From a virus: 42,001 nucleotides of DNA. Of this stretch, positions 1-42,001 are shown in pieces; the first letter of the stretch is position 1, and each line of letters opens with the position of its first letter. Position numbers and translations under genes: made by a program. The stretch is taken from IMG/VR virus record IMGVR_UViG_3300015263_000389, positions 1-42,001 of that record, one strand, 5' to 3'. Below the pieces are notes generated by a model. The model made no database searches and was not told where the DNA came from. It worked only from the letters and a program-made list of their open reading frames with translations.

Positions 1-101
1 TCACCCATACCTGGGCCGATCAGGAGAGAGTCCCACTCAGGACAGAAGTGCCAGCCTTGATCAATCTCCGCTTGGGTCAGCTGGAGACGTTCGTCATTCA
101 T
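1..101 (-). CDS. Small phage protein, 3' end outside window (partial)
   Basis: The leftward frame opens with ATG at 99-101 and runs off the window edge without a stop, giving 33 residues. It contains the stretch GWHFCPEWDSLLIGPG. From memory, similar WHFCPxWDxxLI strings occur in small uncharacterised phage proteins; no function is known to me. The start lies inside the end of the upstream leftward gene (8 nt overlap), which argues for translational coupling and a real gene. The pattern is aromatic and has a single Cys, so there is no visible zinc site. Identity as a gene is fairly likely; function is unknown. Confidence 0.6.
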   Translation of the reverse strand, partial: MNDERLQLTQAEIDQGWHFCPEWDSLLIGPGMG

Positions 102-345
102 CAACTCCGTCCATCGCTGCTTTGTCATGCGTATGTTTTTCTATCTGCTGAAGGAACGGATGTAAAGAGTCAATTTTGACTCCTGGGTAGACACCAGCGA
201 TCTTGGCAGCTGTCCACATCTTGACCCCTATGAATGAGGTTGGATGAATCCACACATCCCCGACAAGTCTCTTCCATCCGAGATCAGTAAGCTGCTCCTC
301 CATGAGTCGAAGCTCGTCGTCTGTCAATTCTAGCTCGGGTTTCAT
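94..345 (-). CDS. Hypothetical 83-aa protein
   Basis: Leftward ORF of 83 codons with ATG at 345. The N-terminal third is acidic and Leu-rich (ELTDDELRLMEEQL), predicted helical. It is followed by GWKRLVGDVWIHP, which looks like a short strand-turn-strand element. There is no signal peptide, membrane segment or recognised motif. No clear Shine-Dalgarno precedes the ATG. It is separated from the next leftward gene upstream by a 176-nt gap containing a GC-rich stem-loop, so it may have its own promoter. Its stop overlaps the start of the partial gene at the window edge. I do not recognise a family; a small accessory or regulatory phage protein is a guess. Confidence 0.6.
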   Translation of the reverse strand: MKPELELTDDELRLMEEQLTDLGWKRLVGDVWIHPTSFIGVKMWTAAKIAGVYPGVKIDSLHPFLQQIEKHTHDKAAMDGVDE

Positions 346-417
346 GGTTGACGTGCTTCATACCGTGCGATACGTGTTCAACAGATGGTAACAGGTTGAA
401 GTCCTTGGCGGACGGCA

Positions 418-444
418 GCGCCGGTAGCTCGTCACTACCGGCGC
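418..444. promoter_or_regulatory. Perfect 10-bp GC-rich stem-loop in intergenic gap
   Basis: The arm GCGCCGGTAG (418-427) is perfectly complementary to CTACCGGCGC (435-444) across a 7-nt loop. It sits in the 176-nt gene-free stretch 346-521 between two leftward genes. No T-run follows on the leftward transcript, so it is not a classical terminator. On the rightward strand only a short ATTTCGTT follows. It could be an attenuator, an RNA-stabilising hairpin or a protein-binding site. I saw no other clear signal in 346-521. Confidence 0.5.
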
Positions 445-521
445 ATTTCGTTACTGCGGCAATGGAGGAGGTTGGTTTGTCGATTGTGGCAGAAGGTAGC
501 GTATAGCTTTCTCCAGCCGCC

Positions 522-1079
522 CTACTCTAAGCTCAAGAGCTGAAAGTTTCGGGTCGTCTGGACTGGGCGGGGTATCCAGGCGACGTTGGAAAAAGTCGAT
601 TCACCTATGACGTTCTTGGCTGTGATCGCGAAGAAAGCAGGGAGGTTCGATCCAGCCCATGTGTTCGTCAGCGTGATGTGGTCGATGTTCAACTGAGTGC
701 CGTCTGGAGCTTTGTTGGGTATCTCCATCAACAGCGTCCAGCCATTTGTGGCACCTGGAGCCGGTGTCCAATTCATGACATTGGTTCCACATACTCCAGT
801 CCACTCCTCGCGCAGCAGTGAAGTTGGTGCGAAGACGTTGGTAAGCGGCATATCAGGCGGAAGAGTGTGCCTGATATAGATGCGGGTGTAGTCGATATCC
901 TCCAACGGATCAGGCATATCCCAGCACAGGACTACTCTGTTGGTGCGTAGAGGCATTCCAGGCCAAGTCTCAGCTGCTTCAGCCCTGCACCCATAGAAGA
1001 GGGCAACGACTGCTGCCAATGCGACACCGACAAGGACTCCTCGGTTAATCCACTTCTGTTTGTGTTCTGACCACTTCAT
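522..1079 (-). CDS. Exported fibronectin type III-like protein
   Basis: The start chosen is ATG at 1079, because GGAG lies 7 nt upstream of it. The longer in-frame start at 1133 lacks such a site and would put 18 extra residues before the signal sequence. The product is 185 aa. It begins with a basic stretch, then the hydrophobic segment GVLVGVALAAVVALFYG and an AEA-AE sequence that fits signal peptidase I cleavage. A Cys lies just after the hydrophobic core but without a good lipobox. The rest resembles one fibronectin-III fold: an opening strand VVLCWDMP, a middle YTRIYI strand and a closing FFAITAKNVIGESTFSNVAW, the usual end of an Fn3 domain. A role at the cell surface or in the periplasm is inferred. 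It overlaps the upstream HTH gene by 35 nt. No homolog was identified. Confidence 0.7.
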   Translation of the reverse strand: MKWSEHKQKWINRGVLVGVALAAVVALFYGCRAEAAETWPGMPLRTNRVVLCWDMPDPLEDIDYTRIYIRHTLPPDMPLTNVFAPTSLLREEWTGVCGTNVMNWTPAPGATNGWTLLMEIPNKAPDGTQLNIDHITLTNTWAGSNLPAFFAITAKNVIGESTFSNVAWIPRPVQTTRNFQLLSLE

Positions 1080-1458
1080 TATGTTTTCTCCGTTTCGATT
1101 TTGATAGCGCTTCAAGGACTTGCTCCCAGTCAAACACCCTATGCTTTCCTTGCCGAATGAACGGTATCACGCCCTGGCAGGCATAGGCATTAACTGTTTT
1201 CTTGTCGTAGTCTATCCCAGCGACTTTCAGTCTGTCGGTCAGCTCAGCCAATGTTAGGAATCCATTGTGAGTCGTTTCGGTCTCCGTCCCCTCCTCGCGT
1301 GCGAGTTGCGGACGGACGGGTTCAGTCTGGTCAATCGTGGCTGAAAACACCGCGACAGCCTCGCGAAGTTGGGTGGCGATAGCGAGAAGCCCTCCAAGCA
1401 GAGCATCTGTGCTCTGAAGGAGGGCTTTAGCCTGTGTTCGTGCTTCATCTGGCGACAT
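1045..1458 (-). CDS. Helix-turn-helix DNA-binding protein (excisionase/MerR-like)
   Basis: 137 aa. Residues 1-60 form a helical N-terminus. Residues 67-120 (FLTLAELTDRLKVAG, then KKTVNAYACQGVIPFIRQGKHRVFDW) follow the pattern of the winged-helix HTH_17/excisionase family: a first helix opening with TLAELTDRL, a recognition helix KKTVNAYACQG, then IPFIRQGKHRVFD, where the family usually has a GR-[FY] hairpin. The tail is very basic (SKSKRRKH). It probably binds DNA as a regulator or recombination directionality factor. No integrase is visible in the window, so the regulator reading is preferred. It is the fourth gene of a tight leftward operon; the preceding stop is 12 nt upstream. No strong Shine-Dalgarno was seen, consistent with coupling. 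Confidence 0.7.
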   Translation of the reverse strand: MSPDEARTQAKALLQSTDALLGGLLAIATQLREAVAVFSATIDQTEPVRPQLAREEGTETETTHNGFLTLAELTDRLKVAGIDYDKKTVNAYACQGVIPFIRQGKHRVFDWEQVLEALSKSKRRKHNEVVRTQTEVD

Positions 1459-1470
1459 GGCCAGATGGTA

Positions 1471-1689
1471 TCACGTAAGCATCTGAGCTGGAACTGAGAT
1501 CTGCTTTGGGAACAACAATGGGTTGAGCCTTACAGTCGGATCTTCTGAGGTATCCACACAGACATGACGCCCAAACACCCTGATCACCCTGCCAGCAATG
1601 GTGAGGTTGCCCATCTTTGCCTGAGCTGGGACAGGAACCCACACGATTTGGCCTGGGTGAAACTGCGGATTTGCGGTGCAGTCGATCAT
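1471..1689 (-). CDS. Hypothetical 72-aa protein, SH3-like barrel pattern
   Basis: 72 aa. It starts with ATG overlapping the previous stop (ATGA-type, 4-nt overlap), a strong sign of a coupled real gene. The sequence FHPGQIVWVPVPAQAKMGNL followed by AGRVIRVFGRHVCVDT reads as alternating short beta strands with a Pro-Gly turn. That is the pattern of small SH3-like or KOW-like barrels that bind nucleic acid or act as adaptors, but this is fold-level inference only. There is no signal or membrane segment. The family is not recognised. Confidence 0.6.
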   Translation of the reverse strand: MIDCTANPQFHPGQIVWVPVPAQAKMGNLTIAGRVIRVFGRHVCVDTSEDPTVRLNPLLFPKQISVPAQMLT

Positions 1690-1904
1690 TGGTCGATCAC
1701 TTTCACTGGTTTTGTATTGTGTCTGATGGCAAACAGTATTCGAACCAGTGCTTGACGGGCTTTTCCTGCTGTTTCTGCAGGTAATACGTGCTGTGCTACT
1801 TCAATTTTTCCTCTTCTTAGCTTCCATCCCCACCTTCCGTCTTCCAGGGGTATGACAACCGCTGTCAGTGGGAACTTCTCTTGGTAGTTTTCGGCGTCTA
1901 TCAT
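1686..1904 (-). CDS. Hypothetical 72-aa protein
   Basis: 72 aa, coupled by 4-nt overlaps to both neighbours, so the operon context supports it. The first half contains AVVIPLEDGRWGWKLRRGKIEV, a beta-hairpin-like stretch with a central GRWGWK. The second half, AGKARQALVRILFAIRH, is likely a basic amphipathic helix. A small mixed alpha/beta fold is plausible. No catalytic motif or known family is recognised. Confidence 0.6.
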   Translation of the reverse strand: MIDAENYQEKFPLTAVVIPLEDGRWGWKLRRGKIEVAQHVLPAETAGKARQALVRILFAIRHNTKPVKVIDQ

Positions 1905-2374
1905 GCCGTCCTCCCAAGGAGTTTGTGCTTTCTCAGCATCTTCACTAACCCCTCGAAAGGTAACAGCTTATCAACAGGGCACTCACATTGGCCCTTGTCA
2001 TTGATCATCTTCTTCAATCGCGCTCCCCAGATCCACCCCACCGGGCGCGGAACAGGCCATTCTTTGGAGCAATCGTAGAGCACGTAGATGTCTGACGTGC
2101 TGTCCTGCGGCCTCACCCTCAGTGGAGTGTCTCCATCGACGCAGTAGATCTGCACCTGAAACCGAACGTCCACGACGAACGTGTCATTCTGGCTTTCAGG
2201 GCCAAGATACGGCATCAACCCACTCGCCAATCCAAAAGCGAAGTGCGCAGCGACCTTAGCGTTTTCGACTTCCACAGGCATATTGCTCACTTCTGCTCGG
2301 TTTTCTGCTGCAAGTTGCAGCTGTTCTTGAACATACGGATGTTGTTGATCCATAAGTGGTAACGGTTGTGTCAC
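1901..2374 (-). CDS. Hypothetical 157-aa protein, first gene of leftward operon
   Basis: The reading frame opens with GTG at 2374, preceded by AAAGGA with suitable spacing. An in-frame ATG at 2353 has no good ribosome site, so GTG is preferred. The 157-aa product has an N-terminal polar helix, a middle hydrophobic AAHFAFGLASGLMPYLG, a beta-rich core (TFVVDVRFQVQIYCVDG, DIYVLYDCS) and a basic helical end (GLVKMLRKHKLLG). Two Cys in GQCECP near residues 127-130 could be structural. It leads a five-gene leftward run with 4-nt overlaps, so the promoter should lie in 2375-2512. Function is unknown. Confidence 0.65.
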   Translation of the reverse strand: MTQPLPLMDQQHPYVQEQLQLAAENRAEVSNMPVEVENAKVAAHFAFGLASGLMPYLGPESQNDTFVVDVRFQVQIYCVDGDTPLRVRPQDSTSDIYVLYDCSKEWPVPRPVGWIWGARLKKMINDKGQCECPVDKLLPFEGLVKMLRKHKLLGRTA

Positions 2375-2512
2375 GCATCCTTTGCATCCCTCATGTTTTA
2401 CAGGCTGCCAGACCTGTTGGTCTGCAAAGGCTTACGTCTCTGTTTCGTCTAACCATAGGCATCGCATGGAGATCAGCTGGTGTCAACAGAATCTCGCTGG
2501 TAACCTGCTGTC
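2375..2512. promoter_or_regulatory. Divergent intergenic region with a hairpin
   Basis: This is the only spacer between the leftward operon and the rightward fibre genes, so it should carry both promoters. A perfect 6-bp stem CAGACC/GGTCTG with a TGTT loop lies at 2409-2424 and could be an operator half-site pair or an RNA hairpin. A TTGACA hexamer is present on the leftward strand near 2484, but no -10 element sits at proper spacing. I could not assign a convincing sigma-70 promoter on either strand. Confidence 0.4.
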
Positions 2513-3091
2513 ATGGCTGTTGTCTGCACTTCACGTCGTTTAATCGGAGTCCGCAGCATCATTGGTGGCGGTGATCTGTCGGCTGACAGGACGTTTGAGT
2601 TGTATGGTGACGTAAATCAGCCAGGAAACCTCCGATACTACGGAACCGATGCCTCTGGAAACAAGGGATGGCACGCGCTTCCAAGCAACATCCTCGACCT
2701 GATCAGTCTTGAAGCGCGGGTTGCTGCGCTTGAAGACACAGCAGCAGACCATGAAACCCGCATCACAGACCTGGAGGCGACGGTCTCCGATCATGAAACG
2801 CGAATTCTTGCGCTCGAAGCCTACGTGGCGGTGGACGGCGTTACGTGGGCGATCACTGGAGTGGACTATTCTGTCGCGACAGGCGTCAACCACGTCAAGT
2901 GCACGGCGCTTGGTATTACGATTACTCTACCCGCCGCGACTTCAGTTCGGAAAATCACGGTTAAAAATCAAACGGACGGTATTGTTACTGTCACGTCTGT
3001 GTCGTTGATCGACTCAGTCAACACGGTTTACCTTGCTGGACGCGAAGCTGGTCAGTTCGTTGCTGACGGAACACTCTGGAACATCACATGA
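2513..3091 (+). CDS. Coiled-coil tail fibre-like protein
   Basis: 192 aa. Residues 8-31 (RRLIGVRSIIGGGDLSADRT region) match the phage fibre signature in which I-x-G-x-G-D-L-S-x-D-R-T-F leads into a short beta element. KGWHALPS at 51-58 also matches typical fibre repeats. Residues 63-105 are a Leu/Ile heptad coiled coil holding a 14-residue direct repeat centred on DHETRI (residues 80-85 and 94-99), a likely trimeric stalk. The last 85 residues are beta-rich (VKCTALGITITLPAATSV) and resemble a small C-terminal fibre domain. No strong Shine-Dalgarno is seen. It overlaps the next gene by 4 nt, so the two are probably co-expressed as an appendage. The fibre role is inferred. Confidence 0.75.
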   Translation: MAVVCTSRRLIGVRSIIGGGDLSADRTFELYGDVNQPGNLRYYGTDASGNKGWHALPSNILDLISLEARVAALEDTAADHETRITDLEATVSDHETRILALEAYVAVDGVTWAITGVDYSVATGVNHVKCTALGITITLPAATSVRKITVKNQTDGIVTVTSVSLIDSVNTVYLAGREAGQFVADGTLWNIT

Positions 3092-4308
3092 GCTACATCT
3101 CAAACATCGACATCCGTCCTGATAGCGCACACTTGGACGCATTTCAGCGTCTGCGCGTGTCGAATCCTACTGGTCTGTTCGCATCGAGCTTCCAATACAC
3201 GAAACAACCACTGATCTTTGAAGAGATTCTCGTCGGAGCAGGCTCAGCTACCCATCTTCCTAACGAATCATCGGTCACTTTGTCGACTGGAGGCACCACG
3301 AATGGTGATACAGCCGCTCTGGTGTCCAGAACACACATCAAGTATCAGCCTGGAAAGTCTCAGTTGATACTCGTGACGTTCGTTGGTGGAATTCCGCAGT
3401 CAAATGCTCAGCAAGATGTTGGTTTGTTTGACTCTCGCAATGGGATATTCGTCCGAAACAACGCTGGAACACTGCAGATGGTGCGTAGAACCTATACAAG
3501 TGGTGCCACTGTAGACAATGCTGTTGATCAAGGGAGCTGGAATGTTGATCCAATGGACGGATCTGGTGTTTCTGGCATCACACTTGACTGGACTAAAGCT
3601 CAGATCTTCTTCATCGACATTGAATGGCTTGGAGTCGGTCGAGTAAGGACTGGGTTTGTTATAGATGGAAAGATCTACGTCGCCCACCAATTCCTCAACA
3701 CGAACACCACGCTTACTGGTGTCTACATGCAGACCGCAAATCTGCCTGTTCAATGGAGAGTCTACAACAATGGCACGTCTGGTGCCGCTCAGTTGCTCAA
3801 GGCAATCTGCTGCTCAGTCAATAGCGAAGGTGGATTCAACGAAGATATTGGATACGAGTTCGGCAGGGGTTTCGTTGGAACGACTTCTGTCGGTGCAGGA
3901 GCTGAGGTTCCTATATTTGCCATCAGACCAAGGACGACTTTCGATGGAGACGTTAATCGTATCATCACAATTCCGCTTCATTACGACGTTACGTCATCTG
4001 GAAATGCCATTGTCTATCTCATCTACAACCCGACATTTACTGGTGGAGCTTGGACTAACCATGACACAGCGTATTCGTCCATAGAGTATTGGAGCACACT
4101 CGGCACTATCACGGGCGGTGTCAGAGTTCAGGTAGGATATGTGACATCAAGCGGTGGAAGAGGAAGCCTTAGCAGTCTGATTGGTGCGAAATACCCTATT
4201 GGGATCAACTACGCAGGAGCGAATCCACGTGGTTTGTGCTTAATTGCTCAGTCCCTGTCAGGAACAATCAATATGACAGGGGCAATGAACTGGAGAGAAC
4301 TTAGGTAG
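3088..4308 (+). CDS. Putative virion surface/appendage protein with DAFxRLRVS motif
   Basis: 406 aa. Residues 17-31 read DAFQRLRVSNPTGLF. From memory this recurring phage motif (DAFgRLRvSnPxtLFd) marks the N-terminus of large beta-rich virion proteins in many phages. The remainder is beta-rich and low in Lys, with regular Gly/Thr/Asn turns and no signal peptide, as expected of a structural protein. Its start overlaps the stop of the coiled-coil fibre gene by 4 nt, suggesting that the two work in one appendage. Known function of the motif family is limited; a capsid- or tail-attached surface protein is the inference. The 68 nt after its stop contain no convincing terminator. Confidence 0.7.
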   Translation: MSYISNIDIRPDSAHLDAFQRLRVSNPTGLFASSFQYTKQPLIFEEILVGAGSATHLPNESSVTLSTGGTTNGDTAALVSRTHIKYQPGKSQLILVTFVGGIPQSNAQQDVGLFDSRNGIFVRNNAGTLQMVRRTYTSGATVDNAVDQGSWNVDPMDGSGVSGITLDWTKAQIFFIDIEWLGVGRVRTGFVIDGKIYVAHQFLNTNTTLTGVYMQTANLPVQWRVYNNGTSGAAQLLKAICCSVNSEGGFNEDIGYEFGRGFVGTTSVGAGAEVPIFAIRPRTTFDGDVNRIITIPLHYDVTSSGNAIVYLIYNPTFTGGAWTNHDTAYSSIEYWSTLGTITGGVRVQVGYVTSSGGRGSLSSLIGAKYPIGINYAGANPRGLCLIAQSLSGTINMTGAMNWRELR

Positions 4309-4376
4309 GGCTCCGCTCAGAGGCTTGCCAAGGTTTTACAAGCGCCAGGGAATGCGATACCCCAGTTGTGAACGGT

Positions 4377-4565
4377 TCAGCGATTGCCAAGATGATCAGA
4401 CGGCAGGCAAAGCCCACTGCAGCAACCAATCGCAGTGTGAGAGTAACCATCTGCACCCACCTTACGAGTGACAGCGCACGTAAGTGTTTTACCGTCTTTC
4501 TTGACCGTGCGGTAGCGAATCGCCCCGCCTTGTCGAGCCATCTTTCGTTCAGCACTTTTCGGCAT
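4377..4565 (-). CDS. Small basic phage protein (MPKSAERKM type)
   Basis: 62 aa, starting 3 nt after the stop of the upstream leftward gene. It begins with MPKSAERKMARQ, which I recognise as a common start of very small uncharacterised phage proteins. A beta-like centre follows (AIRYRTVKKDGKTLTCAVTR), then a Cys-containing end (GCCSGLC). The three closely spaced Cys could bind metal, but the usual CxxC pair is absent. A longer antisense ORF covers this area on the other strand; the conserved start and operon spacing favour the leftward reading. Function is unknown. Confidence 0.55.
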   Translation of the reverse strand: MPKSAERKMARQGGAIRYRTVKKDGKTLTCAVTRKVGADGYSHTAIGCCSGLCLPSDHLGNR

Positions 4566-4568
4566 AGG

Positions 4569-4883
4569 TTACATGCATGGGATGCCGTCCATCGGCGGTT
4601 CAGGTTTGACCCTGACTTCAAGTCCCTTTTCGCCGTAGACGTGTTTGCGGTTGTCGACGACTCCAAGCTTGATCTTCTGTTCGTGCGCACGGACAGCGTC
4701 CGCGTGACCGCCGCGAGGCTTCACGTCACCGCCAAGACAGGCAACGAACTGATCATGAGCATCGCCGTATTCACCTTCGGCGTGCATGTCTTCAACGGAA
4801 CCACTCGGATCGCAGCAGCAATCTCGCTGAACAGCGTGGCGTGGCTCAAGGTAGGCTTTTTCTTTCGGGTTGAGATCTTCCAT
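4569..4883 (-). CDS. Hypothetical 104-aa protein
   Basis: Start chosen at ATG 4883, because AGGA lies 7 nt upstream. An alternative GTG at 4913, overlapping the previous stop, has poor spacing from its AGAGG. The product is rich in His, Asp, Glu and Cys: CCCDPSGSVEDMHAEGEYGDAHDQF near the N-terminus contains three consecutive Cys and two His in acidic surroundings, which might bind metal. The C-terminus (VRVKPEPPMDGIPCM) is probably extended. It lies between the nucleotidyltransferase gene and the small basic protein on the same strand. The family is not recognised, and composition is odd enough that I am only moderately sure it is translated. Confidence 0.5.
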   Translation of the reverse strand: MEDLNPKEKAYLEPRHAVQRDCCCDPSGSVEDMHAEGEYGDAHDQFVACLGGDVKPRGGHADAVRAHEQKIKLGVVDNRKHVYGEKGLEVRVKPEPPMDGIPCM

Positions 4884-4909
4884 AGCTTTGTCCTGTTTCC
4901 AAAAGGATC

Positions 4910-5407
4910 TCACATCCTCTTAATCGTGTCGATCAGGTTGCTTGTCGATTGTCCAGCAACATGGTCGATGAGTTGAACCTTGGTTCCAGCAGCCTTTGCA
5001 GCCGCAAGCTCGTCCTTGTCCAGCGTGCTCATCTTGTAGTCTGCCCCTTTGAACCAATACTCTGGCTGTAGAACCTGGAGAACCTCAGTCACACGCATGT
5101 TTGGCCAGATGAAAGCAAACCCAACCGACATGTGCGATGCTACAATGGATCTCCTAAACTCTTCATGCACAACAGGTGTGCGATGTTTCAGCATTCGAAA
5201 TGACTGGTCTCCGTTGACTGCGACAATGAGCACCATCCTCCAGGGTAAAGCCCGTTTGCAGCCTTTCAGGAACTCTGAATGCCCATAATGGAACAGTTCA
5301 AAGCACCCATTGGTGAGTCCAATACCAGTTCCTTGCCTCCTTAAACCGCTCACAAACGCCTTGGCTCGATCAAAATCGAACTTTGTCAGCTCAAAATCGT
5401 CATGCAT
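4910..5407 (-). CDS. HldE/RfaE-like sugar-phosphate nucleotidyltransferase
   Basis: A cytidylyltransferase-fold enzyme of the RfaE domain II/HldE-C type, which in bacteria joins a sugar 1-phosphate to a nucleotide (ADP-heptose in the best-known case). Motifs, numbered from the longer ORF start at 5446: TNGCFELFHYGH (45-56) carries the HxGH nucleotide-binding signature. AVNGDQSFRMLK (76-87) equals the AVNSDxSVrrLKG block. KGADY (133-137) equals vKGGDY. GQSTS (165-169) equals GfSTT. The kinase half of bifunctional HldE is absent, so this is a stand-alone transferase. ATG 5407 is preferred over ATG 5446: GGAGG lies 12 nt upstream and a promoter-like pair points exactly at it. Either start leaves the domain intact. 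A sugar substrate is inferred; CDP-glycerol or CDP-ethanolamine enzymes share the fold. Confidence 0.85.
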   Translation of the reverse strand: MHDDFELTKFDFDRAKAFVSGLRRQGTGIGLTNGCFELFHYGHSEFLKGCKRALPWRMVLIVAVNGDQSFRMLKHRTPVVHEEFRRSIVASHMSVGFAFIWPNMRVTEVLQVLQPEYWFKGADYKMSTLDKDELAAAKAAGTKVQLIDHVAGQSTSNLIDTIKRM

Positions 5408-5413
5408 GAACGC

Positions 5414-5442
5414 GTTATCCCTCCGATATTTTGCGTTGTCAA
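5414..5442 (-). promoter_or_regulatory. Sigma-70-like promoter candidate for leftward operon
   Basis: On the leftward strand a perfect TTGACA (5437-5442) is separated by exactly 17 nt from GATAAC (5414-5419, four of six matches to TATAAT). Transcription would start about 5407, which is the ATG of the nucleotidyltransferase; that would be a leaderless mRNA. It lies in the short divergent spacer where a promoter is needed. The prediction rests on consensus matching only. Confidence 0.45.
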
Positions 5443-5470
5443 TCATGGTCTATGCGTCAAGAGTGAATCC

Positions 5471-6601
5471 GTGACACCCGAAACGAAATACGTTCAGGTG
5501 AGTGACAAGACTCTATGGCTGCTGCAGTCGCGTAGCATGGTGTTGCCTGTCTATGTCATGAAAGTTTCCATCGACGGAAACGGAGACGAGTTCTTCTGGT
5601 TCATCTGGCCTGCAATGGAGTTCAGGGAGTTTGCATACAGGTGGTTCATTGAGGCTATGAAGGCTATCTGTGATGTGCAGGTAGGTAAATACTGGAGATG
5701 CCCTGACCCGACCAAGATCTCGGACATGCTCGAAAAAGCAGAGGGTGTCACTCCTGAGTTCTATTATCGCGATAACCAAAGTGAGGACGACAAAGCCCCA
5801 ACAAGGGTCACTATCTCTGGTGAAACCGTCGAAATCACACCTGGAATCCAGGAGGAATTCATTGATGCGCTGGTCGAGAGGACAGCTCTGACGTCTAAAC
5901 CGACGATGAAGGTGATCCTCAACGCACTTAACCAAGTGATTCTCGAATGGTTGATCGTCAAACGAAAGCCAGTGAACATAGGATTTGCGACAATCGTCCC
6001 ATTGCCATACCGAGAGAACTGGAAGGCTGCTTTGCTGCGGTTTTTCCCAAAGGCAGCCAACATATTCAGTCGTAAGGAGGGAGAGATTGAGTCATACGCA
6101 GAGGAAGTTGGGTTGATGTCTGCGTTTCTGTCCAAAGAACTTCTGTCAATCGACAAAGAGCGGAATACATGCGAGTGGAAGCTTGAGATCCACCCGAACA
6201 AACTGTTCACTGAGACGTCAAAACAGGCAGAAAACACGAAGATTGGGCAGTTAAGCGGTGCGAAATACAGCGACAGCATTGCCTATGAAATCGCCAAATC
6301 CAGAAAAGTCATCCTCACTCTTTTCCGCTACTACGTGGAAAGGTCGATGCGGCCTTTTGCCTCTTTTTCTAAAGTGGCTAATCGTGACGGTAAGGTCTTA
6401 CTACCATGCACATGGGGTGGTCAGAGCAACCAAAAACGCTTGGAGAGCGCCCATTCTGATCTTGTCCTCACTGGCACCGTGGACTGGAAAAAACCAAGCA
6501 TCAAATCGCTTGTTGCGGAAACGGTTAGAGACATGCCAGACGTGTCCGATGCTCGACAGCAATCTGCTGAGCTGCGGATCGCCAGGGAGGATGATCGGTA
6601 A
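5471..6601 (+). CDS. Unknown 376-aa phage protein
   Basis: The open frame extends back to ATG 5402, but that would overlap the divergent gene. GTG at 5471 with a weak AAGAG upstream is a more reasonable start, so 376 aa is my estimate. The protein has an aromatic, hydrophobic stretch around FFWFIWPAMEFREFAYRWF, a helical middle (FIDALVERTALTSKPTMKVI and following) and a polar helical C-terminus. It is not long or hydrophobic enough to be a membrane protein. No catalytic motif is recognised. It heads the rightward block that carries tail and surface proteins. Function is unknown; an accessory or structural role is possible. Confidence 0.7.
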   Translation: MTPETKYVQVSDKTLWLLQSRSMVLPVYVMKVSIDGNGDEFFWFIWPAMEFREFAYRWFIEAMKAICDVQVGKYWRCPDPTKISDMLEKAEGVTPEFYYRDNQSEDDKAPTRVTISGETVEITPGIQEEFIDALVERTALTSKPTMKVILNALNQVILEWLIVKRKPVNIGFATIVPLPYRENWKAALLRFFPKAANIFSRKEGEIESYAEEVGLMSAFLSKELLSIDKERNTCEWKLEIHPNKLFTETSKQAENTKIGQLSGAKYSDSIAYEIAKSRKVILTLFRYYVERSMRPFASFSKVANRDGKVLLPCTWGGQSNQKRLESAHSDLVLTGTVDWKKPSIKSLVAETVRDMPDVSDARQQSAELRIAREDDR

Positions 6602-6764
6602 CACTGGAGATACTTTTGGTTGTTGGTGTTTCATGCCATTCGCGGCACGCTACAAGTGGAAGAACTGCTGGTTGTGGGAAGAAAACATCACACTGTATAA
6701 CGCATGGAAGGAAGAACTTAATGGAGACAGCGAAGAGTTTCTCGGAGCCGCCGAAAGACGATGA
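6593..6764 (+). CDS. Small Trp/Cys-rich protein, overlapping both neighbours
   Basis: 57 codons from ATG 6593, overlapping the previous gene's end by 9 nt and the next gene's start by 44 nt. The sequence GDTFGCWCFMPF and KWKNCWLWEENI holds three Cys and four Trp in 40 residues, a compact pattern unlikely from random read-through. The GGGAGG directly abutting the ATG is too close for an ideal ribosome site; ATG 6635 is an alternative start. It could be a small metal-binding or disulfide protein. Moderate doubt remains because the 44-nt overlap makes part of it a shadow of the next gene. Confidence 0.45.
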
Positions 6765-7257
6765 CATCCTCAGCCCACCGAGCGAGCCGCCAAAGATGGA
6801 GGAGATAAACCTCCCTGTCCTAGCCGGTCAGGCACCAGCAAAACTCACAAAGGACGAAGCGCTTGTAGCCGCTCAGGAATGCGGCCTTGGTCAGCTTGAG
6901 GTTGGGAAATGGGGAAACTATGCGGTTGTAGGGCAGTATTTACAGGAGCTTGGTGCAATCAAAGTTGCCGCTGGGAAGTTCGCATTCAACAACAAGCAGC
7001 GATATGACGTGATGCGAATATGTCGCCGCGCAATGAGGATGACGAAGGACCCTGAGATGATCGCCAAACTGGCTGAGCAGATCAATAAACTCCTGGATTC
7101 CAGCGATTCAACGCTCAAGGAGCTTCTCAAATTCGTGCACACAGGCAAGATCCAAGAGCCTCAAGATCAACCAAGATTGCAGCTGCCGCCAAGAGGAACT
7201 CCAATAGTCGCAGTCCAAGTCAACAACAAGGTAGGCGGAAGAGATGACGAAGAGTAG
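6721..7257 (+). CDS. Unknown 178-aa helical protein
   Basis: ATG 6721 is chosen because AAGGAAG lies 6 nt upstream; the frame extends further upstream but with shadow-like sequence. The first 30 residues are Pro/Ser/Glu-rich and probably disordered (SFSEPPKDDDILSPPSEPP). Then come helices (KLTKDEALVAAQECGLG, KDPEMIAKLAEQINKLLDSSD) and an extended Pro-rich tail. A basic RICRRAMRM sits in the middle. It could bind DNA; a small terminase subunit is conceivable because no other candidate is clear and TerS proteins are small and helical, but I have no motif-level support. It is followed within 10 nt by the next gene. Confidence 0.65.
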   Translation: METAKSFSEPPKDDDILSPPSEPPKMEEINLPVLAGQAPAKLTKDEALVAAQECGLGQLEVGKWGNYAVVGQYLQELGAIKVAAGKFAFNNKQRYDVMRICRRAMRMTKDPEMIAKLAEQINKLLDSSDSTLKELLKFVHTGKIQEPQDQPRLQLPPRGTPIVAVQVNNKVGGRDDEE

Positions 7258-7266
7258 ACTTCGTGT

Positions 7267-7563
7267 ATGAGTTTTTACACGCCTAACGTCACACACCCGC
7301 AGATCACCCGCCGCTGGTCTGGCCAAGCGACGGCAGGTGCTGCAGCTGCTCCGCTTTCAACGTCCAAGAAATACTGCGCCAATGGAGTATGGGTGAAGAA
7401 TGAGGACTCCACTGAGAACGTCATTGTCTTGGCACCAAGCGAAACAGCTGGGTTTCTGTTGTCAGCCAACACATCCAGATTTTTCCCAGACGACGACGTC
7501 AGTAAGATCTTCATCCAAAGAGCAGGATCAGCAGATGTCACTGTAAGCTACTGGGGTGGATAG
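7267..7563 (+). CDS. Small beta-rich virion protein
   Basis: 98 aa, soluble, with Thr/Ala-rich N-terminus, then KKYCANGVWVKNEDSTENVIVL, SETAGFLLSANTSRFFPDDDVSKIFI and SADVTVSYWGG. The scheme (a strand with GVWVKN, a loop naming the bound state, then DDVSKIFI and a final VSY) matches a small beta-sandwich structural protein seen in many phages, where residues like GVtIKA...VYVG...DDLSKIYV recur. Such proteins are thought to decorate heads or support fibres, but the exact role is not established. It opens the surface-protein block; the next gene starts 2 nt after its stop. Confidence 0.65.
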   Translation: MSFYTPNVTHPQITRRWSGQATAGAAAAPLSTSKKYCANGVWVKNEDSTENVIVLAPSETAGFLLSANTSRFFPDDDVSKIFIQRAGSADVTVSYWGG

Positions 7564-7565
7564 TT

Positions 7566-8072
7566 ATGAGCAGATTACGGCACAGACGCAGATGGGTGCC
7601 GCTGTTGGTTGCTGAAGATGCCTCAGCTGGCGACCCTGGTGATAACGACAACGATCCTGGGGTGACTCCTGAGCCGCCTTACGAGCCGCCTCCAGTTCTT
7701 GGTCCTCCAGATGATCCAGGTGTGTTGGGTCCAGGTGTCATTGATGAGTGGGAGCAGTATGCTGACGAAGATCCAATCAATGGGAAGCGACTTGGCTGGT
7801 CCTTGGACGATCCGACAATGCAGTGGCTCACTGCATGGGGAGCAAGGACAATCAGGCCAGATGTGCTTGGATTTGATGACTTCGAGTCCTACACAGCAGA
7901 TGTCAATGTGAATGGCCTTTCTGGTGGAGAAGCTTGGGGTGGAGCTTTCATCGCGAGAAGAGTTCGAGTTCCGCGATCAAACGGATGGACAGATTTCTCA
8001 GATGCAACCACAAGCTCTGACATCAATGGTCAGACCAGCGGAGACTGGAGTGGTGCTTTCATTGCGAGGTAA
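7566..8072 (+). CDS. Tail/surface protein with three degenerate W-G-A-F repeats
   Basis: 168 aa. It begins with a basic RLRHRRRW, then a Pro/Asp/Gly-rich spacer (residues about 20-58). Three degenerate repeats follow: DEWEQYADEDPINGKRLGW ending in TAWGAR, then DDFESYTADVNVNGLSGG ending in WGGAFIAR, then TDFSDATTSSDINGQTSG ending in WSGAFIAR. Each keeps an aromatic/acidic opening, an NG turn and a final W-x-x-A-[FW]-x-A-R. The pattern resembles repeat elements of phage tail surface proteins. There is no signal peptide. It precedes three paralogous genes with 2-3 nt spacing, so it probably belongs to the same appendage; the pairing is inferred. Confidence 0.65.
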   Translation: MSRLRHRRRWVPLLVAEDASAGDPGDNDNDPGVTPEPPYEPPPVLGPPDDPGVLGPGVIDEWEQYADEDPINGKRLGWSLDDPTMQWLTAWGARTIRPDVLGFDDFESYTADVNVNGLSGGEAWGGAFIARRVRVPRSNGWTDFSDATTSSDINGQTSGDWSGAFIAR

Positions 8073-8074
8073 CA

Positions 8075-8842
8075 ATGGCAAAAGGTGCTAAAATCAAACT
8101 ACTGACTAAGGGTGTTGAGACTAGACTTCATGGTGCTATATCTGGTTCTCAAATCTTACGCAGCATCGGAAGCTCATGGAATGAGATCAGAATAGGAATC
8201 TGCGGAAGTCTTGTTGGAGATATAGGAATTGCTCCTCCATACGGCACAAGGATATGGCTTGGTGTGTGTTCTGGTAACACGAACGCCATTGGAGATACGA
8301 CTGTAGGACATGCAGTCGGATGGGGTGCCATAGATCCTGCGTTAACACCTACACGGTGGGCAACAAATAGGTGGTCAAGAGCAAATTCAGCAGGTGCATC
8401 AACTGGATGTTACTACGTCTATACGTCTGGTATATTCGCTTACGGAGCGAAGTTCATTGGGAGCAATTTATCGCCAGTTGCTGTCACTGGAACTCTTGGT
8501 GGAATCTACCTTTTCGGTGATATCAACGATTCGTCATTCGCAAACTACATCAGATGCTGCTTGTGGGTTAACATCCAAAAGGGCTCTCCGAACTTTACGT
8601 TTACTGAATATGGATATCCACAAATATCAGCTGGGCCGTCAGCTCTAGTAACAAGAGACCAATTTATTGTTCAGATGACAGCCGCTGCTCCAAGCTTCAC
8701 AGGGCATACACGTATAGCGACAACACGGACTCTCGCTGTTGATGAAGGAGCAGATGGAACACTTGATCATGTAAATATCATGTGGTCATGCGAAAAGCCT
8801 GCCCTTTACATTGATGCTCTTGTAGTTGCTCAAATCTCATAG
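8075..8842 (+). CDS. Paralogous surface protein 1 of 3
   Basis: 255 aa, beta-rich. Two blocks are shared with the next two genes. The first, residues 59-84, runs from TRIWLGVCSGNTNAIGD to GHAVGWG. The second, residues about 220-236, starts LAVDEGADGTLDHVNIMW. A third weaker block is FANYIRC...GSPNFTF. The order and spacing of the blocks are preserved, so all three genes arose by tandem duplication. No signal, membrane segment or catalytic motif is visible. GAGG lies 5 nt upstream of the ATG. A trimeric or sandwich-forming tail or receptor-binding module is the likeliest role from context; sugar binding is possible but unsupported. A host-interaction role is inferred. Confidence 0.7.
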   Translation: MAKGAKIKLLTKGVETRLHGAISGSQILRSIGSSWNEIRIGICGSLVGDIGIAPPYGTRIWLGVCSGNTNAIGDTTVGHAVGWGAIDPALTPTRWATNRWSRANSAGASTGCYYVYTSGIFAYGAKFIGSNLSPVAVTGTLGGIYLFGDINDSSFANYIRCCLWVNIQKGSPNFTFTEYGYPQISAGPSALVTRDQFIVQMTAAAPSFTGHTRIATTRTLAVDEGADGTLDHVNIMWSCEKPALYIDALVVAQIS

Positions 8843-8845
8843 GTC

Positions 8846-9631
8846 ATGGATTACCAAGAAGGCAAAATAAGAAGCGTCACAGTTGGTGCTGTGACCAGAA
8901 AGCACGCCCACGTTCGCAACTTCCAGCTGATCAGGAAGCTGTCAACCGACGATTGGAACATCATCAGAATCGGTGTTGCATTCCACATGCAGAACGACAC
9001 TGAGAGATACCCTCTCATGGGACTTCGATTTTTTCTTGGCCTGTGCTCTGGAAACACCAACTGCATGGGCGATGCGACTGTAACCCATGCCGTCGGAGCA
9101 GGCACGCTGGCGCAGTCTCATGGAGGATACGAAGATTTCAGGATGCAGAGGATCGTTGGGACCGCAAACACGTTCGACCTGTATATGAACGGAGAGTCAA
9201 CCGGCGCGATGGTGTTCAAGGGCGATCCATACAATGCGGCAGTTCTGGCTTCTGGAACTCTGACCGCAACAATCGGTCTTGTTGGAACCCAGGATGGTCG
9301 AACTGGGACTCCATATGCCAACTACTTCAGGTGTTTCTTCGTCATTGAAATGGAAAGAGGATCTCCAAACTGGAACATCAGGGCAGGGTCTTATGCTCTA
9401 AACACGTCTCCAGCTCAGTATGCTGTGAACACTGCTGACGTGTTCAAAGAGCAGATGCTTGCACCAGACACAGGGGCAATATGGGCAGCTCACGCTCCAA
9501 CAAGCTGGACTACCAGGACGCTTGCTGTAGATGAGGCTGGAGACGGAACGCTCGATCACTTGAACTTGGTCTACGATGCTGAATTTCCGTCGATGTATGT
9601 TGACCAACTAATGGCAGTAAGGATGGCGTGA
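8846..9631 (+). CDS. Paralogous surface protein 2 of 3
   Basis: 261 aa. It repeats the family blocks: LRFFLGLCSGNTNCMGD leading to THAVGAG, then ANYFRCFFVIEMERGSPNW, and LAVDEAGDGTLDHLNLVY near the C-terminus, ending YVDQLMAVRMA where the first paralog ends YIDALVVAQIS. It is closer to paralog 1 than to paralog 3 in these blocks. The region between the blocks (residues about 90-160 and 170-210) diverges, as expected if it carries the variable surface. It starts 3 nt after the previous stop with no clear ribosome site, suggesting reinitiation. The structural role is inferred. Confidence 0.7.
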   Translation: MDYQEGKIRSVTVGAVTRKHAHVRNFQLIRKLSTDDWNIIRIGVAFHMQNDTERYPLMGLRFFLGLCSGNTNCMGDATVTHAVGAGTLAQSHGGYEDFRMQRIVGTANTFDLYMNGESTGAMVFKGDPYNAAVLASGTLTATIGLVGTQDGRTGTPYANYFRCFFVIEMERGSPNWNIRAGSYALNTSPAQYAVNTADVFKEQMLAPDTGAIWAAHAPTSWTTRTLAVDEAGDGTLDHLNLVYDAEFPSMYVDQLMAVRMA

Positions 9632-9632
9632 T

Positions 9633-10376
9633 ATGTCAGCAAACGTAAATGATATAACGATCAACTCGATCACCGAAAGGTTGGTCGAGTTAAGCGCTGG
9701 TCAGATCTTCGTTCCGCTGAATACAAACACGTGGGACAGACTCAGGGTAGCTGCTCGTATTTCGATGTGGAATGATCCTGGTGCTGCAGCTTCAACAGGA
9801 AGGTTTTTCCTTGGATTGTCCAACGGAAATGCTGCTGGCATGGGTGACGCAACTCCAGGACACTGCATAGGGTGGGGCAACTTTGACGTTACTGGCGCGT
9901 GGATGGCTATGTCTTCGCGAACTGTATCTGGGACGAGGGTCACATACGCTACCTCTGCATTTGCATATCCATGTAAGTTTGTATCTGGAACACCGACTGT
10001 AGCCTCTAGCTTTCTTCATTATACAAGGCTCAACGGTAACCTTGCAGCTCCTACATCTTGGAATCAGTCTTTTGTGACTGTTGAATTCACAAGAGCATCT
10101 CCAAACTGGGGTATATCTGGTTGTTGGAACACGAGTGTTTGCGAAAACGGAACATCGTATGATGCCAGAATCTTAGCTCAGAACAATATCAGGGGTGTTG
10201 CATCATCAAACACAGACTCATTCGCAACATGGGCTGACTACAACAATGAGCCACAGGTTACCGTTGCCGTAGATGAAGGAACTGATGGTGTATTGAATCA
10301 TCTACATCTTTACTGGAATCTATCGAGTCCATACATGAGAGTTCTAGATCTCATGGCCTTCGAGATTGCGCCTTGA
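9633..10376 (+). CDS. Paralogous surface protein 3 of 3
   Basis: 247 aa, the most divergent member. It keeps GRFFLGLSNGNAAGMGD then GHCIGWG, the SPNW box (RASPNWGISG), and VAVDEGTDGVLNHLHLYW before the end, YMRVLDLMAFEIAP. The N-terminal segment before the first block is different and longer in polar residues than in the other two. It starts 1 nt after paralog 2 stops, again with weak ribosome-site evidence. The three copies may build a hetero-oligomer or provide alternative binding tips. No recombination or inversion site was seen between them. Confidence 0.7.
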   Translation: MSANVNDITINSITERLVELSAGQIFVPLNTNTWDRLRVAARISMWNDPGAAASTGRFFLGLSNGNAAGMGDATPGHCIGWGNFDVTGAWMAMSSRTVSGTRVTYATSAFAYPCKFVSGTPTVASSFLHYTRLNGNLAAPTSWNQSFVTVEFTRASPNWGISGCWNTSVCENGTSYDARILAQNNIRGVASSNTDSFATWADYNNEPQVTVAVDEGTDGVLNHLHLYWNLSSPYMRVLDLMAFEIAP

Positions 10377-10383
10377 ACAAAAA

Positions 10384-10914
10384 ATGGCACCCGAACAACA
10401 TAGCGTTGCCGCCTCAAATGACGACAAACGAGAGATCTTTGCCCAACTTCATGAGCACTCCGTCGCAATCGCAAGCTTACAGAGCGGTGTTGAAGGGCTC
10501 GCAAGCAGCACGGAAAGCGGCTTCCGAAACATCCAAACTCAGATTGAGAATCTCACGAATTCGATCAGAGCGCAGCGACCACAATTCGGAGTCATCTCAT
10601 CAATCCTCATTGCAGCTGCGGCACTCATTGTCTCCTTGGCAGGTTTCGCTCTCAAAAGCGCGGTGCTTCCTGTCCAGCATGATATCGTCTCGAACAAAGA
10701 GCTGAACCAAGTTGTCCATGATACTCAAGACTCAAGGATAAAGATTCTGGAAGATGCCTATCATGCGATGCTTCGTGAACATGGATCAATGGAGTCGAAG
10801 ATTGCAGAGAATGCAAAGATCATTGATGAGTTTAACAGGCTGATGCTTCAGAACTATGTCAGCGGCAGCGTTGGAGCTGCAGCAAGCAAACACCAACACA
10901 CAACAACTGAATGA
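10384..10914 (+). CDS. Single-span membrane protein with two coiled coils
   Basis: ATG 10384 was chosen; a TTG at 10366 is also in frame but inside the previous gene's end and has no better ribosome site. The 176-aa product has a polar coiled-coil-like N-terminus (residues about 17-62, EIFAQLHEHSVAIASLQ), one transmembrane helix at 69-91 (GVISSILIAAAALIVSLAGF) and a second coiled coil at about 105-150. The end is polar and His-rich. It overlaps the next gene by 4 nt. The location beside two lipoprotein genes suggests an envelope-acting group: a holin/spanin-like lysis part, a superinfection-exclusion factor or a virion membrane-penetration protein. None is proven, and no endolysin lies nearby. 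Confidence 0.65.
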   Translation: MAPEQHSVAASNDDKREIFAQLHEHSVAIASLQSGVEGLASSTESGFRNIQTQIENLTNSIRAQRPQFGVISSILIAAAALIVSLAGFALKSAVLPVQHDIVSNKELNQVVHDTQDSRIKILEDAYHAMLREHGSMESKIAENAKIIDEFNRLMLQNYVSGSVGAAASKHQHTTTE

Positions 10915-11384
10915 AGAAATACCTAACAATGATCGGGCTGGCGGCTACGCTGGCGTTATTCACCGGCTGCACCACCACTGACCCGGTTACAGGGGAGCGA
11001 GTATTCGATCCTGTGAAGACGGATCTGCTCGTAAGCAGCTTGGAAGATGGCTTGACCGAAGTGGTCTACTGGACCGCTAAGGCAGATGAGAACACGGCAT
11101 CTGCGTATCGAATTGCGCATAGCGTTCTGAACACGCTTGTTGTCGAGGGAGAGACAGTGAACCGAGAGCTGATCAAACAGAGGCTGTCTACTGTGGCAAT
11201 CGCTGGAATGTCACCTGAAGACTCGAAGGTGTTGATTACTCGGATTACGGATATTGTTCTTGGCAAGTGGGACATCATCGCCAATTCGTATATGCGTGTT
11301 GGAATTGGCGAGTCACAGGCGGCTAGTATTGCGCTCAACACCTGTAGAAACGCCATCTTTCGTGGCTTGTTGATGCTCAACTGA
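10911..11384 (+). CDS. Putative lipoprotein
   Basis: 157 aa. The signal peptide is MKKYLTMIGLAATLALFTGC with the acylated Cys expected at position 20; the lipobox FTGC is slightly imperfect at -3. The mature part starts TTTDPVTGERVFDP, a polar linker, then helices (TDLLVSSLEDGL, SAYRIAHSVLNTLV, KVLITRITDIVLGKWDIIANSYM). It would be anchored in the inner or outer membrane and face the periplasm. It is coupled by 4 nt to the upstream membrane protein and shares its stop region with the next lipoprotein start. An outer-membrane spanin subunit is one option, but it lacks the usual Pro-rich spanin shape. Confidence 0.7.
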   Translation: MKKYLTMIGLAATLALFTGCTTTDPVTGERVFDPVKTDLLVSSLEDGLTEVVYWTAKADENTASAYRIAHSVLNTLVVEGETVNRELIKQRLSTVAIAGMSPEDSKVLITRITDIVLGKWDIIANSYMRVGIGESQAASIALNTCRNAIFRGLLMLN

Positions 11385-11887
11385 TGAAACTTTGGCTGAC
11401 CATAGCAACAGCCAGCATTGTCCTTCTGGGTGTGAGCTGCACCCAGTTGGACAATGCATTGCTTGAGCAGCAGGTTAAGGAAGAGATCACCGTCCAAACA
11501 AATCTTGTAACCCAGCTTCTTCCCAATGGCCTGCTGTTCACCAATGTGTTCGTCATGGTGTCGACCAACTACTACACCAACTACGTGACGAACCCAAATG
11601 CAGAGGCTGTGGTGAAAGCTACAGACATGATTCCAGTCTACGGAGGGCTGATCTCTGCAATCGGAACAACCTTGCTTGGGTTGTATCGAGCTGTTAGAAA
11701 CAAGAAAATTGCAGAAGCGACAGTTATTGCTGTTGATGCTGGACGAAGAGCTGTTCGTGCTTACGAAAATGGTGGAGCTAAAGTCGATGGGATTTTCAAA
11801 GATGCAATGGTGAGGGAGCAACAGGCTCTTGGAATGCAGCCAGACATCACCGAAATAGTCAGAAGAAAAACCCAAAAAACGACATGA
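11384..11887 (+). CDS. Second putative lipoprotein with internal hydrophobic helix
   Basis: 167 aa. The signal peptide MKLWLTIATASIVLLGVSC puts a candidate lipid-modified Cys at position 19 (LGVSC, a weak lipobox). Downstream are a coiled-coil-like segment, then LLFTNVFVMVSTNYYTNYVTN, whose Thr-Asn repeats resemble secreted proteins of Verrucomicrobiota. A hydrophobic helix spans 83-104 (IPVYGGLISAIGTTLLGLYR) followed by RNKK, the shape of a membrane anchor with a positive flank, as in small holin-like proteins. The C-terminus is basic. An anchored protein with both a lipid and a membrane helix could span the periplasm. The lysis role is only a hypothesis. Confidence 0.65.
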   Translation: MKLWLTIATASIVLLGVSCTQLDNALLEQQVKEEITVQTNLVTQLLPNGLLFTNVFVMVSTNYYTNYVTNPNAEAVVKATDMIPVYGGLISAIGTTLLGLYRAVRNKKIAEATVIAVDAGRRAVRAYENGGAKVDGIFKDAMVREQQALGMQPDITEIVRRKTQKTT

Positions 11888-11925
11888 CTGTAAGAGAATG
11901 GCTTAGAAGAATAAGGAGACGACCA

Positions 11926-12747
11926 ATGCCTATCCAATACCCAGAACTGAACATCGAGTTCAACGCCAGCAAGATGACGTTTGGACTGCGATCACAACAC
12001 TATCAGCTTCTTACGCTGAGCAACGGACAGGACTATGATCCGTCAGTTGCTACCCCAGTCTTGTATCTGCCAAAGCCGATCCAGGGGTGTCCAATTATCA
12101 TCCGTAACGTGGATGGATCTGTGCAGCAGAACTGGTGGATTGACGTCAAGAGGTATGACCGCAAAGACATCAATGGCAGCTATGACTACATGCGGTTCTT
12201 CACGCCTTACGGATATATCCAGCTTTGGCCTCATGGAGATGACTGGATTCAGCAGGGCGTAATTGCCCAGCAAAACTCTTCAGGTCAGAGCATTGGCTAT
12301 CAGTTTGTCCTTGGCAAAAGTGTTGCACAGTCCATACCAGCAGATACATGGACTGATGTCGCGTGGAACACTGCCAAAAGCGGACCAACTGGGGTTGCTG
12401 CAACATCTGTTCTGAATCCTGAATGGGACGCAGCAACTGGACTCCTTGATCCGACAGCAAACCTTGGAATTCCTGGAACAAGTATGTTCAGGATCTACGG
12501 CACGTTCACTTGGGCAAATCCTGGCGCTCCTGACGTTGTCTTAGAGACCAGAGCAGTGAGTTCAAGTGGAACCATCGAATATGGTGGGTGGTCTATGGTG
12601 TCGGATGGAACAAATGCACCAGAAAATGACAAGCGAGACACGTTTCCTGCCGATGTTCGACATAAATGGCAGGTGAAACACAATCACAGCGGTGCATTGA
12701 ATCTTGCATCAGCATCCATGTTTTACTGGAGTCTGAACGGTTGGTAA
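11926..12747 (+). CDS. Beta-sandwich virion/fibre protein
   Basis: ATG 11926 is preferred because AAGGAG sits 7 nt upstream; the frame continues back to 11884, inside the previous gene's end, but that start has no such site. The product is 273 aa. The first 110 residues hold strand-rich MPIQYPELNIEFNASKM and IQGCPIIIRNVDGSVQQNWWI. The last about 90 residues (FRIYGTFTWAN, DVVLETRAVSSSGTI, HKWQVKHNHSGAL, SMFYWSLNGW) look like a jelly-roll domain of the kind found at phage fibre tips (C1q/TNF-like pattern). There is no signal or membrane segment, so it is likely a virion protein. It is the last gene before a strong terminator structure. Confidence 0.65.
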   Translation: MPIQYPELNIEFNASKMTFGLRSQHYQLLTLSNGQDYDPSVATPVLYLPKPIQGCPIIIRNVDGSVQQNWWIDVKRYDRKDINGSYDYMRFFTPYGYIQLWPHGDDWIQQGVIAQQNSSGQSIGYQFVLGKSVAQSIPADTWTDVAWNTAKSGPTGVAATSVLNPEWDAATGLLDPTANLGIPGTSMFRIYGTFTWANPGAPDVVLETRAVSSSGTIEYGGWSMVSDGTNAPENDKRDTFPADVRHKWQVKHNHSGALNLASASMFYWSLNGW

Positions 12748-12750
12748 TCT

Positions 12751-12829
12751 GCGCTCTCTCATGTTGAGGCTGTTTTCGCGAGCATTGGCGTGAGAACAGT
12801 GCAACATCAGAGTCTGATGTTGGGAGCGC
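12751..12829 (+). other. Folded RNA element at convergent gene junction
   Basis: In the 83-nt gap between convergent stops, four complementarities nest or compete. GCGCTC (12751-12756) pairs with GAGCGC (12824-12829). ATGTTG (12761-12766) pairs with CAACAT (12802-12807). An 11-bp stem-loop (two G-U pairs) occupies 12770-12799. A perfect 10-bp palindrome, centre 12812, occupies 12802-12822. The CAACAT arm cannot pair with both partners at once, so two folds are mutually exclusive. This could be a bidirectional terminator, an RNA switch or a processing site. No expression evidence is available. Confidence 0.45.
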
Positions 12830-12830
12830 G

Positions 12831-14351
12831 TCACACAGGCAGGAGGGAGGATTTCACGATCCTCCCTTCTGTTTTTCCCACCCGTGCATTCCACACGTCC
12901 TGCAGTAGCATCGCAGGCTCTTCGCCAGATAGGAGGTAGGTCAAGGAGTCGAATACGTGCCTGAACTTCGATGGTGCTATCGGCTTACTCAGCGTTGAAC
13001 CTGCACGCAACGCCTTGACCATCTCTATCGTCATCTTGCACTTCGCGCTGATCATGATCCTATCCTCATGCAGCAGCACCCTGAGCAAGTTGATTCGCTT
13101 CTGGATCGAGCCTGGGAACTTTGGAGCTGCCTGAAGGATCACGTTGGTCTCTGAGTATTTGTAGACCAGATTGGCGTCGTATCCCTCAGCGCCAGCCCTG
13201 TAGTTCGTCAGCGCAGCTGAGTCAGACCAATGCCTCCATACTGGCATCTTCTTGCACTGCCTGTTCCACAGATCGAAGTGCTCCATAAACTCATCGACAA
13301 ACTCTGACAGGCCCATATTGTCATCTGTCAGATGGTTCACTTCGTCGAGAATCCAGTAGATCTTTCCGTTTCCATCTCCAGGATCAATAACCTCAGCTAT
13401 GTGCGTGCTGTGATACTTGTCACCCAAGTCCCACCCGCTAAACAGTTGGTTGCAGTTCTCAGTTGGAAGGAGAACTTCCCAGTCGTCCTTGTTGACGAGC
13501 GAACAGTCACCGACGACATGGACTTCTTCCCTGAACTGCTCCCCGAATAGCGCACCCTTTGACGCTCGCGTCCACCTTCCTTCGATGTAGCGTGCGTATA
13601 GATCCTTGTCGTGGGCAAATCTCTGAATCAAAGCCTCTCGTTCCTCATCGCTCAGATACGGGTTGTCATGGATCATGACTTCGATCAGGGCGAGCTGCCT
13701 TTGCAGCGCTGGAGTCTTTGAGTCTTGGTCTACGCGATCCTCATACCACAGCTTGTAGATCCAGGAATCGGGTCCGTCGTCCGCAGGATTAGTGTCGGAC
13801 AGCCATAGGTGACCCCAAAAGTCCAACCCAGGCATCCGTAACTGATCCGACGTGATGTCAAAGACCAGTCTGCTCCTAAAGTTCGATAGCTCAGCGAAGT
13901 AGAACATGCTGAACCGGGTTCCCTTGGCGATTGATTCGACTTCGTTTTCATTGTCGATTGAGTGGAGCTGGATCTCGGATTCCCCTCCATACTGGTTAGC
14001 CAGACGGATATACATCATGCGCGTCTGAGCGTCCTGCTTCGGACCTAAAGTCCCATCGCTTTTCCTTGTTGTTATCTTGGTTGTCCTGGCGTCTAGCCAT
14101 TCTGGCAGAACAAGTTCGATGACATCATTCCACACTCCACCCGCCTTTGCGTTCTTGACGGTTTTGGCAAACATGCCAATTCTGGCTCGTGGCGTCTCAA
14201 CCGCATGCCGAATCAGCCTATGAAGATTGCCCCATGTCTTCCCAGACATCTTAGGGCCAGATGCAAGAATGCATCGTCCAGGGCTGTTGTAGATCTCCAG
14301 CTGTTTGGGCGAGAGTTCTGGATACCAATATCCCTGTGCGTCAATAGGCAT
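12831..14351 (-). CDS. terL: Terminase large subunit (TerL)
   Basis: 506 aa, the DNA-packaging motor: an N-terminal ATPase and a C-terminal nuclease. Walker A is G32-PKM-S36-G37-K38-T39. The Walker B position is FSMFYFAELSN with Glu154 in the catalytic place but Ala153 where the usual Asp sits. The coupling motif is LWLSDTNP (182-189). Nuclease acidic residues fit GWD308LGDKY, HWSD377SAA and RHVFD468SL, the three-Asp RNase H-like centre. Length is typical. It reads opposite to the portal, 42 nt apart from the next rightward start, so the spacer should carry divergent promoters; none was clear. No small terminase gene is adjacent. Confidence 0.95.
   Translation of the reverse strand: MPIDAQGYWYPELSPKQLEIYNSPGRCILASGPKMSGKTWGNLHRLIRHAVETPRARIGMFAKTVKNAKAGGVWNDVIELVLPEWLDARTTKITTRKSDGTLGPKQDAQTRMMYIRLANQYGGESEIQLHSIDNENEVESIAKGTRFSMFYFAELSNFRSRLVFDITSDQLRMPGLDFWGHLWLSDTNPADDGPDSWIYKLWYEDRVDQDSKTPALQRQLALIEVMIHDNPYLSDEEREALIQRFAHDKDLYARYIEGRWTRASKGALFGEQFREEVHVVGDCSLVNKDDWEVLLPTENCNQLFSGWDLGDKYHSTHIAEVIDPGDGNGKIYWILDEVNHLTDDNMGLSEFVDEFMEHFDLWNRQCKKMPVWRHWSDSAALTNYRAGAEGYDANLVYKYSETNVILQAAPKFPGSIQKRINLLRVLLHEDRIMISAKCKMTIEMVKALRAGSTLSKPIAPSKFRHVFDSLTYLLSGEEPAMLLQDVWNARVGKTEGRIVKSSLLPV
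12841..12876 (+). terminator. Rho-independent terminator for rightward transcripts
   Basis: The arm AGGAGGGAGGAT (12841-12852) pairs with ATCCTCCCTTCT (12859-12870), 12 bp with one G-U, loop TTCACG, followed by GTTTTT. It follows the rightward fibre block and lies inside the last codons of the leftward terminase gene. On the terminase strand the hairpin has no T-run, so it should stop only the rightward transcript. Confidence 0.85.
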
Positions 14352-14393
14352 GGTGCTGTAGACTTCTGTGGCAGATCATAACACTGATGACTT

Positions 14394-14696
14394 ATGCCTA
14401 CTCAACTTGCTCTCGACAAGACTGATCCTGCCGTAGCTGACATTCTCGGAATGCTCACCGAAGGCGAGCCGATCAGTATCATGGTCACGGCCATTCCTGG
14501 CCCGACCGCAGACCCGGTTGTTGTGCTGGACGTCACTGACATCGAAATCGAGGAGATGGAGAATGAGTCGAAAAGCACCCAACGCTCGGATCTTATGCCA
14601 GAAACCCAGCTTAAAGAAGGAGGTTTCGACACAGGACCTGTTGCCCCAACGAAGAAAAACAAGCCGACGCAGCGCCCAAATCAGCCTCACCAATAA
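14394..14696 (+). CDS. Hypothetical 100-aa acidic protein
   Basis: 100 aa from ATG 14394, 42 nt from the divergent terminase start. The N-terminal half is a compact alpha/beta-like stretch (PAVADILGMLTEGEPISIMVTAIPG, then PVVVLDVTDIEIEEME); the C-terminal half is polar, Lys/Pro/Gln-rich and probably disordered. The first half shows synonymous-site bias like coding DNA. The last 134 nt overlap the next gene in another phase. No ribosome site or family is recognised. It could be a head-related helper given its place before the portal, but that is context only. Confidence 0.55.
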   Translation: MPTQLALDKTDPAVADILGMLTEGEPISIMVTAIPGPTADPVVVLDVTDIEIEEMENESKSTQRSDLMPETQLKEGGFDTGPVAPTKKNKPTQRPNQPHQ

Positions 14697-14940
14697 CGGA
14701 GACGGAACTTTTGACGTAGACATCAGCGCCAAGAACCTGCGCCTGCTGACAAAAAAGCAGGGAAAGGTCATTACGCTGCTTGACATAGAAGACATTGCGC
14801 TGGTTGAACTAGCAGTTGGTAACATAGCATTCAAACCCAAAGTCATCGTCAAGATCGAGAGGCGCATAACAGCAGAGGACAGGTTTAAGATCGCACGCGA
14901 ACAGGTCAGGCAGAGAATTAAGGAGCCCCAATTACTATGA
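14563..14940 (+). CDS. Hypothetical 125-aa basic protein
   Basis: ATG 14563 has GGAG 7 nt upstream, while the frame stays open back to 14518. 125 aa: a basic N-terminus (SRKAPNARILCQKPSLKKE) coinciding with the overlap with the previous gene, then a structured half, GDGTFDVDISAKNLRLL, VITLLDIEDIALVELAVG, KVIVKIERRITAEDRFKIA. The second half is strand-rich then helical. It overlaps the portal start by 4 nt, so it is coupled to the portal. A packaging- or portal-associated accessory role is possible; a small terminase is an alternative with no motif support. The N-terminal 44 residues are doubtful because they overlap the other gene. Confidence 0.55.
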   Translation: MSRKAPNARILCQKPSLKKEVSTQDLLPQRRKTSRRSAQISLTNNGDGTFDVDISAKNLRLLTKKQGKVITLLDIEDIALVELAVGNIAFKPKVIVKIERRITAEDRFKIAREQVRQRIKEPQLL

Positions 14941-17297
14941 CAAAAGATCTCATCGAGAAGCTGAAGCTCACGCCGAAAGACCTGAAGCCGAAGTTCTCCC
15001 AAAAGACTTGGCCTGACGGAATTCGCAAGCTGCGCAATCTTGTCAGGGATCGTATTCAAGAGGGGCGAGACTTCAATCTGTCTGACTTCAAATACTGGTG
15101 GGCAATGGACGTTGCCTATGATGCACCTTTCAGGCAGGTCACTCCAACCGTCATGGCGTCGTTCCTTGAGACGCTTACGACTCAGGACTATTCAAGCGAG
15201 GAAGTGCTGAGAAAGGCTGAGCAGTGGGGTTTGACCAAGTTCATCAGAACCATCAAGACTGAGGACAAGGAGCGTAAGGAGCTGGATATCCCTGTGATGT
15301 TCAAGGTGGTGCTTCCATTGACCAGATCCTATCTGAACATACGCTGGAGTAAGCTCTACAACGACCGCGACCTGCACCCTCTGCTGAGTTTCGAGCCGAT
15401 CAAATACACCGAACTGAACCGCATTCGGTGCGAGATCTTGACGGATCGAGTCGAATACATGTCGCATCAGTTCGGATACCGCTCGACTCTCAGGCAGTGG
15501 ATCTTCAACGCTCTTCACTACGGTATCTCCATCATGTTCCCAATCGAGGACTGGTATATGGAGAACGAGCTTTACATCGACGGTGACGGGCTGGTTCAGA
15601 AAAAGCTGTTCAAGGAGGGGCTTCGATACAACATCCCACATCCAAGCCGGGTGTTTTACGATCAAGCTCACAGGATTGGCACGATCAACAGCGATTCAGG
15701 CTGTGAATACGCCGGTTACTGGCGCGTAGCTCGATACCGTGATGTCCTCTATTCTGGCAAGTATTGGAATACTGAGCGTGTCTCGATCTACAGACATGAC
15801 CTGATCCGAAACAATCGGATATTCTTCAACACTGTCTACCCGTGCCAGATGGAATTCCCAACTGACAATGCACTTGCTACGACTGGTGCAGGCATGATGG
15901 ACAGGGAAAGCGGTGTGGCTTACTACACCACCAGTCATGAAGACAAGGCTGTTGTGCTGACTGACATCTTCATGAAGTTCTCACCGAAGGAATTCGGGCT
16001 TGCTGACTACGACGAGCGCATGTGGTTCAGGTTCGTCATGGCCAACGACGACGACTTTCTCTACGTCGCTCCAATCTGCTACACTCCTCCTGTTTACATG
16101 GGGTATGACTACCATGAAGAGCGCAATAGGAATGCCAGCCTCACGCTTGAGATCCTTCCGTTCCAGGATCACATGTCCAATCTGCTCACGCAGACGATCC
16201 TGGCAGCCAAAAGCAACCTTGCTAAGGCTGTGTTCGTCAACACGGATCTCGTCAATCAGCAGTATCTCGACAAGCTTGAGAACATGGGCGAGAACTTCTA
16301 TCGCTCGCTGAACTTCATTCCGTATTCGCAGCGTCAGGTGATGCTCAAGCAGGATGACATTCGTCAGGCGTTCTACCCGGTAAACTTCCCTGTGCTCAAT
16401 ACGGTAGAGCTGACGAGCGCGATCAGGCTGCTGCTCGATGCTCTGGAGCGCGTGCTGGTATTCTCAGCTCAGGAGGTAGGCGCAGTTGCAAGCCATGAGC
16501 AGACAGCGGAGGAAGTTCGGCTGATTGGGACGGCTGTCAGCAACCGTGTCCAGCTGACCGGCAGCTTCGTTGATGACGCAATCGACGCCTGGAAGCGCCA
16601 GCTTTACAAGGCATTGATGGGGTATGGTCACAAGGAAGTCTGGGCTCAGATGCCGTCAGACCCTCCAGTCAACGATGCAATGCTCAAGAAGCTTGGGTTC
16701 ACCGTGGACGAACCTGGAGTCCCAGGTCTAAGCAACACACTGGTCAAGGGTCCGCTTTCTTCGTTGGCACTTGAGGGCTTCTCAAGCCGCAGAGACGGTC
16801 AGGATCGAATCAACGACGTCCAGATCGCAGCCGCGATGACCAATGTGCTGCAATTCGCCATGTCCAATCAGGTTGCCAGCTTGGCAATCGGCGCTGATCA
16901 GTTCATCAAGGTTGTCAACGAGATCGCCCGTATTGCTGGCCTGCCTCGCGACTTCAAGCTCGTGGTCAAGAACCGCGAGAAGATCGCTGAGATCGAAGGT
17001 GGGCAGCCGAACCAGCAGGAGCAGATGCAGCAGATTCTCGCTCAGTTGTCTGAGCAGATCCTCAATAAGGCTGGAGAGCAGTCTATGCAGATTGCCCAGG
17101 AAACGGTTGGGCAGGCAATGCAGCCTGTGGCTGAAGCCGTCCAGGGCAACGCTCAGCAAATCGCTGCCACTCAGCAGGCTATCGAGCCGATGTCTACCAG
17201 CATCGAAGAAATTGCCACTCGACTCAATGAGCTGATTCAGATAGCAGGTATGGCTGATGGACGTGAACCTAATAGAAATCAGCAGCCCACAGCGTAA
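14937..17297 (+). CDS. Portal protein
   Basis: 786 aa. Portals form the dodecameric ring through which DNA enters and leaves the head. Evidence: position after terminase, size near the large podovirus portals (about 750-790 aa), a long alpha/beta body with a central wing region, and a helical, Gln-rich C-terminus (residues about 680-770, QQEQMQQILAQLSEQIL). No catalytic site is visible. The start ATG 14937 has AAGGAG 11 nt upstream and overlaps the previous stop by 4 nt. A region around residue 515 (FSAQEVGAVASHEQTAEEV) looks like a conserved crown-stem transition. The portal assignment rests on context and size more than a named motif. Confidence 0.8.
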   Translation: MTKDLIEKLKLTPKDLKPKFSQKTWPDGIRKLRNLVRDRIQEGRDFNLSDFKYWWAMDVAYDAPFRQVTPTVMASFLETLTTQDYSSEEVLRKAEQWGLTKFIRTIKTEDKERKELDIPVMFKVVLPLTRSYLNIRWSKLYNDRDLHPLLSFEPIKYTELNRIRCEILTDRVEYMSHQFGYRSTLRQWIFNALHYGISIMFPIEDWYMENELYIDGDGLVQKKLFKEGLRYNIPHPSRVFYDQAHRIGTINSDSGCEYAGYWRVARYRDVLYSGKYWNTERVSIYRHDLIRNNRIFFNTVYPCQMEFPTDNALATTGAGMMDRESGVAYYTTSHEDKAVVLTDIFMKFSPKEFGLADYDERMWFRFVMANDDDFLYVAPICYTPPVYMGYDYHEERNRNASLTLEILPFQDHMSNLLTQTILAAKSNLAKAVFVNTDLVNQQYLDKLENMGENFYRSLNFIPYSQRQVMLKQDDIRQAFYPVNFPVLNTVELTSAIRLLLDALERVLVFSAQEVGAVASHEQTAEEVRLIGTAVSNRVQLTGSFVDDAIDAWKRQLYKALMGYGHKEVWAQMPSDPPVNDAMLKKLGFTVDEPGVPGLSNTLVKGPLSSLALEGFSSRRDGQDRINDVQIAAAMTNVLQFAMSNQVASLAIGADQFIKVVNEIARIAGLPRDFKLVVKNREKIAEIEGGQPNQQEQMQQILAQLSEQILNKAGEQSMQIAQETVGQAMQPVAEAVQGNAQQIAATQQAIEPMSTSIEEIATRLNELIQIAGMADGREPNRNQQPTA

Positions 17298-17541
17298 CGA
17301 GGTTCGCAAGCTCTTCACAGACAGTAAGTTCGACCTGCTCCTGCGGTGCATCCAGGCAGAGTGTGATTGGCTCACTTGGAATGCCCAAGTAAACAAGGTC
17401 GAGTTCCTCTACAAAGAGGAATTTGACCGTGAAGCTATGGCAGGATTCAAAAAAGCATCTCGACTTGCTGTTGCACTTGAGGTTCTAAGAGAGTATGCAG
17501 ACGATAAGAAACAGCTCTGCACACTCTCTATTGAACCATGA
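17257..17541 (+). CDS. Hypothetical 94-aa helical protein
   Basis: 94 aa from ATG 17257, overlapping the portal end by 41 nt and the next gene start by 4 nt. The sequence SKFDLLLRCIQAECDWLTWN, then VEFLYKEEFDREAMAGFKKA, is alpha-helical and amphipathic with two Cys. The 4-nt overlap with the scaffold gene and the portal-scaffold location suggest a small assembly factor. There is no recognised family. Possibly a coiled-coil head chaperone; unsupported beyond context. Confidence 0.6.
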   Translation: MDVNLIEISSPQRNEVRKLFTDSKFDLLLRCIQAECDWLTWNAQVNKVEFLYKEEFDREAMAGFKKASRLAVALEVLREYADDKKQLCTLSIEP

Positions 17542-19292
17542 GCGACAGACCAGCTAGTGAAGAAATCCGAGATACTCTCGGAGCACCCACATTATTGGAA
17601 TCAGCGCGAGAAGCGCAAAGACGCGCCGGTTCGTCTTCGTCAGGTGACGGAGATGGATCAGGAGAAGGAGGAGGGGATAACAACCAGTGGAAGGTTAAAA
17701 GCCTCAATCCTATGGCTATAGGAGAAGAGGAAGGCGGTAAGAAGAAAGAGAGGCAAATCACCCAGAAGAACGGGGTTGTTGAGGACGATGATGGAGTTGA
17801 GGACGTTAGAGGAGCAGCTTCATTCCTTGGCAAAAAGCTTTTCGGAGAGCGCTTCTCTGGCCGAGTGAATGAGAAGGGTCAGCAGCAAGAAGGAGAGGGT
17901 GGGGATGGAGAAGATGGCAATGAGGGTAATCGCCAAAAGACTGATGATGGTGCAGCAGGCGACAAGGGCGGTAAGACAGGGAAAGAAAAGCAGGGTCAGG
18001 ATGGGACGGATGATTCCTCTGGCAAGAAAGGGGTGCGCGTCACCAAAACGCTGAAGTCCAGTCCAAGGCTTACCAGTGAAGATATTGCCAGTGTTGTAAA
18101 GGCGACCATTGAAGCGACTCGTCCTGGGTCTGGGACTTCCACAGCTGCTTCTGGGGATGGAGAAGGTTCTGTGCATGGCTCTGAAGTTGATTCAGTTCTG
18201 AAGTCATTGTCTCCCAAAGACAAGAAGAACTTCGAGATCATCTCCAAGATGTCGGAACTGAACGAGTCCTACAAGGAGTTGCCTCAGCAGTTTATTGACT
18301 TCCAAAAGGCCAAGAAGCAATACGCCGACGACTACAAGAAGGAGCACGGAGAAACCGTCAACTGGGAGGACGAAGAGCATGCAAACTGGATCGAAGAAAA
18401 CCAGCCTCAGTTTGATGAAGAAGACTTCGTCGACGCTCGCATTGAGCTTCGGGCCGATGCTGTGGCGAGTAAGAGGATGGAAAAGCTCCAAGAAAAACTT
18501 ACCGAAACAGAAAGACGTGCTACTGAGGGAACCCTCAGAGAGCGAATGACTGAGACAGCCAAGGCTGAAATCAGTGCATTCACTGAGGCTTTTGTCCCTG
18601 AAGCAGAATGGGATCTGACGACAGCAGCAGGCAGGAAGGCTGCAGCCGAGGAAGACCCTGTGCTTGGTGGGATAGCTTCAAGGTGGGCCGAAGTCATGGA
18701 GCAGGCAGCTGAAAAGCTGATCAGGCTGTATGACGGTGGTGGTCTGTGGAAAGCCAGCATGAATGACCCAGTCGACCGATATCTGGCAACATTGGCCCAG
18801 AATTGGGAGAAAGCCCTGGCTGATCAGGACCCAGAATCCACACTGAACAAGGACGGCAAGCAGTTCGCAACAAGGGCTGAATTCCGCAAGATGACTCCAG
18901 AAGAGCAGGATAAACACTGGATCATCGGGCGTGAGGAAATGCTCTGGATTCTGCCTAGGGACATATCTGAGAAGGCAAACATTGAGAAAGATGAGGAGCT
19001 TGTGAGGCTTGAGAAGATCGCCAAGGCACGTGGTTGGAGGTTCGACAAGGAGTCACTTTCGACACAGAAGAAACGCGTTCGTCAGAACCCTGATGGAATC
19101 GACGAGGATGGGCAACGTGCGACAAGAAGCGCGTTTTCTGAGCGCCGTGGCGAAGAGGAGGTTTCATCCCCAAGCTCAACGAACGGATCAAAAGTCACTA
19201 CCGTTCCGAATAATCGCGCTGCTTCCAACAAGACTTTTTCGACACTGCTGGTGCAAAAGTTGTTTGGGAGGCAAAGTGGTAGCAGCGAATAA
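17538..19292 (+). CDS. Scaffold-like head assembly protein
   Basis: 584 aa, very hydrophilic and acidic. Residues about 30-48 are low-complexity Ser/Gly/Asp; residues about 100-165 are Glu/Gly/Lys-rich; then a predominantly helical middle (SELNESYKELPQQFIDFQKAK, KLTETERRATEGTLRERM) and a basic C-terminus ending LLVQKLFGRQSG. This composition, the lack of hydrophobic core segments, and the place directly between portal and capsid candidates fit phage scaffold proteins. No protease motif (Ser/His/Asp triad) was recognised, and no separate prohead protease is visible. The start has no clear ribosome site and is coupled to the previous stop. The name is a context call. Confidence 0.7.
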   Translation: MSDRPASEEIRDTLGAPTLLESAREAQRRAGSSSSGDGDGSGEGGGDNNQWKVKSLNPMAIGEEEGGKKKERQITQKNGVVEDDDGVEDVRGAASFLGKKLFGERFSGRVNEKGQQQEGEGGDGEDGNEGNRQKTDDGAAGDKGGKTGKEKQGQDGTDDSSGKKGVRVTKTLKSSPRLTSEDIASVVKATIEATRPGSGTSTAASGDGEGSVHGSEVDSVLKSLSPKDKKNFEIISKMSELNESYKELPQQFIDFQKAKKQYADDYKKEHGETVNWEDEEHANWIEENQPQFDEEDFVDARIELRADAVASKRMEKLQEKLTETERRATEGTLRERMTETAKAEISAFTEAFVPEAEWDLTTAAGRKAAAEEDPVLGGIASRWAEVMEQAAEKLIRLYDGGGLWKASMNDPVDRYLATLAQNWEKALADQDPESTLNKDGKQFATRAEFRKMTPEEQDKHWIIGREEMLWILPRDISEKANIEKDEELVRLEKIAKARGWRFDKESLSTQKKRVRQNPDGIDEDGQRATRSAFSERRGEEEVSSPSSTNGSKVTTVPNNRAASNKTFSTLLVQKLFGRQSGSSE

Positions 19293-19330
19293 GACATCAG
19301 ATCCAATGCCGGTTGTCGCGCTATTAACAC

Positions 19331-21031
19331 ATGCCTAGTAACATTGGTTCCAACATCTTCAGCACGGTCAATCGCTGCGCACCAGCGATAGGCACGAGCT
19401 ACGACAGTTGCGGAACCGTGACCCGGTGTAATGTGATCGGGGCGACTCCGTCCGATCTCGAAAGCATTTTCACCGATGGCACGGACTTCCGAGACATGTC
19501 GTCGCTGTTGGCTGTGCAGTTCGAGATGAAGGCTTGCGGAACTCGCATCAATGGTCTGTTCGACTTCTTGATGGCCAGCTCTCGCAACTTCAGCGGCTTC
19601 ATCAACAAGAAACGGATTCGCGGAAGCGAGTCGCTTGTTGAGCCGTTCATCCTTGGACAGCAGAAGTCCATCATCAACGACGAGTATTGGGCAGTCGTCT
19701 CTGGCTCTGGAGACGCGGCTTCCTATCAGGTGCACGTAGTCAACCGCTACGGCATCGAGCTGGATACCGCGTGGTTCGTGCCTGAAGGCAGAGTGTTCAT
19801 CTTCTCTCGCACCGCTGGCGGATCTGCTACCCGCACCGCTTGGCGTATCGTCTCTTCGGAGGATTCCACCTACGCCGGTCAGGCTACGATTCTTCTCACG
19901 CTCACGTCTGAGAACGCTGGTTCCTACATGAGCGCTGCGAAGCTGACGTTCCCAACGACTGGCTTCCTGGTGCTCGGCACCAACAACGTCTCCGACTGGG
20001 AGCGCTACTGCCATAACCGGCCTGCGCTCAACCCGAACCGCTATGTGCCGTTCTGGTTCCAGACCAGCCGATGGACGATGTGCACGGACTCGCTCTACGA
20101 GGAGTGGTTCAACAAGCTCCTGACGACCAACGAATACTTCCGTCAGTTCGGTGATGTGAACATCGCTGAGCGTAACCGGCAGTATGCCATGCTGTTCCAG
20201 CGCGAGTGGCTGAACAGCTTCTTCTGGAACAAGCCGATCTCGGCCAACCAGACGTTGTCTCTCTGGAAGAACCTGGAGAAGATCTACACCTACGGTGGTT
20301 CTCCGCTGTATCTTCCGAACGAAACCCGCTGCGTTGGCTTCCGCGCCAATGCCGTTGGTGTTTACGAGCAACTCTACCAGTGCGGTCAGGTGCTCGATCT
20401 GCAGAATCAGCAGCTCAACATCATTGAGTTGCTCGACAAGATCTACGCGATCCACCGATCTCGCAGCTCTCAGGGTAAGGTTGCCGATTCTATCGACATC
20501 TACACGGACTCGTTCACGGCCCATCTGTTCCACCGTGCGATGATCCGCTACTACAACGCCCAGTATGAGGGTCTCGCTCGGTTCAATATCGAGGTTCAGG
20601 ACGGCGAGCATGGTGTGCTCGGGTTCCGCTGGAGCAGCTACTACCTGCTGTTCCCCAAGGGTGTGACGATCAACATCATCACGCACTTCTTCTTCGACGA
20701 CATTGGCGATGCCGGTGAAGCCGAAGACATGACCAGCACCGCTCGGTTCCTGTGGATTCTGGACCTTGGTGGTGGAATCTATCCTGGCATCATCGCCTCC
20801 AACCGAAAGGTCTTCACGACCGGCAGACTGGAGGATCTGGCCAAGGTGGACAGCGCGTATGCGTGCGTCATGGAGAATCCTACCCAGGAAGTCTCCCTGA
20901 ACTCTGTCACCTGGACTGGCGTTGTCGAGTGTCCGCCAGACAACCTGATCATTGAGAACTTCCGAGATGTGATCCCCGATCACGACGAGAAGTCTGGTGA
21001 TTATGGCGATGTCTACACCTACATCGACTAA
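19331..21031 (+). CDS. Major capsid protein candidate
   Basis: 566 aa. It follows the scaffold gene and precedes a strong terminator, the usual arrangement of a head shell gene. Codon use differs sharply from its neighbours: every Phe codon I checked is TTC and third positions are rich in C and G, as in highly expressed genes. The sequence is alpha/beta with no signal peptide: an N-terminal arm with three Cys (NRCAPAIGTSYDSCGTVTRC), an EYW-containing beta region, and a helical centre (EWFNKLLTTNEYFRQF, KNLEKIYTYGG). The end is acidic. The ATG at 19331 has no recognisable Shine-Dalgarno. HK97 fold is assumed from context; nothing excludes another abundant head protein. Confidence 0.75.
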   Translation: MPSNIGSNIFSTVNRCAPAIGTSYDSCGTVTRCNVIGATPSDLESIFTDGTDFRDMSSLLAVQFEMKACGTRINGLFDFLMASSRNFSGFINKKRIRGSESLVEPFILGQQKSIINDEYWAVVSGSGDAASYQVHVVNRYGIELDTAWFVPEGRVFIFSRTAGGSATRTAWRIVSSEDSTYAGQATILLTLTSENAGSYMSAAKLTFPTTGFLVLGTNNVSDWERYCHNRPALNPNRYVPFWFQTSRWTMCTDSLYEEWFNKLLTTNEYFRQFGDVNIAERNRQYAMLFQREWLNSFFWNKPISANQTLSLWKNLEKIYTYGGSPLYLPNETRCVGFRANAVGVYEQLYQCGQVLDLQNQQLNIIELLDKIYAIHRSRSSQGKVADSIDIYTDSFTAHLFHRAMIRYYNAQYEGLARFNIEVQDGEHGVLGFRWSSYYLLFPKGVTINIITHFFFDDIGDAGEAEDMTSTARFLWILDLGGGIYPGIIASNRKVFTTGRLEDLAKVDSAYACVMENPTQEVSLNSVTWTGVVECPPDNLIIENFRDVIPDHDEKSGDYGDVYTYID

Positions 21032-21055
21032 GCCTTACAGGCAGTAGCCTGCACG

Positions 21056-21089
21056 AAAGGGGCGGGGCTTGATCGCCCTGCCCCTTTTT
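21056..21089 (+). terminator. Strong rho-independent terminator after capsid gene
   Basis: A stem of AAAGGGGCGGGGC (21056-21068) with GCCCTGCCCCTTT (21075-21087; one G-U pair) around a 6-nt loop, ending in TTTTT. It starts 24 nt after the capsid stop and lies before the next ribosome site (AAGG at 21097). A weaker hairpin, CAGGC/GCCTG (21038-21051), precedes it. It probably caps an abundant capsid mRNA while partial read-through feeds the downstream neck genes. Confidence 0.9.
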
Positions 21090-21106
21090 CGTATAGAAGG
21101 TCCGTT

Positions 21107-21547
21107 ATGCCAAAGTTCTTCAAAAAAGAAATCCCCTCACGTCCACTGTATTTGCCCATCGGCAGGCCGATTACCTTCGAGCACTACGATGACGACTACG
21201 GATACCTCAAAACTGATGATGGCTACATCATCGACCAACTATTTCAATGCATAGCTTCCTCTCAGGGTGGCGTATCAGAGGTAACCGAAGCGGAATACAT
21301 GGACTGGCTAAAAAAAAAGAGCAGCATGACATTGCCGCAGCTGCGGCAGAGAGAGTCAATCGGCCCAGGAGGACGAAGAAGAGCCGGGTTCGGTCAGGTT
21401 GCAGCGCCTGTGGTCACTGACGAGCGCACCATTATTGGAACGGCTAACGATGCACCTATTACGAACGTCGCAACGCCTCAGCGAAGTGAGGGGTTGAAGG
21501 TTGAGCGCACGTTCGTGAAACCGCGAATAGGCAAACTCAATGATTGA
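21107..21547 (+). CDS. Hypothetical 146-aa head-region protein
   Basis: 146 aa, with AAGG about 7 nt upstream of ATG. The N-terminal half (residues 10-70) has the pattern LYLPIGRPITFEHYDDDYGYLKT then QLFQCIASSQGGVSEVTEAEYMDWLKKK. I recall GGVxEiTeaEYxxwKKK in small phage proteins near capsid genes (structural or head-completion). The C-terminal half is basic, Gly/Thr-rich and probably disordered, ending VERTFVKPRIGKLND. It overlaps the next gene by 8 nt. Role inferred: head completion or decoration, without firm evidence. Confidence 0.6.
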   Translation: MPKFFKKEIPSRPLYLPIGRPITFEHYDDDYGYLKTDDGYIIDQLFQCIASSQGGVSEVTEAEYMDWLKKKSSMTLPQLRQRESIGPGGRRRAGFGQVAAPVVTDERTIIGTANDAPITNVATPQRSEGLKVERTFVKPRIGKLND

Positions 21548-22421
21548 GCCAGAGTCAGCAATCACTTACACGACGTTCACCGACTTTTGCTCGCGGGTTC
21601 GGAAAATTGGTTTTCCTGACGGAGTGGGCGAAACATTGGTAACTGCGCACACGAACTGGGTCAAAAACGCATTGATCAAGGCGCAGCGATACATCGCGTG
21701 CATGCGCAAGATCCAGGTTAGCTTTTACTACAAGGATCAGGTCAATGATCACTGTGGTGTGAGCACATTCCAGGGACCGCGTGGGAAGATCAATGCAGTC
21801 TATGCGTTCAAGCCTAACGACCCAACAGCATCAGTTGGCAGCGAAGATGAGGATGCGCTCTGCAGGAAGTATTTCTACAAAGCCGTAACGCCTCAGCACA
21901 TCACTAATTGGTCTCGCATAAATGACTGTAGATGGCGAGATCCTTCGACTGTGGATTGGCAGACTGGTGCTGAAGTCTGCTATCCATACTACGACTCTGA
22001 CACTGAGGAAGATGACTGCAAGTGGAAGTATGAAGAGAAGTTCTTCGCTCGCGGTCAGACAGGCCAGATCTACATGGCTCCTCGATTCCCATGCGGATAC
22101 ATAGTTGCCGTCCACTGGGAGGGAATCAGAAGGAAGTGGGAATCTTCAGATGCTGTCCCTGATGACGAAGACCTGATTGACTGGGCTGCTTCGTATATGC
22201 AAGTCGAGCACATGCTCAGGAACGACCATGACGCTGGAGGCTTGCTTGCTGCTATGCAGATGTCTGAGCGGACAAAGTTCGCAGACCTGATGTATTGGTG
22301 TAATGAGGAGCGAATGATGGCTGCCAAGATGGATGCAACGTCTGGCATCGACACCGGCAACCTGCAGGAGATGTTCCAGTCGATTTACCCGCTGCCGACT
22401 ACTGACGCAGCTAACCCATAA
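21540..22421 (+). CDS. Head-tail adaptor-like protein
   Basis: 293 aa. It starts with ATG 21540 inside the previous gene's end. The N-terminus (TTFTDFCSRVRKIGFPDG, VTAHTNWVKNALIKAQRYIAC) is helical and recalls adaptor proteins that follow capsid genes in podoviruses (gp11-like). The middle is beta-rich with many Cys and Tyr (EVCYPYYDSDTEEDDCKW) and the end helical (LIDWAASYMQVEHML). No enzyme motif is visible. Location between the capsid block and the collar and nozzle proteins supports a neck role. Homology was not verified. Confidence 0.6.
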   Translation: MIEPESAITYTTFTDFCSRVRKIGFPDGVGETLVTAHTNWVKNALIKAQRYIACMRKIQVSFYYKDQVNDHCGVSTFQGPRGKINAVYAFKPNDPTASVGSEDEDALCRKYFYKAVTPQHITNWSRINDCRWRDPSTVDWQTGAEVCYPYYDSDTEEDDCKWKYEEKFFARGQTGQIYMAPRFPCGYIVAVHWEGIRRKWESSDAVPDDEDLIDWAASYMQVEHMLRNDHDAGGLLAAMQMSERTKFADLMYWCNEERMMAAKMDATSGIDTGNLQEMFQSIYPLPTTDAANP

Positions 22422-22427
22422 CGAATC

Positions 22428-23150
22428 ATGCCCTCACCAGTAAGACCCAACGACCTTTGCTCACTGATTCCTGGAGCGTCTGATCCAGCGTGTCAGTCTG
22501 TGAAGTCAGTGTTTCGCGAGATTCCAAATCTAATCTGCGACTTCCTGTCGTGGATGCTTGATGCAAATGGAAATCTGAGCGACGACTTTATCGCCGACAT
22601 TGGCGCAACTCTGTCTCCTCCAGGTGCGATCATTGACTATGGCGGCATAGCTATTCCTGATGGTTGGCTGCTCTGTAATGGTCAGGCTGTCAGCAGGACA
22701 ACCTACGCATCCCTGTTTGCTACGATTGGGACCATATGGGGCTCAGGAGATGGAACAACTACCTTCAATGTTCCTAACCTTCAGAAGCGTTTCACCATTG
22801 GATTGTTCACTGGTGTGAACATTGGTGACTTTGGTGGGAGTGCTGATGCTGTGGTGTTAAATCATAGTCATGGTTATGGTCGCTTTCAGCTTGGAAACGA
22901 CAACGTGTGGCTTACTATGGAAAGCTACATAATGCCTGAGACCATGAAGGCTGGGTTTGTTCGTGGTGATGGTTCAAGCTGGGGAGGAACAACCACACTA
23001 ACTGAGGGAACAGAGTTTGCTGATGATAACTCGTCTGGACCAAACCGACCTGGATTGAAGACCACTATCCCAATCCCTGAAGACAACGCGTCTGGGACTG
23101 ACCTGAATCTGCCGCCTTACGCTGTAGTCTACAAGATCATCAAGACATAA
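22428..23150 (+). CDS. Tail collar domain protein
   Basis: 240 aa. Residues about 64-124 are a Phage_Collar (PF07484)-type domain: PPGAIIDYGGIAIPDGWLLC, NGQAVSRTTYASLFATIGT, WGSGDGTTTFNVPNL, QKRF. The C-terminal LPPYAVVYKIIKT is also typical for proteins of this class. The first 60 residues are a helical/hydrophobic attachment region (VFREIPNLICDFLSWMLD). Collar-domain proteins are short tail fibres or collar appendages involved in adsorption. The stop overlaps the next start by one base, so the genes are translationally coupled. The protein is short for a complete fibre; a minor or tip subunit is possible. Confidence 0.85.
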   Translation: MPSPVRPNDLCSLIPGASDPACQSVKSVFREIPNLICDFLSWMLDANGNLSDDFIADIGATLSPPGAIIDYGGIAIPDGWLLCNGQAVSRTTYASLFATIGTIWGSGDGTTTFNVPNLQKRFTIGLFTGVNIGDFGGSADAVVLNHSHGYGRFQLGNDNVWLTMESYIMPETMKAGFVRGDGSSWGGTTTLTEGTEFADDNSSGPNRPGLKTTIPIPEDNASGTDLNLPPYAVVYKIIKT

Positions 23151-25525
23151 TGTCATTCAGACCTGTCACGATCAGGAACCTTGGCGGGTTCTTTGATACT
23201 CGGGCGATGCCTGATGAAGTTGGCATCTCCAACTACACTCTTTTACTCAACAGCAGCATGCGGAGCAGAGGAAAGCGGTGCAGGCGTGGCGGGTGGAAGC
23301 GGTTGTTCGATGGAGTAAATGACAACTACAACAACGAGGATCTTCACGATCAGCTTCTTGGGCTTCAGTTCTACTACACAAATCTGAGCGCAGTTATCAC
23401 GACTCAAGAGACTGTTGGTTATCAGTATCCATATTGGATTCCTGGTGTTACAAACCCAACATCATTTGACGACACGTTCTACGGAACGCAGCCTCAGTAT
23501 TGGCCAGACCTAATTAACAACGGATACACATTTTTCGATTCTGAGGCAGAAGGATGGGCGTTTGACAATGAGTTTGTAGGATACCCATACACGCCTTGCG
23601 TTGATGGAGTAACTCCGTATTACCCTGGAACGACCTGCCAAAACAGCTACGCAGACATCTACTGGAGAGAGCTGATTGGTGGAGAATCGTATCCTGGTTA
23701 CTCATACGGAACACCAGTTCCTGTAGTAACACCAGCCAGGACGTATCTATACAGCTACTGTGATACCTATCCCTATGTTAGAGATGGGTGCAATGAAGCT
23801 GTGACAATGCTCAACAGCATTGGTCAGTTCGACGGAAATCGGGTTTTGGTAGCCGCAACAAAGAGTCGTATCTATGCGCTGAACTTCGCGACTGGAAACT
23901 GGAAGATCGTTGCTGACGGACTTGGAACTGACGAGGGATCTCAACCGTGCGACACATGCTCGCCTGAAAGATGGATGAGCGCTGTGGTTCAAAACGTCAT
24001 GGTGCTGACAAACGGAGTTAATACTCCGATGACTTTCAACCCAATAGACAGCCCTACGACTTGCGCATTGTGGAGAGCTGAAGTCATTGCAGACATGGAC
24101 ACTCTGAACATCTCGTCTGCTGGCTGTGTTGGGAGCTGGAAAGGGTTTTCCTTCATTGGAGACGTCGTCCAAGACGGCGTGCGCTACAGGAATCGCATAC
24201 TGTGGAGTGACTACAATGACCCATACACTTGGGTTCCTGCAGACGACAACATCGCAGGGTTTCAGGATCTTGGTAATGACGAGATCATTCTCCAGATCCA
24301 ACCGCTCAACGACTTCTGCTTCATCTACACAGATCGTTCTATCTATCGGCTCGCATTGATCGCTACCGATCCTGCGGCTCCCACGTTCGCGTTCGAGGAG
24401 ATCTATCGCGGAGACGAATCGCTGAAATACAAGTATGCATTCGTCAATACTGGCGCGGCTCACATCTTCTGGTCAGAGAACCGAGTCCTGCAAATGACCA
24501 GCTTCGACAAGCGCCCTGTTGAACCAGACTGGTTTAGGGCTGTGTCAAATACTGTGTTCGATGGAATGAGCACTGAGGAGATCGCGTTCGATGGTCTGAA
24601 CGAAGAGCAGTGCGATCATTTCATCGGAGGATACAACCCTGAGTTCAAGGAAGTCTGGTTCTCTTGGCCGACTGGTAGCAACACCTGCCCAAATATGTCG
24701 CTGGTGTTCAATCTAACGCGCGCTGAGGAAGGTGCAGACTTGGTCGACCAAGGATTCACAGCATTCCACTGGTATGACGGGCGCAAGCAGCTGTCTGTCT
24801 TTGAGTGGTGGGAGGACATGCAGGTATGCACACGCACTCAGTCTCTTGATGAGATGGTTAAGGAAGGTCTGCCATACCAAACAACCAGTGATCCCTTCGA
24901 CAACCCGGTCGCTTCAACATGGAATGCAGCTGATGATTGGGATGCTGAATCAGATACTGACTCACTGTGCAGGCGCATGGAAGAGTTCTGGATCAATGTG
25001 ATCTGCAGTGACTGCAACACTGAGAGTCGTTTCGTGATGGCTCACGCCGACGACAAAGCGCTGAAAGAATACGCAGACAAGACATACTATCGACAGGAAC
25101 TCGATGGCTCCCTCTACGTTCTCAACGGATACGACACTGTCATACGTTCTGGACAGTGGGACTTCAAAGACTCGAAAGAAAAACGGATACGTGAGCTTTG
25201 GGTTCAGTTCTTGGCTGAAGAGCAGACTGTGCCAAATCTCCTGTATGGATACATCGGAATCGCACCGTCACCTAATTGCATCACGTGGAAGCAGATCAGG
25301 TCTTATGACGACTGCGAGACAGTCACTGAAGGCATTCCGTTGGCGTGTCCCACTTCGAAAACAGCCGAAGAGCACGAAGAGGATTACACTTTTGCGAACA
25401 ACCCAACGCACTTCCAGACTCTACTGCGCAGTCGCTACCTTGCATGGAAGCTGAAGGTGACTGGAACTGGTGGAGGCGTATGCTTCTCCCAGGTGACTCT
25501 GGACGTTGAACAAACTCAGAAGTAA
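23150..25525 (+). CDS. Tail nozzle/hub-like beta-propeller protein
   Basis: 791 aa. Repeated beta-propeller-like blades are visible; the clearest is NDFCFIYTDRSIYRLALI, then FEEIYRGDESLKYKYAFVNT and AAHIFWSENRVLQMTS. That blade order (a read-out strand, a state/colour strand, and a looped FWxSExRV) is typical of nozzle/hub proteins such as T7 gp12-type or P22 gp10-type. About twenty cysteines occur, including CDTC (C267-C270) and CSDC (C619-C622), which is uncommon for this role. It sits next to the collar gene. It would seal the tail and pass DNA. The identification rests on pattern, not alignment. Confidence 0.7.
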   Translation: MSFRPVTIRNLGGFFDTRAMPDEVGISNYTLLLNSSMRSRGKRCRRGGWKRLFDGVNDNYNNEDLHDQLLGLQFYYTNLSAVITTQETVGYQYPYWIPGVTNPTSFDDTFYGTQPQYWPDLINNGYTFFDSEAEGWAFDNEFVGYPYTPCVDGVTPYYPGTTCQNSYADIYWRELIGGESYPGYSYGTPVPVVTPARTYLYSYCDTYPYVRDGCNEAVTMLNSIGQFDGNRVLVAATKSRIYALNFATGNWKIVADGLGTDEGSQPCDTCSPERWMSAVVQNVMVLTNGVNTPMTFNPIDSPTTCALWRAEVIADMDTLNISSAGCVGSWKGFSFIGDVVQDGVRYRNRILWSDYNDPYTWVPADDNIAGFQDLGNDEIILQIQPLNDFCFIYTDRSIYRLALIATDPAAPTFAFEEIYRGDESLKYKYAFVNTGAAHIFWSENRVLQMTSFDKRPVEPDWFRAVSNTVFDGMSTEEIAFDGLNEEQCDHFIGGYNPEFKEVWFSWPTGSNTCPNMSLVFNLTRAEEGADLVDQGFTAFHWYDGRKQLSVFEWWEDMQVCTRTQSLDEMVKEGLPYQTTSDPFDNPVASTWNAADDWDAESDTDSLCRRMEEFWINVICSDCNTESRFVMAHADDKALKEYADKTYYRQELDGSLYVLNGYDTVIRSGQWDFKDSKEKRIRELWVQFLAEEQTVPNLLYGYIGIAPSPNCITWKQIRSYDDCETVTEGIPLACPTSKTAEEHEEDYTFANNPTHFQTLLRSRYLAWKLKVTGTGGGVCFSQVTLDVEQTQK

Positions 25526-25737
25526 TGCCGATCAATGTTCAAGTAACTAGGCTTGGTCGCGTCAGACAGCGCGTGCGCACTGATCTCTGGCCTGATCCTC
25601 CTATGTTGCCTGACTCGATCTGCGAGCGGTTCCCTGAACTGCGAAAGTTCAACGAGGATATGAAGCTCTGGTCAGAACGCGTGAAGAACGCTTGGGAGTT
25701 TGAACCAGAAACAACAACAGAAGTTTGTCCAGACTAG
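25525..25737 (+). CDS. Hypothetical 70-aa protein
   Basis: 70 aa, overlapping the nozzle stop by one base. The N-terminus is basic (VTRLGRVRQRVRTD) and Pro-rich (WPDPPMLPD), then helical (CERFPELRKFNEDMKLWSERV). It could be a small tail or virion accessory; the family is unknown. The 86-nt gap after its stop holds a 6-bp stem CTTGCA/TGCAAG (25782-25802) and AAGGAG ahead of the next start; I saw no clear terminator. Confidence 0.6.
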   Translation: MPINVQVTRLGRVRQRVRTDLWPDPPMLPDSICERFPELRKFNEDMKLWSERVKNAWEFEPETTTEVCPD

Positions 25738-25823
25738 ACAAGTTTCACTATTGAATCATTCGACGCTCCAGATCTTGTTGGCTTGCAGGTAGTTCTTGCA
25801 AGTAGGGCATGTGAAGGAGCATC

Positions 25824-26042
25824 GTGCAACTAACTGTAGAAGCCATGATGAAATATACCTCCAAAGGAATTGGGATGGGAACCGGCACGAATCCATCAAA
25901 GACTCGCGACTTCAGTCCTAAGTTCGGTGGATCTGAACAGGGCACGAGCCGCAAGGCCAAAGGCAACGACGCCAAGTATGCCATCCCTGGACGCCCTTGG
26001 TCTCGCAGTGGTCAGGAAACTGACATGCGGGGCTTTAGGTAA
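25824..26042 (+). CDS. Hypothetical 72-aa basic protein
   Basis: GTG 25824 is preferred because AAGGAG lies 4-5 nt upstream; ATGs at 25845 and 25848 are alternatives in frame. The protein is Gly/Lys/Arg/Ser-rich (SKGIGMGTGTNPSKTRDFSPKFGG) and likely disordered. Such short, basic, Gly-rich phage proteins are often virion or DNA-associated, but there is no family match I know. It is followed by the 14-codon lysine-rich ORF and then the internal virion genes. Confidence 0.55.
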   Translation: MQLTVEAMMKYTSKGIGMGTGTNPSKTRDFSPKFGGSEQGTSRKAKGNDAKYAIPGRPWSRSGQETDMRGFR

Positions 26043-26068
26043 ACCACAACCTCAACCCAGGAGTCCCC

Positions 26069-26113
26069 ATGCCAAAGAAAGGCTGCAAAAAAGGCGGCAA
26101 GAAGATGAAGTAG
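26069..26113 (+). CDS. 14-codon lysine-rich mini-ORF
   Basis: MPKKGCKKGGKKMK: seven Lys, one Cys and three Gly in 14 residues. It is preceded by CAGGAG with 5-nt spacing to ATG. Its TAG flows directly into the GGAGG that serves the next gene (TAG at 26111-26113, GGAGG at 26112-26116). The net charge is about +7, so it would bind nucleic acid or membranes. It could also be a translational leader for the downstream gene. Expression is not shown; the good ribosome site and extreme composition argue against chance. Confidence 0.5.
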   Translation: MPKKGCKKGGKKMK

Positions 26114-26125
26114 GAGGATGAGACT

Positions 26126-27088
26126 ATGAGCTTTGGAATGCTCAACGCTGCTTTTGGTTCTGACAAACCGAACCTTGGAATGGTTACGGTTGTCAAGAAC
26201 AAGGAGATCCAAAAGCTTATCGACGAGGGAACCAGTCAGGCTGGGGCTACCCAAAAGGCAACAGCTGCAGGCGTAGAAGACTGGCGATCTCAGTGGCAGT
26301 CTCAATACCTGCCCACGATTCAGCGTCAAATGGGACAGGAGTCTGCTCTTCTTGATACCCTATACGGAGGCGGATTTGAGCAGAAGCTCGCTCAGCTACG
26401 GCAGGGTGAAGCGACTGCTCAAAACCGCGCTCTTGAGCAAACTCTTGGCAGGCTAAGGTCTGGGCAGGATTTGCAGCGTGCTCGCCTTGGTATCGGCGGA
26501 AGGAACACCCAGCAGGACATCATGGAAGCTCGCCTGATGAACGATCAGGCTACCAGAGTTGCGTTGCAGCAGGCGGCACAGGAGCGAGCTGACTTTGGCA
26601 ATTTGTGGCAGCAGCAGTTGGCTGGCATGGGACAACGTCAGGCAATGCAGGAGAAGCTTTCGACGATGCCTTTGCGCGAGGGGCAGATCATGGCCCAGGC
26701 GTATGCTACTCCTTTGCAGCTTGCTGAGCAGGTTCGGCAGATGGATGAAGCCAATAAGTTCCGCAGCCTCTATCGTAAGCGTGATGCGCTTGAGCGCCTG
26801 TCCGACATGGAACAGGTTGGAATGCAGCAACTCGGTCAGCTTACTGAGATGGCTGGCAACGTAGCATCAGTGGCTGGTGCATTCTGCTGGGTTGCTCGTG
26901 AGGTTTACGGTGACGAACGGTGGTTGCTGTTCCGTCATTGGATGCTCACCCAGGCTTGCGACGGGTTCTTCTATTGGTATGCAATGCTCGGTGAGAAGAT
27001 CGCCAGAGTCATTCATGGCGATGAGTATTTGAAGAGCTACATCCGTAACTGGATGAACACGAAGATCCGCAATGGCAATCGCAGGTAA
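26126..27088 (+). CDS. Internal virion protein candidate with CWVAREVYG domain
   Basis: 320 aa; GGAGG lies 9 nt upstream of ATG. Residues about 20-240 are a long helical, Gln-rich body (LRQGEATAQNRALEQTLGRL and similar). The C-terminal 70 residues, AFCWVAREVYGDERWLLFRH, WMLTQACDGFFYWYAMLGEK then IARVI, follow the Cys-x-Val-Ala-x-x-x-Tyr-Gly pattern that I recall at the C-terminus of many podovirus internal virion proteins. It overlaps the next gene by 17 nt. It probably leaves the head with the DNA or lines the ejection channel. Enzymatic activity is not implied. Confidence 0.7.
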   Translation: MSFGMLNAAFGSDKPNLGMVTVVKNKEIQKLIDEGTSQAGATQKATAAGVEDWRSQWQSQYLPTIQRQMGQESALLDTLYGGGFEQKLAQLRQGEATAQNRALEQTLGRLRSGQDLQRARLGIGGRNTQQDIMEARLMNDQATRVALQQAAQERADFGNLWQQQLAGMGQRQAMQEKLSTMPLREGQIMAQAYATPLQLAEQVRQMDEANKFRSLYRKRDALERLSDMEQVGMQQLGQLTEMAGNVASVAGAFCWVAREVYGDERWLLFRHWMLTQACDGFFYWYAMLGEKIARVIHGDEYLKSYIRNWMNTKIRNGNRR

Positions 27089-28304
27089 GCCAATCTACGC
27101 AGGCGACGTCAATACACTCGCTCAGCTTGATCTGCAGCGATCTATTGCACAGTCAAAAGCAACTCAGGAAGGCATTGCTGGTGCCAGTCGTGGAGTTGGA
27201 AATCTCCTCAGCCAAAAGCAGCAGGAGCAGTATGGAAAGCTCAAGGGTCGAGAGCTTGACATCCAGGAAGGTCAGCAAGAGCGAGAAGACAAGGAGCGCA
27301 TGGAGCGCTACACGTTCGAGTCTGCTCAGCGTGCTGCTCAAGAAGGTTTGCTGGATGCTGACCAGCTCGAAAACATTGCCCCAAGCTTCAAAGATCCAAC
27401 CCGTCAGGCAATCATAAAGGAAGAAGCAAATAGGCTTCGTGGGCTTGAAGAGACGATGGATGAGGAAGGTCCTCAGATTGCCAACAGACTGAACCAGTTC
27501 ACTGGATACGAGCAAAGAACCCTGCAGAGAGCGCGTGAAGATTTGGCGAAAGCTGAGCAGGGATGGAAAGTCCCTGGAGTCGGCTGGGGTCCTGGGTCAC
27601 AGGCTAACATTGAGGATGCTCAGAACCGCGTAGCGATGGCTGAGGCTGCAATCGCAGCCAAGGAAGCTCAGATCTACGAGGCGTATCCACAGTATGCAAA
27701 CAGACTTCAGCTTGGCGAAGGTGGATACACCTATCTTCCTCGAAGCGGTAAAAGAAGGGGCATGGGATCTCAGGCTGATGTTCTTCCTCCAGCTGGTGGA
27801 GCTGCACAGGGTATAATGGTTGCCCCTCAAGAGCCTGTTGTTGGTGCGGATATCCTTCCAGAGGACCAGGGTTATGCTCCTCCTACTGGTCAACCAAGCG
27901 CAATGGCTCCTGATGTTCTTCCTGCTGCTGAATTTCCAAGGTCTGCGCGAGGAACAACTATGCCTCGGTCAGCTCCTCCGACAGGACCAGTTGCTGGCAG
28001 GGGTTCACGCAGAGCAATAGGGCCAATCCTTGGAACGCCTACAGGGCGAAATCCTCGTGGTGCGTATCGCCCATCTGCAGTTCAACAAGTCCAGCCGACG
28101 ACTGAGACAGCAACAACTCCTAGCCAGGAAACGCCTAGCCAAGGACTATTACCTGCTAACATCTCAGACCGGCTCGATCAGGAGACACTTAACGAGTTCT
28201 ACTCGCGAATGGCTCAATTCCAGAGACAAGGTATGTCTTTAGATGAGGCAAGACGCCGCGCCGGTCTGTGGCTAAAGCAACAGATTGACGCGGAGGTTTT
28301 CTAA
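27072..28304 (+). CDS. Internal virion protein candidate, helical with Pro-rich half
   Basis: 410 aa. The first about 210 residues are helical and rich in Gln, Glu and Lys (SQKQQEQYGKLKGRELDIQE, GLLDADQLENIAP), the second half Pro/Ala/Gly-rich and disordered (PEDQGYAPPTGQPSAMAP), with a short helical end (LNEFYSRMAQFQRQGMSL). It overlaps the previous and next genes (17 and 1 nt). Such mixed helical and flexible proteins next to giant internal proteins are typical of ejected protein sets. No catalytic motif is found. Confidence 0.65.
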   Translation: MAIAGKPIYAGDVNTLAQLDLQRSIAQSKATQEGIAGASRGVGNLLSQKQQEQYGKLKGRELDIQEGQQEREDKERMERYTFESAQRAAQEGLLDADQLENIAPSFKDPTRQAIIKEEANRLRGLEETMDEEGPQIANRLNQFTGYEQRTLQRAREDLAKAEQGWKVPGVGWGPGSQANIEDAQNRVAMAEAAIAAKEAQIYEAYPQYANRLQLGEGGYTYLPRSGKRRGMGSQADVLPPAGGAAQGIMVAPQEPVVGADILPEDQGYAPPTGQPSAMAPDVLPAAEFPRSARGTTMPRSAPPTGPVAGRGSRRAIGPILGTPTGRNPRGAYRPSAVQQVQPTTETATTPSQETPSQGLLPANISDRLDQETLNEFYSRMAQFQRQGMSLDEARRRAGLWLKQQIDAEVF

Positions 28305-31300
28305 TGCCTGAGTCATACGATCCCTTCTCTGATCTCCAAGATCCAAATGTAGCCGTATCTGAACCTCCGTTGCCTCCTGCCCCAGGCAGGCCAGCCGCGC
28401 CTCAAGAGCAGCAATTCGACAGAAAGCAATTTGTCGTTGATGTCCTTGAGGACATTGAGCGGTCGCCTGAGTATCAGGCATACAAGCGCAACAGAAAGGA
28501 GGCAGCGCTAAAGGAGGAGCTGCGCCAACAGCGTCAAAGGACGGCAGACTTTGGCGAGTCTGTTCTTGGCAACCTCCTACACCTTAAAAGCGGTGACCTT
28601 CAGCTTGCCAAGATAGGCGCGATCTTCAGCGGTTGGGCCAACAGGAAGCTTGGAATGCCAGAGGCTGCTGCGGTAGCAGACCGCAAGGCAGATGAATATC
28701 GACAAGAGCAAAAGGAGATTCGGTCTGCTATCGACGGTCTGAATATGGGTGCTGTTGCAAGGACAGCAGGTCAGTTCGGAGAGTCGTTCATTGTTTCTTC
28801 TCCAACGCTGGTGGTTCCAGGAACAGCTGCTACCGCTGCTGCGCGTGCTGGGTTAGGTGTGGCTGGAGCGAGCATGGTTGGGCTCGGAGCTGGCGCTGGT
28901 GTCGGCGGTGGGATCTCTGGCATCTCTGTCTATGACGATGCTCGCGATCAATACATCGCTCAGGGATTCTCAGAAGAAGAAGCCAGCGAGATGGCCAAGT
29001 ATCCAGGCTGGGTGTCTGGTATTGGAACAGCAGCTATCACTGCGTTGTTCGGACGCACTGGTGTTGAACGCAGCGCATTCCTCAAGCTTCCGAAGGACAA
29101 GGTAATTGGAGTTCTGCGTCAGGTTTTCAATCAGGCTGGACTCGAAGGTCTTGAGGAAGGTGCTGATGAAATCTACCAAAAGATCACCGGCTACCTCACC
29201 TACCATCCTGACATGCCTGTTGAACAGGCAATATCGGAGGTTGGAGCAGCGTTTGGACTTGGTATGGCAATGGGCGGCGGCGTTGAGATCCTTGGTCAGA
29301 TCGTCAACATGTCCCCTCCTGAGATCAAAGCTCTCAATGAGAGGGAGTTCCCACGTCCACAAGAAAGGCCAAAGACACGAAAGGAAGCTGAAGGCTCCCC
29401 AATTCTTCCAGCGTCTACTCCGAAGCAGGGACAGACCAAGCCTACAGTCAAATCTGTTCAGTCCAATGAAGAGGCTGCTCGCCAGCTGTGGGGAGCAATG
29501 AAGCCTGAAGAAAGGCTGAAGGTCATTGGTCCTCAAGGTGCAGCTGCTCCACTACCTCTTGAGGCAATCAACTGGGAAGATCTGACTGAGGAAGAGCAGC
29601 TCAAGGTCTACGACCAGTTCAATCTGAGCGTTGAACCAGTTGGAGGCAGGATACCCGCAACGGCTCCTGCGATGCCAACAGCTGAAGATCTTGCTGAAAA
29701 CGAGAGACTAACCAAGGCCATGAGAATGTCCTTGATTGGGTCTCCTGAGCATGAAGCTGCTTGGGCAGCTAAGGAACAGCTCAAAGCCAAATACGGTGGG
29801 CATGATCTCACCAAGATTGGGACAGAGGTTCCAGTGGCTGAAGCTGCCGCACCAGCTGAACCAACTGCTCCTGGAGATCAAGCTTGGGCTACGAGGCTAT
29901 CTCCAAGCGACAGCTTGGCAGTCAGGAGTGCTGAACCTATTGATCCAACCACAATAACCAGCGTCACCAAAGATACGAACGACGCTGGTCAGACTGTGTA
30001 TGCGATCATATACGACAACGGAAAATACATTGGATACGATGACAATCCAGCGTGGGAGCTTCATCCGTTATTTGGAAAGAAGATAACTCCTGCAGCTCCT
30101 GCAGCTCCTGCTGAGCCTGGAGCACTGGCTAACCATGCTGATCAAGTCACCGTTCCTCAAGGCATCCCTGCTTCTGAGAATACTGCCTACAGATCTCTTG
30201 AGACCAATCCCCAGATTACTGTCGAAGAGTTTGCTGGCATGGATAACGAGCAACGCGCCAACCATGCTCGGTCGATTGGTCTAAATGCTACAGGTCTGTC
30301 CTACGCTGTAGGTCACAATGCAACCGTTACCGAGAATGATATCCTTCTCCTCAAGACTGCATACGATCAGGCTCGCGCAAGAGGCCAACAGCTTGCTGAT
30401 GAATCTTCGAAGAGGACGCTGACAGACGCTGAGCTGAACGAGTTGTCTCAGCTTGGTCAGGTTGAGAACGCGATGGCTGAGGCCATTGGTGCTGCCACTG
30501 ATACAGGCAGCGCTGGGTTCACACTGCGCAAGCTGCCGAATTACAGGCCGAACTTCAGGGGTCTGATCAATGAGCCGAAGAGGCAGTCAAACCAGCCAGA
30601 GGTTAAGGCAGCCAAGAACCGGGCAGTCACTGAGGTAACTGCACAGACATCCGATATCCCCACCACTCTTGCCACAAACCTCCCAGACGACCAGGAGCAG
30701 CTCGCTCGCGAGCAGGTGTTCAAAGGACTGAAGCCTGCCGAGTTCAGCCCAGCCCAGGCAAAGATCTACAAGGGCAGAGACAGGGCTAATTACGACAAGC
30801 GCGTGCTTGAGCTTAGGGCTCTTGCCTTCATCGCACCTACCCTGGCGCGTGGTGAGACTCTTGTGTTCCCTGACACCGCTACGCTTGGGAAGATCAAGAA
30901 GAACCATCCTGGCATATACAGACTCTTACAGGATGAGATTTCTAGGCTTACGACTCCTCCAAGGGCAGACACTCCGTCCCAGGAGGCGGCTGCATCGACT
31001 CCCACTCAAGACCTTCCGAAGAACGAGGATCAGTCTAACCCTCTCAGCTTGAAGGAGATGAGCAAGTCTGCTGTTGAGCATTTCATCTCAACGCTCAACC
31101 TTCTGAAGCAGGCTGCAGAGTCAAAGGTCAGATCAGCTAAGCACGTCAAGAAGCAGAAGAGCGTCCTGGCGAAGCAAGGGAAGACCTTGAAGGAGTTCAA
31201 AAAGGTCCAAGCCCTGCACGCTGAAGCACTCCAAGAGGTATCCAGAATCGAAAAGCGGGTTGCCGGTTTGAGGAGCCAGCTCGCAGAAGCCGCCGCTGTT

Positions 31301-34300
31301 GCGCCTACGGCTGAGAATGCGCGGTCTATCCTGACCACCCTGGTGTCCAGGACCCAAAACAAGTTACGGCTCGCCAGAATCAATTCTCAGCGTTTGCAGG
31401 AGCAGCACGATTCCCTGATCGCTCAGGCTCAGGCAGCACTTGATGCAGTCCCAGTCGGTCCAGCAAGCCCAACCACCCTGGCTAAGATCGCTGATCTCAG
31501 GGCAAGAGCTGAGACTCTTGGCAAAAAGAAGATGGCTCAGGTCAAGACCGTTGAGAGCCTTCAGGCAGAGATCAAGGAATACCAGCGCCAGATCGAGGAC
31601 ATCAAGAGGATGCCCAAGGATGCGCCCATTGATCGCGAAGCTATCAGATCTCAGATCAAAGACCTTGAGGCTCGACGTCAACGTGTATCAGAAAAAATTC
31701 CAGGCAGGGCTGAGGCGATGGATACCCTGCGTAAAAGGTTGGTAGACTTGGAGTTGCAGTATCGCAAGGCGTTCTTGGAAGAGGTAGATGAGCGATCTGG
31801 TGGCAAAGTCTCCGAGTTCATGCAGAAGCGAGAGGCTGCTGGTGCTGAATACAGAGGAACATCATGGGCCATTGCAAACATCAGGGCCGCATTGGCGACA
31901 TACGGATACCAGTTCGATGTCCAGCCATACGTGAGGAAGTTCGTAGAAAGGGAAGTCACTGATCCTGTCACTGGTCAAAAGGCAGTCATTAAGGAATACA
32001 CCAGACGTATCGGTGGGACAGTAGGGGCGGTAATTGCTCAGAGACTAAGGGCTGGCGATGTTGAGGTTGCGGAACAGTTTGAGGCTAATGACTTTCTGAC
32101 TATCAGACCAGTTCCAAACTTCTTCGTAAGAGAAGGTGAGGAGATCAACTGGCCAGAAGCCGCCAAGTCTTTCCTGACGCTGATCGAGAAACCAACAGAA
32201 GCCCAGAAGAAATCTGCTGAAGGCGTTACGAGTTCAGACTCATTCGTTGCGTGGTTTAAGGAGAACATCGTTCCAGCCGTCATGGGGATTCAGGAGCGTT
32301 TGTCGAAGGCTGAAGCTGCTTTGACTGAACTGCAAAACAGCGTGTCTGACTTCGGGCTGACCAAGCAGTCGACGTGGTCCTATGATGCGAAGTCGAACGA
32401 ATTCAAGTGGGGCATTGACTCGTTCCTGGCACCAGATCCGAACTACGTGGTCTGGATGTCTGAGATCAACTCACGAAGCCCTCTCGGTTCTGACCCTTCC
32501 AGCACCGTTGTAATCCCTCCTGGAGCAGGGCAGAGCTTGCCGCTTGAGCCAGACTTCGAAGGTGAACAGGTCAAGATTCCGCATGTTCACCCTGGAGATC
32601 GCCCTCAAACCAAAGAGGGTATGTTCAACCCTGGCAAAGGAGACGTCACGTGGCAGATCGCATACTACACCCAGGATGATGATGGCAGGATGGGTGACAC
32701 GATTGTGGTCTTGCAGCGCAGCCATCATAGGGTGTTTCACATCGTCACGATTAAGGATGGTGTTGTCGTTGAAGATGTTAGGGCTCCTCAAGACAAGACA
32801 ACTGGACGGACAAACTACAAGACAGCTGTCCAGGCTGCTCAGTCAAAACTCCAGGGTAAGATTCAGTCTGCGTTCTGGACAGCTGAGCGAGGTTTCCAGA
32901 TCCCAACTGTCTACAGCCTGTCTCCTCTCACTGATGGAACAGTTCCTTCAAACGTGAGTGGGCAGGGAAGCGTTCTTTGGACTCCTGCCGTAGAGCTGGA
33001 CAGTATCGAGGATGCTCTCTATCGAGCTGCTGCAGCTGGTGAACTCCGACCAGGGATGAGCAAGGATGCCATCTCTAAGGCAGTAACCAAGGCTGTTGCT
33101 GGCATAAGCCCTTGGCACTATAGCGCTTACAAAAAGAGCTTCCAGGCTCAGCGCTATTGGAGATCTCAAGCCGAGAACATCATTCGCAACGCTACACAAG
33201 ACGCGATCATGGCGACACAGATCGCCAGTTCTGGTCGAAAGCCAAACACTGAAGTTCTCGCACGGGCATTTGGAATCGCAAACCCAACATTCACGCCGAA
33301 GAAGATGCCTAAGCTTGAACTGGCTCAAGCTGAATACATCAGAAGGGCTCTGAGTGTTCCACGTGGAACAACGGACTTCCAGGAGACAGTCGAAGTTGAA
33401 TCGACGTTTGAAGTCAAATACCCGCGCACGACGCAAACCAGAGAGAACGGTTCTCGCGTTGTGTCAATCGAGCTGGATCATCCGACAGCACCAGCCGTTT
33501 TGGGGACTCCGTATTTCAGAAGGACTACGCCGCTGGTAGCCAAGCAGGAAGACTCAATCATCATTACCAAAGATGGCAGAGCATACGGATGGTTCGTGTT
33601 TACTGAAGCCACCACAGCTGCTGAGAAGACCAACATCTTCGCAACAATCGACGGAAATCCATCTGCCACTGCATACACTGAGACAGTCACTAAGCGTGCA
33701 CCGCGCATGAAAATGGACCCCGCTGACAGGGTGGAGCACGCTGAGGATTATCTGCAATCTCGTGTTGTTCAACGACTTGAGCAGCCAACGAACAATCCTA
33801 CCACCCAGCAGCTTGCAGCTGAAGCCGCAGCTACGGTCGACAAGCTTAGAGAAACGAAGACTGGCAGAGATATTCTGCAGAACTTCCTTGAGGATGCGCG
33901 TGATGTCCGACTTGGCAGAAGCCGGTTCGTCAACAACATGCTGCGGCTCTTCAACACTGCTTCATTCAGTGAGCAATACGCCGTTCAGGTTGATGACAGC
34001 ACAGTCGAGCGATACGTGGATGTCTCCATTCCAAACGTGATGGAGAAGACCAGGGTTCTGGTCGAAGCAAACACCACCAACGAAGAGGCGTATGCTGCTG
34101 CTGTTTCCCAGTTGGTAGACCAGATGTCGATGGCTGTGTCTCCACAGATGCTCAGGATATTCGGAGTCAGTGGAGCTACCTACAGCGAGATGTCCTACGA
34201 GCCAAACCTGGACGGCTACGTCAGGCTCAAGAAGGGCATGGAGGCTCCTGAGAACCGCGTTCGAATCAAGGAGCTGAACGACATTGCTGACCTGGGCAAG

Positions 34301-37300
34301 AACCACCCAAGCTACAAGCTGGTCAAGGGCAGGTTCACGATGGGTGTTGGGTATGAGCGCATGGCTGAATTGCTTGCGGAGGTTGGGCTTAACCCAAGCC
34401 TGCTGACAAAGCCGAAGCCGGGTCAGAACGTGCAGCTTGAGTTCGTTGGGGACGATGGCGTGACCAAGATCATGCACACCATCGCGACTCCGAAGACCAA
34501 TGAGCGTGTGCTGCGTAGGAAGACGAAGGCTGGCAAGGTTGTCGAGACGAAGATTCCGTTCGAGTCTGTGGTGGTTGGAAAAATGTTCGACTACTACGTC
34601 GAACGCATCCAGCAGATCTACAAGCGCATCCAGGATCATCAGGTAGCCAGGGCAAACATGAAGGCTCTGGTTGCAAGAAGGCTGTTCGCTGAGGCTTTCA
34701 GGCTTCCAATCATCGAAGGTCCGTTTAAGGGTGTTCTCCTTCAGGCCAAGAACCAGCAGAGGAATCCAAGACATCAGATGCTTGGGCGAGCCAAGGCTGT
34801 CATCGGGGCAGAGCAGGCTGCTGCTGGAAAGAAAGCTGAGGAGGAATACCTGCCTGAAATTGATACGAGCGGCTTCTACGAGTATCGACTCGTCAGCAAT
34901 AAGATCTGGACGAAGGCCAAGTTCGAGACCGACGAAAACGTCAAGTTCCAGGCGTCATTCATTCCGCTCGGAACTGTTTTGCTTCAGGTTGAAAGCGAAG
35001 GCGAGTTCCACAATCGTCAGACAGTCAGCACCAACGCAATGGAGGCTGAGGAGGTTGAGCTTGAGCGAAAGAAAGGCGAGACTGACGAGGAATATGAAGA
35101 GCGAGTTGAGATGGCAAAGCTCAAGTCTCGCTTTGATGTTAAGGCTGTAGAAGCTTTCTTGGCTGTAGAGAAACAGCCTAAGACAGGACGACACTTTGCA
35201 CGCATAGTCATTCGCGGTGGAACTAAAGCAAAGCCTGAATGGGAAACTATCTACCGCGTAGACCTTCAGAAGCTTCAGAATAGCGGACTTGCAAAACCAT
35301 TTACCAAAGAAGAAACCAAGAGTGGGAAGACTGATGGCTGGTATATCAACAGGCATGCAGTCAACAACTCTGCATGGTGGGAAGTCGCTAAGCCTGATAG
35401 GCGTGACTATCTGAGTCCTGAAGACTTTGCAAACTACTATCCACACAAGCTCGGGCTTCTTCCTGGAGATGTGCTTGCACAGGCTCGGTGGGTTTCGATG
35501 GTGTCTGAAGGAAGTGATGCAGAGAGAATCATCAATGAGCGCGTCAGTGGATTGAGCAGCACATCGGTAGGGACGTTCAATCAGAAGATCACTGAAGCTG
35601 CACCAGATACATTCTCTGCTACCCGTTTCAACATGGAAGATGTTGAGGGTGGAAACTTGATGGATTGGCTTGAGGAGAATCTAAGCAAGTCAGCCAAAGG
35701 TATAGAGATCCTCAAGCGTATTCACTCCATTGACCCTCTTGCTGAGTTGACACCTGAAGGTAGAGATCCTTGGCAAATCGTCAGGGATGAGATCCTTGTC
35801 ATAAACGGAATTCCTATTGGCAAGGATGCTACTAAGACTCAGGAACAGCTTGCTCTTGCTGACAAGATTGAGAAATCTCTGAATCGGGTTCATGAGTCTC
35901 GCGTGTCTGGTGGTGTTCAATTCCGTGGCGGTGGTCGCAGGACACGCATAAGCGATGTCAATCCAGACGTCATCAACAAGCCTGCTATAGGCAAGGCTGC
36001 AATTCGCGAGCTGATCAACACTGAGAACAACGGATTAAGCCCAAGAGCGAAGCGGCTTGCCAACCTGATGCTCGATGTGCTTCCTGATACGATCCTTGAA
36101 GATCTTACGTTTGTGATCACTCCTGGATACGAGATCGGCAACGACGCGACAGTCGAATACACCGGGTCATTTAGCCATGCTTGGAGAATCGCAAGGTTCG
36201 TCAGCACATCTGGAAGTGTTCACACAGCTGCTGAGGAACTCGCGCATGCTGCTGCCATGTTCCTTCCTGCTGAGCACAAGGGAGCCGTTGAGGAATATCG
36301 GCAAATTGAGATACGTCAGGCTCTTGAGAACCCAACCACTCCTGAGATCGTAAAGACTTTCCTGAAGGACATGGAGGCTAACGGTGGTGCGTTCACCAGT
36401 GAAGACTTCATGCACCGCAGGGGTAATCAATACCTGCTGCCTTACTACCACCTGATCAACACAGATGAGTTCTTTGCCCATAACATGGTTGCTGCCACTG
36501 ATCGTAAAGGCAGGACAAACCTGCAGAAGGCAGTTGATAAAGCAAAGAGCATCATCTCTGGGTTCCTGAAGGGAATCAAAAAGGCGATGCGCATGATGAA
36601 CGCGCAGCGCGATTCTTACTTCGACGAACTGATCGCCAAGTTCGAAGCCGGTGACTTTGAGGTTACAGCCAACGGTGGGTTCTTGCATGAGATCAATAAG
36701 GACGTAGACATGGGCGCTGTTGCCGTCGCGTGGACTGCTGGTCAGGTCAAGCGCCAAGCAGAGACTATCCCAGTTTCTACTGCGGGTGGTCCTGCTTTGG
36801 CGTTTACCAAGGCGCAGCGAGGGACTGTAATCGCGGCTGGAAATGTAGAACCATATACCATCCTTTCCGCCCTTACTGCCAAAAGAGAGGCACAAGGAAG
36901 AAAGCTCAGCGCAAAGGCAAAGCAGATCTGTCTGATCGACAACTTCCAAGAAGTGATCGAAACCGTCCGTAATGTGTTCAAGGTTCCGATTGGACAGTTC
37001 AAAGACACGATCACCAATCTTCCAGCTGTATGGCTGAAGGAACAAACAATCTTAGCTGCAAGCTCGTCCGTGAACTTCATACGCGAGCGAATGAACAAGG
37101 TTAAGAAAGCCAGGGATACATGGATGGCTAAGCTAACGTCTCCTAAGTTCATTCAGGACATGAGGAAGTTTGCTAAGCTGAAGATCGAGGTTCTTGGCCA
37201 AGAGGCAATCGCTGCAAGACTCGAAGAGCGCATTAAATCTCATCTTGCTTTGCTGCGTGCGCGTCTTGCAGATCCGAATCTTGATCCCAACAGCCCATTG

Positions 37301-40300
37301 GCAGCCAATGCAGCTCGCGAAATAGATCTTTATGAATCATATATGACCTACTCTATGGGCATCGCCCAGAAGGTAGAGCAGATGATCACAGCATTATCGC
37401 TGACTGAGCAGGGCAACGAGCTGCTGCAGAATCCTTGGGGAAATCTTGATCCTCGCGCAGTAACGAAAGCATATAAAGACACTGCTCCTCCTCCAGAACA
37501 GCTTCAGGTTGGCAATGCAATCATAGAGGCAGCTGCATACTTCATAGCAACTGAACCAGCTATAAGGCAGTTGATGGCAGCTGCTGTGTATCAGGCTGAC
37601 CCTGAAGTAGCAAACTTGACTGATCAGTTGACGATGGACATGACCAACATGATGGACGAGTTGGTCAAAGCTCCAGCTGGGTTACGTGCAGTCGGCAAGG
37701 GCGACGACTTGGTTAACAAGTTCATGCGTCTGATCAGAGCCACGCAGAAGTCGACTGCTGCCGAGACGAAGGCAAAGACTGTTATGCGAGCGCAGCAGAT
37801 TAAGCTTCGTAAAGTGATCAACAGGGCTCAGATGCTTGATGAAGCATACGAGTTCTACCAGGAGCTGATGGCAGATCCTGATTGGATCGCATACGAAGGT
37901 GAGATTGCCGATCTTGCTGGTGCTCTTCACATTCCAGAGAACTGGAAACATGTCGGTAGCGATCCTGTGTCAGGCATTGTGAAGATGCCGCTTCCGATGA
38001 CTGCTCCGAAGGTAACGACCAGTGGAACTGAGAACGCATACCATGTTGTAAAACTGCACGACAACTTGGCCAGATGGGAGGCTGAGCGCGTAAAGGTTCA
38101 GGAGTCCATTGATCAGATGACTCAGTGGCTAGTAAACAATGGCAACGATGAAACTCTTGATGCCAAGTATTTCAAGTCGATGATTAAGTATGGGCAGATG
38201 CTGCTCGACTCATCCTTGGTAAACGACATCCAGGGCAATCACCAGGGTGGGTTCAACTTCATCAACGCGATCTTCAATAAGTGGACCGCAATGTGGGAAG
38301 GTATTGCTCGTTCGGCTCCAGTGCGTGCAATTCAGAATTCGCGTATTGCTGTCAGAGCGTGGAGCGATTCGATGTTGCTCATGAACAAGTGGTATCAGAA
38401 GTGGGGTGATCGGATTGCAACACTTCTGCATAAAGCCACAGACTCTCACAGCGACATCGTTGATATCAGTGACAGAAACAAGTCTGTCTACGACTGGTTC
38501 AATGAGGTAGGCAGAGAATTGTTCCACCTTGCCAACGAGGGATACGATCCGAAAGCAGGAGATACTCTTCCTGATGCTCAGATAGAGATCACGCAGGACG
38601 ATATCAACTGCCTAAAGGAAATGGTTACTGCAGCAGACGAGGCATACGAGATTGATGTCACGCGAGGGCGAGAAGTAATTCCTTCAAGGACCGTAACTGA
38701 CGAGTTCATTCCTGGAATGCCGTATCAACGTCGTGCTATGAAGCTTGTTCAATACATGCTTCCACGCACGTTCAACAAAGCTGCAATGGACTTTACTAAG
38801 AAGTGGCTCATTGAGCATGCTGGTTACGACGCTGATCGTAATAACTACAGTTTCAGGGATATGGCTGGAGCTACTGAGCTTCTCGATCAGCACTGGTATC
38901 TGTTGAAGGCGTTCCTCAGCGACAGAGACCTTGGTTTCACTGACAAGAAGAGCCCACTGGAAGTAGGTGCATACCCGGCATTGCTTGAAAAGATCAGAAA
39001 TGAAGAGATAACCAACGTAGAAGACTTCCTGGCTGCGCTCGATACGTTCAGCATCACTGAAGAAAACTTCGATGCACGACAGCAGTTCTGGAAGGACTTC
39101 TTCCATCTGCAGAAGGGAATCTACAATAAGGCTGTTACTGACAAATCGTCAGAGACGGATTCACAGCGTAAAGGGGTTTACATTCCATTCGAGCAGGAGA
39201 ACTCATTCACGCGTGGTCGCGGTCAAAGGATCGCGCCGTATGCATGGTATAATCACGGATTCCACAGCACGGCACAGACAATGTCGTTCATGCTGAATGG
39301 ATCTTCCCACTATCTGAACTGGGTAAGCAGATCAGTAGAGGACTCTATCCTTGTATTGAAGGACATGCAGGACGATTACCAGAAACGCATTGATGCGTTG
39401 GAAGGAAAGAGAGAGCCGAGTAAGGAGACAAGGAAGCGTAGGCTGATTGAGGAAACCAAAGCGAATCGTCAGGCGATGCGCCTGAACGAGGAGCGAATTA
39501 AGCTTGAGGATATCGACAGCACTATCAAAGCGCTAAGAGACTTCAGAACTGAACTTCAGAAGGTATTCGCCTCTGAAGGTAAGCTGCTTGAAGAAGAGAC
39601 GCTGCAGTGGAACAGGTTCTTTGGCCTGTATATGGGTGGTGCTATCTCAAGCTTCCGCACTGGCATTCAGAACATGCTGCAGTCAGCAATCGGTTACTCG
39701 TCTTGGAGGTTGCAGCGTCTGCGTGGTGGAATCTTCAGTGTGTGGCCACAGCATGCGTTTAGGCTGACCTGGGATCTTGCACAGATGGCACCATACTCAG
39801 CTATCCGTGCAATCTACGATGCTGCTCCATTCATTGGGAAGGTGCATTACATCAAAGCTCTCAAGGAAATGGGCATGCTGTTCAGCGTGTCGAACTATCA
39901 GAAGTATGGTCTGGCTAACATCCCTCGTCAGGTAACGCTCACGTTGAATGAGTTGTTCTCTGACATGGTTCAAGACCTTGCTGATGGAGCGTGGAAGCGA
40001 GGAAGGATCTACAGAGAACTCGCAGAGCGCGGACTTAACAACCCGTTCAACACACGCTACCACCTTGAGTCGGTTGCGGAGTCGTTCACAAGCCTTGGAA
40101 GGATTACATACAAGGAGACTGACAAGCCTGTTGCTGCAGAAGGTCCTGTTGATTGGGTGTGGAAACAGATGTGGAACGTGCTCAAGACTACCGGCAAGGG
40201 TATGCTTGGAGCTGTTGATATCGGCATGGCGCTTACGATAAGGCCATTCCTTCCTCGCGCTGGTGACATGATGGCTAATCAGGTTGCAGCTGAGACAGTG

Positions 40301-41788
40301 TTCTCAGCTATGCACGCAGTAGAAAGCAGCCTTCGGCACAACTACCTGAGAGCTAAGGATCGTGGTGCTGATCCTCGCATCGTTGGAACAATTCTTCCAA
40401 CTGATGTGCTGCCGCGTTGGTTCAGGCTTCCGCGCAACAATCTGTCGGCGCTGTCTGATCTGAAAAACTGGTTCCAAGGTGCTGCTGTTGATCTCAAGGG
40501 CGCAATCAATGACTTCTATGATCGCCTTGATGCTGCCGGTGATGATCCGAAAGCTCTTGGTGAGGTTCGGTTCCTTGATCATGAGCAGATCTGGACTCTT
40601 GCGCAGCAGCATCTTGAGGATGTTAACGTGGCAACGCCTGCCAACCGTCCAGCCATCGCAAAGCGGAACACGATCAACCGTATTCTGTTCGCACTCAAAG
40701 GATGGAGATGGAACATGTTCAGCAAGATCATGGACATGATGGGTGGTGCCATGATGAAGCATGAGAGCGTGGCGCTAAGAGCATGGGAGAAGTTTGGAAA
40801 TATGTATTACATCCTATCCGCAGCAGCCATCGGTGGTCTCGCTGGGTATTGGTTGTTGGAGACGCTGACAAGGGCGATCTACCTTGCGCTATTCGGAGAG
40901 ATCCGAAGCGTCAGAAAGCTTGAGGATGTGTCTGCTAAGCCAACCGAAGTTGCTGTCGGAATGGCATCCATCGTTCCGTTCCTCGATACCGCTGTGAACC
41001 TCACGTTCAACACGCAGCCTTCCAAGGCAAGATTCAGTCCTGGAAGTCTGGTCGACAGCATGATGCTTCAGGTCATGAACTACGTTGCTGGTGCATACAA
41101 CAGCAAGGATCTGACTTACGGTGTCGACCGCGCTGTCGTGACGTTACAGCCGACAATCGGCAAGCTTGTGATGAACAGGATGCCGGGTGCTACCGGCAAG
41201 ATCGAGAACTGGAATGCCAGCAGGCTCCTGATCAGGCATGGCGAAGATTCGTGGCTCAGGGAGTCAAGGTTCGGTGGTCAGATGTCTGGAATGTTCGTGA
41301 CTCCATACACGCCAATCGCTGACCGCATGGTGAACGCAGCCATGCAGAACGATATCGGAAGGGTCCAGGAAGAATACATGGACGGCGTGACTCAGATGGT
41401 GATGAACGAGAACATCCCATACGAGGAAGCCCAGCGTCGTATGCGTCAGATGTTCACCAGTCGCAATCCATACGACCGCGCATACAAGCGCAGGCTGACA
41501 TCTATGGAAAGGGCTCAGGTCCTCAACAAGATGGACATGGACGACAGGGACAGAGTCCAAGCTGTTGAGCGCAAGTTTGAAGCAGCAGCCAACGCCATCG
41601 GCGCGAACGTGAACTTCGAAAAGCAGGAGCGTCTGTTCAAGGCTGGAAAGACAGCAGTATCGCGGTTGCAGGCCATTCGAAAGCAGAGACGTGCAATGCT
41701 CATGAGCAACTCTGCAGCTCGCAGGGCGAGCATAAACATCATGGATCGCAGTCGTGGACTGTTGACTCGTGGACGAGTCTTACTATGA
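28304..41788 (+). CDS. Giant 4494-aa virion/ejection protein, polyvalent type
   Basis: One uninterrupted frame with GGAGG 7 nt before ATG. Layout: residues 1-140 polar helical; about 165-250 Gly/Ala-rich, membrane-like (AARAGLGVAGASMVGLGAGAG); 280-331 ends LEGLEEGADEIYQKITGYL then Gly-rich, a common beginning of giant phage proteins; 340-760 linkers with Pro/Ala; 916-1166 long coiled coil; 1170-2560 unrecognised; 2590-2740 zincin-like segment with EELAH; 2800-4150 helical regions; 4166-4203 a hydrophobic segment (YYILSAAAIGGLAGYWLLET); basic end LLTRGRVLL. Known giant phage proteins (N4 virion RNA polymerase, polyvalent and internal core proteins) enter the host with DNA; I find no RNA polymerase motif. 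It is a virion component by location and size; specific activities are unproven. Confidence 0.85.
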   Translation: MPESYDPFSDLQDPNVAVSEPPLPPAPGRPAAPQEQQFDRKQFVVDVLEDIERSPEYQAYKRNRKEAALKEELRQQRQRTADFGESVLGNLLHLKSGDLQLAKIGAIFSGWANRKLGMPEAAAVADRKADEYRQEQKEIRSAIDGLNMGAVARTAGQFGESFIVSSPTLVVPGTAATAAARAGLGVAGASMVGLGAGAGVGGGISGISVYDDARDQYIAQGFSEEEASEMAKYPGWVSGIGTAAITALFGRTGVERSAFLKLPKDKVIGVLRQVFNQAGLEGLEEGADEIYQKITGYLTYHPDMPVEQAISEVGAAFGLGMAMGGGVEILGQIVNMSPPEIKALNEREFPRPQERPKTRKEAEGSPILPASTPKQGQTKPTVKSVQSNEEAARQLWGAMKPEERLKVIGPQGAAAPLPLEAINWEDLTEEEQLKVYDQFNLSVEPVGGRIPATAPAMPTAEDLAENERLTKAMRMSLIGSPEHEAAWAAKEQLKAKYGGHDLTKIGTEVPVAEAAAPAEPTAPGDQAWATRLSPSDSLAVRSAEPIDPTTITSVTKDTNDAGQTVYAIIYDNGKYIGYDDNPAWELHPLFGKKITPAAPAAPAEPGALANHADQVTVPQGIPASENTAYRSLETNPQITVEEFAGMDNEQRANHARSIGLNATGLSYAVGHNATVTENDILLLKTAYDQARARGQQLADESSKRTLTDAELNELSQLGQVENAMAEAIGAATDTGSAGFTLRKLPNYRPNFRGLINEPKRQSNQPEVKAAKNRAVTEVTAQTSDIPTTLATNLPDDQEQLAREQVFKGLKPAEFSPAQAKIYKGRDRANYDKRVLELRALAFIAPTLARGETLVFPDTATLGKIKKNHPGIYRLLQDEISRLTTPPRADTPSQEAAASTPTQDLPKNEDQSNPLSLKEMSKSAVEHFISTLNLLKQAAESKVRSAKHVKKQKSVLAKQGKTLKEFKKVQALHAEALQEVSRIEKRVAGLRSQLAEAAAVAPTAENARSILTTLVSRTQNKLRLARINSQRLQEQHDSLIAQAQAALDAVPVGPASPTTLAKIADLRARAETLGKKKMAQVKTVESLQAEIKEYQRQIEDIKRMPKDAPIDREAIRSQIKDLEARRQRVSEKIPGRAEAMDTLRKRLVDLELQYRKAFLEEVDERSGGKVSEFMQKREAAGAEYRGTSWAIANIRAALATYGYQFDVQPYVRKFVEREVTDPVTGQKAVIKEYTRRIGGTVGAVIAQRLRAGDVEVAEQFEANDFLTIRPVPNFFVREGEEINWPEAAKSFLTLIEKPTEAQKKSAEGVTSSDSFVAWFKENIVPAVMGIQERLSKAEAALTELQNSVSDFGLTKQSTWSYDAKSNEFKWGIDSFLAPDPNYVVWMSEINSRSPLGSDPSSTVVIPPGAGQSLPLEPDFEGEQVKIPHVHPGDRPQTKEGMFNPGKGDVTWQIAYYTQDDDGRMGDTIVVLQRSHHRVFHIVTIKDGVVVEDVRAPQDKTTGRTNYKTAVQAAQSKLQGKIQSAFWTAERGFQIPTVYSLSPLTDGTVPSNVSGQGSVLWTPAVELDSIEDALYRAAAAGELRPGMSKDAISKAVTKAVAGISPWHYSAYKKSFQAQRYWRSQAENIIRNATQDAIMATQIASSGRKPNTEVLARAFGIANPTFTPKKMPKLELAQAEYIRRALSVPRGTTDFQETVEVESTFEVKYPRTTQTRENGSRVVSIELDHPTAPAVLGTPYFRRTTPLVAKQEDSIIITKDGRAYGWFVFTEATTAAEKTNIFATIDGNPSATAYTETVTKRAPRMKMDPADRVEHAEDYLQSRVVQRLEQPTNNPTTQQLAAEAAATVDKLRETKTGRDILQNFLEDARDVRLGRSRFVNNMLRLFNTASFSEQYAVQVDDSTVERYVDVSIPNVMEKTRVLVEANTTNEEAYAAAVSQLVDQMSMAVSPQMLRIFGVSGATYSEMSYEPNLDGYVRLKKGMEAPENRVRIKELNDIADLGKNHPSYKLVKGRFTMGVGYERMAELLAEVGLNPSLLTKPKPGQNVQLEFVGDDGVTKIMHTIATPKTNERVLRRKTKAGKVVETKIPFESVVVGKMFDYYVERIQQIYKRIQDHQVARANMKALVARRLFAEAFRLPIIEGPFKGVLLQAKNQQRNPRHQMLGRAKAVIGAEQAAAGKKAEEEYLPEIDTSGFYEYRLVSNKIWTKAKFETDENVKFQASFIPLGTVLLQVESEGEFHNRQTVSTNAMEAEEVELERKKGETDEEYEERVEMAKLKSRFDVKAVEAFLAVEKQPKTGRHFARIVIRGGTKAKPEWETIYRVDLQKLQNSGLAKPFTKEETKSGKTDGWYINRHAVNNSAWWEVAKPDRRDYLSPEDFANYYPHKLGLLPGDVLAQARWVSMVSEGSDAERIINERVSGLSSTSVGTFNQKITEAAPDTFSATRFNMEDVEGGNLMDWLEENLSKSAKGIEILKRIHSIDPLAELTPEGRDPWQIVRDEILVINGIPIGKDATKTQEQLALADKIEKSLNRVHESRVSGGVQFRGGGRRTRISDVNPDVINKPAIGKAAIRELINTENNGLSPRAKRLANLMLDVLPDTILEDLTFVITPGYEIGNDATVEYTGSFSHAWRIARFVSTSGSVHTAAEELAHAAAMFLPAEHKGAVEEYRQIEIRQALENPTTPEIVKTFLKDMEANGGAFTSEDFMHRRGNQYLLPYYHLINTDEFFAHNMVAATDRKGRTNLQKAVDKAKSIISGFLKGIKKAMRMMNAQRDSYFDELIAKFEAGDFEVTANGGFLHEINKDVDMGAVAVAWTAGQVKRQAETIPVSTAGGPALAFTKAQRGTVIAAGNVEPYTILSALTAKREAQGRKLSAKAKQICLIDNFQEVIETVRNVFKVPIGQFKDTITNLPAVWLKEQTILAASSSVNFIRERMNKVKKARDTWMAKLTSPKFIQDMRKFAKLKIEVLGQEAIAARLEERIKSHLALLRARLADPNLDPNSPLAANAAREIDLYESYMTYSMGIAQKVEQMITALSLTEQGNELLQNPWGNLDPRAVTKAYKDTAPPPEQLQVGNAIIEAAAYFIATEPAIRQLMAAAVYQADPEVANLTDQLTMDMTNMMDELVKAPAGLRAVGKGDDLVNKFMRLIRATQKSTAAETKAKTVMRAQQIKLRKVINRAQMLDEAYEFYQELMADPDWIAYEGEIADLAGALHIPENWKHVGSDPVSGIVKMPLPMTAPKVTTSGTENAYHVVKLHDNLARWEAERVKVQESIDQMTQWLVNNGNDETLDAKYFKSMIKYGQMLLDSSLVNDIQGNHQGGFNFINAIFNKWTAMWEGIARSAPVRAIQNSRIAVRAWSDSMLLMNKWYQKWGDRIATLLHKATDSHSDIVDISDRNKSVYDWFNEVGRELFHLANEGYDPKAGDTLPDAQIEITQDDINCLKEMVTAADEAYEIDVTRGREVIPSRTVTDEFIPGMPYQRRAMKLVQYMLPRTFNKAAMDFTKKWLIEHAGYDADRNNYSFRDMAGATELLDQHWYLLKAFLSDRDLGFTDKKSPLEVGAYPALLEKIRNEEITNVEDFLAALDTFSITEENFDARQQFWKDFFHLQKGIYNKAVTDKSSETDSQRKGVYIPFEQENSFTRGRGQRIAPYAWYNHGFHSTAQTMSFMLNGSSHYLNWVSRSVEDSILVLKDMQDDYQKRIDALEGKREPSKETRKRRLIEETKANRQAMRLNEERIKLEDIDSTIKALRDFRTELQKVFASEGKLLEEETLQWNRFFGLYMGGAISSFRTGIQNMLQSAIGYSSWRLQRLRGGIFSVWPQHAFRLTWDLAQMAPYSAIRAIYDAAPFIGKVHYIKALKEMGMLFSVSNYQKYGLANIPRQVTLTLNELFSDMVQDLADGAWKRGRIYRELAERGLNNPFNTRYHLESVAESFTSLGRITYKETDKPVAAEGPVDWVWKQMWNVLKTTGKGMLGAVDIGMALTIRPFLPRAGDMMANQVAAETVFSAMHAVESSLRHNYLRAKDRGADPRIVGTILPTDVLPRWFRLPRNNLSALSDLKNWFQGAAVDLKGAINDFYDRLDAAGDDPKALGEVRFLDHEQIWTLAQQHLEDVNVATPANRPAIAKRNTINRILFALKGWRWNMFSKIMDMMGGAMMKHESVALRAWEKFGNMYYILSAAAIGGLAGYWLLETLTRAIYLALFGEIRSVRKLEDVSAKPTEVAVGMASIVPFLDTAVNLTFNTQPSKARFSPGSLVDSMMLQVMNYVAGAYNSKDLTYGVDRAVVTLQPTIGKLVMNRMPGATGKIENWNASRLLIRHGEDSWLRESRFGGQMSGMFVTPYTPIADRMVNAAMQNDIGRVQEEYMDGVTQMVMNENIPYEEAQRRMRQMFTSRNPYDRAYKRRLTSMERAQVLNKMDMDDRDRVQAVERKFEAAANAIGANVNFEKQERLFKAGKTAVSRLQAIRKQRRAMLMSNSAARRASINIMDRSRGLLTRGRVLL

Positions 41789-41795
41789 TGCGCAC

Positions 41796-42001
41796 ATGAC
41801 CTACGCTGTAGCTATTGGCGCTGCTGGTTACCCTCACTTCGTTGAGTTGAACATCTGCCTTGTCAGGGACGTCCTTGGCAAGGACACACCTGTCGTTGTG
41901 TGTGACGACTACTCACAGGATAGCCCACAGATTGAGCGAGTAGCAGCGAAGCGAGATTGTTTCTACATGCGCAATGACGTTCCCCTTGGCCACTTTCAAG
42001 G
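41796..42001 (+). CDS. GT-A-like glycosyltransferase, 3' end outside window (partial)
   Basis: The frame begins ATG at 41796, 8 nt after the giant protein's stop, and is open to the window edge (68 codons). MTYAVAIGAAGYPHFVELNI, then LVRDVLGKDTPVVVCDDYSQ, and a terminal NDVPLGHFQ follow the nucleotide-binding fold of family-2-like glycosyltransferases: an opening strand, a helix, a strand ending in an acidic turn (CDDYS), and a later N-x-x-LGH near the sugar-binding part. It would move a nucleotide-activated sugar onto a glycan, protein or base. A partner to the HldE-like gene at 4910-5407 is possible. Only the N-terminus is visible, so the family is tentative. Confidence 0.65.
   Translation, partial: MTYAVAIGAAGYPHFVELNICLVRDVLGKDTPVVVCDDYSQDSPQIERVAAKRDCFYMRNDVPLGHFQ

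Follow-up and report, generated by a model that had tools for sequence, protein, structure and literature searches.

A giant phage protein with two modules in common with the N4 virion RNA polymerase and a variable middle part

The giant gene and its surroundings

The window, which is the whole stretch of 42,001 nucleotides analysed here, is part of the 76,545-bp contig IMGVR_UViG_3300010412_000005, with which it shares 99.96% identity and which has a 144-bp terminal direct repeat. One reading frame, P0001, takes up 32% of the window and about 18% of the whole phage genome. It closes the late gene cluster, in which the portal, scaffold and capsid genes are assigned by position and size only, and is followed by glycosyltransferase-like and other non-virion genes. 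The window also codes for a tail-collar protein and a 791-aa virion structural protein. The features of the locus are listed below, those within the giant protein also by amino acid (aa) position.

12831..14351, minus strand: terminase large subunit (Pfam Terminase_3 and Terminase_6N), the query used for finding relatives
26126..27088, plus strand: 320-aa gene, proposed from its position alone as a small ejection protein
27072..28304, plus strand: 410-aa gene without cysteine, proposed from its position alone as a second ejection protein
28304..41788, plus strand: giant ORF P0001, 4,494 aa, ATG start, TGA stop, intact
28712..29431, plus strand: N-terminal Gly/Ala-rich module, aa 137-376, of which aa 212-330 (28937-29293) match N4 gp50 323-438
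29432..33424, plus strand: slot 1, first part, aa 377-1707, no similarity found
31130..31894, plus strand: SMC-type coiled coil, aa 943-1197 (NCBIfam, E 4.5e-5)
33425..35713, plus strand: slot 1, second part, aa 1708-2470, co-linear with relative L128 and from 2293 weakly also with L101
35711..36643, plus strand: zincin-like module, aa 2470-2780, matching N4 gp50 C1 (2147-2364)
36233..36247, plus strand: EELAH motif at the HExxH position, aa 2644-2648, aligned on N4 HELVH
36458..36478, plus strand: NTDEFFA motif, second active-site-type helix, aa 2719-2725, aligned on N4 NEFMA
36641..41623, plus strand: C-terminal chassis, aa 2780-4440, predicted to be mostly helical, conserved in all relatives
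41576..41785, plus strand: basic tail, aa 4425-4494, with 15 R/K and 4 D/E

The giant ORF is a genuine gene, because its length is far beyond chance, its GC content by codon position (58/42/55%) is gene-like, synonymous differences are in excess and complete giant homologues exist. Compared with the 76.5-kb sister contig it differs in 14 codons, 11 of them synonymously and three non-synonymously (pN/pS 0.08), and P0001 is under purifying selection. The ATG is preceded by GGAGG and overlaps, within TAATG, the stop codon of the 410-aa gene in front of it. A preliminary description of the sequence, which had reported a single 4,494-codon frame filling a third of the window and preceded by a good ribosome site, was thus exact with respect to position and is confirmed on both points. 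The membrane-like segments that it had placed at both ends are weak: the Kyte-Doolittle maxima at 182-200, 4170-4188 and 4216-4234 reach no more than 1.41-1.46. Its large stretches free of recognisable motifs held up against Pfam, PHROGs, NCBIfam and PADLOC, where P0001 obtained coiled-coil matches only and no family name, but profile-profile comparison recognises two modules. Sequence searches of the PDB gave matches at chance level only, and tblastn searches of 50,697 phage records with P0001, the portal, the terminase and the tail protein gave no match.

P0001 contains two cysteines, whereas the cysteine rate in the rest of the late genes predicts about 50 (approximate Poisson P, 2e-19). 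The same phage uses cysteine freely elsewhere, with 20 residues in its 791-aa gene. Cysteine is missing altogether from nine N4-type virion RNA polymerases (vRNAPs) and from most relatives of P0001. This loss is consistent with unfolding and refolding across the envelope; other long helical virion proteins may be similarly poor in cysteine.

Relatives, constant regions and exchange slots

At least 13 further giant relatives, all in uncultivated phages, were found through terminase relatives in IMG/VR and scans guided by chassis profiles; the complete frames code for 2,955-4,833 aa, and fragments occur as well. Two scans of GTDB genomes with the terminase and chassis profiles gave no relatives. 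Constant regions were located by windowed phmmer comparison at approximately 137-376 and 2470-4440. Judged from these alignments, the relatives share a chassis that consists of the N-terminal Gly-rich module, the zincin-like module and the C-terminal third, while two slots vary. The nearest chassis are those of L101, L102 and L128 (27-31% identity). The model of the C-terminal chassis is helical but of low confidence (pLDDT 58.7) and too poor for a fold search. Basic C-terminal tails recur in the relatives, although their strength varies.

Slot 1, between the N-terminal and zincin-like modules, is about 2,090 residues long in P0001; in the relatives its length is estimated at roughly 560-1,870. 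Its first part (aa 377-1707, about 1,330 residues) has no match in any relative compared. The second part aligns with L128, with a blastp E value of 7e-5 for 1708-1946 and hhalign scores of 50.5 and 46.6 versus 22.7 for the reversed control. A tblastn search of plasmids with residues 1181-2466 gave no match. Disorder-like linkers occur at about 331-410, 481-560 and 591-650, and the long coiled coil noted earlier is recovered at 943-1197, which resembles an SMC coiled coil. The middle part, about residues 1170-2560, had been regarded as the most obscure. Some of it is indeed unmatched, but the limits were misplaced: the unmatched residues are those from about 377 to 1707 and residues 1708-2470 are shared with L128, and therefore the most obscure range shifts upstream. 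Residues 2470-2560, far from obscure, open a module that ranks among the most conserved in P0001.

Slot 2 sits within the zincin-like module, between the EExxH helix and the NxDEF helix, and in P0001 runs from EELAH to NTDEFFA. From motif to motif, P0001 spans 75 residues and L101, L102, L061, L105 and L128 span 74-122, versus 482-1,729 in L062-L065 and L104. According to Iyer et al. (2017, PMC5512222), the metallopeptidases of polyvalent proteins have variable inserts at exactly this place, between the two helices. An ART-PolyVal domain was matched within the slots in four of the 11 family members scanned (best E 1.5e-6); the scores of L062 and L104 are under the Pfam curated cut-off. The slots of L104 contain DUF7178 (E 9.5e-10) and a match to a tRNA-methyltransferase PHROG (E 1.1e-18). 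In this protein, the largest of the relatives (L104:1884-16385, plus strand, 4,833 aa), the zincin-like module is interrupted by an insertion of about 1,650 residues, to which DUF7178 and the methyltransferase-like domain belong. By eye, a ParB-like stretch (VNGNHRYRAA) can be read in L061 and a methyltransferase-like stretch in L062 and L063.

Relation to the N4 virion RNA polymerase and other known systems

N4 gp50 consists of an N-terminal domain, the RNA polymerase (998-2103), a C1 domain with HExxH (2124-2375) and a helical C2 part (2376-3500; PMC12633501). Profiles were built from nine N4-type vRNAPs (L109-L117), with the best of 60 column shuffles and the reversed profile as controls. 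The N-terminal module (aa 212-330 against N4 323-438) scores 45.4, versus a shuffled maximum of 16.8 and 20.6 for the reversed control, and the zincin-like module (aa 2575-2777 against N4 2147-2364) scores 41.6, versus 18.1 and 26.1, respectively. The match of the C-terminal third to N4 C2 is marginal (33.8, shuffled maximum 29.1) and not co-linear.

In N4 the slot between these modules is filled by the polymerase, whereas none is apparent in that of P0001. Against the N4 RNA polymerase profile, the cargo of P0001 yields hhalign scores of 18-22, which is noise, versus 319-555 for five left-out vRNAPs, and both the N4 motif-B pattern and a DxDGD-type motif are absent from P0001. An RNA polymerase as cargo was rejected on these noise-level scores against the positive-control vRNAPs. 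When 11 window genes were compared by profile with nine N4 families, no homology to the N4 portal, capsid or terminase was detected: the scores were noise, and the highest (26-27) were off-diagonal. The gene order resembles that of N4, but synteny as a sign of homology was dropped since it has no profile support. With two modules matched, the polymerase absent and the N4 virion genes undetected, profile comparison indicates that P0001 has two modules and their order in common with the vRNAP but is not a vRNAP itself, and that its phage is not a recognisable Schitovirus. Because the head and tail genes lack detectable N4 homology, the link to N4 may reflect shared modules and not a common origin of the whole system. 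The suggestion in the preliminary description that P0001 be compared with the N4 vRNAP was thus fruitful for the N-terminal and zincin-like modules, whereas the polymerase is excluded at good sensitivity.

Further likenesses concern size (3,022-3,616 aa in the nine vRNAPs, 4,494 aa in P0001), the long C-terminal part that follows the two modules, and the position of the gene, which in both cases comes last in the structural cluster, after smaller genes. The proteins differ in the spacing of the zincin helices, which in some relatives of P0001 is widened by insertions ranging from hundreds of residues to over 1,600, and in the motif itself, which is HExxH in N4 and EELAH in P0001. HExxH is not found in P0001. 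Most of the family retains the module without the first zinc ligand, with Glu in place of this His (EExxH) in 12 of 15 members; the other three (L062, with HEIAH, L106 and L141) and the nine vRNAPs have HExxH. The conserved Glu of the second helix is present in P0001, where NTDEFFA aligns on NEFMA. An AlphaFold model of the module, of fair to good quality (mean pLDDT 77), shows two strands and the two helices, but Foldseek searches with it against PDB and BFVD found nothing at E < 0.001. Because the motif is EELAH and not HExxH, protease activity of this module is doubtful. The module may instead be a hinge or an attachment site that tolerates inserts.

P0001 also resembles the polyvalent proteins, which, according to the sections of Iyer et al. 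(2017, PMC5512222) drawn on here, are very large, adjoin virion genes and have a zincin-like hub domain. Its size and position agree with those proteins (>1,000-2,000 aa beside late virion genes), and its relatives contain ART-PolyVal and methyltransferase-type domains. The combination of several disparate domains in one polypeptide is seen in the relatives, whereas no named polyvalent family domain exceeds the threshold in P0001. The earlier assignment to polyvalent or ejected proteins thus has a basis in the family, though no domain of P0001 itself can be named. Those sections of PMC5512222 describe no phage lineage in which polyvalent proteins combine a constant chassis with two defined exchange slots. 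By position, P0001 is also comparable to the T7 gp16 and P22-type ejection proteins: its gene ends a row of three adjacent candidate ejection genes, of which it is the largest. Its length is about three times that of T7 gp16 and, unlike the latter, it has no Pfam or PHROG match to a lytic transglycosylase.

Possible role of the giant protein and further genes of the phage

The best explanation, with a probability of roughly 0.7, is that P0001 is a polyvalent protein packaged in the virion and ejected from it, built on a chassis like that of the N4 vRNAP but with other cargo. It is supported by the position at the end of the late cluster, the at least 13 relatives with conserved ends and variable middles, the ART-PolyVal, methyltransferase and DUF7178 matches in the slots of relatives, the profile matches to N4 and the loss of cysteine. 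The zincin-like model without a fold match, the missing first metal ligand, the marginal link to C2, the head and tail genes unlike those of N4 and the lack of a named enzyme domain in P0001 speak against it. From gene position, cysteine loss and homology we infer that P0001 travels with the DNA. It would be packed in the head and exit together with the DNA, the helical C-terminal third probably keeping it in the head and escorting its exit, and the N-terminal module probably entering or crossing the inner membrane. P0001 would then deliver whatever its slots contain. The putative cargo in slot 1, situated where N4 has its polymerase, comprises residues that are mostly of no known kind and partly coiled coil, and would most likely be an early-acting activity that aids the takeover of the cell.

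Among the alternatives, an ejected protein of purely structural function deserves some weight but is improbable. The middle of P0001 would then be a spacer or a coiled-coil part of a DNA channel without enzymatic cargo, as might be suggested by the coiled coil at 943-1197, the disorder-like linkers and the lack of any enzyme family found in P0001; ejection proteins of the T7 type do form a channel (PMC8954989). However, recognisable enzyme-type domains occur in the slots of several relatives, and residues 1708-2470 are conserved with L128 and of mixed composition. Length, helical content, weak hydrophobic stretches and low cysteine content would also suit the tape-measure protein of a long-tailed phage, and such proteins can bear peptidoglycan-cleaving motifs (PMC1796659). 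This reading is quite unlikely, since P0001 is not followed by a tail module, inserts of the ART and methyltransferase types would be unexpected in a ruler, and the N-terminal and zincin-like modules match the vRNAP of N4, an ejected podovirus protein. No distal-tail or baseplate genes occur 3' of P0001, where the neighbours are glycosyltransferase-like and other non-virion genes. As there is no obvious long-tail module, the phage presumably has a short tail.

An unpackaged protein that acts late in the cell, for example in assembly or lysis, has very little probability in view of the profile link to modules of the packaged vRNAP, the cysteine depletion and the location at the end of the structural cluster. 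Least credible is a strongly diverged RNA polymerase, which would make P0001 a virion RNA polymerase after all. Such a cargo would occupy the N4 polymerase slot, and no polymerase was seen among the ORFs of the rest of the phage genome; it is nonetheless strongly disfavoured by the gap between the scores of its cargo and those of the left-out vRNAPs and by the two missing motifs.

The ejected polymerase of N4 might be one case of a wider delivery chassis, made up of the N-terminal and zincin-like modules with a long C-terminal part, that phages use to eject interchangeable cargo, the cargo of P0001 (377-2470, chiefly 377-1707) a new activity without known relative, and the zincin-like module a second place where large enzyme domains can be inserted. 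This extension is tentative and stands below even odds. The passage of a 3,500-residue protein through a narrow phage tail has yet to be explained, and the structural study of N4 reports no structural relative for C2, the large C-terminal part of the vRNAP (PMC12633501). Proteins that have parts of their ends in common but differ in the middle help to tell delivery parts from cargo parts: features common to vRNAPs and these giants are likely related to delivery, which is testable, and the 1,330 unmatched residues offer a defined site to seek a new early-infection activity.

The remainder of the phage genome codes for RecT, a PD-(D/E)XK nuclease, a tyrosine recombinase and an AAA ATPase, and the phage may be temperate and rely on replication enzymes of the host. 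The first three genes lie together at L059:5600-13235 of the same phage genome, with no polymerase seen there. The terminal repeat of the sister contig falls inside the window (window 4317-4461 against G001 1-214); at this repeat 69 bp (G001 145-213) are absent from the window, which may be an assembly artefact or a short tandem difference. Neither tRNAs nor Rfam families were found in the window. Three consecutive genes at window 8075-10376 code for proteins of 255, 261 and 247 aa that look like paralogues by eye and share the pattern FLGL.SGN....GDAT..H..G; they are possibly receptor-binding or decoration proteins. At window 4910-5446 (minus strand) lies a gene for a nucleotidyltransferase of the heptose-adenylyltransferase type (CTP_transf_like, E 2.5e-8), which together with the glycosyltransferase-like genes 3' of the giant gene possibly forms a surface-sugar set.
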